51,268 bases of DNA from positions 1 to 51,268 of IMG/VR virus record IMGVR_UViG_3300045242_000078; one strand, written 5' to 3'. Below the pieces are notes generated by a model. It did no database searches, had not been told where the DNA came from, and saw only the letters and a program-made list of their open reading frames with translations. The DNA is from a virus. The translations under genes and the position numbers were made by a program. Shown here piece by piece: positions 1-51,268 of the stretch. Position 1 is the first letter of the stretch, and each line of letters starts with the position of its first letter.

Positions 1-47
1 CTGCCCAGAAGGGACGGAGTTGGGGCGGATAGCTTACTGCTGGACAT
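1..47 (-). CDS. Partial small virion-region protein (left haplotype), cut by window start
   Basis: Only the first 15 codons are present (MSSSKLSAPTPSLLG), starting at the ATG on 47-45 and running off the window. They match the start of the complete 85-aa gene at 41243-41500 (MSSRKLSAPAPALLG), so this is the same gene in the other haplotype. It overlaps the end of the preceding membrane-protein gene by 14 nt, as the complete copy does. Function unknown. Confidence 0.75.
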   Translation of the reverse strand, partial: MSSSKLSAPTPSLLG

Positions 48-288
48 CGTTATTCTCCTTGCGATTTGATTCAAGTTTCACGGCAGGAATAAACGTGAAA
101 ACTGCCAGAATCGCCACGCACGACGCCCCGATCCAGGATGCATTATAGATCGAATACGCCGAGAGAGCGATTATCCCGAAAAGCGCCGTCAGGCTAAGAA
201 TTCGACTGGCAAGCATCTGGATTCCGACCTTTGCGTAGGCGAACATCACTTTCAGATCGGGCACGCCGATATCATTCATTTGGCTCAT
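34..288 (-). CDS. Two-helix membrane protein, 84 aa (left haplotype)
   Basis: Two hydrophobic segments are visible, about residues 24-47 and 51-70, with a charged C-terminal tail. The start at 288 follows a GGAGG ribosome site six bases upstream; the right-hand copy (41487-41741) has the same site and the same length. The membrane core ASRILSLTALFGIIALSAYS is identical in both copies while both ends vary. It overlaps the end of the upstream 81-aa gene. A holin-like or virion membrane role is possible, but another holin candidate sits beside the endolysin. Function unknown. Confidence 0.8.
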   Translation of the reverse strand: MSQMNDIGVPDLKVMFAYAKVGIQMLASRILSLTALFGIIALSAYSIYNASWIGASCVAILAVFTFIPAVKLESNRKENNDVQQ

Positions 289-517
289 CGTCTGCCTCCT
301 TGTTTTTGAAAAACTCACCGGCGCTATCGTCCTGCTGCACGTTCAACCGGATGGACTCAACCTTGAGAAAACGATCGAGCACCTTGCAACGCTCGGTAAG
401 TGAGTATTTCGGATTCTCGCCCGCCTTCGGCTTTTCCATAACCTCGGCCATCATTTCCTTGATTGCCCGCACTAGGACCGGATCAACGCCCTTAGACTTC
501 GCCTTCGGCTTGGTCAT
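272..517 (-). CDS. Small charged conserved phage protein, 81 aa (left haplotype)
   Basis: An 81-aa, Lys/Glu-rich, probably helical protein. Its centre (SIRLNVQQDDSAGEFF) is invariant between the two copies in this window, whereas the rest has changed at roughly a quarter of positions, so it diverges faster than its neighbours. The start overlaps the stop of the downstream-numbered ejection protein gene (514-1728), implying coupling. No family recognised. Confidence 0.8.
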   Translation of the reverse strand: MTKPKAKSKGVDPVLVRAIKEMMAEVMEKPKAGENPKYSLTERCKVLDRFLKVESIRLNVQQDDSAGEFFKNKEADDEPNE

Positions 518-1728
518 TGGCCGATGCCTGCGCGGTTCGCGTCGTCTTGAGTGACTCGCGCAGGCCGGTTGTTGCCAGCTTCGAACGCGCCAATTCCAAC
601 CCGCGCGGCTGTCGCCGGAATCTGTTCACTACCCGAGTAGAGCATTCGCGCAATGAGGGACTTGAAAAGCGGACTGCGGTCAGCCATGAAGCCGACAAAC
701 TTTACAGGGTTCATCGTGAGCCAGCCAAGCCCTGCTGGGTTCTTGTTCGCGTCCATCAGCACCCTGCGCTCGGCCACGTTCAGAGCGTTCAGCAGCTTGG
801 ATTCCTCGGCGTTCAACGGTTGCACTTGAGGCACCGCCTTTGCGATTTCCTCTTTCAGCCCGCGTGCCAGCGTCTTCTGTGCTTCGATGTCAGCGCCCTT
901 GAGTTCTCCATACGACTTGTCGCCGAGGGAGCGGTAGGTGCCCTGTTTCAATTCCTGCGCGAGTTGGACTGGAATATCCTGCTTACCGACAAGAAGCGGG
1001 TGATTCAAGAATTCGTCCCATGCCTTCTGGATTGCGGCGATGTCCGACTGCGGTGTTACCTGTTTCTCGAACTTCGTCAGCGCATCCTGCAACGTATTGG
1101 CGACTTTGCTCTTGTCCACGGTAGCAGGCGAATTCTGAATCAACTGCTTGATTTGCTGATTCAGGCCCGATATTTTGTCCTGTAGTTTGTCCACGCCGCC
1201 GGGTGTGACGTTGATGCCTTCCTCAAGCATCGTGTCGATTGCCTTTGCCGCCTTCCCGGTTCGCAGCGTTTCGAGCGTCGGCTTGAGGGCGCTTTGCATC
1301 ATGCGCTTCCCCTCGGCTTGGAACGCGGGGGACGCGCCCTTGGCGACTTCGCCCCCTAGCAGCATGGGCAAGGTCTGCAAACCGACGTTCGCGGCGTAGC
1401 CAGCACCCGCGGCCACGTTGGGAGACATTCCGACCTTTGCCGCCGCGTCCGTCACCCTCCCCCCGCCTTCGTAGGCGGCCCTATCGAGCAGCTTCCCGGC
1501 GGTTTCCGTCCCCTTCATGATGCCGGTAATCGGCAAGCCCATGAGCCCGAATTTGCCAACGTTCGACATGGCTGACTCAGCGAAAGAACGCAACGCGGAC
1601 GGTTTCTCTTTCTTGGGTCCGGCGTTCTCTGGAGCCTCAAGTTGAGCAATCAGCGCCGGGTCCGTTACAAGCTTGCTGCCGGCTGAACCGAGTTCGGCCA
1701 GCAACGCGGGGTCGGTGACTTCTTTCAT
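514..1728 (-). CDS. Putative internal virion / DNA-ejection protein, 404 aa (left haplotype)
   Basis: An Ala/Gly-rich N-terminal third, with small-residue stretches such as VAAGAGYAANVGLQTLPMLL that could insert into a membrane, is followed by a long helical, coiled-coil-like middle (about residues 180-320). It is the third of three consecutive genes of this kind after the tail genes, the position and style of podoviral ejection proteins. The first ~38 residues contain two tandem VTDPALLAEL-type motifs; the other haplotype has two PPGFTLD motifs there, and the remainder is nearly identical. The ATG at 1728 overlaps the upstream stop (ATGA). Role inferred from context. Confidence 0.72.
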   Translation of the reverse strand: MKEVTDPALLAELGSAGSKLVTDPALIAQLEAPENAGPKKEKPSALRSFAESAMSNVGKFGLMGLPITGIMKGTETAGKLLDRAAYEGGGRVTDAAAKVGMSPNVAAGAGYAANVGLQTLPMLLGGEVAKGASPAFQAEGKRMMQSALKPTLETLRTGKAAKAIDTMLEEGINVTPGGVDKLQDKISGLNQQIKQLIQNSPATVDKSKVANTLQDALTKFEKQVTPQSDIAAIQKAWDEFLNHPLLVGKQDIPVQLAQELKQGTYRSLGDKSYGELKGADIEAQKTLARGLKEEIAKAVPQVQPLNAEESKLLNALNVAERRVLMDANKNPAGLGWLTMNPVKFVGFMADRSPLFKSLIARMLYSGSEQIPATAARVGIGAFEAGNNRPARVTQDDANRAGIGQ

Positions 1729-3269
1729 TTCTCGAACCACTTCCCGTCGCGCTTGACGTAATCCTTGCTGTTGATGGTTTTAGTTTCTTCGCCAGGCTTC
1801 GGGTCAGTCGCGCGCCGGTTCTTGTTGTCGCCGATTTCCTTCGTTCGTTTCAGTAAGTCCTCGCGCGCGTCGATCAAGCCGAGTTCGGCCTGATGCCCCT
1901 CAATGCGCAACTGCTGCATGGCGGCCTTGTAGACCGCAGGGGAATCAGCCGTGGCAAGCATTTTTTCTGCCTCCTGCAAGCTATGTACCGTGGGCGCCCC
2001 GCGTTGGATCAGCGCCCCGTAGGCGTTCTGGACGGCGCGGTTAGCAACAACCAGTTGCTTCTGCTCCGGGCTCCACGTGGATTCAGCGGCCTGTAGAAGC
2101 TGGTTTAGCGGCTTCCATCCGGTGCGCGCCACGGCATCTATGGCTTTTTCAGCCGGAGGGATGAACCGCTCCAGTTCCTTGTTTGCGATTGCAACGGACG
2201 CCGATTGCGTGCCAATGCGCTGCGCCTCTGCGTTGATCTCGCGCAGATGAATCTTGTTCGCCACCATATCGCTAGGGTCGCCCGTTCCCACAGTGGTCGC
2301 GGCAGAATACACGTCCCCGGAAAACTGCTTGCCGACGGTCTGAGCAAAGCGCGTTGGCAGCGGCGTGCCGGTCGAGACGATCTTCGCCCAGAAATCCACC
2401 TTCTTTTTGTACTCTGGGTCCGCGTTGTACTGCTCGCTGAGTCCGGCGGTCGCTCCGGGGCCTGCTTTTTCGTCCGCAGCCTTGCGATTGGCGGCGTTCT
2501 CGCGCGCCACCTGCTCCATTTCCTGGTCGTGGCGCTTCCGCTCGACAGCCGCATCGTGCCGCTCGCCGATCTGCGCCCGCGCCACCGTCAGCCTGTCGAT
2601 GGCCTTTTCTGTCGAACTGAGGATGGTTTCGCCTCTTTTTACCTTGTCCGACAGCGATTTCTGCTCGTGGCCAGCCGCTTTGTCGTCAAAATCGTACCTT
2701 TCCAAGATTAAATCGTGCTCCAGCGTCCACGCGGCGACGTTGTTCTTGTTTTTCCGGTCGTTTGCGGCCATGTCGCGCTGCAAAGCGGCGTTTCGTTCCT
2801 TCATCGAGGCCAAGTTCGTGTCGTAAATCTTGAGCGATTCGGCGACTTGGCGGTCATCTTCCTTCATGAAGCCGTTCATCGCCCCGGTAAGCGCCGTCAT
2901 CGTGTTGTTGTAGGGCGAGCGGGACGCCTTGCCGGCGAACATTGAGGCGACCAGCAGCATGCCGAAGGTCTTTTGAAGCTCCTGCGGGTCCAAAGCGGGC
3001 CGCTGGGAGGGTTCCATGCGTTCTTCCTTCTGGATTGGCTCGTCGGCGGCCTTGTGCGCTGCCTCTCTCAGCTTGTCCGAGGCCGGCTTTAGCTCCGCAG
3101 CGGCATCCCGCGCCCGCTGCGCACGGCTGGCCGAAAGGTCGGATTCCTGCTGCTGCAAGTCCGCAACGTCCCCCGCCTGCGCCGCGCTTTTGCCCTCCAG
3201 ATCGAAGATTCGGCGGTCAAACTGCTGCCCGAGGCCAGCAGAATCGACGGTTGCTTGGTCAAGAGCCAT
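1725..3269 (-). CDS. Putative internal virion / DNA-ejection protein, 514 aa (left haplotype, C-terminal type A)
   Basis: A mostly helical, charged protein. Residues 1 to about 236 match the copy at 43166-44740 almost exactly (QRARDAAAELKP, GMLLVASMFAGKASRSPYNN). After RAQIGER the two C-terminal parts show no recognisable relation. The type A tail carries a Gln/Ala-rich helical region and ends in DYVKRDGKWFEK, a C-terminal sequence style common in phage internal proteins. I chose the ATG at 3269 (MALDQ) because it has a GAGG site and is the start used by the other copy. Ejection role inferred from gene position. Confidence 0.75.
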   Translation of the reverse strand: MALDQATVDSAGLGQQFDRRIFDLEGKSAAQAGDVADLQQQESDLSASRAQRARDAAAELKPASDKLREAAHKAADEPIQKEERMEPSQRPALDPQELQKTFGMLLVASMFAGKASRSPYNNTMTALTGAMNGFMKEDDRQVAESLKIYDTNLASMKERNAALQRDMAANDRKNKNNVAAWTLEHDLILERYDFDDKAAGHEQKSLSDKVKRGETILSSTEKAIDRLTVARAQIGERHDAAVERKRHDQEMEQVARENAANRKAADEKAGPGATAGLSEQYNADPEYKKKVDFWAKIVSTGTPLPTRFAQTVGKQFSGDVYSAATTVGTGDPSDMVANKIHLREINAEAQRIGTQSASVAIANKELERFIPPAEKAIDAVARTGWKPLNQLLQAAESTWSPEQKQLVVANRAVQNAYGALIQRGAPTVHSLQEAEKMLATADSPAVYKAAMQQLRIEGHQAELGLIDAREDLLKRTKEIGDNKNRRATDPKPGEETKTINSKDYVKRDGKWFEK

Positions 3270-3279
3270 GATTTTCGCC

Positions 3280-4848
3280 TCATTTCGTCGTGGCAACGCC
3301 GGATTGAGTGGCCGGCAGTCGGGCGCCGAGCGTGCCCAACATCGTCATGAAGTCGGTCAACGCCTTCGCCGCCGCTTGATCCCCTGCAATCTGCGCCTTG
3401 ATCGCCTCAACCTGGGTGTTGTCGGTCAGGTTCAGTTCGTTCAGGCCCTGGGTGAGCAGGTTTTGCCGCGCCTGCTCGGTCTGCGCGTCGGCTTGCTGGT
3501 TGATGTTGGCGATCGTGCCCTGCAACTGGCTGCTATCGGGGATGCCCGCTTTCGCGTAGAAATCGTTCGCCCGGTTGATCGCCGCCTGCTTGGTCTGCTG
3601 GATGTTGAAGGCGTCGGCGGCGTTGATCGTCCCGGCCTTGTACTGGGCGAGCAACTGATTGGCGATATCGCGCTGCGGTCCGCCTAGTGACTTTATCTCG
3701 TCGAAGTACTTATTCGCGTTGCTGCTCGATGTCGCCAAACCGGCCAGCCCGCCGATGGCCGGGGCGAGCTTCAGGAGGTCGCTCGCATTGCTTGGCAAGC
3801 CGGGAACGCCTGAACTTGGCGCCCCAGGAGCGCCGCTGATCGGGTTTCCGAATAAATCCGTGTTCGTATCGGTGCCCGGCGCAACGTCGGATAGGGGCGT
3901 GTCCGAAGGCGCCTGATGCACGGTATTGAACGATCCGCCTTGCTGGTTGATGAAGTCCTGAGCGGTGCCGAGTTCGGCCGGCTGGTTTGCGCCGCTACCG
4001 ACCAGAGATTTAGCCGCAGCCGCGGTCGATGCGCCGGCGGCGGTCGTCTGGAGTGGCGACAGACCGGACCCGCCGGCGGTAGGAGTAGCAGGCGCCGTCG
4101 GCGCAGTCGGGGCGGTTCCGGCTGGAGGACCTGGCGCGGTCGGCGCCGGCGATGCAGCCGGAGGCGTGGGCGCCGTTTCAGGCAGCACGGCGCCAGGCGC
4201 GGCGGCTTCCGGCAATGCCGAGGGCAAGCCCTGCGCCGAAGCGTTGGCAGCGGTAGGGAGCCCGGCGTCGCTGGCCGCACCGGGAGCAGCTTGCGCCGCG
4301 AGCCCGCCAGCGGCACCACCGACTGCGCCCGCGGTCGCAGCGTCAAGGCCCCAATTCGCGGTATTGCCTGCGATCAACGATCCAAGCGCATCGCCACCAC
4401 CCGCCCCTACCGCATTGGCAGCCTCCAGCGTGCCGGGAGCAGCACCGAAACCTCCCGCTGCGCCAGCCGCACCGCCAAGTGCGCCCGCCGCCGCCGGCAG
4501 GAACGCCGAGCCCGCCGCCAGCCCGCCGATGATGCCGCCGACTCCTGGGCCGAACGGGTTAGCGTTGCGCGCCTGATTCGCTGAAAGCTGTTGCTGCCAC
4601 TCTGGCGTGACCTTTCCAGCGGCATCCGTGACCATGACCGGTTGACCGTCGCGCCCCGGAGCAAACGCAGGCTGCCCAGGAGGCGGAGCGTTTTGCGAAA
4701 GCGCTCCCGTAACGTCGTTCTTGTACCAGATTTGAGTGTCATCACCACCAGGAATGAACTTGTTGTCTGTGACCATCACCCATCTGCCAACAGGAGCGGC
4801 TTGCTGCACCCCGCCCGCCGTGGCCGATTGTTGAGGTAAGGTAGCCAT
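3280..4848 (-). CDS. Ala/Gly/Pro-rich virion protein, putative ejection protein, 522 aa (left haplotype)
   Basis: Residues 1-90 look folded (RWVMVTDNKFIPGGDDTQIW). About residues 95-275 are very low complexity, dominated by Ala, Gly and Pro. The last ~150 residues are helical and Gln-rich. Long Ala/Gly tracts of this type occur in podoviral pilot proteins that enter the host envelope. The copy at 44751-46310 is identical except near the C-terminus, where this one ends GVATTK and the other ends GKV. First of the three ejection candidates. Function inferred. Confidence 0.72.
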   Translation of the reverse strand: MATLPQQSATAGGVQQAAPVGRWVMVTDNKFIPGGDDTQIWYKNDVTGALSQNAPPPGQPAFAPGRDGQPVMVTDAAGKVTPEWQQQLSANQARNANPFGPGVGGIIGGLAAGSAFLPAAAGALGGAAGAAGGFGAAPGTLEAANAVGAGGGDALGSLIAGNTANWGLDAATAGAVGGAAGGLAAQAAPGAASDAGLPTAANASAQGLPSALPEAAAPGAVLPETAPTPPAASPAPTAPGPPAGTAPTAPTAPATPTAGGSGLSPLQTTAAGASTAAAAKSLVGSGANQPAELGTAQDFINQQGGSFNTVHQAPSDTPLSDVAPGTDTNTDLFGNPISGAPGAPSSGVPGLPSNASDLLKLAPAIGGLAGLATSSSNANKYFDEIKSLGGPQRDIANQLLAQYKAGTINAADAFNIQQTKQAAINRANDFYAKAGIPDSSQLQGTIANINQQADAQTEQARQNLLTQGLNELNLTDNTQVEAIKAQIAGDQAAAKALTDFMTMLGTLGARLPATQSGVATTK

Positions 4849-4857
4849 GATCTGTCC

Positions 4858-5196
4858 TTAAAGTCCGAGCGCCTGCTCGATTCTCTGATGCGCGAACGTG
4901 TGATTCTGCTGCCAGTCCTCGGCCTGCGCGCTGTCTTTCGGATCAAGCGTATCGAGGTCAACCGGTAGCGGCAGCCCGAGCGCCGTTGCAATCGAAGCGT
5001 GCACCTCGGCGTGCAAGTTCAGCCAGTCCTCGGTAATGCCGCCCGTCGTGAATAGCGGGTAATGCGCGCTCACCACCTGCAACTGCTCCATGAGGGCGCC
5101 ATAAATCGTTTCGTGCGCGAGGTCATTCAAATCCAAGAACTGCACCAGAGCACCCGCGTCCTGCATGTCGAAATCTTGCAAACTGCTCAAGTTCAT
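4858..5196 (-). CDS. Small tail-region protein, 112 aa
   Basis: An acidic, helix-rich protein beginning MNLSSLQDFDMQD, with a His-containing segment near the middle (DWLNLHAEVHASIATALGLP). It lies between the tail-fibre-like gene and the first ejection candidate, 2 nt after the preceding stop and 9 nt before the next gene. An in-frame GTG start 18 nt upstream is possible. It is identical in the second copy (46320-46658). No family recognised; probably a minor virion component or chaperone. Confidence 0.72.
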   Translation of the reverse strand: MNLSSLQDFDMQDAGALVQFLDLNDLAHETIYGALMEQLQVVSAHYPLFTTGGITEDWLNLHAEVHASIATALGLPLPVDLDTLDPKDSAQAEDWQQNHTFAHQRIEQALGL

Positions 5197-5198
5197 GG

Positions 5199-5831
5199 TC
5201 AGTAGCGATACCACGCTCTGAGTTGGTCCCCGGTCTGCGGCGTTGACGCAGCCACAAACGTAATCGTCAACCCGGCCAGGTTGTAATCTATGCCGGCAAG
5301 GTACGATGTCCCGTCCTTGTGCGTTAGCAGCAGGCTCGCCGCAGGCGTCGGCGCGTGGGCGAGCGTGAATACTTTGTTTCCTACCGTGCCCGCGCCGTTG
5401 ATGGTGCCAACTGGAGTTTCGTTATCGGCAAACTGCGGCCCGCCCGTCGCTTGTCCGACCAGCTTGTATTGTGTTCCGTCGTACACCACCGACACCACCG
5501 CGCCCGAGCGGATCGTGCCCGCGGCAATCGCGCTTCCGTCGAAGTTCGTAATCGGCACCGTGCCAGTACCATAGGCATTGAGCGTGGAGGCCCCGGTGTT
5601 GGTCGTCGCCGCGAGGAATTGAATCGCAAGCCCCGCCGCGAGCACCGCCGTCACGCCGACAGGCAGGCTCACGATGTACACGTTCGCAGCGCCGGTATCG
5701 ACCAGATAATTGCCGAACGTATTCGTGCTCGCAATCGCCGCTTTGAGCGCCGCGAAATTCGCATCCAGTTGAACGAGGCTCCAGGGTGCCGAGAGGTTCG
5801 CAAAGGTGGTGATCGTTACTGGTGCTGGCAT
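5199..5831 (-). CDS. Tail-fibre-like structural protein, 210 aa
   Basis: It begins with a short segment containing LDANFAAL, a motif frequent at the start of phage tail-fibre proteins. A beta-rich domain follows (about residues 45-130) of the kind found in many phage fibres (LNAYGTGTVPITNFDG, SVVYDGTQYKLV). The C-terminal domain of about 70 residues ends TGDQLRAWYRY. There is no receptor-binding or enzymatic region, so it may be a short fibre, an adaptor or a head-proximal piece. Identical copy at 46661-47293. Confidence 0.75.
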   Translation of the reverse strand: MPAPVTITTFANLSAPWSLVQLDANFAALKAAIASTNTFGNYLVDTGAANVYIVSLPVGVTAVLAAGLAIQFLAATTNTGASTLNAYGTGTVPITNFDGSAIAAGTIRSGAVVSVVYDGTQYKLVGQATGGPQFADNETPVGTINGAGTVGNKVFTLAHAPTPAASLLLTHKDGTSYLAGIDYNLAGLTITFVAASTPQTGDQLRAWYRY

Positions 5832-5841
5832 GGTGAATTCT

Positions 5842-7371
5842 CTACTGTGCGCGAGTCGCCCAATCCGTCGAGCGGCTGTATTGCGTCAAGAACCCTTCGA
5901 CGATGTACGCGGGAGAACTGGACGTCATCGTGAATCCAAGATATCGACCCTTGAACTCCGCGTCGCCCTGGAAAATGTTGAAGCCAGAAAATATCCAGTC
6001 CCCGGTGACCAGCGCCGCATTGATCCACTCGCCCAACTGCCCGGCGGCGTTGAACCATTGCCCGGTGTTCGTTGCCGAGAGCATCACTGGCACGGTGCCG
6101 AAGTCGGAATCGAGCGACAAGCTCAACCAGAAAGGATGTGCAACCGTGGTGACTTCGACCCCGGCCTTTTGGCCTTCCTTCATGCGCGTGGGCTCTTTCA
6201 TTGGCCAGAGCGCCGTCTGAATCTTGGTGTCAATCGGCGCCGTGGTATCTGAAAAGAGCTTGTAGATGTTCGTGCCGTCCGTGCCAAAGAGCGCCGTTTT
6301 CTCCGCCTGGAAGCCGCCCGCAATGAGGGTGAGCGCGTCGCCTTGGCTGGCGAGGAACCACTTGTCATTGAAAAGAATCGCTAGAAGCGCCCGCTCGCCG
6401 CGCGCGGCATCGTTATAGCGAAACAGAAACGCGAGACACAAAATCTGGTAGATGTTCGCCGGCCCCCCTGAAACTAAGTCCTGATAAACCAAGTCCCGAA
6501 ATACGCCGTCCAGCTTGTCTGAGATTTTCTGCGGCGTCGCGCCGTTGAGCACATAGAAGCCGCTATCGGTGACGAACGCTACAAGCCGGTAGTAGGCGAA
6601 AATCGACATGCGCTGCGTCGATCCGATCAGGGCGGAAATGTTCGTGTTGGAAAAAAGCGTCGGCGTCGGCGTGCCGGTGCCCAAGCGCACGTCCGACACG
6701 ATGTTGAACGACGTGTTCCCCGCGATGTAGATAAAATTATTCGCCGTGAAAAGCGCCGTGATGTTCGAATGCAGCGTTTCGTCGGTGACGATGAAGGTGC
6801 CGCCCGAGCTCGCCGTGGTGAAGTCCTGATAGCTGTTCGGACCTGAGAACGTGATCGTGCGCAGGAACCCGACCCACACGCGGCCCGCGTAGGTGGCGAT
6901 GGTCGCGCCGAACGCAGGCGCCCCGGTGATTGAGGCGAGCACCACAAGCCCGCCGATAGGGTCCCAACTCCAGTATCCGTTCGCAGCAACGATCAGCGCG
7001 CGCTCGTTTTTCCACTGCGCGATTGAGACTTGCCCGACGAACGTGCCGCCCGCCGCTATCACGGTCACGGCGAACGTGGCGAGGTTCAACGCGTGCCCGC
7101 CGCCGCCCACGTTGAAGCACAATTGAAAATCCACGTTGCCGATATTCGCGTACTTCCAATAGTTGATGGTCACCGCCGGAATCGTCGCAACCAGCGTCGG
7201 CGCAGGAATGCAGCGCAGGTTCGCATACCCGACCGGCATCACGTTTTCAAGCCAGGAGAATTCTTTCTCGTCAATCGCCGTGCGCTGCGCCTGCGTGTTG
7301 ATGCCGGCGAAGTCCTTTACGCTCAGGTCTTGATCTAGCGTTTCAGCAGCGAGTGCGCGCGCGTTCACCAT
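5842..7371 (-). CDS. Large tail hub/tube structural protein, 509 aa
   Basis: A 509-aa, beta-strand-rich protein with repeated Gly/Asn/Thr blades (YAGRVWVGFLRTITFSGPN, NNFIYIAGNTSFNIVSDV), consistent with a propeller-like tail-tube or hub protein. Its place directly after the head-tail adaptor candidate (7373-8224) matches the tail tubular B or stabilisation-protein position of podoviruses. The ATG at 7371 begins MVNARALAAETLDQDLSV. Identical in the second copy (47304-48833). Assigned from size, composition and order, not from a confirmed family match. Confidence 0.7.
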   Translation of the reverse strand: MVNARALAAETLDQDLSVKDFAGINTQAQRTAIDEKEFSWLENVMPVGYANLRCIPAPTLVATIPAVTINYWKYANIGNVDFQLCFNVGGGGHALNLATFAVTVIAAGGTFVGQVSIAQWKNERALIVAANGYWSWDPIGGLVVLASITGAPAFGATIATYAGRVWVGFLRTITFSGPNSYQDFTTASSGGTFIVTDETLHSNITALFTANNFIYIAGNTSFNIVSDVRLGTGTPTPTLFSNTNISALIGSTQRMSIFAYYRLVAFVTDSGFYVLNGATPQKISDKLDGVFRDLVYQDLVSGGPANIYQILCLAFLFRYNDAARGERALLAILFNDKWFLASQGDALTLIAGGFQAEKTALFGTDGTNIYKLFSDTTAPIDTKIQTALWPMKEPTRMKEGQKAGVEVTTVAHPFWLSLSLDSDFGTVPVMLSATNTGQWFNAAGQLGEWINAALVTGDWIFSGFNIFQGDAEFKGRYLGFTMTSSSPAYIVEGFLTQYSRSTDWATRAQ

Positions 7372-7372
7372 G

Positions 7373-8224
7373 TCACGAAACCGCGTAAGGGTGTTTCAGG
7401 CGACGCGTGTACGCCGAGTTGATCGCCTTGATGACTTCATTGTTGTAGCGTTGGTAAAACATCTCGGCTTCGCTCCACTTCTGCGCCTTGATCTTCGCCA
7501 AGTGCGCCGCGAAATACTGCACCGGGTCTTGCATCACAATCGGAATCACTTCCAGACTCGTGTTATCCACGAGCGGCGGCGGCTGCTGCACCGAATCGAA
7601 GTCCGCCTTGTACGCCTGATCCGGGATGCGCGCGATGTACGTTTGCGTGTAGCCGTAGATGGAAAAGACAACGGGCCTGCCGGGGGTTCCGACAAAACTG
7701 CGCGCGAGCGCGTTGAAGGTGGACCAGTCCCGGTAGGCAAGCACGATGCGCGAATTGCCCGAGTACACCGTGAGGTTTACGCAGTCAATCGTGCTCGAAT
7801 TGATGAAGTAGGCGGTTGCCGCGGAGCCGGTTCCGGGCCCGCCGAAACTAACCGCGGGCGTGCTCGCGTACAGCGTCCCCGGATTCGTCACCACGATGTC
7901 CGTCACCGCGCCCCCCGTGACTGTGGCAACGGCAGTCGCGGTTACACCGCCGGTCACTCCCGGTCCGGCGATGGTGACGGCGGGCGCGGTGACGTAGCCG
8001 GTACCGGGCGATGTGATCTGGAAGCCCGTCACGGAACCGAATGGGTAAACCTCAACGCCAGTCGATAGGTAGAGCGTCTGGAGCAGACGGTTGCAGCCGG
8101 TATCGCGGACTACGCGCGTGCGGGCGGCGTTTACGTAGTCGCCGATCTCCGCGACGCTCGTAAACTGTCCAGCTGCGTCGTGCAGGAGCCTTTGGACTTG
8201 GATTACGTACTGGTTTAGCGCCAT
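7373..8224 (-). CDS. Head-tail adaptor / tail tubular A-like protein with inserted Gly-rich beta repeats, 283 aa
   Basis: The first ~50 residues are helical (YVIQVQRLLHDAAGQFTSVA, DYVNAARTRVVRDTGCNRLL), as in podoviral head-tail adaptors. The C-terminal ~130 residues return to a folded, mixed composition. Between them, about residues 60-140, lies a Gly/Thr/Val-rich insert with GTGYVTAPAVTIAGPG and GTLYASTPAVSFGGPG repeats. The same repeat style fills the 369-aa protein at 8942-10051, suggesting a shared surface module. Identical in the second copy. Confidence 0.72.
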   Translation of the reverse strand: MALNQYVIQVQRLLHDAAGQFTSVAEIGDYVNAARTRVVRDTGCNRLLQTLYLSTGVEVYPFGSVTGFQITSPGTGYVTAPAVTIAGPGVTGGVTATAVATVTGGAVTDIVVTNPGTLYASTPAVSFGGPGTGSAATAYFINSSTIDCVNLTVYSGNSRIVLAYRDWSTFNALARSFVGTPGRPVVFSIYGYTQTYIARIPDQAYKADFDSVQQPPPLVDNTSLEVIPIVMQDPVQYFAAHLAKIKAQKWSEAEMFYQRYNNEVIKAINSAYTRRLKHPYAVS

Positions 8225-8236
8225 TGCGCGGGCTTG

Positions 8237-8650
8237 TTAGCCCGCTTGCGCTTGCCGAGCGGCTGCGAGCTTCTGAAGTGGACCGACCCTGCCGTTAGCT
8301 ACTCCCGGCGCGGGGTAGGCAGTCATCCCCGCGCCGGTTTCGTCATCACCAGCCGGGACGGAGGGGCCGGAGATTAGTTGATGCGCGCGCGCCTCTTTTT
8401 CTGACATATGGAAGGAGAATTGCCCGAGCCGTTCCAGCGCCTTCGGCATGTCGTCCAGCGTGAAGGCGAGCCCGAGCCGGCGGATGACGCGCGTCTTGTC
8501 CTCTTCGCCAAAGCCCAAGCAGAGTTCGGCGGTTTCGACCAGCATCTCTTCGACACCGCCCGCCGGAATCGTGAAGTCCTCGCCGTTGTAGCGGTCGCGG
8601 AAAGGTTTGTCGCCGTGGTTCGCAACGAACACGGTTTGCTGTCGGATCAT
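8237..8650 (-). CDS. Small head-region protein, 137 aa (left haplotype)
   Basis: The folded N-terminal part (FRDRYNGEDFTIPAGGVEEM) is followed by a Pro/Gly/Ala-rich C-terminal tail. The ATG at 8650 overlaps the stop of the Tad2-like gene (ATGA). A TTG 15 nt upstream is also open but would overlap more. The copy at 49699-50112 differs at a few residues between positions 1 and 100 only; the divergence boundary at 8375/8376 falls inside this gene. Probably a minor head or tail completion protein. No family recognised. Confidence 0.72.
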   Translation of the reverse strand: MIRQQTVFVANHGDKPFRDRYNGEDFTIPAGGVEEMLVETAELCLGFGEEDKTRVIRRLGLAFTLDDMPKALERLGQFSFHMSEKEARAHQLISGPSVPAGDDETGAGMTAYPAPGVANGRVGPLQKLAAARQAQAG

Positions 8651-8913
8651 GATGCGAGTTCCCAATCGGTAGCGAGCAAATCAGTTTGGGAACACAGCCA
8701 CGGAACGATGTCCCCGGTTGCCGTTTTCATATCCACGTGAGCGTGATAGGTGACTTCTGTTCCTACCGGATAGATGCCGAGCAACGGAGGGCGGTTGACT
8801 TCAAACTTGCTGCCAGGAACAAGGAACAGGAACATGTTTTTTCCGTTCCACCCGGAACGCGCCACGCGAGCGCCGTCTTGCATCTGCTTCACCGCCCACC
8901 CGATGCCGTTCAT
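8647..8913 (-). CDS. Tad2-like (DUF2829) protein, candidate Thoeris anti-defence (left haplotype)
   Basis: The 88-aa protein matches the DUF2829/Tad2 family over its full length. Visible hallmarks are ARSGWNGKNMFLFLVPGS at residues 18-35, NRPPLLG, YHAHVDMKTATGDIVPWL and a terminal DLLATDWEL. Known family members such as Tad2 of Bacillus phages bind the cyclic ADP-ribose signal made by Thoeris TIR proteins and so block NADase activation. It sits in the virion operon between the Gly-rich fibre-like gene and the 137-aa gene, an odd place for an early anti-defence factor. Family membership is clear; activity in this phage is inferred. Confidence 0.85.
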   Translation of the reverse strand: MNGIGWAVKQMQDGARVARSGWNGKNMFLFLVPGSKFEVNRPPLLGIYPVGTEVTYHAHVDMKTATGDIVPWLCSQTDLLATDWELAS

Positions 8914-8941
8914 AGTCTGCCCCTTCGATCCACGTGGAACC

Positions 8942-10051
8942 TTACAGCGGCAGCAGGTACGACAGGTCAGACGCCGCGCCGCCGACGGTCTGCGCCACGA
9001 TCGTCACAGCGGCGGAAATCGTGCCGTTAGAATCGCTCGCATATGCAATGCCGGTCGGAATGATTTGGTGCAGCCCGCCATCCAGGAAGGTGACGCCGCC
9101 GCCCACCGTCGTATTAAACGCGGTGTAGGCAGGACGAGGAACGAAAAGCCCCGTGGTGATCGCCGGATTCGTGTTGATGGATTGCGCCGTCGCAAGTGCG
9201 CCAATGGCGAATCCGATGTTGCCGGCACCGAGGTTCGATGCCGCTGTCTGCGCAACGCCCGTCGTGATCGTGAAGCACATGATCGCGGTTGCAGCCGGGG
9301 TGCCAGTAGTGGGCGCAAAGGTGAACGTCGGCACGGAAGTCATGCCCGCGCCGTTGTTCGCCTGCGTGAGCGCCGTATAGCCGCCGGAGCCTGCCAAGGT
9401 CGCATTGACCGTCAGCACGCCGCCCGTGCCCGTTGTGTCGCCCGGCGCGCGCGTGACTGTGACCGGAGGCGCTACCGTGTAGCCTGCGCCCTGGTTCGTC
9501 ACCGTGACCGCGTTGATCGCGCCGGCGGACACCGTGCAGAACGCCGTCGCCGGGACGCCGCCAAGCGGAGGCGGTCCGATCTGGAGCACGGGCGCGCGCG
9601 TGTAGCCAGTACCGCCCGCCGTAATGGCGATGGTCGTATTGATCGCACCGCCCACGATCGCGTTCACCGTTGCGACGATCGATCCGCCGGCGGCGGACAT
9701 CGTAACGGTCGGGCTCGCCGCCGTGCCGTTCCCCGTGCCTGCCGGATAGATGCCGTTCGTTAGGCCGGAACCCGCTGTAGTCAGAGACGCCCCGACCATC
9801 GTCCCGGTCAGGTTCGCAAGCCGCCAGTTCGCCCCGTCGCTCGATACGATCGTGCCCGCCGACTGCGCAGGGGTCGTCAGCACGCGCCAAACTTGCGTCG
9901 CCGCGTCCCACCATTGGAGGAACGTGTAGAGGCCCGGAAGCACCTGATACTGCCCCGAGGGGACCATGAACAACTGCCCCGAGGTCAGGTTGACGGTTAC
10001 AGGCGTGTGGCCTTGGTCGTAGGCGCCGGCCCCCATGCGATTAATTGCCAT
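8942..10051 (-). CDS. Gly/Thr-rich beta-repeat surface or head-fibre protein, 369 aa (left haplotype)
   Basis: After an N-terminal ~90 residues (VNLTSGQLFMVPSGQYQVLP, FLQWWDAATQVWRVL) the protein is built of Gly/Thr/Ala-rich segments with recurring GxGYTxAPxVxI units (GGTGYTRAPVLQIGPP, GAGYTVAPPVTVTRAP). The C-terminus (GVTFLDGGLHQIIPTGIAYA) looks like a separate domain. It lies directly downstream of the capsid gene and its HNH neighbour, so a capsid decoration or head-fibre role is plausible. The incomplete second copy at 50404-51268 differs by scattered substitutions. Confidence 0.7.
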   Translation of the reverse strand: MAINRMGAGAYDQGHTPVTVNLTSGQLFMVPSGQYQVLPGLYTFLQWWDAATQVWRVLTTPAQSAGTIVSSDGANWRLANLTGTMVGASLTTAGSGLTNGIYPAGTGNGTAASPTVTMSAAGGSIVATVNAIVGGAINTTIAITAGGTGYTRAPVLQIGPPPLGGVPATAFCTVSAGAINAVTVTNQGAGYTVAPPVTVTRAPGDTTGTGGVLTVNATLAGSGGYTALTQANNGAGMTSVPTFTFAPTTGTPAATAIMCFTITTGVAQTAASNLGAGNIGFAIGALATAQSINTNPAITTGLFVPRPAYTAFNTTVGGGVTFLDGGLHQIIPTGIAYASDSNGTISAAVTIVAQTVGGAASDLSYLLPL

Positions 10052-10060
10052 CGTGTTCTC

Positions 10061-10546
10061 CTAGATGTGAGCCCAGTTACGGCCTTTTTTCACGTACCAA
10101 ACGGCAGTGATTGAGACGCCGAACTTTTCTGCCATAGACTTCAACGTAAGATTGCTGTCCCTGATGAAATGCACATCGGCTTCGGTCAGTTTCGTCTTGT
10201 TGTTGTCTGGACCGCGGCGACCGATACTGCCGTACATTCCGTGTTTCTCACGCTTCGCGCCACGCCCGCGCATTTCACGATCTCGCGTGTTGTCTTGCGT
10301 AGTGCCGAGATAAAGGTGATGCGGGTTCACGCACGCTTCAACGTCGCAACGATGAAGCACCCACTTCTGAGGCGGAATTGGTCCGTTGAAAAGCGTGTAG
10401 GAAAGACGGTGCGTAGACAAATCCTTCTGCGTCTCGGTATCCCAGATACGACCGTATCCGGTGTCGTTCATTGCGCCCATCCATATCCAGCAACCGCTTT
10501 CGGTTACTGGTTCAACAAGCGCGAGGAATTGGTCTTTCGAGATCAT
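10061..10546 (-). CDS. HNH homing endonuclease downstream of the capsid gene, 161 aa
   Basis: The N-terminal region holds GCWIWMGAMNDTGYGRI and the HNH core THRLSYTLFNG then HRCDVEACVNPHHLYLGT (Cys/His near residues 70-90). This is the HNH_3 style of phage free-standing homing nucleases. The C-terminal ~50 residues form an AP2/NUMOD-like helix-turn-helix (KLTEADVHFIRDSNLTLKSM). The ATG at 10546 overlaps the capsid stop (ATGA). The ORF upstream of this ATG is low-GC and lies inside the capsid gene, so I start here. Probably selfish DNA next to the capsid gene. Confidence 0.88.
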   Translation of the reverse strand: MISKDQFLALVEPVTESGCWIWMGAMNDTGYGRIWDTETQKDLSTHRLSYTLFNGPIPPQKWVLHRCDVEACVNPHHLYLGTTQDNTRDREMRGRGAKREKHGMYGSIGRRGPDNNKTKLTEADVHFIRDSNLTLKSMAEKFGVSITAVWYVKKGRNWAHI

Positions 10547-11637
10547 AATGTTAACGAATTGAACCCAGATATGCGGGTTGATGCTTTTGGTTTTACATTT
10601 GCTAACTCCAAAATGCAAACCAATGCACCCACATATCCCAATTGGAAGTTGCTAATTGTACTTTCAAAACCTGTGAACGCGAAGCTTCCCATTACATGCA
10701 CATACAGATTGATATAGTTAGAATTCTGCAAATACACGATGCCTTCGGGACAGTACTGGTCAGCGTAGATCGGAACGCCGCACACCATGAGCGCATCAAA
10801 CCCGGAGCGCGGCCCGTCGCCTGATCCGTCGAAGCCGGTGCCCGGCGTGATGACGTACTGCTCTTGGCCCTGATAATCCTGCGCGAGCAGCGCCCAGGTG
10901 CCAAAGCCGCACACGCCGAAACTCGGTTTCTCGCCGCCGTTCTTTGCCGTGCCAGCGATGTACTGCAAGAGTGCTTGCCGCGTCGGGTTGCCGGTTGCGG
11001 CGTACACCTTCGACTGCCACCACACGTTTTGCGTGCGGTTGATGTTGCCGTAGGTCACCATGTTGGTGCCGTCGTCAATCGCGCCGGGAAAGCCGATCAG
11101 CGCCTGCAAGTTCGTCGTGTTGTTGAATAGCGCGGTTGAAAACACGTCCATGACTACGTTCCCGGCGTCGTTCATCTTCGCCTCGATCTTCGGAATGATC
11201 GCGTGATCGAGTTGCAGGATGCCTTCCATCCCGAGGAACGGAATAGGCACGATGAAGAGTTTCAGATTCCCCTCGAAGAGGAACGCGCCCTGCAAGTCGG
11301 ACGGCTGATTGAACGCGCCGTCGTAGCCTGACCATTGACCGGTGACAAACGGGGCACCCTGCACCGGGACACTGATGGAACTGACGCCACCGTAAGCGGG
11401 CTGCGCTCCGGCAAGTAGGGACGCCATCGTGGGCGAGTTGTTGTAGATTTGGACTACGAGGCGGGGAATGAACGCCCTTCTCGTAATTGCGGTTAACTCC
11501 CCTCCAACGCCTACCCCTGGGACGATTCCTGTACCAAATACGACGGTTTGCATTAAACCCACGCGCATCATGTATTGCGTGATTGCGAAATACGCCGGTT
11601 CAAACAGCCACGTCAAAAAGTTGAGGAAGCGATTCAT
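10543..11637 (-). CDS. Major capsid protein, 364 aa
   Basis: The HNH-flanked 364-aa protein follows the scaffold-like gene. It has the length and composition of HK97-fold capsids: a helical N-arm containing ITRRAFIPRLVVQIYNNSP (residues 51-69), a beta-rich middle (VPVQGAPFVTGQWSGYDGAF) and a folded C-terminal half. I start at the ATG on 11637, which has GAGTCTCGC upstream and begins MNRFLNFLTWLFEP. Short hydrophobic stretches occur near the N-terminus. Capsid identity rests on position, size and the N-arm pattern. Confidence 0.8.
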   Translation of the reverse strand: MNRFLNFLTWLFEPAYFAITQYMMRVGLMQTVVFGTGIVPGVGVGGELTAITRRAFIPRLVVQIYNNSPTMASLLAGAQPAYGGVSSISVPVQGAPFVTGQWSGYDGAFNQPSDLQGAFLFEGNLKLFIVPIPFLGMEGILQLDHAIIPKIEAKMNDAGNVVMDVFSTALFNNTTNLQALIGFPGAIDDGTNMVTYGNINRTQNVWWQSKVYAATGNPTRQALLQYIAGTAKNGGEKPSFGVCGFGTWALLAQDYQGQEQYVITPGTGFDGSGDGPRSGFDALMVCGVPIYADQYCPEGIVYLQNSNYINLYVHVMGSFAFTGFESTISNFQLGYVGALVCILELANVKPKASTRISGFNSLTL

Positions 11638-11647
11638 GCGAGACTCC

Positions 11648-12268
11648 TTATCCCAAGGCAAAGCCGGCCGCAACTTCATGCGCGGTGAAAAGAGAACTGG
11701 GAATCGAAACGCCGTATTGTTGCAGCAGAGTCGATGCCCAAGCTAGTTTGTCCTCAACTCTCTGCCCGTAGGGTTGGGATTTGCTCCACAGTTCTAGATT
11801 GGAAATTGAATTGTCGGCGCGGTCGCCGTTCTTGTGGTGAACGGTTTCGTGAGGAAGCAGCGGCCTTCCCAGAATCTTCGCCATGATGACGCGATGTTCC
11901 TTGACGATCTTCCCGTCGATGGCTTTTCGTTTGTAGCCGTTCGAATCCAAGGTGAATGGTTCTGCCCTTCTGAAAATAGTTCTGCATGCATAAGAACAGA
12001 AATTTGAGTCCTTGAACATCTTGAATTGGGAACTGTAGCGCGTGTACAACTTGCCGCACACTTTGCAGTTTTTGCTTACAGATTCCTGGCCGTTCCTGCA
12101 TGCCCTAGAGCAATACCTTGCGGGTTCTGCGCGGTGCGCCGGAACAGAAAATTCAGATTTGCAGCCGAGACATATTTTTTTGACCGCGGTCGATGGCGTG
12201 CCACGCGGTTTGCGCTTCATCTTTTCGAGCGCCGCAGCGCGCCGCTCCGGGTCTTTTGGCATTGTCAT
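11648..12268 (-). CDS. Zinc-finger HNH homing endonuclease between scaffold and capsid genes, 206 aa
   Basis: Two CxxC zinc knuckles are visible near the N-terminus ([10 protein letters not shown] ... YCSRACRNG and NCKVCGKLY ... [10 protein letters not shown]). The C-terminal half carries an HNH core ([20 protein letters not shown], then [17 protein letters not shown]). This combination is typical of free-standing phage HNH nucleases. It lies 2 nt after the scaffold stop and 11 nt before the capsid start, so it splits an otherwise compact head operon. Likely a mobile gene that spreads by cutting cognate capsid-region DNA. Confidence 0.88.
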
Positions 12269-12269
12269 A

Positions 12270-12830
12270 TCAGTGCGTCCTTGCGGCTTTGGCGCGGTCT
12301 TTCCTTATCTCGTCCATCGCGCGCATAGCTTCTGCGCGCGCCGTCCCAATCGGGTCTTTCATGAACGCCTTGCCGAGGTCTCCCTGACCAAGCTCGAACC
12401 CTTGCTGGTGCGACGTCGACGGCGTGGGCTCTGCTGCTTCCTGCTCGATTGCGCGCTGCATCGCGGCTTTCGTGAGGCCGGTCTGCGTCGTCATGAAGCC
12501 GTTCTCGCTTGCCCACTTCACGAGATCGGAGAATGACGCGCGCGTGCTGACGTGCCCGGCATCGCGCAAGTTCTCGTAGAGGTTGCTCGCTTCGCGCTCG
12601 GCGTCGGACATCTGCCCGCGCTTCTCCAGTTCCTCGATACGTTTGTCGCGCGCCGAGAGCGCGGCCACGGTCTTGTCCTCGAGCTCAACAATCGGCATGG
12701 AAATGTTCGGATTGTTCTTTTTGACGAGACGCTGAAACACGCCTGCGGTGTCGGGTTTGGAGAGCACGTCATCGGCGAGCGCTGCGAGCGCGCGTATCTC
12801 CTCATCCGTTTTACCTTCCAAGGGGGGCAT
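12270..12830 (-). CDS. Scaffold-like head protein, 186 aa
   Basis: A charged, helical protein with no strongly hydrophobic part. It has a central coiled-coil region ([20 protein letters not shown]) and a basic C-terminus ([13 protein letters not shown]), as in podoviral capsid scaffolds whose basic tail binds the coat. It precedes the capsid gene, separated only by the HNH gene. A role as scaffold is inferred from position and composition. The start ATG at 12830 begins [15 protein letters not shown]. Confidence 0.7.
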
Positions 12831-12840
12831 GGTCTAGCTC

Positions 12841-13044
12841 CTATGCTGCTGGCGGAATGGGTTGCGGATCGTCATTGGCTGCCAAGGTCTGCGCGCGCAC
12901 CTTGGCGAAGTCGTGAACTTCACTGCGCCGCGCCATCGCCAAGCGCGTATCGGCCGGAATCGGCTGGCCCTGCGACGTGTGGCTCACCACGCCGGCCGCG
13001 TCCGCCTCGGCGTGCTTGTCCGAGTCTGGACGGTCGTCTTTCAC
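12841..13044 (-). CDS. Small acidic head-region protein, 67 aa
   Basis: A 67-aa, Asp/Ala-rich, probably disordered protein (MKDDRPDSDKHAEADAAGVV) between portal-proximal genes and the scaffold-like gene. The start overlaps the end of the upstream gene (ATGA). No hydrophobic segment or known motif. Function unknown. Confidence 0.65.
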   Translation of the reverse strand: MKDDRPDSDKHAEADAAGVVSHTSQGQPIPADTRLAMARRSEVHDFAKVRAQTLAANDDPQPIPPAA

Positions 13045-13322
13045 TTCGTGGGAGCCGCAGCACCGGCCTTCGCAGGCGCCGCCGGCTTCTTGATCTGCCG
13101 CTGATCGACGTTCGGATCGGCCTTGCGCCGTCCGGCGAACGCCTGATCTTTCGCGCGCCGGTCTTTCAGGCCCGGATAGCTGTCGTCGACCACGGTCAAA
13201 GTGGAAGCGGTCGAATGGTACGTTTCGCCGTTTTGCAGCACCTTCACTTCGGTCGGTTCTTTCGGATCGCCGATCAGCACCGCGGCGATTTCAGGCCCCG
13301 AGTTCTTAATTTCGATGGTCAT
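13041..13322 (-). CDS. Small beta-rich head-region protein, 93 aa
   Basis: The first ~60 residues form a compact beta-like region (EIAAVLIGDPKEPTEVKVLQ, TYHSTASTLTVVDDSYPG). A Lys/Ala/Pro-rich tail follows (AAPAKAGAAAPTK). It might be a head-stabilising or decoration protein, but no family is recognised. It is coupled by overlap to the next gene. Confidence 0.68.
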   Translation of the reverse strand: MTIEIKNSGPEIAAVLIGDPKEPTEVKVLQNGETYHSTASTLTVVDDSYPGLKDRRAKDQAFAGRRKADPNVDQRQIKKPAAPAKAGAAAPTK

Positions 13323-13332
13323 GGATTTGCTC

Positions 13333-13524
13333 CTACTTGACGCTTGAACCGGGTTTGACGATGTTCATAGCGTTCTTGAAAAACGCCTTGGTAGCCGACG
13401 AAAACCCTCCGAAAACCGGGTATCGCGGCGGATTGACCACCCGCCCGTTGTTCTGCGCGTTGGTCAACGGGTCGCGGATGCCGCGTCCGCTCGGTCTGAC
13501 GCCAATTCCTGGTTGCTCGGGCAT
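13333..13524 (-). CDS. Small basic head-region protein, 63 aa
   Basis: A short, Pro/Asn-rich basic protein (MPEQPGIGVRPSGRGIRDPL) with a hydrophobic C-terminal part (PVFGGFSSATKAFF). It lies 10 nt after the upstream stop-adjacent region and 10 nt before the next gene in the head operon, with GGAGCAAATC upstream of its ATG. No family recognised. Confidence 0.6.
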   Translation of the reverse strand: MPEQPGIGVRPSGRGIRDPLTNAQNNGRVVNPPRYPVFGGFSSATKAFFKNAMNIVKPGSSVK

Positions 13525-13536
13525 GATTTGCTCCTA

Positions 13537-13965
13537 TTAAGCTGGTGCGGGTTGTGGTGCGGGTGAGCCGGGGCCGGGCGGTGCGCCCATGCCCGGCGGC
13601 TTGACGGCGCCGAGCATGTTCATGATTTCGGCGGGGAAGAGGCGCCGATCTTCGTCTTTCGACTTGCCGAACGCCTTGGAGAGCGTCGACAGCGCCTTGC
13701 TTACGGCGTCAAATTCGGGGCTGTCTAAGGGAAAGTGCGGCAGTTCGCGCTGGAGCATTTCGCTCGCCACCTGAATCTGCACGCGGGCGGCTTTCTGGAT
13801 GCCTTCCTGCGGCTGCGGTGTGGCCATCGGCGCGCTGCCAGGACCGCCTGAACCTGGGCCGGTAGCGGAACCGCCAGCGCCTGGGGAGGGTGAGGGTGCA
13901 GCGGATTCGGGCAGAGGCATTGACGAGGACTTTCGGCCTGGTTTTGACGGAAAACCGCTGCCCAC
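13537..13965 (-). CDS. Pro/Gly/Ser-rich head-region protein, up to 142 aa
   Basis: About residues 15-55 are low complexity (SPSPGAGGSATGPGSGGPGS). A helical region follows (ARVQIQVASEMLQRELPHFP, ALSTLSKAFGKSKDEDRRLF), then a Pro-rich tail. It may be a scaffold-like or head-assembly accessory protein. Two starts are possible: GTG at 13965 or ATG at 13920; neither has a strong ribosome site. First gene after the terminator at 14021-14048. Confidence 0.62.
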   Translation of the reverse strand: MGSGFPSKPGRKSSSMPLPESAAPSPSPGAGGSATGPGSGGPGSAPMATPQPQEGIQKAARVQIQVASEMLQRELPHFPLDSPEFDAVSKALSTLSKAFGKSKDEDRRLFPAEIMNMLGAVKPPGMGAPPGPGSPAPQPAPA

Positions 13966-14020
13966 GGGTCCGTTCCGGCGTGACTCTGTGCCTAAATCAC
14001 TGTTTCGTCAAGTAGGAATG

Positions 14021-14048
14021 AAAAAGCCCGGTCTGAGCACCGGGCTTT
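14021..14048 (-). terminator. Rho-independent terminator between the packaging and head operons
   Basis: A 9-bp perfect stem (AAAGCCCGG at 14023-14031 with CCGGGCTTT at 14040-14048) and an 8-nt loop. On the minus strand the stem is followed by a T run (CTTTTTC), so it acts on leftward transcription after the portal-side genes. Partial read-through may tune head gene expression. Confidence 0.82.
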
Positions 14049-14065
14049 CTATGGGGTGGAAGCGG

Positions 14066-14101
14066 TTAACGCCTGCCCCGACGTCCTCTGCGCCTAGCCA
14101 T
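14066..14101 (-). CDS. Candidate Arg-rich micropeptide, 11 aa
   Basis: A tiny frame encoding MARRRGRRGRR. It has a GGAGG ribosome site eight bases upstream of its ATG. Seven of eleven residues are arginine. A DNA-condensing or virion-entry peptide is conceivable, but at this size chance cannot be excluded. Confidence 0.4.
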   Translation of the reverse strand: MARRRGRRGRR

Positions 14102-14138
14102 GATGAAGCCCTCCATGGTGAATGATGGACCGCCCCTA

Positions 14139-14189
14139 CTACAGAACACGGCGTCTGCCGCGACCTGATCTCTTTCTGCCGTATGCCAT
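14139..14189 (-). CDS. Candidate basic micropeptide, 16 aa
   Basis: Encodes MAYGRKRSGRGRRRVL, starting 5 nt after the stop of the 142-aa gene, in the same direction as the neighbouring Arg-rich frame. Ribosome site is weak, so expression would rely on coupling. Both tiny frames fill the space between a gene and its terminator. Confidence 0.4.
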   Translation of the reverse strand: MAYGRKRSGRGRRRVL

Positions 14190-14193
14190 TCGA

Positions 14194-14622
14194 TTACTTT
14201 ACGCTTGCCATCTTCGCTTTGGCAAGTTCTTTTTCAGCATCATCGCATTCCGCTTGCAGCAAGACGATTGCCATGCGAAAGCGGTCAAGAATAATCTCGT
14301 TGCACAATATTTTTGCTTGAAGTTGATGTACCTCGTTCTTCAACCTCGGTATGCAATCTGCTTCCTTGCACGTCAGAAAATTCTGACAGCACGGCTTTGG
14401 ACCGTACTGCTGATATAGTTGCGCGTAGCTGTCTCTGAGTTTGGAAATTTCAGCGGCAACTTCATGGTGCACACGGTATCCCCATTTCCCAATGACCGTG
14501 ATGGAATAATTTTCGGCAGGAGCCGAGATTGTAGGGGTGTCTAACTCCCGCTCTGCCGCTTGGACAACTGCACAATTTTCGAAATGTCCGTCAAGGAATC
14601 CGCAATATTGGCACGCGCTCAC
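14194..14622 (-). CDS. Cys-rich coiled-coil protein, 142 aa
   Basis: The N-terminus has CQYCGF and a Cys at position 17, and the middle holds CCQNFLTCKEADC, both possible zinc sites. The C-terminal ~55 residues are helical, coiled-coil-like (RLKNEVHQLQAKILCNEIIL). The GTG start at 14622 overlaps the preceding stop. Codon use is more AT-rich than the head genes around it. No family recognised. Confidence 0.7.
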   Translation of the reverse strand: MSACQYCGFLDGHFENCAVVQAAERELDTPTISAPAENYSITVIGKWGYRVHHEVAAEISKLRDSYAQLYQQYGPKPCCQNFLTCKEADCIPRLKNEVHQLQAKILCNEIILDRFRMAIVLLQAECDDAEKELAKAKMASVK

Positions 14623-14834
14623 GCCCTCACCTTTCTGTATGGTTGCCGATTGTGTTCACGTACCGTTGCTACCAATTCATCGCGCATCTTGCAGTAGAGC
14701 AGCCGCATATCCGTATAAGCCGCGAGCGGCGTATTAGCGCAGCCACGCGCGACGCCAATCGTCCCGGCTTGAGTTGACCACCAAAGGCCGTCCTTGAAAC
14801 GCAGGCGAGCCTTGAAGCTGCCGTCAGGGTTCAT
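14619..14834 (-). CDS. Small basic protein, 71 aa
   Basis: The ATG at 14834 follows AAGG with a five-base spacer, just after the upstream stop. The protein is basic (FKARLRFKDGLWWSTQAGTI) with an N-terminal beta pattern and helical C-terminus. It is linked to its downstream neighbour by a GTGA overlap. Function unknown. Confidence 0.65.
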   Translation of the reverse strand: MNPDGSFKARLRFKDGLWWSTQAGTIGVARGCANTPLAAYTDMRLLYCKMRDELVATVREHNRQPYRKVRA

Positions 14835-14841
14835 CGCAACC

Positions 14842-15060
14842 TTATTTCTTGTGGACTTTCGCTTTCCCCTCTCGATAGTGCATATCGTCGTACTCCCGAT
14901 TCGCTTTCTTGATTTCATCGTTGGATAGCTTCGACGCTGGTTTGCCGGTCATCGTCTTTGCGTTCGTAGCGACGTTTTCAACGTCCAAGCGAACGCCGGC
15001 GCGATAGTTCTTGTGTTCGAGGATGCTACTCATGAACAGGCCGTTATCTTTTTTCGCCAT
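14842..15060 (-). CDS. Small Lys-rich protein, 72 aa
   Basis: A 72-aa, basic, polar protein (MAKKDNGLFMSSILEHKNYR ... YREGKAKVHKK). It lies 9 nt after the portal stop in the same transcript, with GGAGTCAGTC before the ATG. No motif recognised. Confidence 0.65.
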   Translation of the reverse strand: MAKKDNGLFMSSILEHKNYRAGVRLDVENVATNAKTMTGKPASKLSNDEIKKANREYDDMHYREGKAKVHKK

Positions 15061-15069
15061 GACTGACTC

Positions 15070-16743
15070 CTATTTGACAGATGCCAGAGGCGGCTTCGGC
15101 GCGGCTTTCTGCGCCTCCATCGCCATTTTCTGCTGCGCGGCCTTGGCCTCTGCCGGTTCGATGATCTCTTTCAGTTCGCGCAAAATCGCCTCTTCTGCCG
15201 GCGGCGAGTTGAGCATAATGTACCGCTCGCGCGTGATGGCTCTCGCCTTGAGTAGCCGGTCGCTCAACAACTGCGACCCCTCTTGGAAGATCGGGCTGTT
15301 GCTGTGCGCGTCCACGCCCACGGTGAAGTTTGGCGACATTTCCGCCGGAATGAACGGCACATCGTTATCGTCGTACAGTTCCTCGGTCGTCCCCACGTAC
15401 AGGCATTTCCCGAACAGCGTTGCGGACTGATCAAGCGAGTCCTCGATAATCATCGCGCGCTTTTTCGGCCGCGCCGTGCCCACCGTCAGGAGCTTGCCCG
15501 CGTGCCCCGCCGAGCGAACGCCAGATTCGCCCCTGCCCTGCACCACGTTGGACAATCCCGATACCGTGTCCATGTAATCCTGATAGCGCGCGAGGCTGGC
15601 GTAGATGTGCTCCGGGATGTTCGGCACGAAAGTCTCGCGGCGGAAGTTGGGATCGCCGATTGCCACGTTCGCGCCGGGCGAATTGAATGCGTCCATCTTG
15701 TCGGGTAGCCCCATGCCGCCCCAGGCAGAAGGCGGATCCACCTGCTTTTGTTCCAGCCGTTCGATGTCGATCATTCGCTCGTTCAGCTTGTTCTGGATCG
15801 GCGTCAGCTTGGAGACTTCCGACTGTCCCCAGAAATAGTCTGGCAGCGGGTTCGGGCAGACCTGGACAAAGCCGTGCTCGCCTTCGAAGTCCTTGGAGCG
15901 CGGCAGGAAAATGTTCTTGCGGTCGAACACGATCGCCTGCTCGCCTGCCATCGTGCAGACCTGGTAATCATCTTGGGAATCGTCCCAGACGTAGATTTCC
16001 TGCATCTCAATGACGGGAACAGCAAGCTGCGCGGCGTAGTCGGCGATGGTGCCGATATTCACGTTCACTTCGCCCTGGAGGCTCTGCAAGCCTTCGCCGG
16101 GGATGCCCGAAGTCAGGAGGATGCGATCCAACATCGGCGGCGTTGACGACGCGGTATCCTTTTTGGTATAGGCGTCCGTGGCCGCTTTCAGGATTTCCTC
16201 GCGCTTCGGGTGCAGGCTGATGCGCTTCGCAAGGTCGGATTTCGTCATGTAGTACACATGGACGAACGCTTCCTGCCGGTCGAGCATGGGCACGTCGTCG
16301 CGGTACACGCCGAAACAGGCCGGGTCGATGACGTAGGGGTCCACGCGGCCATTCCTGCGCCGGATGTGCTTGACGAGCGTCGTGTCGTACACCATCGACC
16401 ACAGGATCGCCATTTGCATAATGACGTCGGCGTTCGCCTTCTTCCACTCTTCCATTACCAGCTTGCCAAAGGCGCCGGTGCGCTTGCGGTCGGACTTCGG
16501 GGCGTGACTTCCCATCGTGACACTGAACCGCGTCGAATCGCTGGCGTAGAGGAATGACGTGACGGTGTCGAGGTGACTGTAGAGCAGATTCCACGGCGAC
16601 GGTGCGCCGTCTGACGTGCCGTAGAAGTAATAGGCCCTATTCAGAGTGTACTGTTCCAATCGCGTCTGGCGCGAGGACATGCACACACGCGACACCTCTT
16701 GCCAAAAATCGAGACGCGCCGCGTCCTGGTGCGGGATACGCAT
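15070..16743 (-). CDS. Portal protein, 557 aa
   Basis: The 557-aa length, position between terminase and capsid, and features such as MRIPHQDAARLDFWQEVSRV, FLYASDSTRFSVTMGS, an extended middle with LNERMIDIERLEQKQVDPPS and the helical C-terminus fit a podoviral portal. It would form the dodecameric DNA gate at the capsid vertex. The start overlaps the stop of the zinc-ribbon gene by TAATG. Assigned from context and composition. Confidence 0.8.
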   Translation of the reverse strand: MRIPHQDAARLDFWQEVSRVCMSSRQTRLEQYTLNRAYYFYGTSDGAPSPWNLLYSHLDTVTSFLYASDSTRFSVTMGSHAPKSDRKRTGAFGKLVMEEWKKANADVIMQMAILWSMVYDTTLVKHIRRRNGRVDPYVIDPACFGVYRDDVPMLDRQEAFVHVYYMTKSDLAKRISLHPKREEILKAATDAYTKKDTASSTPPMLDRILLTSGIPGEGLQSLQGEVNVNIGTIADYAAQLAVPVIEMQEIYVWDDSQDDYQVCTMAGEQAIVFDRKNIFLPRSKDFEGEHGFVQVCPNPLPDYFWGQSEVSKLTPIQNKLNERMIDIERLEQKQVDPPSAWGGMGLPDKMDAFNSPGANVAIGDPNFRRETFVPNIPEHIYASLARYQDYMDTVSGLSNVVQGRGESGVRSAGHAGKLLTVGTARPKKRAMIIEDSLDQSATLFGKCLYVGTTEELYDDNDVPFIPAEMSPNFTVGVDAHSNSPIFQEGSQLLSDRLLKARAITRERYIMLNSPPAEEAILRELKEIIEPAEAKAAQQKMAMEAQKAAPKPPLASVK

Positions 16744-17225
16744 TACGGCGCGCTCGCCAGTGCCTTGTCGAAGTCCTGCGCCGATCCTGGTTCGTGGCCG
16801 ACCGGGTGCGCCCTCGGCCGCGGCAGCGCCTTCATCAGTTCGGAGATTGCGCCGCCGCTATCGGTCATGCCCATACCTGCGAGCGCGGCAGTTGCGCCGC
16901 CTGCCGAGCCTTCGCGTGGTACTTCGCCTTTGCCTACCTCATACACGTTGCCGGCCGGAATTGGCTGCCAGAACGCTTCCATGCCCTTCTGGGTCTTCCT
17001 GGATGCCCCCACCGAGCCGTTGCGGTTCGAAAGGTCGGTCAGTTGGTAGCGAGCCGCGAGCCGGTCTAGCGCGCGGTCGGAGATTTTCGTGCGCTCGGAC
17101 TTGCCCGCGGGCGCGGTGCGGAACTCCTGCACCACCGTGGTACAGCCCCCTACGGGACAGACGGGATTTTTCTGCGCCGACTCGAACGGCCCATGACCGA
17201 GACAGCGATACTCGCGGATGACCAT
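16743..17225 (-). CDS. Zinc-ribbon protein between terminase and portal, 160 aa
   Basis: The first ~30 residues form a zinc ribbon like those of FmdB-type proteins (YRCLGHGPFES ... CPVGGCTTVV). A helical DNA-binding-like section follows (KISDRALDRLAARYQLTDLS), then a Gly/Ala-rich tail. Found in many phages at this position; it may assist packaging or portal assembly. The role is an inference. Confidence 0.7.
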   Translation of the reverse strand: MVIREYRCLGHGPFESAQKNPVCPVGGCTTVVQEFRTAPAGKSERTKISDRALDRLAARYQLTDLSNRNGSVGASRKTQKGMEAFWQPIPAGNVYEVGKGEVPREGSAGGATAALAGMGMTDSGGAISELMKALPRPRAHPVGHEPGSAQDFDKALASAP

Positions 17226-17240
17226 GCGCGCACGATACGC

Positions 17241-17621
17241 CTATTTGTTCACCGGCGGCAACACCGGAAAGGCAGCCTTGTTCACGGCAACCCAGTCGAG
17301 CACCGGCCCCCTGTCCGTCATCCTGATCCGCGTCAGCATCGTCTGCTCCGGCAGCGGATCCTCGTACACCGTGATCTCGTAGGTGCCGCGCGCCTTGCTT
17401 ACCCGACGCGCTTCCACCTGCCCGTTTTCCAGCAGCGTGAACGCGCGATCTAACCGGCGGTACGTCTCCCGGTACATACCCTCGAATTCCTTGGCGTATC
17501 GCCACCAGTGACCGGGGCCGATTCCGCTTACCTTCTCAAGGATCGCAAGCGAGAATGGCCGCTCCTTCGCCGGCATGGCGATCAGGGCGCGCAGTCTTCG
17601 TTTGCATTCCTCTCTTGTCAC
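17241..17621 (-). CDS. Unknown packaging-region protein, 126 aa
   Basis: Begins MTREECKRRLRALIAMPAKE using GTG at 17621 that overlaps the terminase stop. The centre is basic and helical (KVSGIGPGHWWRYAKEFEGM) and the C-terminal half is beta-rich (YEITVYEDPLPEQTMLTRIR). Its position downstream of the large terminase could suit a packaging accessory. It is not recognisably a small terminase subunit. Confidence 0.7.
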   Translation of the reverse strand: MTREECKRRLRALIAMPAKERPFSLAILEKVSGIGPGHWWRYAKEFEGMYRETYRRLDRAFTLLENGQVEARRVSKARGTYEITVYEDPLPEQTMLTRIRMTDRGPVLDWVAVNKAAFPVLPPVNK

Positions 17622-19423
17622 TTGTTCACTCCGTACCGTATGCCCACTTTCTCCATGTACCCCCCGACCGTGCTCCTCAGCGTACTCTCAACCGGCGTCT
17701 CCGCTCGGCCCGTGATCGCCACCTTCGCCCGCTTGTCGGCTTCCTTCGCCCAGGTGAGGCCCATCTGCTTTAGCTTCATGATGAAGTAGCGCACGTGGTT
17801 CTCCGCCGCAATCGCAGACGCCACCGTGCAGTCATCGTGCCCGCGGCCAGAGGCGCCAAGGAAGCCGTCTTTCTCGCGCACGATGATTTTCATTTCGTCG
17901 GCGAGCAACTTGGAGTGCAGCACGGCATGCCCCTTATCGACCAGATCGCGGAAGGTGTTGAAACAGCGGTCCTTGGTCTCGGCTGAAGTTTTCCAGGCGT
18001 ACACACCGCCTCCGAATGGGCTATCGAGCCTTCGATACAGGAAGTAGCGCATATGCCCGACCACATCGCGCAGTGCCTTTCCCTGCGGCGAAGCGCCCAT
18101 AATAGCCGCCTGCCGCCGCAGGTTGTCGATTTCCCCGAGCACCGCTTCCCCCGGCCCGTTGATCTCAAGGTTGACCATCGAATTGCGGTAGCACCCGGCG
18201 ATGTAGCAAATCACCCACGCGAACTTGTACGTGGTGATTTCTGGCGTGCAGAATTCCGCCACCTGCTCGAAGCGATCGGCGTAGCAGCGGTACACTTCGA
18301 CCACGCTTCTATCCGCCCAATGCGCGCTGCCGTAGGCTGGATCCGCGCCAATCGAATAGAAGGCCGTATCGTCTGGCTGCTCCCAGATGCGAAGATGCGC
18401 CGTGCGCTCGGGACATTCCTCCACCACCGTCTGCATGAAGTCAGAACCGAAGCCAAAGCGCAGGCATTCGACGGGCGCGGGTTCCGCCTCGATCGCAGTC
18501 GCAATGTCGTGCACGCGCGTCAGGCTGAAAAAGTTTTTTCCCGTGAGGATGAAGGCCATCTCCGACGTCCAGGGCATTTCTTGTCTGGCGTAATCTTGGT
18601 CGTGAAGTTTTTCCGCAACGATCCAGCGCCACCACGCTATTTGCTCCGGTACGATGTCGAAGTCGTATTGCAACTTGACCGCTTGAGCCCACTCGTGTTC
18701 GTTGCTGGTTAGTTTTCCATCCCAATAGACTTCATATTCATTGGAATCTTTTTCTTTGCGGTATAGTTCATTGCGCCACCATCCTATGAAGATCGCTCGT
18801 TGCGTTACGGCATCTTCTGCTTCTACAAACATTTCGTGAAACAAATTAAAGCCGCGTGCAGTCGATTCCCACATCGCAAAGCGCAGCGGGTTTATTTCTG
18901 CAAGCGAAGACTGAATTGATGCAAGCGATTCTTCATCTTCCCAAGAACTGCACTCGGTTGCGTGAATGAAGGTGATGCCTTTGCCGCGTCCCTTACCGCC
19001 TTTTCGTTTCACACCGCCGCCAATCTGCATGAACATGCGTGATCCGTTTTCAAATTCGAGCATGTTGCGATTGTTGGTAAGTAACCTGAGACGGTGCGTA
19101 CGCGGCAGCCCATTGTGGAACTGCGTTAGAGTCGAGCGGAACATATCCTTATTCTCTTCCCCATCCGAGGCGAGCGTGCCCTGCATCCCCGTATACTCAT
19201 AGTGCCAAAACAAGTCAATTGCTAACTGAATGGTAGTCACCCCGAGTTGGCGAGCTTTGCAGCAAACGAAAGAATGAATGTCGTCCTCAAGCCCTCTCAC
19301 AACCTCTTGCAACAGATATTCTTGCGTGCCAAGCAATTTGTCCAGCGTGATTACGCCCTGCTCCTTGGAACTAACGGAGAGTTGATTGCAAAAAGCGCGG
19401 AACCTGCGTATGTCGAACTTCAC
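17618..19423 (-). CDS. Terminase large subunit, 601 aa
   Basis: The DNA-packaging ATPase-nuclease. Walker A variant CKARQLGVTT lies at residues 55-64 and a Walker B-like ITFIHATECSSW at 150-161 with Glu157. The RNase H-like nuclease begins YSIGADPAYG with Asp361, and GRGHDDCTVASA near the C-terminus supplies later acidic residues. I use GTG at 19423, which overlaps the HNH stop (GTGA), since the frame upstream lies inside the HNH gene. Middle codons (18700-19400) are more AT-rich than the ends, perhaps a recombination trace. Confidence 0.9.
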   Translation of the reverse strand: MKFDIRRFRAFCNQLSVSSKEQGVITLDKLLGTQEYLLQEVVRGLEDDIHSFVCCKARQLGVTTIQLAIDLFWHYEYTGMQGTLASDGEENKDMFRSTLTQFHNGLPRTHRLRLLTNNRNMLEFENGSRMFMQIGGGVKRKGGKGRGKGITFIHATECSSWEDEESLASIQSSLAEINPLRFAMWESTARGFNLFHEMFVEAEDAVTQRAIFIGWWRNELYRKEKDSNEYEVYWDGKLTSNEHEWAQAVKLQYDFDIVPEQIAWWRWIVAEKLHDQDYARQEMPWTSEMAFILTGKNFFSLTRVHDIATAIEAEPAPVECLRFGFGSDFMQTVVEECPERTAHLRIWEQPDDTAFYSIGADPAYGSAHWADRSVVEVYRCYADRFEQVAEFCTPEITTYKFAWVICYIAGCYRNSMVNLEINGPGEAVLGEIDNLRRQAAIMGASPQGKALRDVVGHMRYFLYRRLDSPFGGGVYAWKTSAETKDRCFNTFRDLVDKGHAVLHSKLLADEMKIIVREKDGFLGASGRGHDDCTVASAIAAENHVRYFIMKLKQMGLTWAKEADKRAKVAITGRAETPVESTLRSTVGGYMEKVGIRYGVNK

Positions 19424-19977
19424 GCGGACGCTATGAGCGATTGAACGAACACGGAAAAATCCTTTGTGTGTTTTCTGGAGTTGCAAGACTTGCACAGCAA
19501 TTGAATGTTGCTAATGTCATTACTTCCGCCGTTTGCCATCGCAACAATGTGATCGGCTGACGGATTGCGCGTGATGTCGCAGCCGCACGCGTTGCACTTA
19601 CCATCCTGCTCTATCATCATGGACTTCAGTTGCGCCGCTGTATGCTTTCCGTTTACACCCTTGAGGAGAGCGCGACGATTGCGTGTGTACGCGGCCCTCT
19701 CTGCCGGATGCTCTTGCAAATACTTCTTGGATCTTGCTAGAAAAAATTGGTGGCGTGACAGTCTGTTCTTTTTTCGATGCGCCTTTACCTTTTCTGGGTT
19801 TTTGATATTCCACTTCTTTTTTGAGAGCGCATGTATTCCCGGATTGGCCTTGTTTCGAACACGAGCGTACTCGTTGTGGCAAGGCTTGCACATTTTATGC
19901 AAACCGTCCTTCGTCGCGCGATTGATTCCGAACGCGGATTCGTCAAATTCCTTCTTGCAGGACCAGCAGACTTTCAT
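19420..19977 (-). CDS. HNH endonuclease upstream of terminase, 185 aa
   Basis: An N-terminal zinc finger (CWSCKKEFDES ... MCKPCHNEY), a basic middle and a C-terminal HNH core (CNACGCDITRNPSADHIVAM, then LLCKSCNSRKHTK). It overlaps both neighbours by 4 nt, so it has been fitted into the operon rather than dropped between genes. HNH proteins beside terminases may aid packaging in long-tailed phages, but the zinc-finger build here resembles homing nucleases. Low GC compared with flanking genes. Confidence 0.88.
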   Translation of the reverse strand: MKVCWSCKKEFDESAFGINRATKDGLHKMCKPCHNEYARVRNKANPGIHALSKKKWNIKNPEKVKAHRKKNRLSRHQFFLARSKKYLQEHPAERAAYTRNRRALLKGVNGKHTAAQLKSMMIEQDGKCNACGCDITRNPSADHIVAMANGGSNDISNIQLLCKSCNSRKHTKDFSVFVQSLIASA

Positions 19978-20234
19978 CCCGTAATCGCGCTAACTCGCAC
20001 GCGTGCCCACCGCGCCTGCGGTTCTTTCTCGATCACGCCCTCGCGCTCAAGCAAGTCCGCGCACTCCTGCACGTGCGTCCGGTTCAAGCCGATGTCTTTC
20101 GATGCGCGCGCCCGCCAGCCGCCTGTGACCATGCAGTCCTCGCCCATCTTGCACAAGAGCCACCAAAGCAATTTATGGCAACCCGCATTGAGCTTCAAGC
20201 GGTAGATCGGTTTTGCTTCGACGCCGATGGTCAC
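19974..20234 (-). CDS. Winged-helix DNA-binding protein, possible small terminase or regulator, 86 aa
   Basis: The 86-aa protein holds a winged-helix pattern (ARASKDIGLNRTHVQECADL, LEREGVIEKEPQARW). The GTG at 20234 sits 1 nt after the upstream stop, and the gene is coupled to the HNH gene by overlap. Position two genes before the large terminase makes a small terminase subunit possible, but it is short and a transcription regulator fits as well. Confidence 0.65.
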   Translation of the reverse strand: MTIGVEAKPIYRLKLNAGCHKLLWWLLCKMGEDCMVTGGWRARASKDIGLNRTHVQECADLLEREGVIEKEPQARWARVRVSAITG

Positions 20235-20235
20235 G

Positions 20236-20481
20236 TCAATATTCCGGCCACACTTCAATCTGCCCGTGCTTCTCAATCAAGTGGATTAGTTTCTTGTACG
20301 GATTTTCTTTGTTGTCCCCAAATACTCCAGCCATTGCATTGAGAGCAACAATGTGAGTCTCATTGAGGCGAAACGGCCTGTCGCCAAAAGCGTTTTCCAT
20401 TGCTTCCAGAAACGCACTCGGACAACTAACGCCAAGACTATCTGCGCCCTTAGTCGGACGATACATGATTGACGCACTCAT
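20236..20481 (-). CDS. Unknown small protein, 81 aa
   Basis: A folded-looking 81-aa protein (FLEAMENAFGDRPFRLNETH, ALNAMAGVFGDNKENPYKKL) starting at an ATG that overlaps the preceding stop (TAATG). No membrane segment or known motif. Part of the packaging-side operon. Confidence 0.68.
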   Translation of the reverse strand: MSASIMYRPTKGADSLGVSCPSAFLEAMENAFGDRPFRLNETHIVALNAMAGVFGDNKENPYKKLIHLIEKHGQIEVWPEY

Positions 20482-20738
20482 TATTCAGGACTACTCCGCG
20501 CCAGTTCCATCAGTGCAACGCTTAGCGGCGTCGTTTTGTAAATCTGCGTGATAAGCCCAGGCACGAATGCTTTTCGAGAGATTTCGAAAATGTCTTGAAC
20601 GATCTTTCTTTCGTAATAATTGATCGCCAGCGTTTCCTCAAACGTTGGCAGGACAATACGCATCAGCGACTCGGCGCGTACGATAGCTGGTGCTGCGCCA
20701 AGCGCCAGGATGGAAGACATAAAGCCGCGCCGGTTCAT
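20481..20738 (-). CDS. Tat-signal small protein with a capsid N-arm-like segment, 85 aa
   Basis: Starts MNRRGFMSSILALGAAPAIV, a twin-arginine signal pattern with an Ala-x-Ala-like cleavage zone near residue 22. The following ~60 residues include ISRKAFVPGLITQIYKTTP (53-71). This aligns with residues 51-69 of the phage's own capsid protein (10 of 19 identical, most others conservative). The ATG overlaps the stop of the upstream membrane gene. It may be an exported or decoy capsid-arm fragment, or a remnant; role unknown. Confidence 0.75.
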   Translation of the reverse strand: MNRRGFMSSILALGAAPAIVRAESLMRIVLPTFEETLAINYYERKIVQDIFEISRKAFVPGLITQIYKTTPLSVALMELARSSPE

Positions 20739-20869
20739 CCGCGAGACACCGGCCAATACCCCCACACAAGCAGAACCAATGCCAGTATCCAATGCCCGTA
20801 GAACAACAGCAGCAGGACGGCCAGCAGCGGCAACGAAAGAATCAGCAACACCAGAATAAAATTGTTCAC
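20735..20869 (-). CDS. Very small two-helix membrane protein, 44 aa
   Basis: Almost entirely hydrophobic (FILVLLILSLPLLAVLLLLF, WILALVLLVWGYWPV). GTG start at 20869 overlaps the stop of the even smaller upstream frame (GTGA), and its own stop overlaps the Tat-signal gene. Too short for a classic holin, but a holin or antiholin-like role is possible. Confidence 0.65.
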   Translation of the reverse strand: MNNFILVLLILSLPLLAVLLLLFYGHWILALVLLVWGYWPVSRG

Positions 20870-20982
20870 GGCGTATATTCTCCCATTGCCAACGCGAACA
20901 GCAGAAACAACGGAAGAACGATATGCCCGTGAGCGAGCAGCAATCCACACAACACGGCAATCACGACTCCAGCACAGTTCAT
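20866..20982 (-). CDS. Very small membrane protein, 38 aa
   Basis: Encodes MNCAGVVIAVLCGLLLAHGH followed by IVLPLFLLFALAMGEYTP, two hydrophobic stretches. The ATG overlaps the KTSC gene stop (ATGA) and a ribosome site (GGAGG) lies inside the end of that gene. The exact overlap at both ends supports it as a real gene. Confidence 0.62.
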   Translation of the reverse strand: MNCAGVVIAVLCGLLLAHGHIVLPLFLLFALAMGEYTP

Positions 20983-21182
20983 TGCTTTTCCTCCCTGTAT
21001 TTTCCTTTTATGTGCGCGTTAAAGTGTTTCCCTTTGGAACCCGACCTAAGAAATTCAAGAAACGTATCAAGCGGCACGCCAGAGTAGCGCCACGTGGGAC
21101 CTGAGCGGAACGTGATATCAAGGTCGAGTGTATTCTTGTCGTAGCCGTAGGCCGAGAGCAACGAACTTGAGCAGCCGTGCAT
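20979..21182 (-). CDS. KTSC-domain protein, 67 aa
   Basis: The KTSC domain spans nearly the whole protein: SSLLSAYGYDKNTLDLDITF, then SGPTWRYSGVPLDTFLEFL and the Lys-rich end SKGKHFNAHIKGKY. The family is common in phages and some bacterial proteins and has no firm function. A GTG two codons upstream is an alternative start. Confidence 0.82.
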   Translation of the reverse strand: MHGCSSSLLSAYGYDKNTLDLDITFRSGPTWRYSGVPLDTFLEFLRSGSKGKHFNAHIKGKYREEKQ

Positions 21183-21192
21183 TTTCACGGCA

Positions 21193-21471
21193 CTACCCGA
21201 TTTCCTCGAACAGCAATTGCAACTGCGCCGCCGACTGCGCTTTCTTTTTCACGGCATCGGTGCAGCGCGCGACGATGTACTGCGATAGCACGCCGGGAAT
21301 GATGCCGCACGTCAGAGCAGCAACCTGTATCGCGTTGTTGAACGTGGTTTGCGCATCGATCTTGCGCAGACACGCCTGTTCCAGTTCATCAATTGATCCG
21401 CGCAGCGCCGTGATGTTGATGCCGGCAGCCAGGGCGCGCACCTGCGTCCTATCGCTCGTTTCCATGTCCAT
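21193..21471 (-). CDS. Small helical protein, 92 aa
   Basis: Starts MDMETSDRTQVRALAAGINI with a GGAGG site six bases upstream. The middle has a moderately hydrophobic helix (IQVAALTCGIIPGVLSQYIV) flanked by charged helices. No family recognised. Confidence 0.7.
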   Translation of the reverse strand: MDMETSDRTQVRALAAGINITALRGSIDELEQACLRKIDAQTTFNNAIQVAALTCGIIPGVLSQYIVARCTDAVKKKAQSAAQLQLLFEEIG

Positions 21472-21484
21472 GCTCACCCTCCTT

Positions 21485-22000
21485 TCAAAAAGGCAACTCG
21501 TCGTGAATCTTCGGACCGAGCACAATCGGAGGCTGCGGCGCAGGCTTTCCCTCTGCCGTTAAAGCCACCGCGAGCGCACTCCACCGATCAGCCTTGATTC
21601 CGTACAGCGGTCCTGGCGAGCGCTTGAGCCCGATCGCCGCCGCCTGCCCACCGTAGCGATCGATAATCGCGGCGCGAATGTTGCTATCTGACGCTTTCGA
21701 CGATTCGCACAAAAACTGCTTCACCTCGCGCCGGTAGATCAAACGTACCACTCCCCCGCGCCGATCCCACGCCTCGGCAAAGCGGCCGATCCATTTCACG
21801 GTCTCGAAAATCTCCCGCCCGACCGCCATCCCCATGCTGGCGATGTCCTCGATCGCAAGCACCGGCCCTTGCATCCACTCCCCGCGCAAGCGCTTGAGCA
21901 CCTGCGCGTTGACCTCCTTCGCGTGACTGTGCGGCACCCCGTCGCCGAGCACCACCCACGCCGACTCAGTTGTGCCAGGGTCAAGCCCGATGACGATCAC
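21485..22000 (-). CDS. RuvC-like Holliday-junction resolvase, 171 aa
   Basis: Starts at GTG 22000 with a GGAGG site. The N-terminus VIVIGLDPGTTESAWVV carries catalytic Asp7, LAIEDIASMG carries Glu51, and KADRWSALAVAL near residue 138 supplies the C-terminal acidic residue, matching RuvC-type nucleases. It would trim branched phage DNA during recombination or before packaging. It lies just downstream of two perfect DnaA boxes. Confidence 0.85.
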   Translation of the reverse strand: MIVIGLDPGTTESAWVVLGDGVPHSHAKEVNAQVLKRLRGEWMQGPVLAIEDIASMGMAVGREIFETVKWIGRFAEAWDRRGGVVRLIYRREVKQFLCESSKASDSNIRAAIIDRYGGQAAAIGLKRSPGPLYGIKADRWSALAVALTAEGKPAPQPPIVLGPKIHDELPF

Positions 22001-22078
22001 GCCAAGCCTCCATCCGTTCCCCGGACCGTCAGTTCGGCCGCTTCGAGGGTGGTGAGCCACCGGGGAGGTTCTGAGAAG

Positions 22079-22118
22079 TTATCCACAGGCAACCCTGCTA
22101 TCCGCCGAGTTATCCACA
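22079..22118. promoter_or_regulatory. Two perfect DnaA boxes
   Basis: TTATCCACA occurs at 22079-22087 and 22110-22118, in direct orientation, 31 bp apart, between the RuvC-like gene and the next gene upstream. A third near-match (TTATCCACC) lies at 24089-24097, at the end of repA. They may recruit host DnaA for phage replication or regulate the operon. Confidence 0.6.
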
Positions 22119-22129
22119 GGTGGGTGAAA

Positions 22130-22144
22130 TGACCCACTGGGTCA
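22130..22144. promoter_or_regulatory. 15-bp palindrome beside the DnaA boxes
   Basis: TGACCCA and TGGGTCA form 7-bp arms around a single central C. It sits 12 bp from the second DnaA box in non-coding sequence and looks like a binding site for a dimeric protein or a small hairpin. Confidence 0.5.
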
Positions 22145-22154
22145 AATGCCCCAC

Positions 22155-22574
22155 CTACCCGTTGAACGTCCTGCCGGCAAGCGGACCGACCGGCCCCACC
22201 CGCGGCTGCTCCTCCGCCGCCACCCGCGCCCCGGCGAGCTGCTGCCACACCGAGTAGCGCGCCGTCCGGGCCGCCTGCAAGCGCAACTGCCGGTTCAACC
22301 CGTCGTCGTCAGGCAAAGGCTCGACCAGGCCGCGCGCCTCCGAAACAGCCAAGAGGGCCGTCGCTACATCCAAAGCGTGGACCGCAATGTCCCGAGGATT
22401 GTCCTCGGTCCCGAGCTCGACCCCCTCGGCCACCACGTTCGCGTACAGAGGCGACTTGAGGAAGTCCACCGCCAGCCTTACCCTCAGGTCCAGCATAGCC
22501 CCAGTCCCAAACCCCTCCAAGACGTTGCTAGGATAATCCATACCATCCCTTATTCCACCCCTATCCTTGTCCAT
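22155..22574 (-). CDS. Unknown protein, 139 aa
   Basis: Helical, with an acidic middle (YANVVAEGVELGTEDNPRDI) and an Arg/Ala-rich helical C-terminal half (LNRQLRLQAARTARYSVWQQ). The ATG at 22574 follows a G-rich ribosome site; an internal ATG at 22541 is possible. No family recognised. Confidence 0.68.
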   Translation of the reverse strand: MDKDRGGIRDGMDYPSNVLEGFGTGAMLDLRVRLAVDFLKSPLYANVVAEGVELGTEDNPRDIAVHALDVATALLAVSEARGLVEPLPDDDGLNRQLRLQAARTARYSVWQQLAGARVAAEEQPRVGPVGPLAGRTFNG

Positions 22575-22776
22575 CCCCTACCCCTCCCTTAGTCCTACCC
22601 CTAGGCCTACCTACACCACGCCCTGCCTTGACTCGTCCAGTCCTGATCCTGGACTCCTTGATCTTCCTCGCGTAGCACCCCTTGCAGTACGCCGCCAGCC
22701 CGTCCGATAGCGTCTCGTTCCGACCGAACGCCGTCTCCTTCAACTCCCGCTCGCAGGATGGACACCACTTGCTCAT
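22561..22776 (-). CDS. Zinc-finger protein, 71 aa
   Basis: The N-terminal finger MSKWCPSCERELKETAFGR then YCKGCYARK has the CxxC...CxxC pattern common to phage HNH and recombination proteins, but no nuclease core follows; the rest is a basic Gly/Arg-rich tail. Possibly a DNA-binding remnant or regulator. It overlaps both neighbours. Confidence 0.72.
   Translation of the reverse strand: MSKWCPSCERELKETAFGRNETLSDGLAAYCKGCYARKIKESRIRTGRVKAGRGVGRPRGRTKGGVGDGQG
22575..22601 (-). promoter_or_regulatory. G-run tract covering the ribosome site of the 139-aa gene
   Basis: On the minus strand, four runs of 4, 3, 4 and 4 G occur in 27 nt, spaced 9, 1 and 2 nt, ending directly at the ATG on 22574. This could fold as an RNA G-quadruplex over the ribosome site. 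It also codes the Gly-rich end of the upstream protein, so composition may explain it. Confidence 0.35.
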
Positions 22777-23111
22777 GCCTCGGCCGGATCCGGTTCATCC
22801 TTCGCCCCAGGCTGGTACGGGCGCCACTTCCACAGCGGGCAGCGCAATACCCGGCAGTGCGTGATTTCCTCCCGCTGCCAGCACGAACAGTCCAGGCACT
22901 TCGCCCGAATCGCGTTTAGCGGCGAACCGTCACCCTCAAATGCTTTCTCGCAGATGCTGCGCGCAGATATCGGAATTTGTTCAACATATTCATTCACTTT
23001 CGCCTGATCTTCCGGCGATCTCGGCTTCCTCCACGCATGCTCCGGCTTGATTCCGGCCGCCCGCATCGCAGCACGCTTCTCCTGCGCTTTCTTCAATCCT
23101 TCGTTCGTCAT
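22773..23111 (-). CDS. Cys-rich phage protein, 112 aa
   Basis: The ATG at 23111 follows AAAGGGG. The C-terminal half carries RAKCLDCSCWQREEITHCRV and LRCPLWKWRPYQPG, a conserved Cys/Trp motif seen in many small phage proteins. The N-terminal half is helical and charged. First gene of the leftward operon after the control region. Confidence 0.75.
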   Translation of the reverse strand: MTNEGLKKAQEKRAAMRAAGIKPEHAWRKPRSPEDQAKVNEYVEQIPISARSICEKAFEGDGSPLNAIRAKCLDCSCWQREEITHCRVLRCPLWKWRPYQPGAKDEPDPAEA

Positions 23112-23252
23112 GCCAGACCCCTTTCGGCCTCCCCGTGGCCCAAAGCTGAACATTCCCGGAGCGCGGGCGTGAACCCGGCTGGGTCAATGGGTACGAGGAG
23201 GTCGGTAAGGTTCAAGCAAGTGCTCCTTTCGGCCGTTCAGAGCCTGAAAATG

Positions 23253-23282
23253 ACTTTACCGCCGCGCTCAAGCAAAAGTCAA
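23253..23282 (-). promoter_or_regulatory. Leftward promoter candidate
   Basis: TTGACT (23282-23277) and TAAAGT (23258-23253) are separated by 18 bp on the minus strand, about 140 bp before the first gene of the packaging-side operon at 23111. Other elements in the gap may also drive it. Confidence 0.45.
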
Positions 23283-23345
23283 GGAGAAACATGCGTCAGA
23301 ATCCACGGACGATGTAGGACACAGAAAATAGCGCCACCAATCCGA

Positions 23346-23367
23346 CGGCACATTGTTCAATGTGCCG
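23346..23367. promoter_or_regulatory. 22-bp perfect operator-like palindrome
   Basis: CGGCACATTG at 23346-23355 and CAATGTGCCG at 23358-23367 form 10-bp perfect arms around TT. It lies 64 bp upstream of the -35 element of the leftward promoter candidate. A typical footprint for a dimeric repressor or activator. Confidence 0.6.
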
Positions 23368-23664
23368 AATTTGTAACAAGCACCCTTCCTAACGCCTTTC
23401 CCCTACTCCAGAACAGACCACTCCAACCTTTCCCGCAAAACAGCAGAAAAAAATGGGGGAGGGAGGAAGGCGAGGCACGCGCGCACGCCGCCCTCAGACC
23501 CATCTGGCCAGGCGCCCGGCAGCCGCGACGGCCTGACCGACCAGCCAGCAGCCAGCCCGGCGCCCAGGCTGACATCGAGTTCGCCGCCGACGCCCTCTGG
23601 CCGCCTGCACCTAGACGCGGCCGGCCAGGTTGACCGATCGCCCGATCGCCCTTTTTAGCCCAGA

Positions 23665-23685
23665 TGGCGGGTAAAGTGGCGGGTA
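23665..23685. repeat. Short direct repeat, TGGCGGGTA twice
   Basis: TGGCGGGTA occurs at 23665-23673 and 23677-23685, 12 bp apart. It precedes the AT-rich stretch in the control region and may be a binding site pair. Confidence 0.4.
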
Positions 23686-23824
23686 GGAGGCGTGATAAAC
23701 AGACTTATTCAATGTAATCAATTAAGTTTGGCAGAGAGTGAGTCCGCATAACCGTAATTCGGGCTATTGTGCGCCGCAGCAGACAATCCGCCGGCCGACC
23801 TCGGACCCGATCGCCTGGAGGGGG

Positions 23825-23840
23825 TGTCGAAAGTTCGACA
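23825..23840. promoter_or_regulatory. 16-bp palindrome
   Basis: TGTCGAA and TTCGACA form 7-bp perfect arms around AG. Operator-like, different in sequence from the 23346 palindrome, so a second regulator may act here. Confidence 0.5.
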
Positions 23841-23960
23841 GGACAGCCAAAAATGATGACTATGAGTAGCGCAGTTCAAGGCTGCCGCCTCTGAACCGGC
23901 GGTTAATGACCCTGCGGTCAGTTTGTCGATGCGGTCCTGATCTGATCTGGTCGCACGGAT

Positions 23961-24081
23961 TGCGCACGGGGACTGCGCACAAGCGCACGGGTACTATGTA
24001 TACCCGTGTGCGCACTTGTGCGCATTGCTTTGTCCTGCGCACATGTGCGCAGTTTGTGCGCAGTTTGTGCGCATGTGCGCA
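23961..24081. repeat. Iteron-like array: nine TGCGCA sites beside repA
   Basis: TGCGCA starts at 23961, 23974, 24009, 24019, 24036, 24046, 24057, 24068 and 24076. Most steps are 10-11 bp, one helical turn, and the last ones share the longer unit GTTTGTGCGCA. The array ends 3 bp before the repA stop codon. This resembles an iteron origin or multi-site operator bound by a phage protein. Confidence 0.72.
23986..24008. repeat. Inverted repeat inside the TGCGCA array
   Basis: CACGGGTA (23986-23993) and TACCCGTG (24001-24008) are perfect 8-bp arms with a 7-nt loop, lying in the widest gap of the array. It could form a hairpin or a central binding site. Confidence 0.5.
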
Positions 24082-24083
24082 GG

Positions 24084-25253
24084 CTAGTTTATCCACCAGA
24101 AACCGGCTTCGGTGCTGGCGATTCTTGTGGCTTGAAGATCGTTCTGTGCGCGGTTAAAAGCCATGCGTCTGGTGTTGGCTTGCTTGCGTGATTCTTCCTT
24201 GCTAAGTTTTTGACTTATTGGACGAATACGGTAATAGACTGACATCCAATGATCGACCTGCACGGCACGCGCGCCGGCTGGCAGGACTGAGGTTGCCGGC
24301 AGAATCTCGCCGTGTTCCTCAATGGCGGTCTTGAGGGCATCGAAACCAACTTGTGCGCAGTTGGAGAGTTTGACTGGTTTGCTGCGCACAAACGGGCTGT
24401 TTTCGAGGTTGTGCGCAACGAGGCAAGTTGTGCGCATTTCGCCGTCCGAATCCAGGCCGATTTCGATGACTTCGAGCCTGAAGGGAAAGACGTCGGAGTC
24501 GATTCCGTCGCGGACCTTCTCTACAGTGGCTACTTTGGCCTCAACCCGGATAACGACATCAGCAGCGGCCCGAAGGGAGGAATTTCCGCGCATTCCCTTG
24601 TTTCTATCCTTTCCCGAGTGGTGAACGATCAGGGTTCCAGCGCCGAATGTGGCCCGGATTTCGTCGGACGCGGCGATAACGCGGCTCATATCGTCGGTTT
24701 TGTTTTCGTCTCCGCCCGGCATGGAACGGCTGAGCGTGTCGAACACCGCCAGCGCGATTGGTATCCCCGCTTCCTTGGAAATGTCGCGCAATTCCTCAAT
24801 CAACGCGCCTACCGCCTCAACGTTCAGCAGGTTCGTGCCGCGGGTGAGGATTACTAGCGGGGTTCTAGGCGCCAGATCGCCTACATGACGGGAACGCCAC
24901 GCAATGAACCGGCGCAGGACGCCAGCCCCGGCCTCGGCGGCGACGTACACCACCAGGCCCAGCTTGACGCGCCGGCCGCGCCAGGGCGAACCGGTGGCGA
25001 TGCTGTAGGCCATATCAATGGTGAAAAACGTCTTACCGTCCCCGGATGGACCATAAATGACGTGACAGGCGGCGCGCTCGATCAACCCTTTAATGAGATA
25101 ATCGGCATCGAGGCTGAGGGCGGCATCGTCCACCCAAACGCGATATGGGTGCTTATCCTCGCCGTTGCCGCCGGGAGTGTTGCGCTTTTTCTGCCAGCGA
25201 TTGAGGGCTTCCTCATCCCGATCCGGCCCCGGCGGCGCCTGTTCATCGCTCAT
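24084..25253 (-). CDS. RepA-type AAA ATPase / replicative helicase, 389 aa
   Basis: A hexameric RecA-fold ATPase like plasmid RepA helicases. Walker A is GPSGDGKT (residues 68-75), Walker B AVFDTLSR with Asp172, then a Q-loop-like IVHHSGKDRNKGMRGNSSLR (209-228) with an Arg finger candidate. It overlaps the primase-domain gene by 11 nt. The C-terminal ~120 residues may hold a DNA-binding region. TGCGCA sites lie inside and just after the gene. Confidence 0.85.
   Translation of the reverse strand: MSDEQAPPGPDRDEEALNRWQKKRNTPGGNGEDKHPYRVWVDDAALSLDADYLIKGLIERAACHVIYGPSGDGKTFFTIDMAYSIATGSPWRGRRVKLGLVVYVAAEAGAGVLRRFIAWRSRHVGDLAPRTPLVILTRGTNLLNVEAVGALIEELRDISKEAGIPIALAVFDTLSRSMPGGDENKTDDMSRVIAASDEIRATFGAGTLIVHHSGKDRNKGMRGNSSLRAAADVVIRVEAKVATVEKVRDGIDSDVFPFRLEVIEIGLDSDGEMRTTCLVAHNLENSPFVRSKPVKLSNCAQVGFDALKTAIEEHGEILPATSVLPAGARAVQVDHWMSVYYRIRPISQKLSKEESRKQANTRRMAFNRAQNDLQATRIASTEAGFWWIN
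24354..24436. repeat. Second TGCGCA cluster inside repA
   Basis: TGCGCA starts at 24354, 24383, 24412 and 24431, with TTGTGCGCA at three of the four. Four copies in 83 bp of coding sequence is far more than expected. Spacings of 29, 29 and 19 bp differ from the main array. The same hexamer also appears at 28436-28441, in the divergent early promoter region. Confidence 0.6.
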
Positions 25254-25665
25254 AGGCGGCCTGGGCGATCCCGTTCAGGCGCTCCACGGCCTTGAACAGC
25301 CTTTCATAGTCCGACTCGCTTACTGTGCGCTGTTTGTGCAGTTCGGCCGCGATGACAGCAGCGACGCCGATCTCGCGCCGCGCGATGTCGAATACATCGG
25401 ACGGAAAAAACGGCGGGCGCCTGCCTGGGTGATTGACCGGCAGCCGGTCGGGGAACAAATCCTCAAACGTCAGATCGACGGCTTCGAGCACCGCCTGCAC
25501 TTCGCAGCCGGCGAAACAGTGCGCCAGCACCAGGCCGTTACCGGCGTAGGTGATTTTCAAGCTCGGCGATTTATCGGCGTGCGCCGGGCAGCGCGCCATC
25601 CACGTATCGCGTCCGGTGTTGCGAACACCTTGCAGGCGCGACAGCAGCAAATCCACGTTTGCCAT
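25243..25665 (-). CDS. Primase zinc-binding (CHC2-type) domain protein, 140 aa
   Basis: The zinc domain reads WMARCPAHADKSPSLKI, then VLAHCFAGCEV, giving Cys26, His29, Cys50 and Cys54 as metal ligands, as in DnaG-type primases. No catalytic Toprim or polymerase domain follows, so it probably works with RepA or a host primase. The ATG at 25665 follows GGAGG that is part of the leader structure at 25674-25721. Confidence 0.82.
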   Translation of the reverse strand: MANVDLLLSRLQGVRNTGRDTWMARCPAHADKSPSLKITYAGNGLVLAHCFAGCEVQAVLEAVDLTFEDLFPDRLPVNHPGRRPPFFPSDVFDIARREIGVAAVIAAELHKQRTVSESDYERLFKAVERLNGIAQAAYER

Positions 25666-25673
25666 GTACCCCT

Positions 25674-25721
25674 CCTACCAAGGAAGGGGCGAGTCCCCGC
25701 GGCGTGGTAGGCACCGCGGGG
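25674..25721 (-). promoter_or_regulatory. Mutually exclusive hairpins before the primase gene, possible RNA switch
   Basis: In the leftward transcript, CCTACCA (rc of 25705-25711) can pair with TGGTAGG (rc of 25674-25680), which contains the start of the GGAGG ribosome site. A second hairpin, an 8-bp all-GC stem (25695-25702 with 25714-25721), places CCTACCA in its 11-nt loop. The two folds exclude each other, so one would hide and the other free the ribosome site. Confidence 0.5.
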
Positions 25722-25800
25722 GCGGGTCTCGTCCTAGTCTGGGGCTGGCCGGCCCCACACTTAAATCCTAATCCACGCACGCCAGAAAATCAACCCGCAA

Positions 25801-26094
25801 TCAAGACCCTGTGGTAAGCCGCGCGGCGAGCGCGTCGGCAACGGCTTGAGTTCTGCGCTGGATTTCTGGGCTGTTATGCGCAAGCCAGACTATCAACGCG
25901 TCAGACATTTTTAGCGCCAATGCAGGGTCCGCTTTTTTTATCGCCGTTCGCACAACTGCCGATCCGAGGTCGAACATTTCCGTATCTGTCAGCGTGCCGC
26001 GCTGGCGTTTGCAAATCAGCGTGTGCGCTTCGATGCAAAACCGGTCGAGCCATTCATCGCCCGGCTGATCCGGCAGAATGTGATCGTGGTCCAT
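25801..26094 (-). CDS. Small early protein, 97 aa
   Basis: A helical protein starting MDHDHILPDQPGDEWLDRF, with a repeated Ala-rich helix near the end (AVADALAARL). The ATG begins one base before the preceding gene's stop region (TAAATGG). The same AARLT ending occurs in the neighbouring 59-aa protein. Function unknown. Confidence 0.7.
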   Translation of the reverse strand: MDHDHILPDQPGDEWLDRFCIEAHTLICKRQRGTLTDTEMFDLGSAVVRTAIKKADPALALKMSDALIVWLAHNSPEIQRRTQAVADALAARLTTGS

Positions 26095-26274
26095 TTACCC
26101 TCCCGGCGTGAGTCTCGCGGCCAATTCATCCATCGCCCGGCGCAGCTCGTCGTGGGTCGCGCCCGGATGCTCGCGGATCCACTGCGCCCGCTCGCGCTCA
26201 AACCGGCGCATCCGCGCGATGCCGCGCATCACCGCGCTATGGTCCGGTCCTGGCTTTCTGCGGCTGACGATCAT
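26095..26274 (-). CDS. Small basic early protein, 59 aa
   Basis: Encodes MIVSRRKPGPDHSAVMRGIA and then an Arg/Glu-rich helix (RFERERAQWIREHPGATHDE). The ATG at 26274 has a good GAGGTGG site. It ends directly before the 97-aa gene with a TAA that abuts the next ATG. Likely DNA- or RNA-binding by charge, but unassigned. Confidence 0.7.
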   Translation of the reverse strand: MIVSRRKPGPDHSAVMRGIARMRRFERERAQWIREHPGATHDELRRAMDELAARLTPGG

Positions 26275-26315
26275 TGACCACCTCGGGCTGGGCGGCCCCG
26301 GCAGACGGATCGCCT

Positions 26316-26415
26316 AAACCGGGGCCTAGCTTCTCCGGCGCGGGATAGGATTACCGCGCGGTCGAGCGTTTAGTCGGCCCCAGACGGTACGCGAGCGCCG
26401 TTAAAACCGGGGCCT
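26316..26415. repeat. Direct repeat AAACCGGGGCCT in a structured spacer
   Basis: AAACCGGGGCCT occurs at 26316-26327 and 26404-26415. The 200-bp gap 26275-26475 also has complementary GGCCCC boxes at 26294 and 26373, so the leftward RNA could form long GC helices. No gene is visible in this gap. Confidence 0.45.
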
Positions 26416-26475
26416 GGCCGGCTTGGGGAGGGAACGCCGCGCGCCGGTTGGGGCGCAGTTTAGCACTGCGGCTTG

Positions 26476-26769
26476 TTACTGGCCCCGTTGCATCCTGGCG
26501 ACGCACTCGCATATGGCCCGGTTCAGATTGATGTTATGCGTTGCAGCGTGCGCCGATTCGTAATCGCCTATGGCCTTGCATACGCACCATTCCGTATTTG
26601 CGCCAGACACTTCAAGCCGAAATTTCCGAATCAGCAGCATCGCTTGAGTGTCGTTCGTAACCGGATTCCACGGCGCGAATGTGCCCTTGTCGTATAGTTG
26701 GCCGTTGGACTCGCCAAGCGTGATGCCTACGGCTGCGGCACAAAGGCGCATCATTTCAACATCGGTCAC
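26476..26769 (-). CDS. Small early protein, ABA-sandwich-like, 97 aa
   Basis: The pattern MTDVEMMRLCAAAVGITLGE ... FAPWNPVTNDTQAMLLIRKF ... AICECVARM resembles small phage proteins with an alpha-beta-alpha sandwich, in which a W-P-x-T/D stretch precedes an AxxL helix. Many phages carry several of these; function is unknown. Match is weak. Confidence 0.62.
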   Translation of the reverse strand: MTDVEMMRLCAAAVGITLGESNGQLYDKGTFAPWNPVTNDTQAMLLIRKFRLEVSGANTEWCVCKAIGDYESAHAATHNINLNRAICECVARMQRGQ

Positions 26770-26987
26770 GGCAGCAACTCAATGTCATCGGAAGCGTCCG
26801 CCTCGCCCGTGGTGCAGGTAAAGCACATGCCTGTCTCACCGTATTTCCAGATTGGTTCATCGCAATTTGTGCATTGGCCTTTTTGCTGTGCCACTTCCCG
26901 CCACATCGAAAGCGGGCGCTTATCGTTGTTGGCATCGCCCCATTTCTTTGCCTGCTCAGGCGTGATGTATCTGCCGAAATTATTCAT
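26766..26987 (-). CDS. Small zinc-binding early protein, 73 aa
   Basis: CTNCDEPIW and CFTCTTGE give a CxxC...CxxC zinc site in the second half. Start at 26987 overlaps the preceding stop; an ATG two codons earlier is also possible. Ends in an acidic tail and overlaps the next gene (ATGA). Unassigned. Confidence 0.68.
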   Translation of the reverse strand: MNNFGRYITPEQAKKWGDANNDKRPLSMWREVAQQKGQCTNCDEPIWKYGETGMCFTCTTGEADASDDIELLP

Positions 26988-27198
26988 TTCCATACGCCTT
27001 GGCAATAGCCGCCTTGAGCGCCTTGCATAGTGGATGCTTTGGCGCGAATCCTTGCCATTGGGCAAGCGATTGTTCGCAGGCGCACAAGAGCAATTGGTTC
27101 AATTCTTGTAACTGCTCTATGTTGGCTAATAAGTCCTCTATTGTCGGCGGTACGTCCTCTGTCTGATCATCAATCGACTGTGGTGCGATGTCAGCCAT
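26980..27198 (-). CDS. Small acidic early protein, 72 aa
   Basis: MADIAPQSIDDQTEDVPPTI then a Leu-rich helix (LLANIEQLQELNQLLLCACE) that could form a coiled coil. Lies 2 nt after the membrane peptide gene and overlaps the next. No family recognised. Confidence 0.66.
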   Translation of the reverse strand: MADIAPQSIDDQTEDVPPTIEDLLANIEQLQELNQLLLCACEQSLAQWQGFAPKHPLCKALKAAIAKAYGNE

Positions 27199-27200
27199 AT

Positions 27201-27341
27201 TTATCTCCCAATGCAGGCATAGCCTGTAAGCGTTTTCACATACACCCCGTTGCAGTCAATCCAGCCGGTAAGCGTGACCCAAATAACGACAGTAAAAACG
27301 ATTACAGCCATGGCGATCACGGCCCACTCGAAATATTTCAT
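27201..27341 (-). CDS. Very small membrane protein, 46 aa
   Basis: MKYFEWAVIAMAVIVFTVVI shows one transmembrane helix; a short polar tail with two Cys follows. The ATG overlaps the previous stop (ATGA). Possibly a superinfection or host-membrane modifier, but no match is known. Confidence 0.66.
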   Translation of the reverse strand: MKYFEWAVIAMAVIVFTVVIWVTLTGWIDCNGVYVKTLTGYACIGR

Positions 27342-27529
27342 GCGCCATCTCCAAGCCGGAACAGGCGCCGCACGGCCTCAGGAGGCGTGCCGAGTAAATC
27401 GCGCTCTCGCGTGATTTGTTCTATTTCCTTCGCTTGGGCGCGGATATGCGCGGCTGCAAGCGCGGCGTCGCAGCCATCCCAATCGTCCTCATCTATGCTT
27501 TTAAGGAGAGCTTCGATTTCGGCTGTCAT
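27338..27529 (-). CDS. Small early protein related to the one at 33678, 63 aa
   Basis: MTAEIEALLKSIDEDDWDGC ... HIRAQAKEIEQITRERDLL resembles the N-terminus of the 155-aa protein on the other arm (MSAEVEALLAQMD ... LIRAQAEEIARLRERV). Such MxAExEALL plus RAQAxEI proteins are typical of Ea22-like phage accessory genes. Role unknown. Confidence 0.7.
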   Translation of the reverse strand: MTAEIEALLKSIDEDDWDGCDAALAAAHIRAQAKEIEQITRERDLLGTPPEAVRRLFRLGDGA

Positions 27530-28044
27530 GGCTTTTCCCTATTCATAGCTTTATCAATCTTCCTAGACAACCGACGTGCGTCTGGGTGACGGATACTCCA
27601 AAGGAATATGCGGGTTTCATCTGCCAAGTCCCTTGTAATTATTACCTCTGCCTGCTCTTTAGCTTCTCGTTCCGCTTTCAGTTTTCTCAGCAGTTGCTTG
27701 GCGCACTCAGGGCACCAATAGCTTTGCCCGCTTCTGTCAAGTTCGCCCTTGACTAATTCGCCGCCACAGTCTTCGCAAACGGGGCCGGAGGCGCACGGGG
27801 CGAGGGCGCGGATAGCCGTCGCGCAATTATTGCGCGCATTACATGTCACGTCGTAATCGCAAATTTTTGCGCATCGCTCAATTGTGTCCTGCACTGCGGT
27901 TGCAAGTTGGCGCTCAAGTTCGTCTCGCGCCCGCTCAAGCTCATCCAGTCGAGCGGCGGCATGTACCAGATACGCGGATATCATTAAACTTGGGCGATGA
28001 GCATATAAGCGCAAGCGATCCGCAAGCGTCACCACTTTATTCAT
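27526..28044 (-). CDS. Early zinc-binding protein related to the one at 34142, 172 aa
   Basis: A helical part with ARLDELERARDELERQLATA and an ERC motif is followed by a zinc ribbon (CEDCGGEL ... YWCPECAKQL) and a basic coiled coil. The ARxDELE ... QLAT ... ERC pattern recurs in the 246-aa protein at 34142-34882. The ATG at 28044 overlaps the preceding stop (ATGA). Confidence 0.7.
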   Translation of the reverse strand: MNKVVTLADRLRLYAHRPSLMISAYLVHAAARLDELERARDELERQLATAVQDTIERCAKICDYDVTCNARNNCATAIRALAPCASGPVCEDCGGELVKGELDRSGQSYWCPECAKQLLRKLKAEREAKEQAEVIITRDLADETRIFLWSIRHPDARRLSRKIDKAMNREKP

Positions 28045-28232
28045 TTTGCGATCCAGCGCGACGGCTCGAAGTGGCAAGGATGCCGCGGCGATACGTAGGC
28101 CCACACGCGCTGGTAGCCGCAGTTGAGCCATCCCGCATCGTGCAGCACTCCGCTCGCATCGTCAGCCGGGCGGGCCATCGCGCAAGTGCCGCACCGCTCG
28201 GCGGGCAGTTCCGGCGTGGTCGTGCTGTTCAT
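28041..28232 (-). CDS. Small Cys-containing early protein, 63 aa
   Basis: MNSTTTPELPAERCGTCAMA, then CGYQRVWAYVSPRHPCHF gives four Cys that may bind metal. Coupled by ATGA overlaps on both sides. No family recognised. Confidence 0.66.
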   Translation of the reverse strand: MNSTTTPELPAERCGTCAMARPADDASGVLHDAGWLNCGYQRVWAYVSPRHPCHFEPSRWIAK

Positions 28233-28414
28233 GCCGGTTTTGGTCCGCGCTTGTAGAGGTCCGGGTATTTTGCCCCCGGCGGAACCATCCAATCGCGCCC
28301 GAACTTGATTGCGCCCTTAATCCGCCCGTCCTGGCATAGACGCCGCACCCAGACGGCGGAGCAGCCCCATTGCGCGGCGGCTTGCGCCGCTGATTTCATC
28401 TTTTTAGTATCCAT
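28229..28414 (-). CDS. Excisionase-like helix-turn-helix protein, 61 aa
   Basis: SAAQAAAQWGCSAVWVRRLC followed by GRIKGAIKFGRDWMVP fits the MerR/excisionase-type winged helix-turn-helix with a WxVP end. As first gene of the leftward early operon it is a likely regulator of the divergent promoters. The ATG at 28414 almost coincides with the predicted RNA start, so its message could be leaderless. Confidence 0.76.
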   Translation of the reverse strand: MDTKKMKSAAQAAAQWGCSAVWVRRLCQDGRIKGAIKFGRDWMVPPGAKYPDLYKRGPKPA

Positions 28415-28421
28415 GCGCTGC

Positions 28422-28450
28422 AATATAGTACTATGTGCGCAACGGCGCAA
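28422..28450 (-). promoter_or_regulatory. Leftward early promoter candidate
   Basis: TTGCGC (28450-28445) and TATATT (28427-28422) are spaced by 17 bp, pointing left. Start of RNA would fall near 28415, one base before the ATG. A 10-bp palindrome ATAGTACTAT (28425-28434) and a TGCGCA site (28436-28441) lie inside it. Confidence 0.5.
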
Positions 28451-28465
28451 TTTATTTTCAAAAAC

Positions 28466-28507
28466 TTGATCTAGGTCAAGGAAATTGAATAGCGCACGCG
28501 ATACTGT
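28466..28507 (+). promoter_or_regulatory. Rightward early promoter candidate with ANR/FNR-like box
   Basis: TTGAT-CTAG-GTCAA at 28466-28479 matches the FNR/ANR box pattern TTGAT-N4-(A/G)TCAA. A weak -10 (TACTGT, 28502-28507) puts the start near 28514, so the box centre (28472.5) would be at about -41.5, the class II activator position. The first rightward gene begins at 28549. Confidence 0.48.
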
Positions 28508-28548
28508 TCAGTCATACCGCAATTGAGCGGGAAACCAAGGGGCGAATC

Positions 28549-28740
28549 ATGAAACAGTATGAGTTCCAACTCAGGCAGTCAGAAGGTCGGCGCGATTACG
28601 TGCTTTGCACAGCGCAGAATGCAGAAAAAGCGCGCAATGCCGTGGTTGACGCTTATGCGCCGCAATTCGCCATATCCGACAACCCGACGCGCGAATGGCC
28701 GGCCCACCATTTTTACGGCGAGATTGACGCTACCGCATAA
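28549..28740 (+). CDS. Small early protein, 63 aa
   Basis: MKQYEFQLRQSEGRRDYVLC, then a helical middle (NAEKARNAVVDAYAPQFAIS). It has AAGGGG eight bases before the ATG and is the first gene of the rightward operon. Function unknown. Confidence 0.74.
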   Translation: MKQYEFQLRQSEGRRDYVLCTAQNAEKARNAVVDAYAPQFAISDNPTREWPAHHFYGEIDATA

Positions 28741-28760
28741 CGTTTCTAGTTTTCATCCTC

Positions 28761-28780
28761 GGCCAGCTTGCGGGCTGGCC
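28761..28780. other. GC-rich hairpin after the first rightward gene
   Basis: GGCCAGC (28761-28767) and GCTGGCC (28774-28780) form a 7-bp stem with a 6-nt loop. No U run follows in either direction, so a processing or pausing element is more likely than a terminator. Confidence 0.4.
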
Positions 28781-28829
28781 CGGAATGGGAACTTGCGCTG
28801 CGTTGTGGCGCGAAACGGGAGAAACGGAA

Positions 28830-29087
28830 ATGATCGAAGCCAACATTATCAATGAACAATTCGCGCAAACCCTGGCGGCACGCACAGACGAGCGTTGCGG
28901 ATTTTGCTATCCGCGCGAACACGGCAAGAACGGCGAAGTCAGACGCGAATGGTCGCCGACATGGAATATGTTTATCAACTTCTGCCGCAAGCATTCGCCG
29001 GAACAGGAATGCAAATCAAGATATACGATCCAGCAAAAACGCGCCATTCAAGAGGAAATGCGAATTGTTGAAGCAAACAAAAAGTAA
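28830..29087 (+). CDS. Small early protein, 85 aa
   Basis: Starts MIEANIINEQFAQTLAARTD with GGAGAAACGGAA upstream. A CGFCYPREHG motif and FCRKHSPEQEC give four Cys that may bind zinc; the end is Lys-rich. Unassigned. Confidence 0.7.
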   Translation: MIEANIINEQFAQTLAARTDERCGFCYPREHGKNGEVRREWSPTWNMFINFCRKHSPEQECKSRYTIQQKRAIQEEMRIVEANKK

Positions 29088-29120
29088 GGCGATGGAATTT
29101 TAACGCGAGAAAAGGGAATC

Positions 29121-29429
29121 ATGAGCGCACGCGGCATCCTTGATCTGGTAATCGAATACGGGCGAAGCGAGTCCACGGAAGACCGCTTCGCCCTGTTTGA
29201 GGCGATTAAGGCAGGCGTCGAAAAGATGGAACGCGAACACGCCGAGATGCATTCTGCTTTAGCTGCCGCCGTCCCCATTATCAAGGCTTGGCACAACTTC
29301 GGAGTAGAGGACGGCTCCGAGCTTGACGTGTGGCAGATTTACTACGACAACGCGCCGGAAATGAGGCCAATACGCGAGGCTCTTTTTATGACGCCGCATG
29401 ATACTCTTGCAGAGAGGACGGGAAAATGA
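29121..29429 (+). CDS. Small early protein, 102 aa
   Basis: MSARGILDLVIEYGRSESTE with a coiled helix (EKMEREHAEMHSALAAAVPI) and a C-terminal folded part. Overlaps the next gene by 4 nt. Composition matches other phage accessory proteins; function unknown. Confidence 0.68.
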   Translation: MSARGILDLVIEYGRSESTEDRFALFEAIKAGVEKMEREHAEMHSALAAAVPIIKAWHNFGVEDGSELDVWQIYYDNAPEMRPIREALFMTPHDTLAERTGK

Positions 29430-29614
29430 CTGAGCACGATGTAGTCCCGGTGCTAGCGTCCGAGCTTGCCGCGCTGCGCCGGGATGCAGGCCGGTATCGT
29501 TGGTGGCGGCAATTCTGGGTTAGCGACTGCCCTACCATGGGATCGTTGACGGATGCAGAAACCGTTGAAGACGTTGACGCCGCAATCGACGCGGCAATGC
29601 AGGCGAACAAGTAA
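29426..29614 (+). CDS. Small early protein with RRDAGRYRWWRQ motif, 62 aa
   Basis: The ALRRDAGRYRWWRQF motif is widely seen in short phage accessory proteins (usually RDAxRYRWLR). The C-terminus is acidic and helical (VEDVDAAIDAAMQANK). Function unknown. Confidence 0.72.
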   Translation: MTEHDVVPVLASELAALRRDAGRYRWWRQFWVSDCPTMGSLTDAETVEDVDAAIDAAMQANK

Positions 29615-29633
29615 AACCGCAGGGAGGATAGCC

Positions 29634-29861
29634 ATGAGCAGAACTAGATTTGAAGCGGCGCGCGAAAAGCGCAACGCAGTTAAAGCGGGCGAAGCTGCGG
29701 GGGAGATCGCGGATAGCATGGATGTCCGCATGGCACTGATGGCGCGGGTTGATGCAGGCGAGATTACACTTGAGCAAGCGCAAGCTGAATTGAAAAAGAT
29801 CAAGCGCGGCGCAAAAGCGGCAGGAAAACTCACGCGAGCGCAGGCGTTTTCAAGAGGATGA
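29634..29861 (+). CDS. Small basic helical protein, 75 aa
   Basis: The ATG at 29634 has AGGGAGGATAGCC upstream. MSRTRFEAAREKRNAVKAGE followed by an Ala/Lys-rich coiled helix. Unassigned. Confidence 0.68.
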   Translation: MSRTRFEAAREKRNAVKAGEAAGEIADSMDVRMALMARVDAGEITLEQAQAELKKIKRGAKAAGKLTRAQAFSRG

Positions 29862-29889
29862 CCGCAGGGAGGATTTTTAGGAGGCTGCC

Positions 29890-30054
29890 ATGCAATTTCG
29901 ATTGAGATTGGTAAAACCGACTGACCGCGCGCCGGATAAGCCGCTCGCCAAGTTGTCGCTGGAGGAAAAGCGGCTGCGCGCGATTCAGTACCTCAAGGCG
30001 CGCAATCTCTGGGTGCTACAGAAGGGATCGATGGCGCCGAGGTGGAAGGCATGA
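29890..30054 (+). CDS. Small basic protein, 54 aa
   Basis: Starts MQFRLRLVKPTDRAPDKPLA with GGAGGCTGCC upstream and ends in KGSMAPRWKA, overlapping the next ATG (ATGA). Basic and helical; function unknown. Confidence 0.66.
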   Translation: MQFRLRLVKPTDRAPDKPLAKLSLEEKRLRAIQYLKARNLWVLQKGSMAPRWKA

Positions 30055-30242
30055 AAATCGTAGTCGCCAAGTGCATTGGTTGCGGCACAACCAGAGAAAT
30101 TCGTGCGGGCGAGATTGCGCCTGACGATCATCCGATGTGCGAACTTTGCTACATGCCGATGGTTGCCTGGAAGGGGAAGGTGGAGCACGACCCGCCCGGC
30201 GACGAATGGGAAGAGCGGCGCATTAGGGAGGGTGAGAAATGA
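30051..30242 (+). CDS. Small zinc-ribbon protein, 63 aa
   Basis: MKIVVAKCIGCGTTREIRAG ... MCELCYMPM gives a CxxC ... CxxC zinc ribbon. The rest is acidic. Coupled by overlap at both ends. Confidence 0.7.
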   Translation: MKIVVAKCIGCGTTREIRAGEIAPDDHPMCELCYMPMVAWKGKVEHDPPGDEWEERRIREGEK

Positions 30243-30499
30243 ATCAAGATGACATTAGAGAAGCATCCGACGCAGCGCTTGCAAAGGATCGGGAAAGACT
30301 CCCACAAATGCCGGCTAACGAAACACTGGACGATTTATACAGACTAGGTTTTGCGCGTGGAGTGGGCTGGATCGTAAAGCTGGATAACTTGGATACCGAC
30401 TATCACGACGACAAACCGCCGGAACTTGCCGACCGGCACGTGACAACCAGCGCGGGCGATCTGGACCTGGCCGGAAGGCCGTTGAAGCAAGGCAGTTAG
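30239..30499 (+). CDS. Small acidic protein, 86 aa
   Basis: MNQDDIREASDAALAKDRER and an acidic middle (LDNLDTDYHDDKPPEL). No transmembrane segment. Unassigned; overlaps the preceding gene by ATGA. Confidence 0.66.
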   Translation: MNQDDIREASDAALAKDRERLPQMPANETLDDLYRLGFARGVGWIVKLDNLDTDYHDDKPPELADRHVTTSAGDLDLAGRPLKQGS

Positions 30500-30501
30500 A
30501 A

Positions 30502-30792
30502 ATGGACTGGGAAAAGTGGCCGTTAAACGCATATGTCGATTGGGAGACAAAGACGGTGCGTTTTATGGTGCCGGACGGAAGCGGCATGTACGTCGGCAGC
30601 TTGGATGCCGGATGGAAACACGCTAACAAACTGCAAGACGAAAACGCTGGCTTGCGTGTCGAACGCGATGTCCTACGCGCCGACATCGCCTGTTTAGTCA
30701 GAGCGCTCCGGCCAATCACCAATGATCCAGCCATACCGCTTTTGTTCGACCGCCAACTATCGCCGTTCACGCTGATGGAGTTGACGAAGTAG
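30502..30792 (+). CDS. Small accessory protein with coiled coil, 96 aa
   Basis: The N-terminus MDWEKWPLNAYVDWETKTVR is compact; a coiled-coil helix follows (LQDENAGLRVERDVLRADIA). Short gap to the next gene. Unassigned. Confidence 0.66.
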   Translation: MDWEKWPLNAYVDWETKTVRFMVPDGSGMYVGSLDAGWKHANKLQDENAGLRVERDVLRADIACLVRALRPITNDPAIPLLFDRQLSPFTLMELTK

Positions 30793-30819
30793 GAATTTCA
30801 ACGAAGGAGGGAGAAACGA

Positions 30820-31011
30820 ATGTTCCGTATCACGGTTACCGAGTGCAACCCGCTGGCCGATCCGGGCGCCCCGCCGGTAGAGATAGAAGTGTTCCGCCAG
30901 AGCGTAGAAGCGCTGGACCTGCGCTCCGTGATCGAGGCGATCAACAGGCGTCCCAGGAAGCCGCGCGAGGCCCGCGCGCCGACGAACGCGCCGAAGAAGG
31001 AAAAGCCGTGA
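30820..31011 (+). CDS. Small protein before ERF, 63 aa
   Basis: MFRITVTECNPLADPGAPPV then a basic, Arg/Pro-rich end (RRPRKPREARAPTNAPKKEK without the first R). GGAGG occurs 13 nt before the ATG. Its stop overlaps the GTG of the ERF gene (GTGA), so it may set ERF levels. Confidence 0.68.
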   Translation: MFRITVTECNPLADPGAPPVEIEVFRQSVEALDLRSVIEAINRRPRKPREARAPTNAPKKEKP

Positions 31012-31793
31012 GCGACGAAACCACGCTGGTCGTTCCGTACTCCCGCGCCGAGGACCGCGTGCCGGCGGTTGCGCAGTCCGAGCAATCCTTGCTGCAAGCG
31101 ATCGTGCGCGCGGCGGCGGACCCTGCGACGGACCTGAGCAAGATCGAGCGCCTTTACGCCCTGCACGAGCGCATGGTGAAAAACGACGCGGAGACGGCCT
31201 TCAATGCTGCCCTGGCTCGCGCCCAGGCGCTTATGCCGACCGTGGCCCGCAAGGCGTCGAATACGCAGACAAACAGCAAGTACGCCAAGCTGGAGGCCAT
31301 TGTCGAGGCCATTTCCCCGATCTACACAGCGGAGGGATTTGCCTTGAGCTTCGACACGGCGGAAGCGCCCAAGGCCGGGGATATTCGCATTGTCTCAATT
31401 CTGTCCCACGCCGCCGGCCACAGCCGGCAGTATCACATCGATATGCCGCCAGATGAGGCCGGGATCAAAGGCAACGTCAACAAGACGCGCCTGCACGCGA
31501 CCGGCAGCACGAATAGCTATGCGCGGCGCTACCTGATCTGCATGATCTTCAACGTTGCCACGATGGACGATAACGACGGCAACCGCGACAAGAAAGTGAT
31601 GCCGGATAAAGCATTGGCCGACTGGCTCGCCGCGGTGGAAATGGCGGAGTCGATGGACCAGATCGAGGCGGTATGGATTCAGATTCTCGCAGCCTCGAAA
31701 GATGCAGGTGACATTGAGGCGCACGAGACCATGCGAGCGGCCGTACTGAAACGGAGGAAGGAAATCAAAGCCAAGGGGGAGACGAAAACATGA
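31008..31793 (+). CDS. ERF-family single-strand annealing protein, 261 aa
   Basis: Recombinase that anneals complementary single strands. The N-terminal half, with KIERLYALHERMVKNDAETA, ALARAQALMPTVARKASNTQ and KYAKLEAIVEAISPIYTAEG, and the GSTNSYARRYLICMIFNV segment are ERF hallmarks. GTG at 31008 is coupled to the upstream gene. It works with the YqaJ exonuclease two genes downstream. Confidence 0.88.
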   Translation: MSDETTLVVPYSRAEDRVPAVAQSEQSLLQAIVRAAADPATDLSKIERLYALHERMVKNDAETAFNAALARAQALMPTVARKASNTQTNSKYAKLEAIVEAISPIYTAEGFALSFDTAEAPKAGDIRIVSILSHAAGHSRQYHIDMPPDEAGIKGNVNKTRLHATGSTNSYARRYLICMIFNVATMDDNDGNRDKKVMPDKALADWLAAVEMAESMDQIEAVWIQILAASKDAGDIEAHETMRAAVLKRRKEIKAKGETKT

Positions 31794-32659
31794 ACCAGCA
31801 AGAGGTGGTTGCCTACAGCCCCGTCAAGGCCGCGCTGGCCGATCTTGAGCACAAGTACAAGGCCGTAGTATTCGACGTGTCCACGCCTGCGGGCATGAGC
31901 ACGGCAAAAGCCGCCTACAAGGACATCAATGCATACAGCATCATGCTCGAAGCCGCGAGGGTGAAGGAAAAGGCGGACAGCCTCGCTTACGGCCGGTTTG
32001 TGGACAGCGAGGCCAAGCGCATTGCCGATCAATTGGACGCGCTGCGCCTGCCGATCAAAAACCAGATTGATGAGGTAGCCAAGGCCGAGCAACGCGCCCG
32101 CGAAGCCGCAATCAAGGAAGCGCAGGACCGCATCACCGCCGAGCACGAAGCGGCGAAGGCGGCAGAAGAACGGCGCATGGCGGAAGCCCGCGCCGAGATT
32201 GCGCGCCAGCAGGCGGAAATCGCCCGCGCGCAGCGGGAAGCCGAGGAAGCGGCCAGGGCGTCGCGTGCCAGGATCGAGGCAGATGAAAGGGCAGCCCGCC
32301 AAGCACGCGAGGAAGCCGACCGCGCGGCGCGCCGCGAACGCGAGGAAGCGGAAGCCGCAGCCAAGAGGATCAGGGATGCCGAGGAAGCACGCCTCAAGGC
32401 TGAGCGCGACCGGATCGACGCCGAGGCACGCGCGCTGGCCGAGGCCAAACGCGCGGAACAGCAGCGGATTGACGACGAAGCCCGCAGGGCTCTACTGAAA
32501 GCCGAAGAAGCGATGCGAGAAGCAGCGCGCAAGAAGATGTTTGCAGAGGCCACGGAGGAAATGATTACGACACTGCGATTCAGGATTTCTGACTCCGACG
32601 CTCATGCCGGCATCGCGGCGGCGATAGACGAATACCTTGCCCAAAAGGTGCCGGCATGA
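31790..32659 (+). CDS. Long coiled-coil protein of the recombination operon, 289 aa
   Basis: Residues ~100-250 form a very long Ala/Glu/Arg coiled coil (REEADRAARREREEAEAAAK). The N-terminal ~90 residues are folded and the end (RFRISDSDAHAGIAAAIDEY) may be a small domain. It resembles DUF1351-type phage proteins beside recombinases. It overlaps both neighbours; role unknown. Confidence 0.75.
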   Translation: MNQQEVVAYSPVKAALADLEHKYKAVVFDVSTPAGMSTAKAAYKDINAYSIMLEAARVKEKADSLAYGRFVDSEAKRIADQLDALRLPIKNQIDEVAKAEQRAREAAIKEAQDRITAEHEAAKAAEERRMAEARAEIARQQAEIARAQREAEEAARASRARIEADERAARQAREEADRAARREREEAEAAAKRIRDAEEARLKAERDRIDAEARALAEAKRAEQQRIDDEARRALLKAEEAMREAARKKMFAEATEEMITTLRFRISDSDAHAGIAAAIDEYLAQKVPA

Positions 32660-33303
32660 GCGACAGCTTCGATAAATTCCTTGAGCAGGGCGAACAGCGC
32701 TCGCCTGAGTGGCTGGCTGCGCGCGTAGGATTTACCAGCGCGTCACGTTTCCGCGATGTAGTGGACAAACTGAAATCCGGCAAACCCGGCGCAAAGCGCG
32801 AAGCTTATCTTTGGGAAAAAGTAATTGAACGTTTAACGGGCCAGCCTGCAACGCATTATGAATCTGTGGCTATGCAATGGGGCGTAGAGAACGAAGCGGA
32901 AGCGCGTCAGCAATACGAAGCGCATACCGGCGCACTGGTTGAGGAAACCGGCTTTATCCATCATCCGTCGCTTGAATGGGTAGGCGGATCGCCAGATGGA
33001 AAGATTGATTCAGGCGGCGTAGTGGAAATAAAAAATCCGTTCAACAGCGCGAATCACCTGCAATGCTTCCTTACTGGCTTTCCCGAGGAACACCGCGCGC
33101 AAACGCAAGGACTACTCTGGCTGATGAATAGGCAGTGGGTTGATTGCGTGTCATACGATCGCCGACTGCCAGCGCCATTGAATCTCTACATTGAGCGGCA
33201 GCAACGCGATGACGATTACTGCGTCATGCTCGCCGCAGAAATCACGGTGTTTAACGCCGAGGTTGCCGCGCTGGTCGAAAAGCTGCGGGCGATACGTTCG
33301 TGA
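32656..33303 (+). CDS. YqaJ/lambda-exonuclease family nuclease, 215 aa
   Basis: PD-(D/E)XK exonuclease that resects DNA ends for ERF. RSPEWLAARVGFTSASRF at the N-terminus, MQWGVENEAEAR with Glu80, and SPDGKIDSGGVVEIKNP giving Asp114, Glu124 and Lys126 form the active site. Gln149 and nearby residues fit the final motif. Full length for the family. Confidence 0.88.
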   Translation: MSDSFDKFLEQGEQRSPEWLAARVGFTSASRFRDVVDKLKSGKPGAKREAYLWEKVIERLTGQPATHYESVAMQWGVENEAEARQQYEAHTGALVEETGFIHHPSLEWVGGSPDGKIDSGGVVEIKNPFNSANHLQCFLTGFPEEHRAQTQGLLWLMNRQWVDCVSYDRRLPAPLNLYIERQQRDDDYCVMLAAEITVFNAEVAALVEKLRAIRS

Positions 33304-33322
33304 CGGCGAAGGCAGCGGCGAA

Positions 33323-33487
33323 GTGAAGCCTGAAACGATCAGGGCCATCCGGATAGCAATCTCAATATGGTGCGCTATTTTTATGATACTTAATTTCTTG
33401 ATATACGCATCGACGAAAGAACCGGCCGCAGTAAGCCTCGCCGTGGGTCTACTGTGCGGATTCTGCATGTTGCTCACTAAGCCATGA
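33323..33487 (+). CDS. Small two-helix membrane protein, 54 aa
   Basis: GTG at 33323 begins KPETIRAIRIAISIWCAIFM after the first residue; a second helix is AVSLAVGLLCGFCMLLTK. Stop overlaps the following ATG. A host-membrane accessory protein, unassigned. Confidence 0.62.
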   Translation: MKPETIRAIRIAISIWCAIFMILNFLIYASTKEPAAVSLAVGLLCGFCMLLTKP

Positions 33488-33681
33488 CCCGGCGCAAAGC
33501 CGGAATCGAGGACAAGGGCGAATGGTTCGCCGTGCGCCGTGCGAATGGCCGACTCAGCGGTCGAATGTTCCGCTGCCCGCTGCGCGCGGCTGAACACGCC
33601 ATGCGCGGATACGGCGTCGCGTGGTGGCCGGAATTGGTTCGCCGAGGCATACACATTGTTGCTGTGAGGGAGGATAAATGA
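33484..33681 (+). CDS. Small basic protein, 65 aa
   Basis: MTRRKAGIEDKGEWFAVRRA with a compact beta-rich basic middle. Overlaps both neighbours by ATGA. Unassigned. Confidence 0.67.
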   Translation: MTRRKAGIEDKGEWFAVRRANGRLSGRMFRCPLRAAEHAMRGYGVAWWPELVRRGIHIVAVREDK

Positions 33682-34145
33682 GCGCCGAAGTCGAAGCCCT
33701 GCTCGCACAAATGGATTGCTTAGACCAACCTGACGTTAAATGGTCTTTGCAGCACTATAGAAATAGTATCAAAGATGCTGCTGAGTTGATCCGCGCCCAG
33801 GCCGAGGAAATCGCCAGACTGCGCGAACGAGTAAGCACAGCAGAATCGCAAAAAGAGTATCTGCGAGAGCAAATCGCGGCTGCGGCGCGACAGGAGCCTA
33901 TCGGGTGGATTTCGGACGACGATATGCAATTCCTGAAACGCGACGGCGAATGCACTGTTTACCAAGAGCGCCAGGATATTGTGTTTTCGTCTCCGCAAAC
34001 ACAAACGCCCGTCTACGCCGCGCCCGTCCCTGCTGGCGATGCGGGCAGCGTTATCAACGTCAAGGATTTCGGCGCTACAGGTGACGGTATCACAGACGAT
34101 ACTACTGCTATTCAGCGCACGCTAGATTCAACGAGATCGAAATGA
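33678..34145 (+). CDS. Ea22-like accessory protein ending in a tailspike-type motif, 155 aa
   Basis: N-terminal MSAEVEALLAQMD and a coiled coil (AQAEEIARLRERVSTAESQK) resemble the 63-aa protein at 27338. The C-terminus, after VYAAPVP, reads INVKDFGATGDGITDDTTAI. This is the start motif of pectin-lyase-fold tailspikes, yet no such domain follows. Probably a recombination scar joining an accessory gene with part of a tailspike gene. Confidence 0.72.
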   Translation: MSAEVEALLAQMDCLDQPDVKWSLQHYRNSIKDAAELIRAQAEEIARLRERVSTAESQKEYLREQIAAAARQEPIGWISDDDMQFLKRDGECTVYQERQDIVFSSPQTQTPVYAAPVPAGDAGSVINVKDFGATGDGITDDTTAIQRTLDSTRSK

Positions 34146-34882
34146 GCGCAGAGCCGAATGGCGAGTTTCAGCGCGTGCCTAATGCGCTACTGGAGCAGGC
34201 AAACGCCAGGATTGACGAGCTTGAGCACCAGCTTGCGACTGTGGCGCAGGCGGAGCGAGAGCGGTGCATAGCAGTGATCGAGGCCACGCCACTAAGTTTC
34301 CCTATGCACAAATATCCATCGCCAGAAGAACGGCATTTGATGGCTGTTGTTGAAGCTGGATGCAGGGGCACTTTTGTAGGCGCAATCAGACCTCTTGCCC
34401 CACTCGCTGGTGAAGAACCGGAGGCGGCGCAGTCACCGGGTAGCGAATCAGCTACACGCAATTCTGATGTGGTGCCGAGCCATGAGCCTGCACCTGCCTC
34501 CGACCACGACAATCCGCCTTTCCCTAATTGCGGATACACGACTTGCGATCTCCCTGGGCAGTGCATCAAAGAGGGCAAGTGTCACCATCCTACAATACAC
34601 GTGCCGTGGAAAAATCCTGCGCTCATGCTTACCACCGGCGGCGTTTGCTCGAAATGCGGATTCACCTATTGGGAACATCGCGGCCATATCATCGCCTGCC
34701 CGGTCTGTGAGAACGAGAGACTGCGCGCCGTCGCCGAGGCGGCCTGCAAGGCCATAGACGGCCTGTTGGAAGCGAGCGCACCGCGCGACGGCGGCATCAT
34801 GAGATTTTGTGCTGCTAAAGCAGATGCGCTGAAAGCTGTTGCTGCTGTGAGCGCGCTGGAGCGGGGCGAGGTGAAGTCGTGA
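34142..34882 (+). CDS. Zinc-rich accessory protein, 246 aa
   Basis: Helical start (ARIDELEHQLATVAQAERER, then C) as in the protein at 27526; middle with CGYTTCDLPGQCIKEGKCHH; zinc ribbon CSKCGFTYW ... CPVCENERLR; helical C-terminus. Looks assembled from modules. Coupled by overlap to its neighbours; function unknown. Confidence 0.7.
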   Translation: MSAEPNGEFQRVPNALLEQANARIDELEHQLATVAQAERERCIAVIEATPLSFPMHKYPSPEERHLMAVVEAGCRGTFVGAIRPLAPLAGEEPEAAQSPGSESATRNSDVVPSHEPAPASDHDNPPFPNCGYTTCDLPGQCIKEGKCHHPTIHVPWKNPALMLTTGGVCSKCGFTYWEHRGHIIACPVCENERLRAVAEAACKAIDGLLEASAPRDGGIMRFCAAKADALKAVAAVSALERGEVKS

Positions 34883-35079
34883 GCGACCCGATGAAAGAGC
34901 TTGTGAGCGACGAAGAATTGCGCAGAATCGACAAGGCGGGATGGATACCCGGCATTGGCGTAATTGTCAGAATGGCCCGCGAACTACTCTCCCGGCGCCG
35001 TGGAGAATGGATTTGCAAATCGTGCGGCCTGAAACAGGATCCGGCGCAGCAGGATTCTGACGGGGGAATACCGTGGTGA
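34879..35079 (+). CDS. Last rightward gene, small zinc protein, 66 aa
   Basis: MSDPMKELVSDEELRRIDKA and WICKSCGLKQD with one CxxC. Starts by overlap with the preceding gene. Its stop is 4 nt from the stop of the convergent lysis gene, with no terminator between. Confidence 0.7.
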   Translation: MSDPMKELVSDEELRRIDKAGWIPGIGVIVRMARELLSRRRGEWICKSCGLKQDPAQQDSDGGIPW

Positions 35080-35083
35080 GCGG

Positions 35084-35554
35084 TCAGGCGAGCGCCATTT
35101 TCCACGCTTCGGCATAGAACCCGGCCCACGTAGCATGTCGAGGCGCACCGGGGCGCCAACATTCGAGGTATTGAATCCAGCCTTCCTCCGCATTGCCCTG
35201 CTCCGGCAGAGGATCATGAATTGTCCAGAGCAGGCAGCGCATGTAGGCGAGGCAGAGCACATCGTTGTGCTCAATGGCGGCGTAGCTGGTTTCTGGTTTG
35301 TAATCGTAGTCTAAGCGGTCAAGCACACTGCGGATCAAGGGCTGGCTCGCCTTGTCGTTGAGAACGCCGCGAATGCCGGATAGCTCGAATTGCGCGAATC
35401 CGTGAGCCGGCCCACCGATCTGCCGGCGCGCGTCCCACCGGCTTTCCTGCATCGGGATGGCGAACATCATGGCTTTGGCTTCGATACTGTCCATAGGGGC
35501 AGGCAGAAGCGAAGCCGCAGCTTTGTAAGTCGCCCCGAACGCCGTAAAACTCAC
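35084..35554 (-). CDS. Endolysin / lysozyme-like glycosidase, 156 aa
   Basis: Cell-wall enzyme with AIPMQESRWDARRQIGGPAH and GFAQFE (residues 31-56), a lysozyme-superfamily pattern found in many phages where Glu36 is the likely catalytic acid. GTG at 35554 overlaps the upstream stop (GTGA). It lacks a signal peptide, so it needs a holin for release. Confidence 0.76.
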   Translation of the reverse strand: MSFTAFGATYKAAASLLPAPMDSIEAKAMMFAIPMQESRWDARRQIGGPAHGFAQFELSGIRGVLNDKASQPLIRSVLDRLDYDYKPETSYAAIEHNDVLCLAYMRCLLWTIHDPLPEQGNAEEGWIQYLECWRPGAPRHATWAGFYAEAWKMALA

Positions 35555-35829
35555 GTCAGCCTTGCTTCCGCCGCCGCCAACGCCGTGTCCGCCGCCGAGA
35601 ACGGAGCCAGCCAGCGCGGATCGTTGTCGAGCCATTTTTCGGACTGCGCCTGCTGTAGGATGCCGCCGGCTTGAAGCATCGCTTGCGAGATGCCAGCCGC
35701 CACCGGAATGAGAGCCGAGACGATCGCCAGATTCTGGTTCGGCGCCGTGGCCGCGCTGTGCATGGTGGTATAGACCTGTAGGCCCGCCTCGGCGAGTTGG
35801 GCGAGTAGTGCGACTATGGCCGGATTCAT
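35551..35829 (-). CDS. Lysis-cassette protein, 92 aa
   Basis: Ala/Leu-rich with two moderately hydrophobic stretches (PAIVALLAQLAEAGLQVYTT, ALIPVAAGISQAMLQAGGIL). It lies between the lipoprotein and the endolysin and overlaps both. Possible holin-like or spanin partner; unassigned. Confidence 0.64.
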   Translation of the reverse strand: MNPAIVALLAQLAEAGLQVYTTMHSAATAPNQNLAIVSALIPVAAGISQAMLQAGGILQQAQSEKWLDNDPRWLAPFSAADTALAAAEARLT

Positions 35830-36182
35830 CAGCGGATTCCCCCGTTGTAAGCCGCAAGCTGGTCAATCAGGCTTGCGAGTGTCGTCAGGTAGACCTGACT
35901 CCGCGTTGCATCCTGCTGCATAGCCGCGTTCCGCGCATCGATCAGCGTCGCGTGCGCCTGGGCTTCGATGACCTTGGCCTTGTCGTAATTCGGCCCAACG
36001 AGGATGCCCTGAGTGTGGAGGTCAGCTATGGCATTGACGGCTGCGGTCAGGCTGATTTCCAAGGCGTAGACGGACTGCGTGGGCGATTTGGGCGTGACGA
36101 GGACGACGTTGCCGGTGGCCGGATCGGTAGCGCATCCAGCCAGCGCGAACGCGATCAGGCACGCGCCGAGTAGTTTGCGCAT
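35829..36182 (-). CDS. Phage lipoprotein of the lysis cassette, 117 aa
   Basis: Signal MRKLLGACLIAFALAGC has a lipobox (LAGC) for lipid anchoring; a helical Ala-rich body follows. Next to the endolysin, it may be an outer-membrane spanin-like subunit. The ATG at 36182 overlaps the preceding TGA. Confidence 0.68.
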   Translation of the reverse strand: MRKLLGACLIAFALAGCATDPATGNVVLVTPKSPTQSVYALEISLTAAVNAIADLHTQGILVGPNYDKAKVIEAQAHATLIDARNAAMQQDATRSQVYLTTLASLIDQLAAYNGGIR

Positions 36183-36469
36183 CAAGCCGCCGGCGGTACG
36201 ACGGGCGCCGGAACGATGGCGCGAATCGAGGCATCCAGCGCCGTCAACGACGCCAGTAGGGAATCGGAGTCCGCCGGCGTGATAATCACGTCGCCGGTCA
36301 ATGCCGCAGTGAGCGAAGCAACATCGGTCTGGATGGTCGTAATTGCGGTTTGCAACTGAGCGAGAGTAGCCATGATCTGAGTTTCCTTTTTGATTATGTA
36401 CAGCAATGTGTGTTTCAGGTGTGCATCGCTGATACTGTCCACATGCACGATGATTTCGGTAAGTTCCAT
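36182..36469 (-). CDS. Small helical protein with two possible starts, 95 aa
   Basis: The second half (MATLAQLQTAITTIQTDVAS) is a Thr/Ala-rich coiled helix like those of phage minor proteins. The first half (MELTEIIVHVDSISDAHLKH) may be added from the ATG at 36469; the ATG at 36373 has a better ribosome site. Two products are possible. Confidence 0.6.
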   Translation of the reverse strand: MELTEIIVHVDSISDAHLKHTLLYIIKKETQIMATLAQLQTAITTIQTDVASLTAALTGDVIITPADSDSLLASLTALDASIRAIVPAPVVPPAA

Positions 36470-36512
36470 TTGCGCGGCATCCTAGCAGGTTGAAGTGCTG
36501 CCGTCTGTGCGG

Positions 36513-36611
36513 TCAGCGGTCCGTTACCATGACCAAAACCGCGAGAAACAACAGCACGGCCACAAGCACCATGCCAATGTCGGCCCACCGGATATAGCCG
36601 CGTTGCGTCAA
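36513..36611 (-). CDS. Very small membrane protein (TTG start), 32 aa
   Basis: TTG at 36611 overlaps the preceding TGA. After a short basic head (TQRGYIRWADI) comes one hydrophobic helix (GMVLVAVLLFLAVLVMV). Coupling and hydrophobicity support it, but it is very short. Confidence 0.45.
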   Translation of the reverse strand: MTQRGYIRWADIGMVLVAVLLFLAVLVMVTDR

Positions 36612-36703
36612 CACTTTATGAGTTTGCACAGCAACAAAACGGCCAAGCACGCCAGCGCGTAGGCCGCGACGGCGATTGCGAGGTTTTCAAAATTCAACGG
36701 CAT
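36608..36703 (-). CDS. Very small membrane protein, 31 aa
   Basis: MPLNFENLAIAVAAYALACL then AVLLLCKLIKC: one transmembrane helix with two Cys. It follows the 73-aa gene by two bases and its stop overlaps the next frame. Confidence 0.5.
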   Translation of the reverse strand: MPLNFENLAIAVAAYALACLAVLLLCKLIKC

Positions 36704-36705
36704 TT

Positions 36706-36927
36706 TTAGAAAGTCTTTCCGTTCCAAATGATGGGAATTGCGGTGTTTTGTCCGCGCGTCAATCGTGCCGAGTGAATCATGTCGTCAACGTTGCGATAAC
36801 GATAGGTGCGGCAGATAACCACGTCGTCCCCATCCTTGGTCTTGCCGATGACGCTGAAAAGGAACCCGCCGCCGCTCTCGAAGCAGAAATAGCGGTCAAT
36901 CGAAACGGGGCGCGGATTGGCGGACAT
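36706..36927 (-). CDS. Small beta-rich protein, 73 aa
   Basis: MSANPRPVSIDRYFCFESGG, then strands (FLFSVIGKTKDGDDVVICRT) and a short C-terminus. No membrane segment. Between the holin candidate and tiny membrane proteins. Unassigned. Confidence 0.66.
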   Translation of the reverse strand: MSANPRPVSIDRYFCFESGGGFLFSVIGKTKDGDDVVICRTYRYRNVDDMIHSARLTRGQNTAIPIIWNGKTF

Positions 36928-36936
36928 GCGCGCATT

Positions 36937-37290
36937 TTAATGGCCGGCGAGCGGTTCCGCGAGCGCGTCAACCGGCGGCAGTTTCGGCGCGATGACTTTG
37001 ATGAGCGTCGGCACTTCGGACGCGGCGACGAGCGGAGTAGGCCCCGTCGTTCCGTCCGATATGGTCTGTCCGACCCTAACCGCTACGACTAGATCATCCT
37101 TCGCCTTGCGCGCCGCCGTGATTTTTTCAAGCACCCCGACAAGCGCGGGTAGCGCGACCATGAGCGATCCGACCAAGGCGGATGCCGTTTCGGATGAAAG
37201 CAGGTTTTTTGCGGCCAGCCATGCGCCGCCCGCAATGAGCATTGAGCGGACTGCGGACCACACGGAACGGCGTATTTCGTCATCCATCAA
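36937..37290 (-). CDS. Holin candidate, 117 aa
   Basis: Two hydrophobic segments (VRSMLIAGGAWLAAKNLL and ALVGSLMVALPALVGVLE) are followed by a charged helix and a soluble tail. Position upstream of the endolysin and short length suit a holin. The role is inferred. Confidence 0.62.
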   Translation of the reverse strand: MMDDEIRRSVWSAVRSMLIAGGAWLAAKNLLSSETASALVGSLMVALPALVGVLEKITAARKAKDDLVVAVRVGQTISDGTTGPTPLVAASEVPTLIKVIAPKLPPVDALAEPLAGH

Positions 37291-37598
37291 CGCGCCCGCC
37301 TCGCCGCCGCCAGTTCGTCTTTAAGCTCTTTCACGGTTTCAATCAAAAAACGGTGCTCTGCGGAAAAGCCAGCAATAGCGATTTTTAGATCGTTGGAATT
37401 CTCTTTGGCCTTGTCCATCTGTTCCCGGAACGCGATCGCTTGGTCTGATTGCAGTTTCTGTTGTTTTTGTATCTCAGGAATTTGGTCGATCTTGCCAAAA
37501 ACCCCGGTCACGCCAGCCACCACGAAGCCCAAGATCGTTGTCGCCATCGCCATGACGAGCGTGCGAACAATCTCTCCACGCATGCCTGGCATGTCCAT
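37287..37598 (-). CDS. Membrane-anchored coiled-coil protein (inner spanin-like), 103 aa
   Basis: One N-terminal helix (TLVMAMATTILGFVVAGVTG) then a long charged coiled coil. This is the plan of an inner-membrane spanin, and a lipoprotein that could be its partner lies downstream. Overlaps the holin candidate by ATGA. Confidence 0.66.
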   Translation of the reverse strand: MDMPGMRGEIVRTLVMAMATTILGFVVAGVTGVFGKIDQIPEIQKQQKLQSDQAIAFREQMDKAKENSNDLKIAIAGFSAEHRFLIETVKELKDELAAARRAR

Positions 37599-37599
37599 G

Positions 37600-37719
37600 C
37601 TATTGCTCGTAGTGCATACGCAGCAAGAAGACCAAAACGCCGAATACGACAGTGATTAGCAGGCCGAACAAGTCGCGCGCCGAGGTGTGAAAGAAGTGAC
37701 GAGAGGGAGGATTTTGCAT
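37600..37719 (-). CDS. Very small membrane protein, 39 aa
   Basis: MQNPPSRHFFHTSARDLFGL then LITVVFGVLVFLLRMHYEQ, one helix. Its TAG is one base before the next ATG. A GGAGG-like site lies in its first codons. Possibly part of the lysis group. Confidence 0.55.
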   Translation of the reverse strand: MQNPPSRHFFHTSARDLFGLLITVVFGVLVFLLRMHYEQ

Positions 37720-37789
37720 TGCGCAGCATTATCGCATGTTGCGTGCCGAACCATCTGTTCGGCAGGACGCTATAGGCAAAACGTCACAA

Positions 37790-38686
37790 TTAATAGGCAA
37801 TGCAATTGAAAACCAATACGTCGCCAGCCGTGTAGGCGAGCGCGAGGCCGTTCACAAGTGATACCTGCACCATAGTCGCAAGCGTGGCCGGCGTTGCTCC
37901 CGCCACCTGATTGATTACCGTATTCACGCCGCCGCCGAGACTGAGATTGTTTCCCCTGCAAGCCCAACCATTCGCGGCTGTGGGCAAGGTGATATTTCCG
38001 GCTGACGAGGGTGCGCTGCCAACGGTGATTTTGAACGCCGCCGTATTGTTGCAAGGCGAGCACGTCGGCCCGGTTCCGAAGCCGGATGCAATCGTCGGGT
38101 TCGTGCTACTCATGATAAGGTTGCCGGCATCGTCGTTTAGCGCGGTGCTGGAGAGCGCTCCAGAGAGTGCAATTCCAGAGCTAAAGATCGTTGCAATTGT
38201 AACGCCATTAACCCTGAACAGATGCGACGCGCCTTCATAAATGCCTTGTACGTCCGCGGTATCTCCGAGATTGCGAGACGCCCATTGAGCAACAGAAGAC
38301 CCTGCTGTTACCCGTGCGGAAGCAGTACCGTCTTGGGCAATCGCTACTAAGCCGCTCCCGCCGCCAATACTCGTTGCGGTTATTATCCCGGTCGCAGAAA
38401 CCGAGGTGAACGTGCCCGCGCCGCCAGTGATTGAGTTTGCGCCGACGTTGATTGGGTTCGTGGTCGAGAGCAGCGTCCCGGAGGTCGGCAGAATCAGCGA
38501 AGTGGGCGCCGTCATGGTCAGCGTGGTAGCGAACGATCCGGCTGTAGTGAGCGCCCCGCCGAGCGTGAGCGTGCTGGAATTTGGATTTCTGATTCCAGTG
38601 CCGCCCGAATACGGCGACGTCTGAGCGAGCGCGGAGCCAGCCGATACGGCGGCGAATAAGGCAAGTGCGGCAAAAATTCGTTTCAT
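37790..38686 (-). CDS. Tail-fibre-like protein with signal peptide, 298 aa
   Basis: MKRIFAALALFAAVSAGSAL followed by AQ is a clear Sec signal. The rest (GGTGIRNPNSSTLTLGGALT, SLILPTSGTLLSTTNPINVG) is the beta-rich repeat style of tail fibres. Fibre-like proteins normally lack signals, so this one may be exported or membrane-located. Starts at the ATG on 38686. Confidence 0.72.
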   Translation of the reverse strand: MKRIFAALALFAAVSAGSALAQTSPYSGGTGIRNPNSSTLTLGGALTTAGSFATTLTMTAPTSLILPTSGTLLSTTNPINVGANSITGGAGTFTSVSATGIITATSIGGGSGLVAIAQDGTASARVTAGSSVAQWASRNLGDTADVQGIYEGASHLFRVNGVTIATIFSSGIALSGALSSTALNDDAGNLIMSSTNPTIASGFGTGPTCSPCNNTAAFKITVGSAPSSAGNITLPTAANGWACRGNNLSLGGGVNTVINQVAGATPATLATMVQVSLVNGLALAYTAGDVLVFNCIAY

Positions 38687-38691
38687 GGGAT

Positions 38692-39105
38692 TCAGGCAGA
38701 AATCACGGCGTCCCACGCGCCAACTCCGGTCAGGCTGAGCGACGTAGCCCATGCGATCATCGCCTTTCCCGCAGGTAGAGAAATCCCCGTCGCAGTCGCT
38801 ACGCCGTTGATCGTGTCGGTGTTCGTGCCGAACACCTGGCAGGCGTTCGCGCCTGCGTTGCGGATGAACATAAGCACGCCGACCGCGGCCATGCGCGCAT
38901 CCCCGTTGGCAAGCGGCAGAATTTCTGGCAGCGCGACGGAATCGCCGGTGGTGCCAACGGTGTCGATTCGGCTGATCTGAGCCGACAAGGGATAGGCATT
39001 CGCTTGCACTCCGCTTGGCGTGGCGACGATGCCAGTTTCGGTATTCGTGCCGGTGAGGTAACGGAATTGCGCGAGGTTATCAGGGCTTTGCGGTGTTGCG
39101 GTCAT
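38692..39105 (-). CDS. Small structural protein, 137 aa
   Basis: Beta-rich, Ala/Thr/Gly-rich (GIVATPSGVQANAYPLSAQI, ACQVFGTNTDTINGVATATG). A decoration or tail-surface protein is likely by style and position beside the tailspike. Ribosome site GGAGATTC precedes the ATG. Confidence 0.7.
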   Translation of the reverse strand: MTATPQSPDNLAQFRYLTGTNTETGIVATPSGVQANAYPLSAQISRIDTVGTTGDSVALPEILPLANGDARMAAVGVLMFIRNAGANACQVFGTNTDTINGVATATGISLPAGKAMIAWATSLSLTGVGAWDAVISA

Positions 39106-39125
39106 GATTGAATCTCCTAGTTAGG

Positions 39126-40907
39126 TTATGGTATCGACGTCACAGCAGTCCTCGCCAATCCGGCCACGATGGCATAGCCGTTTGCATTCAGATGTATATT
39201 GTCCCCGGCATAGAAAGCCACATTCGTTTCTGATCCCGCCGGGCCTATGTTCGCCTGCGCCGCCACATCGCACAAGGCATCTGCAAACGTGGGCCAATTG
39301 GCTCTGATGCTGGTATTTGCAGATTGTCTTGCGGTCTCAAAGCCACCCGGTAAGCCAGCATCAGATCGCGGTAACACGGTGAACGCAATCACCTTCCAAC
39401 CAGCCGCCTTACGTGCCTGACAATAAGCAACGAAGTTGGCATAGGCAGTGGCAACGGCAACGCTCGCACTAAGCTCATTGGTGATTTCCCATGCGCCGAG
39501 TATGTGTTTCGTGTTGCCGTCCTGCAATATCGGATCAATCTGCGTTGCCGCATCGGAGGACATTTGGGTGGTGGTCTGCCCTGGAACGCCAAAGTTCCAC
39601 GAGTTCCACGTTGCGCCGAGAAGCGCGACGAGTTGCTTTACGTAGTCAAATCCTGCTCCCGCTCCAGTTCCGAATGTAAGGCTGTTACCGTCTCCAACGA
39701 AGAGGTTAGGCCCAAGCGTAAAAGTTAATGCTGGAAACGCTGCGGCGCTTTGTTGTACAGGATAAATCTTTACATTGCGTAAGACGCCGTTAAACTGTTC
39801 TCCACCAACAGAATTACACCCGATACCGATTGCGCCAACCGCCATTGCGCCGTCGAATGCGCCCACAGCAGGACTAGGCGCCGCGCCGTCACCCGTCACC
39901 ATCATACCGAACGGTCCCCACGACGTAGCCCGCTTGCGCACGCCCGTACTCATGTCGGTCAGGCTGCTTTTAGTTAGAAATGTCGTTCCATCCGTCATTT
40001 GTATCTGTACTGACAAGGACGATCCTGAGTACATGACACGATTGCCAATCGCAACACAATTACCTGCCGCCGTAGTCCAATTGGAACTCAGTTCCGCACA
40101 GGCCATGCCCTGCGTGATGTCCATGTTCCCGGCCTGCGGGAAAGTCCACACGTCAGCCGCGCGTGCCGCGCCAGCCGTAGCCATCGGGCTTGTGGCGAAC
40201 TGCGTAGCAGCCAGCGCCTCGAATCCATTAAAGTCCACGTCGATTGAGTCACCTGTTGAGCCGATCAGCACGCCATAGGCCACGTTGAGCACGCTCACAT
40301 TGAGTTCGCAACGGGTTAGCGTCACGCTGTTCAGGTCAGCGGTCACATCCTTCGTCGTAACGCCCTGCTGGATCAGGATGGTCCCGCTGCCGCCAACACG
40401 GCGAATGAATGGGCTGTAGGTGCGCGCCGACGCCGCAGCTACCAGCGTCATCAAGATAGTCGTGTTCGGCGCGTTCGCCACGATGCGGGTGCATGAGTTC
40501 GGCATGCCATCAATGCCGGTGCCGGTCAGTGTAATCGTGGGCGCTCCGATCTTGATCCAGGCCGCGTTGGTCATGTCCCGGATTGCTGCGGTAGGCGTAG
40601 TCAACTGCACGCCCGCAGGCTCGCTCCAATATCCGCCATACGGCCCAACGCCGGTATCGCGCCCAAGATAGGTCGCGCGGGCAATGCCTGTTGCGACCTG
40701 CCCCCACAAGCCGCTTGCGAGCTTCGTCCATGCGACCGAAGCACGAGTGAACGTGCCGACAGGAGAACCCGAAGACTGCGCCGGAACCGTGTTGACGATG
40801 CCGTTGCCTAAATCGTTTAGCGGCAGGTTGAAAGAGGGAAAGCCAATCCCGCCCCCGGCAGAACCGAAGATGCGCAAAGTCCTCTTGCCGGCGCCTACGT
40901 GGAGCAT
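39126..40907 (-). CDS. Tailspike with C-terminal SGNH hydrolase, 593 aa
   Basis: The C-terminal ~190 residues form an SGNH (GDSL) esterase: GDGNSLTFG with Ser409, the ITNEL block with Asn477, and GDNIHLNANGY with Asp569 and His572. It would remove acetyl or acyl groups from a surface polysaccharide. Residues ~30-380 are beta-rich, partly like a carbohydrate-binding module, and likely give attachment. Ends of the structural operon; overlaps none. Confidence 0.85.
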   Translation of the reverse strand: MLHVGAGKRTLRIFGSAGGGIGFPSFNLPLNDLGNGIVNTVPAQSSGSPVGTFTRASVAWTKLASGLWGQVATGIARATYLGRDTGVGPYGGYWSEPAGVQLTTPTAAIRDMTNAAWIKIGAPTITLTGTGIDGMPNSCTRIVANAPNTTILMTLVAAASARTYSPFIRRVGGSGTILIQQGVTTKDVTADLNSVTLTRCELNVSVLNVAYGVLIGSTGDSIDVDFNGFEALAATQFATSPMATAGAARAADVWTFPQAGNMDITQGMACAELSSNWTTAAGNCVAIGNRVMYSGSSLSVQIQMTDGTTFLTKSSLTDMSTGVRKRATSWGPFGMMVTGDGAAPSPAVGAFDGAMAVGAIGIGCNSVGGEQFNGVLRNVKIYPVQQSAAAFPALTFTLGPNLFVGDGNSLTFGTGAGAGFDYVKQLVALLGATWNSWNFGVPGQTTTQMSSDAATQIDPILQDGNTKHILGAWEITNELSASVAVATAYANFVAYCQARKAAGWKVIAFTVLPRSDAGLPGGFETARQSANTSIRANWPTFADALCDVAAQANIGPAGSETNVAFYAGDNIHLNANGYAIVAGLARTAVTSIP

Positions 40908-41246
40908 CTACAACCCATCTCCGTTGGTGATCTCGAACGATGCACCTGAGGAAGCTATGAACCACGAATTCGGCGCCATCGTGAATACTTCGACGCTCGC
41001 CGGAAGCATCCCGATTGTTCGTGGGCTCGGCGTGCCCAACGCAGGCGCCGTTGCTACCATCCCGGCAGGCGCAGCGGCGGACGGGCCCGGCGGCGAGGAC
41101 TGAAACCACGCCTGCGCCGTCAGGCTTAAGTTGCGCACGCGGTAATTCGTGAGTTGAAGCGTACTAGCGGAGGTGACCTGAACCGCCGCGCTTGAATCGA
41201 CAAAGAACGTGCTATTCGCCATCGGCGAGAAGGCTGAATTGTTCAT
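40908..41246 (-). CDS. Small tail-region protein, 112 aa
   Basis: A Ser/Ala/Thr-rich beta-like protein with a Pro/Ala middle (SSPPGPSAAAPAGMVATAPA). Its stop is directly followed by the tailspike ATG and its start overlaps the preceding stop. Perhaps a fibre adaptor. Confidence 0.68.
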   Translation of the reverse strand: MNNSAFSPMANSTFFVDSSAAVQVTSASTLQLTNYRVRNLSLTAQAWFQSSPPGPSAAAPAGMVATAPALGTPSPRTIGMLPASVEVFTMAPNSWFIASSGASFEITNGDGL

Positions 41247-41500
41247 GAGTCGTCCCCTTTTTTCGGCCAGCCTGATCCGCGATTGCGCGGCACTTCGACG
41301 CCAAGGAATTCGCCGTACGGCGCGTTGACCGGAACTTCAATCGGTTCCGTGATCGGCATGAGGGAACCGGTGCGCGTCGGAATCTCGCCCGGCTTCCACG
41401 GCGCGTTTGCGTAGCGGGACTGTTTCTTGAGCGAGGGTTCTGGGGCGAGGACGCTGCCGAGCAAGGCAGGCGCCGGTGCGGATAGCTTACGGCTGCTCAT
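41243..41500 (-). CDS. Small Pro-rich virion-region protein, 85 aa
   Basis: MSSRKLSAPAPALLGSVLAP, then a basic Pro/Gly-rich body (APWKPGEIPTRTGSLMPITE). It overlaps the preceding membrane gene by 14 nt. The left haplotype copy is cut off at position 1. Unassigned. Confidence 0.7.
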   Translation of the reverse strand: MSSRKLSAPAPALLGSVLAPEPSLKKQSRYANAPWKPGEIPTRTGSLMPITEPIEVPVNAPYGEFLGVEVPRNRGSGWPKKGDDS

Positions 41501-41741
41501 GGTTCACCTCCTGAGCGCGCCCGGATTCTGCTTTGATACTGGGAATGAATACGAACAGCGCCAAGACTAAACAAATTGCCGCCCCGACGTGACTCTCATT
41601 ATAGACGGAATAGGCCGAGAGCGCGATGATGCCAAAGAGCGCGGTCAGGCTCAGTATCCGACTCGCCATCATTTGCACGCCGAGACGTCCGAAACGAACG
41701 AGGGCTGAAATGTCCGGTACGCCGATGTCATTCATGTTCAT
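41487..41741 (-). CDS. Two-helix membrane protein, 84 aa (right haplotype)
   Basis: Same length and ribosome site (GGAGG, six bases) as 34-288. The core helix is unchanged; differences cluster at residues 11-24 and the C-terminal tail. Confidence 0.8.
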   Translation of the reverse strand: MNMNDIGVPDISALVRFGRLGVQMMASRILSLTALFGIIALSAYSVYNESHVGAAICLVLALFVFIPSIKAESGRAQEVNHEQP

Positions 41742-41970
41742 TGTCTTCCTCCTTCTGCTTGAAAAACTCTCCGGCACTGTCGTCTTGCTGCACGTTCAGA
41801 CGGATGGACTCGATCTTAATCATGCGGTCAATGATCTTGCAGCGCTCGCTCAAAGAGTACGCCGGCTGCTCGCCCTCCTTCGGTTTCGCCATCACCTCTT
41901 CCATCAAATCCTTGATCGCCTTGACGAGCTTCGGATCCACGCCCTTCGACTTCGCCTTCGGCTTGGTCAT
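41728..41970 (-). CDS. Small charged conserved phage protein, 80 aa (right haplotype)
   Basis: One residue shorter than 272-517. SIRLNVQQDDSAGEFF is unchanged, while helix positions such as ELMEEVMAKPKEGEQPAYSL-like stretches vary. Overlaps the next gene by ATGA. Confidence 0.8.
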   Translation of the reverse strand: MTKPKAKSKGVDPKLVKAIKDLMEEVMAKPKEGEQPAYSLSERCKIIDRMIKIESIRLNVQQDDSAGEFFKQKEEDNEHE

Positions 41971-43187
41971 TGGCCTATGCCTGCCTTGTCCGCGTCGCGC
42001 TGCGTGACGCTTGCGGGCCGGTTGTTGCCAGCTTCGAACGCGCCAATGCCTACACGCGCGGCGGTAGCGGGAATCTGTTCGCTGCCCGAGTAGAGCATGC
42101 GTGCAATGAGTGACTTGAAAAGCGGACTGCGGTCAGCCATGAAACCGACGAACTTAGCCGGGTTCGTGGTCAGCCAGCCTAATCCCGCCGGGTTCTTGTT
42201 CGCGTCCATCAGCACCCTGCGCTCGGCGACGTTCAGCGCATTCAGCAGCTTGGATTCCTCGGCGTTCAACGGCTGCACTTGAGGCACCGCCTTTGCGATT
42301 TCCTCTTTGAGCCCGCGTGCCAATGTCTTCTGCGCCTCAATGTCAGCGCCTTTCAGTTCGCCATACGACTTGTCGCCGAGGGAGCGGTAGGTGCCCTGTT
42401 TCAATTCTTGCGCGAGATTCACCGGAATATCCTGCTTGCCGACAAGAAGGGGATGGTTCAGGAATTCGTCCCATGCCTTCTGGATTGCGGCGACGTCCGA
42501 CTGCGGCGTTACCTGCTTTTCAAACTTCGTCAGCGCATCCTGCAACGTGTTGGCGACTTTGCTCTTGTCCACGGTAGCAGGCGAATTCTGAATCAACTGC
42601 TTGATCTGCTGATTCAGGCCGGAGATTTTGTCTTGGAGTTTGTCCACGCCGCCGGGGGTGACGTTGATGCCTTCCTCAAGCATTGTGTCGATTGCCTTTC
42701 CCGCCTTCCCGGTTCGCAGCGTTTCGAGCGTAGGCTTGAGGGCGCTTTGCATCATGCGCTTACCCTCGGCTTGGAACGCGAGGGACGCGCCCTTGGCGAC
42801 TTCTCCCCCTAGCAGCATGGGCAAGGTCTGCAAACCGACGTTCGCGGCGTAGCCCGCCCCTGCGGCCACCTTCGGGGACATTCCGACCTTTGCCGCCGCG
42901 TCTGTCACCCGCCCCCCGCCTTCGTAGGCGGCCCTATCGAGCAGCTTCCCGGCGGTTTCCGTCCCCTTCATGATGCCGGTAATCGGCAAACCCATCAGCC
43001 CGAATTTGCCAACGTTCGACAGAGCGGACTCTGCCGTAGATCGGAGCGCGGACGGCGGTTCCTTCTTGGCTGGAGGTGCAGGCGCGGCAGGCTTCGCGTC
43101 AAGGGTGAATCCCGGCGGAGGCGGCGGTACAGCCTCGTCCAGCGTGAACCCAGGCGGCAGCGACGCTACGGGGTCATCGGTTGCCAT
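41967..43187 (-). CDS. Putative ejection protein, 406 aa (right haplotype, PPGFTLD head)
   Basis: From residue ~41 (KKEPPSALRS) it matches 514-1728 nearly residue for residue. The first ~40 residues are different: two PPGFTLD motifs instead of two VTDPAL motifs. It overlaps the upstream gene by 22 nt instead of 4. Confidence 0.72.
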   Translation of the reverse strand: MATDDPVASLPPGFTLDEAVPPPPPGFTLDAKPAAPAPPAKKEPPSALRSTAESALSNVGKFGLMGLPITGIMKGTETAGKLLDRAAYEGGGRVTDAAAKVGMSPKVAAGAGYAANVGLQTLPMLLGGEVAKGASLAFQAEGKRMMQSALKPTLETLRTGKAGKAIDTMLEEGINVTPGGVDKLQDKISGLNQQIKQLIQNSPATVDKSKVANTLQDALTKFEKQVTPQSDVAAIQKAWDEFLNHPLLVGKQDIPVNLAQELKQGTYRSLGDKSYGELKGADIEAQKTLARGLKEEIAKAVPQVQPLNAEESKLLNALNVAERRVLMDANKNPAGLGWLTTNPAKFVGFMADRSPLFKSLIARMLYSGSEQIPATAARVGIGAFEAGNNRPASVTQRDADKAGIGQ

Positions 43188-44740
43188 TTGCCGTCCTTGA
43201 ACTGTATTTTCTTGCCGTCAGGCCCGGTTGCGGTCGGCATGGTAGGTGATGCGGGTGCGCCGTCAGCGGGTACGCTCGGCCGAGCGGAACCGATGCGCTG
43301 CTTGTCGATTGCGCGCTCAAACGTCTTGATACGCTCCTTGCCCTCATCGTGCATCGCCTCGCCCACGGCATCGAACGAAGCTGGCGTCATGTTGATGTTG
43401 GCCCACTTGCGCGCTTCCTCCTGCGCGCCTTGGTGCAGTTGCGCGATGGACGCCTGCCCGCCAGATAGGATACGAGCCGACTCCTGCCCAGTCGCTGACA
43501 GGTAGTAGAACAAGCTCGAATACGCCGGATTCCCGGTCCATTTTTCCTCGCCGCGGGCGATTGCGTTCAGGAGCGGGGACAGGTCGGTTGACCCGAGCTT
43601 CTTCATTTCCTCCTTGGTTTTCTTGATGTTGAAATCCAGTTGGTCAACGGCTTGCCGGGTTGCCCCGAGCATGGCGGTTAGCTGCGTTACGCTGCGCTGC
43701 CCGGCGACGTAGCCGATTTTCCGGTTCGCCAGTTCCTCCCCTGCTTGCTGGTCGGTCATGCCGGTCTGAGATTTGATCTGCGAAATGGCGGCGACGCGAA
43801 GCTGCTCGCGCTTGTGCGAAACGTCCATGCCGTAGCCGGGGAGCACTTGATTGATGGGCATCCCTGCCGCCACCTGTGCGCCGCCGCTGGCAAGCTCCGA
43901 TTCGCTCATGATGGGGCCGGTTTTCTTGTCCGCCTGATCTTTGCGGAAATCCATCATTTCGCGGAAATGGCTGTCTGCCTGCGCCCGAGCCTTGGCAGCT
44001 TCCTCTTTCTTGTCCTCGCGCGCCTGCTGGCGGTCGCCAAGCTGCGCCCGCACCGTAATCGCCCTGTCCAGCGCCTTTTCGGTCGATTGGACAATGCTTT
44101 CTCCACGTTTTACCTTATCCGACAGAGATTTCTGCTCGTGCCCGGCCGCTTTGTCGTCAAAATCGTACCTTTCGAGGATTAAATCATGCTCCAGCGTCCA
44201 CGCGGCGACGTTGTTCTTGTTTTTCCGGTCGTTCGCGGCCATGTCGCGCTGCAAAGCGGCGTTGCGCTCCTTCATTGAGGCAAGGTTCGTGTCGTAAATC
44301 TTCAAGGATTCGGCGACTTGGCGATCATCCTCCTTCATGAAGCCGTTCATCGCCCCGGTAAGCGCCGTCATCGTGTTGTTGTAGGGCGAGCGGGACGCCT
44401 TTCCGGCGAACATGGAGGCTACCAGCAGCATGCCGAAGGTCTTTTGAAGCTCCTGCGGGTCCAAAGCGGGCCGCTGGAATGGCTCCATGCGCTCTTCCTT
44501 CTGGATTGGCTCGTCCGCGGCCTTGTGCGCCGCCTCTTTCAGCTTGTCGGCGGACGGCTTTAGCTCCGCAGCGGCATCCCGCGCCCGCTGTGCACGGCTG
44601 GCCGAAAGGTCGGACTCCTGCTGCTGGAGGTCGGCCACGTCCCCCGTCTGCCCCGCGCTTTTTCCCTCCAGATCGAAGATTCGACGGTCAAATTGCTGCC
44701 CGAGGCCAGCAGAATCGACGGTTGCTTGGTCAAGAGCCAT
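43166..44740 (-). CDS. Putative ejection protein, 524 aa (right haplotype, C-terminal type B)
   Basis: Residues 1 to about 236 equal those of 1725-3269, then a different C-terminal part of ~290 residues follows (MMDFRKDQADKKTGPIMSES, GYVAGQRSVTQLTAMLGATR), ending IQFKDGKWQPMTP. Both types end in a KDGKW or RDGKW motif, so the swap kept the same kind of end. Confidence 0.75.
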   Translation of the reverse strand: MALDQATVDSAGLGQQFDRRIFDLEGKSAGQTGDVADLQQQESDLSASRAQRARDAAAELKPSADKLKEAAHKAADEPIQKEERMEPFQRPALDPQELQKTFGMLLVASMFAGKASRSPYNNTMTALTGAMNGFMKEDDRQVAESLKIYDTNLASMKERNAALQRDMAANDRKNKNNVAAWTLEHDLILERYDFDDKAAGHEQKSLSDKVKRGESIVQSTEKALDRAITVRAQLGDRQQAREDKKEEAAKARAQADSHFREMMDFRKDQADKKTGPIMSESELASGGAQVAAGMPINQVLPGYGMDVSHKREQLRVAAISQIKSQTGMTDQQAGEELANRKIGYVAGQRSVTQLTAMLGATRQAVDQLDFNIKKTKEEMKKLGSTDLSPLLNAIARGEEKWTGNPAYSSLFYYLSATGQESARILSGGQASIAQLHQGAQEEARKWANINMTPASFDAVGEAMHDEGKERIKTFERAIDKQRIGSARPSVPADGAPASPTMPTATGPDGKKIQFKDGKWQPMTP

Positions 44741-44750
44741 GATTTTCGCC

Positions 44751-46310
44751 TCAGACTTTCCCGGATTGCGTGGCCGGCAGCTTGGCGCCGAGCGTGCCCA
44801 ACATCGTCATGAAGTCGCTTAACGCCTTCGCCGCCGCCTGATCCCCTGCGATCTGCGCCTTGATCGCCTCAACCTGCGTCTGGTCGGTCACATTCAGTTC
44901 GTTCAGGCCCTGGGTGAGCAGGTTTTGCCTTGCCTGCTCGGTCTGCGCATCGGCTTGCTGGTTGATGTTGGCGATCGTGCCCTGCAACTGGCTGCTATCG
45001 GGGATGCCCGCTTTCGCGTAGAAATCGTTCGCCCGGTTGATCGCCGCCTGCTTGGTCTGCTGGATGTTGAAGGCGTCGGCGGCGTTGATCGTCCCGGCCT
45101 TGTACTGGGCGAGCAACTGATTGGCGATATCGCGCTGCGGTCCGCCTAGTGACTTTATCTCGTCGAAGTACTTATTCGCGTTGCTGCTCGATGTCGCCAA
45201 ACCGGCCAGCCCGCCGATGGCCGGGGCGAGCTTCAGGAGGTCGCTCGCATTGCTTGGCAAGCCGGGAACGCCTGAACTTGGCGCCCCAGGAGCGCCGCTG
45301 ATCGGGTTTCCGAATAAATCCGTGTTCGTATCGGTGCCCGGCGCAACGTCGGATAGGGGCGTGTCCGAAGGCGCCTGATGCACGGTATTGAACGATCCGC
45401 CTTGCTGGTTGATGAAGTCCTGAGCGGTGCCGAGTTCGGCCGGCTGGTTTGCGCCGCTACCGACCAGAGATTTAGCCGCAGCCGCGGTCGATGCGCCGGC
45501 GGCGGTCGTCTGGAGTGGCGACAGACCGGACCCGCCGGCGGTAGGAGTAGCAGGCGCCGTCGGCGCAGTCGGGGCGGTTCCGGCTGGAGGACCTGGCGCG
45601 GTCGGCGCCGGCGATGCAGCCGGAGGCGTGGGCGCCGTTTCAGGCAGCACGGCGCCAGGCGCGGCGGCTTCCGGCAATGCCGAGGGCAAGCCCTGCGCCG
45701 AAGCGTTGGCAGCGGTAGGGAGCCCGGCGTCGCTGGCCGCACCGGGAGCAGCTTGCGCCGCGAGCCCGCCAGCGGCACCACCGACTGCGCCCGCGGTCGC
45801 AGCGTCAAGGCCCCAATTCGCGGTATTGCCTGCGATCAACGATCCAAGCGCATCGCCACCACCCGCCCCTACCGCATTGGCAGCCTCCAGCGTGCCGGGA
45901 GCAGCACCGAAACCTCCCGCTGCGCCAGCCGCACCGCCAAGTGCGCCCGCCGCCGCCGGCAGGAACGCCGAGCCCGCCGCCAGCCCGCCGATGATGCCGC
46001 CGACTCCTGGGCCGAACGGGTTAGCGTTGCGCGCCTGATTCGCTGAAAGCTGTTGCTGCCACTCTGGCGTGACCTTTCCAGCGGCATCCGTGACCATGAC
46101 CGGTTGACCGTCGCGCCCCGGAGCAAACGCAGGCTGCCCAGGAGGCGGAGCGTTTTGCGAAAGCGCTCCCGTAACGTCGTTCTTGTACCAGATTTGAGTG
46201 TCATCACCACCAGGAATGAACTTGTTGTCTGTGACCATCACCCATCTGCCAACAGGAGCGGCTTGCTGCACCCCGCCCGCCGTGGCCGATTGTTGAGGTA
46301 AGGTAGCCAT
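44751..46310 (-). CDS. Ala/Gly/Pro-rich putative ejection protein, 519 aa (right haplotype)
   Basis: Identical to 3280-4848 except at a few C-terminal positions (V for L and Q for N in LNELNxTDxTQV, S for T in ALxDF, K for R in GTLGxK) and a shorter end (GKV). Confidence 0.72.
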   Translation of the reverse strand: MATLPQQSATAGGVQQAAPVGRWVMVTDNKFIPGGDDTQIWYKNDVTGALSQNAPPPGQPAFAPGRDGQPVMVTDAAGKVTPEWQQQLSANQARNANPFGPGVGGIIGGLAAGSAFLPAAAGALGGAAGAAGGFGAAPGTLEAANAVGAGGGDALGSLIAGNTANWGLDAATAGAVGGAAGGLAAQAAPGAASDAGLPTAANASAQGLPSALPEAAAPGAVLPETAPTPPAASPAPTAPGPPAGTAPTAPTAPATPTAGGSGLSPLQTTAAGASTAAAAKSLVGSGANQPAELGTAQDFINQQGGSFNTVHQAPSDTPLSDVAPGTDTNTDLFGNPISGAPGAPSSGVPGLPSNASDLLKLAPAIGGLAGLATSSSNANKYFDEIKSLGGPQRDIANQLLAQYKAGTINAADAFNIQQTKQAAINRANDFYAKAGIPDSSQLQGTIANINQQADAQTEQARQNLLTQGLNELNVTDQTQVEAIKAQIAGDQAAAKALSDFMTMLGTLGAKLPATQSGKV

Positions 46311-46319
46311 GATCTGTCC

Positions 46320-46658
46320 TTAAAGTCCGAGCGCCTGCTCGATTCTCTGATGCGCGAACGTGTGATTCTGCTGCCAGTCCTCGGCCTGCGCGCTGTCTTT
46401 CGGATCAAGCGTATCGAGGTCAACCGGTAGCGGCAGCCCGAGCGCCGTTGCAATCGAAGCGTGCACCTCGGCGTGCAAGTTCAGCCAGTCCTCGGTAATG
46501 CCGCCCGTCGTGAATAGCGGGTAATGCGCGCTCACCACCTGCAACTGCTCCATGAGGGCGCCATAAATCGTTTCGTGCGCGAGGTCATTCAAATCCAAGA
46601 ACTGCACCAGAGCACCCGCGTCCTGCATGTCGAAATCTTGCAAACTGCTCAAGTTCAT
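46320..46658 (-). CDS. Small tail-region protein, 112 aa (second copy)
   Basis: Same protein as 4858-5196, without differences. Confidence 0.72.
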   Translation of the reverse strand: MNLSSLQDFDMQDAGALVQFLDLNDLAHETIYGALMEQLQVVSAHYPLFTTGGITEDWLNLHAEVHASIATALGLPLPVDLDTLDPKDSAQAEDWQQNHTFAHQRIEQALGL

Positions 46659-46660
46659 GG

Positions 46661-47293
46661 TCAGTAGCGATACCACGCTCTGAGTTGGTCCCCGGTCTGC
46701 GGCGTTGACGCAGCCACAAACGTAATCGTCAACCCGGCCAGGTTGTAATCTATGCCGGCAAGGTACGATGTCCCGTCCTTGTGCGTTAGCAGCAGGCTCG
46801 CCGCAGGCGTCGGCGCGTGGGCGAGCGTGAATACTTTGTTTCCTACCGTGCCCGCGCCGTTGATGGTGCCAACTGGAGTTTCGTTATCGGCAAACTGCGG
46901 CCCGCCCGTCGCTTGTCCGACCAGCTTGTATTGTGTTCCGTCGTACACCACCGACACCACCGCGCCCGAGCGGATCGTGCCCGCGGCAATCGCGCTTCCG
47001 TCGAAGTTCGTAATCGGCACCGTGCCAGTACCATAGGCATTGAGCGTGGAGGCCCCGGTGTTGGTCGTCGCCGCGAGGAATTGAATCGCAAGCCCCGCCG
47101 CGAGCACCGCCGTCACGCCGACAGGCAGGCTCACGATGTACACGTTCGCAGCGCCGGTATCGACCAGATAATTGCCGAACGTATTCGTGCTCGCAATCGC
47201 CGCTTTGAGCGCCGCGAAATTCGCATCCAGTTGAACGAGGCTCCAGGGTGCCGAGAGGTTCGCAAAGGTGGTGATCGTTACTGGTGCTGGCAT
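46661..47293 (-). CDS. Tail-fibre-like structural protein, 210 aa (second copy)
   Basis: Same protein as 5199-5831, without differences. Confidence 0.75.
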   Translation of the reverse strand: MPAPVTITTFANLSAPWSLVQLDANFAALKAAIASTNTFGNYLVDTGAANVYIVSLPVGVTAVLAAGLAIQFLAATTNTGASTLNAYGTGTVPITNFDGSAIAAGTIRSGAVVSVVYDGTQYKLVGQATGGPQFADNETPVGTINGAGTVGNKVFTLAHAPTPAASLLLTHKDGTSYLAGIDYNLAGLTITFVAASTPQTGDQLRAWYRY

Positions 47294-47303
47294 GGTGAAT
47301 TCT

Positions 47304-48833
47304 CTACTGTGCGCGAGTCGCCCAATCCGTCGAGCGGCTGTATTGCGTCAAGAACCCTTCGACGATGTACGCGGGAGAACTGGACGTCATCGTGAATCCA
47401 AGATATCGACCCTTGAACTCCGCGTCGCCCTGGAAAATGTTGAAGCCAGAAAATATCCAGTCCCCGGTGACCAGCGCCGCATTGATCCACTCGCCCAACT
47501 GCCCGGCGGCGTTGAACCATTGCCCGGTGTTCGTTGCCGAGAGCATCACTGGCACGGTGCCGAAGTCGGAATCGAGCGACAAGCTCAACCAGAAAGGATG
47601 TGCAACCGTGGTGACTTCGACCCCGGCCTTTTGGCCTTCCTTCATGCGCGTGGGCTCTTTCATTGGCCAGAGCGCCGTCTGAATCTTGGTGTCAATCGGC
47701 GCCGTGGTATCTGAAAAGAGCTTGTAGATGTTCGTGCCGTCCGTGCCAAAGAGCGCCGTTTTCTCCGCCTGGAAGCCGCCCGCAATGAGGGTGAGCGCGT
47801 CGCCTTGGCTGGCGAGGAACCACTTGTCATTGAAAAGAATCGCTAGAAGCGCCCGCTCGCCGCGCGCGGCATCGTTATAGCGAAACAGAAACGCGAGACA
47901 CAAAATCTGGTAGATGTTCGCCGGCCCCCCTGAAACTAAGTCCTGATAAACCAAGTCCCGAAATACGCCGTCCAGCTTGTCTGAGATTTTCTGCGGCGTC
48001 GCGCCGTTGAGCACATAGAAGCCGCTATCGGTGACGAACGCTACAAGCCGGTAGTAGGCGAAAATCGACATGCGCTGCGTCGATCCGATCAGGGCGGAAA
48101 TGTTCGTGTTGGAAAAAAGCGTCGGCGTCGGCGTGCCGGTGCCCAAGCGCACGTCCGACACGATGTTGAACGACGTGTTCCCCGCGATGTAGATAAAATT
48201 ATTCGCCGTGAAAAGCGCCGTGATGTTCGAATGCAGCGTTTCGTCGGTGACGATGAAGGTGCCGCCCGAGCTCGCCGTGGTGAAGTCCTGATAGCTGTTC
48301 GGACCTGAGAACGTGATCGTGCGCAGGAACCCGACCCACACGCGGCCCGCGTAGGTGGCGATGGTCGCGCCGAACGCAGGCGCCCCGGTGATTGAGGCGA
48401 GCACCACAAGCCCGCCGATAGGGTCCCAACTCCAGTATCCGTTCGCAGCAACGATCAGCGCGCGCTCGTTTTTCCACTGCGCGATTGAGACTTGCCCGAC
48501 GAACGTGCCGCCCGCCGCTATCACGGTCACGGCGAACGTGGCGAGGTTCAACGCGTGCCCGCCGCCGCCCACGTTGAAGCACAATTGAAAATCCACGTTG
48601 CCGATATTCGCGTACTTCCAATAGTTGATGGTCACCGCCGGAATCGTCGCAACCAGCGTCGGCGCAGGAATGCAGCGCAGGTTCGCATACCCGACCGGCA
48701 TCACGTTTTCAAGCCAGGAGAATTCTTTCTCGTCAATCGCCGTGCGCTGCGCCTGCGTGTTGATGCCGGCGAAGTCCTTTACGCTCAGGTCTTGATCTAG
48801 CGTTTCAGCAGCGAGTGCGCGCGCGTTCACCAT
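47304..48833 (-). CDS. Large tail hub/tube structural protein, 509 aa (second copy)
   Basis: Same protein as 5842-7371, without differences. Confidence 0.7.
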   Translation of the reverse strand: MVNARALAAETLDQDLSVKDFAGINTQAQRTAIDEKEFSWLENVMPVGYANLRCIPAPTLVATIPAVTINYWKYANIGNVDFQLCFNVGGGGHALNLATFAVTVIAAGGTFVGQVSIAQWKNERALIVAANGYWSWDPIGGLVVLASITGAPAFGATIATYAGRVWVGFLRTITFSGPNSYQDFTTASSGGTFIVTDETLHSNITALFTANNFIYIAGNTSFNIVSDVRLGTGTPTPTLFSNTNISALIGSTQRMSIFAYYRLVAFVTDSGFYVLNGATPQKISDKLDGVFRDLVYQDLVSGGPANIYQILCLAFLFRYNDAARGERALLAILFNDKWFLASQGDALTLIAGGFQAEKTALFGTDGTNIYKLFSDTTAPIDTKIQTALWPMKEPTRMKEGQKAGVEVTTVAHPFWLSLSLDSDFGTVPVMLSATNTGQWFNAAGQLGEWINAALVTGDWIFSGFNIFQGDAEFKGRYLGFTMTSSSPAYIVEGFLTQYSRSTDWATRAQ

Positions 48834-48834
48834 G

Positions 48835-49686
48835 TCACGAAACCGCGTAAGGGTGTTTCAGGCGACGCGTGTACGCCGAGTTGATCGCCTTGATGACTTC
48901 ATTGTTGTAGCGTTGGTAAAACATCTCGGCTTCGCTCCACTTCTGCGCCTTGATCTTCGCCAAGTGCGCCGCGAAATACTGCACCGGGTCTTGCATCACA
49001 ATCGGAATCACTTCCAGACTCGTGTTATCCACGAGCGGCGGCGGCTGCTGCACCGAATCGAAGTCCGCCTTGTACGCCTGATCCGGGATGCGCGCGATGT
49101 ACGTTTGCGTGTAGCCGTAGATGGAAAAGACAACGGGCCTGCCGGGGGTTCCGACAAAACTGCGCGCGAGCGCGTTGAAGGTGGACCAGTCCCGGTAGGC
49201 AAGCACGATGCGCGAATTGCCCGAGTACACCGTGAGGTTTACGCAGTCAATCGTGCTCGAATTGATGAAGTAGGCGGTTGCCGCGGAGCCGGTTCCGGGC
49301 CCGCCGAAACTAACCGCGGGCGTGCTCGCGTACAGCGTCCCCGGATTCGTCACCACGATGTCCGTCACCGCGCCCCCCGTGACTGTGGCAACGGCAGTCG
49401 CGGTTACACCGCCGGTCACTCCCGGTCCGGCGATGGTGACGGCGGGCGCGGTGACGTAGCCGGTACCGGGCGATGTGATCTGGAAGCCCGTCACGGAACC
49501 GAATGGGTAAACCTCAACGCCAGTCGATAGGTAGAGCGTCTGGAGCAGACGGTTGCAGCCGGTATCGCGGACTACGCGCGTGCGGGCGGCGTTTACGTAG
49601 TCGCCGATCTCCGCGACGCTCGTAAACTGTCCAGCTGCGTCGTGCAGGAGCCTTTGGACTTGGATTACGTACTGGTTTAGCGCCAT
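48835..49686 (-). CDS. Head-tail adaptor-like protein with beta-repeat insert, 283 aa (second copy)
   Basis: Same protein as 7373-8224, without differences. Confidence 0.72.
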   Translation of the reverse strand: MALNQYVIQVQRLLHDAAGQFTSVAEIGDYVNAARTRVVRDTGCNRLLQTLYLSTGVEVYPFGSVTGFQITSPGTGYVTAPAVTIAGPGVTGGVTATAVATVTGGAVTDIVVTNPGTLYASTPAVSFGGPGTGSAATAYFINSSTIDCVNLTVYSGNSRIVLAYRDWSTFNALARSFVGTPGRPVVFSIYGYTQTYIARIPDQAYKADFDSVQQPPPLVDNTSLEVIPIVMQDPVQYFAAHLAKIKAQKWSEAEMFYQRYNNEVIKAINSAYTRRLKHPYAVS

Positions 49687-49698
49687 TGCGCGGGCTTG

Positions 49699-50112
49699 TT
49701 AGCCCGCTTGCGCTTGCCGAGCGGCTGCGAGCTTCTGAAGTGGACCGACCCTGCCGTTAGCTACTCCCGGCGCGGGGTAGGCAGTCATCCCCGCGCCGGT
49801 TTCGTCATCACCAGCCGGGACGGAGGGGCCGGAGATTGGTTGATGCGCGCGCGCTTCTTTCTCGGTAAGATGAAATGAGAATTCCGAAAGCCGTTCCAGC
49901 GCCTTCGGCATGTCGTCCAGCGTGAAGGCGAGCCCGAGCCGGCGAATGACGCGCGTCTTGTCCTCTTCGCCGAAACCGAGGCAGAGTTCGGCGGTTTCGA
50001 CCAGCATTTCCTCCACGCCACCAGCCGGGATGGTGAAGTCCTCGCCGTTGTAGCGGTCGCGGAAAGGTTTGTCGCCGTGATTGGCAACCCATACGGTTTG
50101 CTGGCGGATCAT
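49699..50112 (-). CDS. Small head-region protein, 137 aa (right haplotype)
   Basis: Counterpart of 8237-8650. Residues 1-95 carry a few changes (TVWVANHG for TVFVANHG, ERLSEFSFHLTEKEARAHQP for ERLGQFSFHMSEKEARAHQL); the C-terminal part lies in the identical core. Confidence 0.72.
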   Translation of the reverse strand: MIRQQTVWVANHGDKPFRDRYNGEDFTIPAGGVEEMLVETAELCLGFGEEDKTRVIRRLGLAFTLDDMPKALERLSEFSFHLTEKEARAHQPISGPSVPAGDDETGAGMTAYPAPGVANGRVGPLQKLAAARQAQAG

Positions 50113-50375
50113 GATGCGAGTTCCCAATCGATAGCGAGCAGATCAGTTTGAGAACACAGCCATGGAACGATGTCGCCGGTTGCCGTTTTCATGTCCACGT
50201 GCGCGTGATAAGTGATCTCGGTTCCGGGAGGATAGATTCCGAGCAACGGCGGGCGGTTGACTTCGAATTTGCTGCCCGGAACGAGGAACAGGAACATGCC
50301 TTTTCCGTTCCACCCGGAACGCGCCACTCGCGCGCCGTCTTGCATCTCCTTAACCGCCCACCCGATACCGTTCAT
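50109..50375 (-). CDS. Tad2-like (DUF2829) protein (right haplotype)
   Basis: The 88-aa homologue of 8647-8913, with changes at about five positions (KEMQDG, GKGMFLF, YPPGTEITY, LLAIDWEL). All family hallmarks remain, so both haplotypes keep an intact gene, which suggests selection for function. Confidence 0.85.
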   Translation of the reverse strand: MNGIGWAVKEMQDGARVARSGWNGKGMFLFLVPGSKFEVNRPPLLGIYPPGTEITYHAHVDMKTATGDIVPWLCSQTDLLAIDWELAS

Positions 50376-50403
50376 AGTTTGCCCCTTCGATCCACGTGGA
50401 ACC

Positions 50404-51268
50404 TTACAGCGGCAGCAGGTACGACAGGTCGGACGCCGCGCCGCCGACGGTCTGCGCGACAATGGTGATAGCGGCGGAAATCGTGCCGTTGGAGTCGCTG
50501 GCATACGCAATGCCGGTCGGAATGATCTGGTGCAGCCCGCCATCCAAGAACGTCACGCCGCCCGTGGCCGTGGTGTTGAACGCCGTGTAACCAGGACGCG
50601 GAACGAATAGCCCCGTGGTGATTGCCGGATTCGTGTTGATGGATTGCGCCGTAGCCAACGCGCCGATTGCAAATCCGATGTTGCCGGTTCCGAGGTTCGA
50701 TGCTGCGGTCTGCGCCACGCCCGTCGTGATCGTGAAGCACATGATGGCAGTTGCAGCCGGGGTGCCGGTCGTCGGCGCGAAGGTGAACGTCGGCACGGAG
50801 GTCATGCCCGCGCCGTTGTTCGCCACCGTCAGCGCCGTGTAGCCGCCGGAGCCTGCGAGTGTCGCATTCACTGTCAGCGCGCCGCCTGTGCCGGTCGTGT
50901 CGCCTGGTGCGCGCGTCACCGTCACCGGAGGCGCCACCGTGTAGCCTGCGCCCTGATTCGTGACGGTCACCGCGTTGATGGCGCCGGCGGACACCGTACA
51001 GAACGCCGTCGCAGGGACCCCGCCAAGCGGAGGCGGGCCGATCTGCAAGATGGGCGCGCGCGTGTAGCCCGTTCCGCCCGCCGTAATGGCAATCGTCGTA
51101 TTGATCGCCCCGCCGACGATTGCATTCACCGTTGCGACAATTGAGCCGCCGGCGGCGGACATCGTAATGGTCGGGCTCGCCGCCGTGCCGTTCCCCGTGC
51201 CAGCAGGATAGATGCCGTTGGTCAGGCCCGTTCCCGCAGTCGTCAGCGACGCCCCAACCATCGTCCCG
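50404..51268 (-). CDS. Gly/Thr-rich beta-repeat surface protein, incomplete (right haplotype)
   Basis: Counterpart of 8942-10051. The window end removes the first ~81 codons; the frame stays open to the edge. It differs from the left copy by scattered substitutions, for example PGYTAFNTTATGGV for PAYTAFNTTVGGGV. Confidence 0.7.
   Translation of the reverse strand, partial: GTMVGASLTTAGTGLTNGIYPAGTGNGTAASPTITMSAAGGSIVATVNAIVGGAINTTIAITAGGTGYTRAPILQIGPPPLGGVPATAFCTVSAGAINAVTVTNQGAGYTVAPPVTVTRAPGDTTGTGGALTVNATLAGSGGYTALTVANNGAGMTSVPTFTFAPTTGTPAATAIMCFTITTGVAQTAASNLGTGNIGFAIGALATAQSINTNPAITTGLFVPRPGYTAFNTTATGGVTFLDGGLHQIIPTGIAYASDSNGTISAAITIVAQTVGGAASDLSYLLPL

Follow-up and report, generated by a model that had tools for sequence, protein, structure and literature searches.

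The window analysed here, i.e., the whole stretch of 51,268 nucleotides of IMG/VR virus record IMGVR_UViG_3300045242_000078, contains on its minus strand a gene for a Tad2-like protein of 88 aa (positions 8647-8913; allele A, haplotype 1; Pfam PF11195, 82 bits). The other haplotype contributes a further copy of this gene (50109-50375, likewise minus), which is 94% identical on the amino acid level. An earlier note on this DNA had placed the gene correctly, leaving its strand unsaid, and had also rightly ascribed it to both haplotypes: positions 44028-51268 repeat positions 2557-9806 at 96.5%. A further part (41597-43055) matches positions 141-1602 at 87%. Since the end of the record repeats its beginning, the sequence is best read as a circularly permuted genome of around 41.46 kb, whose assembly ran on beyond the start and joined two variants. 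Genes within 4858-8224 are fully identical in both copies, whereas both sides of this stretch differ strongly at synonymous sites, which suggests a collapsed or recombined assembly. Concerning the Tad2-like gene itself, the variable positions, estimated at about five in the earlier note, are exactly five on the protein level (Q10E, N26G, V50P, V54I, T82I), compared with around 20 synonymous codon differences. The gene is under purifying selection (dN/dS 0.04-0.08), with a dN/dS of 0.076 between the two copies, similar to that of the neighbouring virion genes, and of 0.044 in comparison with the relative L084, within the range of these neighbours.

The gene is situated among virion genes, as had been noted before. 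Upstream lies the gene of an Ig-like virion protein (369 aa, 8942-10051, minus; weak similarity to PHROGs of head closure, tail fibre and virion structural proteins), and the gap of 28 bp between both genes is occupied by a leader (8914-8941, minus; delimited by junction alignment) with a Shine-Dalgarno-like AAGGGG. Downstream, a small late gene (8237-8650, minus; 137 aa when counted from its ATG) begins within the Tad2 stop codon, the overlap reading ATGA, and is followed by a SU10-type head-tail adaptor (283 aa, 7373-8224, minus; PF24175, 36 bits). The major head protein (378 aa, 10543-11679, minus; phrog_9953 major head protein, E 2e-25), a portal-type head-tail adaptor (15070-16743) and the large terminase (17618-19495) were identified in the surroundings as well. 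No promoter-like site was found on the minus strand in 7300-12400, and terminator-like sites occur at chance level. Considering the short upstream gap, the result of the promoter search and the stop-start overlap, co-transcription of the Tad2-like gene with the late genes would be the simplest reading.

Some further observations concern this late region. HNH endonuclease genes flank the major head protein gene on both sides (10061-10618 and 11648-12268, minus); the related records L084 and L085 lack both at this place, and L086 possesses the upstream one. In genome assemblies, relatives of the major head protein turned up on seven MAG contigs assigned to different phyla, which are probably misbinned and point to no particular host. 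A late protein of 593 aa (39126-40907, minus) exhibits at residues 407-580 a match to GDSL lipases/acylhydrolases just under the threshold, and is perhaps a tail-borne esterase.

The assignment of the 88-aa protein to the Tad2 family, put forward in the earlier note as a full-length DUF2829/Tad2 match, was confirmed by sequence, fold and invariant residues. Residues 4-86 align to positions 3-72 of the 73 positions of the PF11195 profile (E 3.8e-23, 82.2 bits versus a cut-off of 25). A phmmer search against the PDB returned exclusively Tad2 or AcrIIA7/HgmTad2 proteins, with ModTad2 at the top (59.7 bits), followed by SptTad2, SPO1 Tad2 (50.8 bits) and HgmTad2/AcrIIA7; PADLOC and NCBIfam gave no match for the protein. 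The comparison of a predicted structure with Tad2, which the earlier note had proposed, points in the same direction: the single-chain AlphaFold2 model, built from 55 relatives, reaches a pLDDT of 95.1, and all 24 structures found by Foldseek at E < 0.001 are members of the Tad2 family, with TM values reaching 0.86 by target length, the next match having an E-value of around 1. The 24 structures include ModTad2 in complex with His-ADPR and SPO1 Tad2 in complex with gcADPR. All 16 residues that are invariant in ModTad2, SptTad2, SPO1 Tad2, HgmTad2 and the allele of the sibling record L086 are present (among them R19, W22, N23, G24, K25, M27, F28, W72, D78, D83 and W84), these positions being defined by invariance among solved ligand-binding Tad2 proteins and not by ligand contact. 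None of the five differences between the haplotypes falls on them. Judged from sequence and model, the product of 8647-8913 is thus a Tad2-family member with the predicted ordinary fold of this family.

A chance or misframed open reading frame at 8647-8913 is ruled out by the Pfam, PDB and dN/dS results. Other arrangements of the domain exist: one open frame of another record (L037:7728-8489) matches the Tad2 profile twice, at residues 38-63 and separately at 90-174, and perhaps represents a tandem or partly duplicated Tad2 domain, and in Vibrio phage MAR10 (L269:3161-3946) as well as in PHROGs 1048, 872 and 30130 the Tad2 domain forms the C-terminus of larger proteins whose N-terminal part is uncharacterised.

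Four IMG/VR records (L083, L084, L085 and L086) share with the window a late protein of 509 aa at 95-97% identity, and the Ig-like protein is kept in all four at 92-95%. The slot compared among them is bounded by the Ig-like gene on one side and the small late gene on the other, the flanking virion proteins being 91-98% identical among the records. In L084 (the same contig as L003) the slot contains the same Tad2 (94% identity), in L086 it contains a Tad2 of another subfamily (44% identity), and in L083 and L085 it contains none, the flanking virion proteins being kept there at 91-97%. The empty slot is exact to the base: the leader TAAGGTTCCACGTGGAATATAGGGGCAGACT runs straight into ATGATCCG of the late gene, whereas in the filled slot the same leader precedes Tad2, whose stop codon contains the beginning of the late gene. 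L085 (record G052) is a complete circular genome with an end repeat of 127 bp and 41,047 unique bases, and no PF11195 match was found anywhere in it; large parts of the replication and early region have no match to that of the window. As ATGA is present at both ends of the gene, a deletion through microhomology is possible as an alternative to a gain. The L086 allele belongs to a separate, well-supported clade (100/98) with a long branch; its core between the MF and W..SQ motifs comprises 53 residues, its best PDB matches are SptTad2 and then HgmTad2, and its structure model is of low confidence (pLDDT 67). The first 41 nucleotides of this allele are nevertheless identical to allele A of L084, as expected if the gene body had been replaced by recombination.

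Because the slot of these siblings holds either allele A, the other allele or nothing, Tad2 is most likely dispensable, exchangeable anti-defence cargo rather than a component of the virus particle. The position in the operon and the stop-start coupling to the next late gene could also be explained if the Tad2 fold had been recruited for the structure or the assembly of the virion, a role that the earlier note had considered. For such a component, conservation together with the virion module would be predicted; instead, two siblings, of which one is a complete genome, lack the gene exactly to the base, a third has a 44%-identical allele of another subfamily in its place, and all residues common to the solved ligand-binding Tad2 proteins are kept. 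We therefore regard a structural role as highly improbable.

Concerning the placement of Tad2 in other phages, only one (L003) of the 80 surveyed IMG/VR loci with close Tad2 relatives uses the same slot as the window. In more distant phage relatives (L007, L008, L025, L049, L054), Tad2 is situated near the terminase, and elsewhere, in other phages, among replication, lysis-edge, DNA-modification or unassigned genes. The distance was measured to the terminase, as the PF05065 capsid profile matched in only 2 of 50 records. A terminase could be recognised in 20 records; in nine of these, Tad2 is on the same strand at a distance of up to 3 kb, versus 3.4 expected if genes were placed at random and a generous strand bias was allowed for (p ~0.0016), and in 12 the distance is up to 10 kb (p ~0.03). 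These values are suggestive only, since the test was selected with the data already in view and several of the records represent related phages. In two further records (G018 and G024, found with PF03237), Tad2 lies within 1 kb of the terminase. The late position is consequently not exceptional, relatives within the clade being often located beside the terminase and Klebsiella phages carrying a capsid-adjacent Tad2 (see below); capsid adjacency recurs, but it is not a rule.

These varied places, together with the empty slots of siblings with 91-97% identical flanking virion proteins, also bear on the packaging suggested in the earlier note, by which Tad2 would be injected from the virion and protect at once. 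The one feature that points to packaging is the position between virion genes; conservation with the virion module, which packaging would predict as well, was not observed, and no fusion to a virion protein is present in the window. Moreover, Tad2 sequesters its signal stoichiometrically, in proportion to its concentration (PMC12043709), such that a few packaged copies would provide little capacity. Packaging is therefore unsupported and, for a protein acting in this way, very unlikely.

The earlier note had further described Tad2 as a sponge of cyclic ADP-ribose. The assignment to a family of sponges stands, whereas the ligand was specified too narrowly: the best PDB match, ModTad2, was solved with His-ADPR, reported as the signal of type II Thoeris (PMC13299392). 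Membership in the Tad2 family does not fix the ligand, since SPO1 Tad2 does not bind 3'3'-cGAMP (PMC11722364) and some other Tad2 proteins bind cyclic dinucleotides (PMC12043709), as in the structure of SptTad2 with cGG (PDB 8wjd). It is accordingly conceivable, albeit rather unlikely, that the main target lies outside Thoeris, e.g., a cyclic dinucleotide of CBASS or another nucleotide; the clade of the window possesses a strongly conserved central loop of its own (about PPLLGIYPEGTEIxYHAHVDM), which would be compatible with a different target. However, cyclic dinucleotides are bound via a long insertion between beta2 and beta5 (PMC12043709), and this mark of the respective subgroup is lacking in the 88-aa protein: its core between the MF and W..SQ motifs comprises 43 residues, similar to SPO1 Tad2 and ModTad2 (41 each) and unlike the cores of SptTad2 (53) and HgmTad2 (59). 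Owing to this short core and to the lack of 3'3'-cGAMP binding by SPO1 Tad2, a Thoeris-type signal would be the more likely ligand. His-ADPR or an isomer of cADPR would be the candidates, but as the protein is only around 40% identical to the solved Tad2 proteins, with a central loop unlike that of any of them, the ligand could be another nucleotide.

Taken as a whole, we consider it probable that a Tad2-family sponge is carried in the late (capsid) operon of this tailed phage as optional and exchangeable cargo, acting inside the cell and being co-expressed with the capsid protein. It would most likely be transcribed together with the major head protein and Ig-like genes, making use of a leader that belongs to the next late gene where Tad2 is absent, and would be coupled to this gene by the ATGA overlap. 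Tad2 is a homotetramer with pockets between the protomers; the 88-aa protein would be expected to assemble in this manner in the infected cell, and the tetramer would sequester an ADP-ribose-type signal of a Thoeris system. In staphylococci, newly made major head protein is both necessary and sufficient for Thoeris activation (PMC12578639). Because newly made capsid protein can trigger Thoeris TIR proteins, a sponge encoded in the capsid operon would be delivered with the trigger, appearing alongside it and in high amount, such that packaging would not be needed; co-expression with the trigger would thus explain the late position.

The protein itself is one more Tad2, but its surroundings add a natural experiment, in which a late-operon Tad2 is optional and replaceable by another subfamily in one slot of nearly identical virion modules. 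Such a base-exact optional slot with a swapped type of sponge is new here. As the capsid protein is a proven trigger of Thoeris, a testable reason is given for the placement of a counter-defence gene among late virion genes, and small accessory genes of late operons are suggested as a pool to be screened for anti-defence candidates. More tentatively, slots in capsid operons might constitute exchange sites for signal sponges, with independent capsid-adjacent, stop-start-coupled Tad2 insertions, exact to the base, in unrelated phages, the antidote being made together with the trigger, and the allele type (short-core or long-core) being swapped according to the alarm molecule of the host; we regard this as possible, with the odds rather against it.

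Among the solved Tad2 proteins, ModTad2 from a Myroides odoratus prophage (PDB 8v3e, 9eib; inhibitor of type II Thoeris, reportedly via binding of His-ADPR, PMC13299392) is the most similar one (identity around 41%, TM 0.79-0.86 by target length), sharing with the window protein a core of similar length and the RxGWNGKxM and DxLAxDW-type motifs. It differs in the sequence of the central loop, as the PPLLGIYP-GTE-YHAHVDM block belongs to the clade of the window, and the tree does not firmly group the two. SPO1 Tad2 (gp34.65; PDB 8sme, 8smf, 8smg), a sponge reported to block type I Thoeris through binding of gcADPR (PMC13299392), agrees in family, fold and short core (identity around 40%), whereas its match is weaker (50.8 versus 59.7 bits for ModTad2; TM 0.64-0.74 by query length) and its branch in the tree is long. 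SptTad2 and HgmTad2/AcrIIA7 (PDB 8wjd, 8kbi-8kbm, 9kzr) are of the same family and fold as well, but bind cADPR isomers and cyclic dinucleotides and possess the long central insertion. A Tad2-like protein reported as nearest to the Myroides Tad2, P015 of Sinorhizobium phage AP-20-A, is longer (97 aa) and stems from a rhizobiophage; a presence/absence comparison was not found in the accessible part of its description (PMC13299392).

Concerning the gene arrangement, the closest parallel, which is new here, comes from an unrelated phage group. Around nine cultured Klebsiella phages of the genus Drulisvirus carry a Tad2-like gene directly behind the capsid gene, by annotation in KPPK108.1, KMI6 and PWKp9B and by coordinates in NKA196, NNA-G4, myPSH1235, K40PH129C1 and PWKp7; KPPK108.2 carries the identical gene. 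Most relatives lack it: the stretch from capsid to tail was matched in 298 records, with a coverage of 80% or more in 190 of these, whereas this type of Tad2 DNA turned up in only about ten of the Klebsiella records. KP-Rio/2015 exhibits an empty site that is likewise exact, and where the site is filled, the stop of Tad2 overlaps with the start of the following gene (TAATG). In some Drulisvirus phages, HNH genes also adjoin the capsid gene. The Drulisvirus insertions are independent of that in the window: equally to the latter, they are capsid-adjacent, coupled by stop and start, and optional among close relatives, whereas they belong to an unrelated podovirus lineage and encode a protein of 86 aa with another central loop, deposited as a hypothetical protein.
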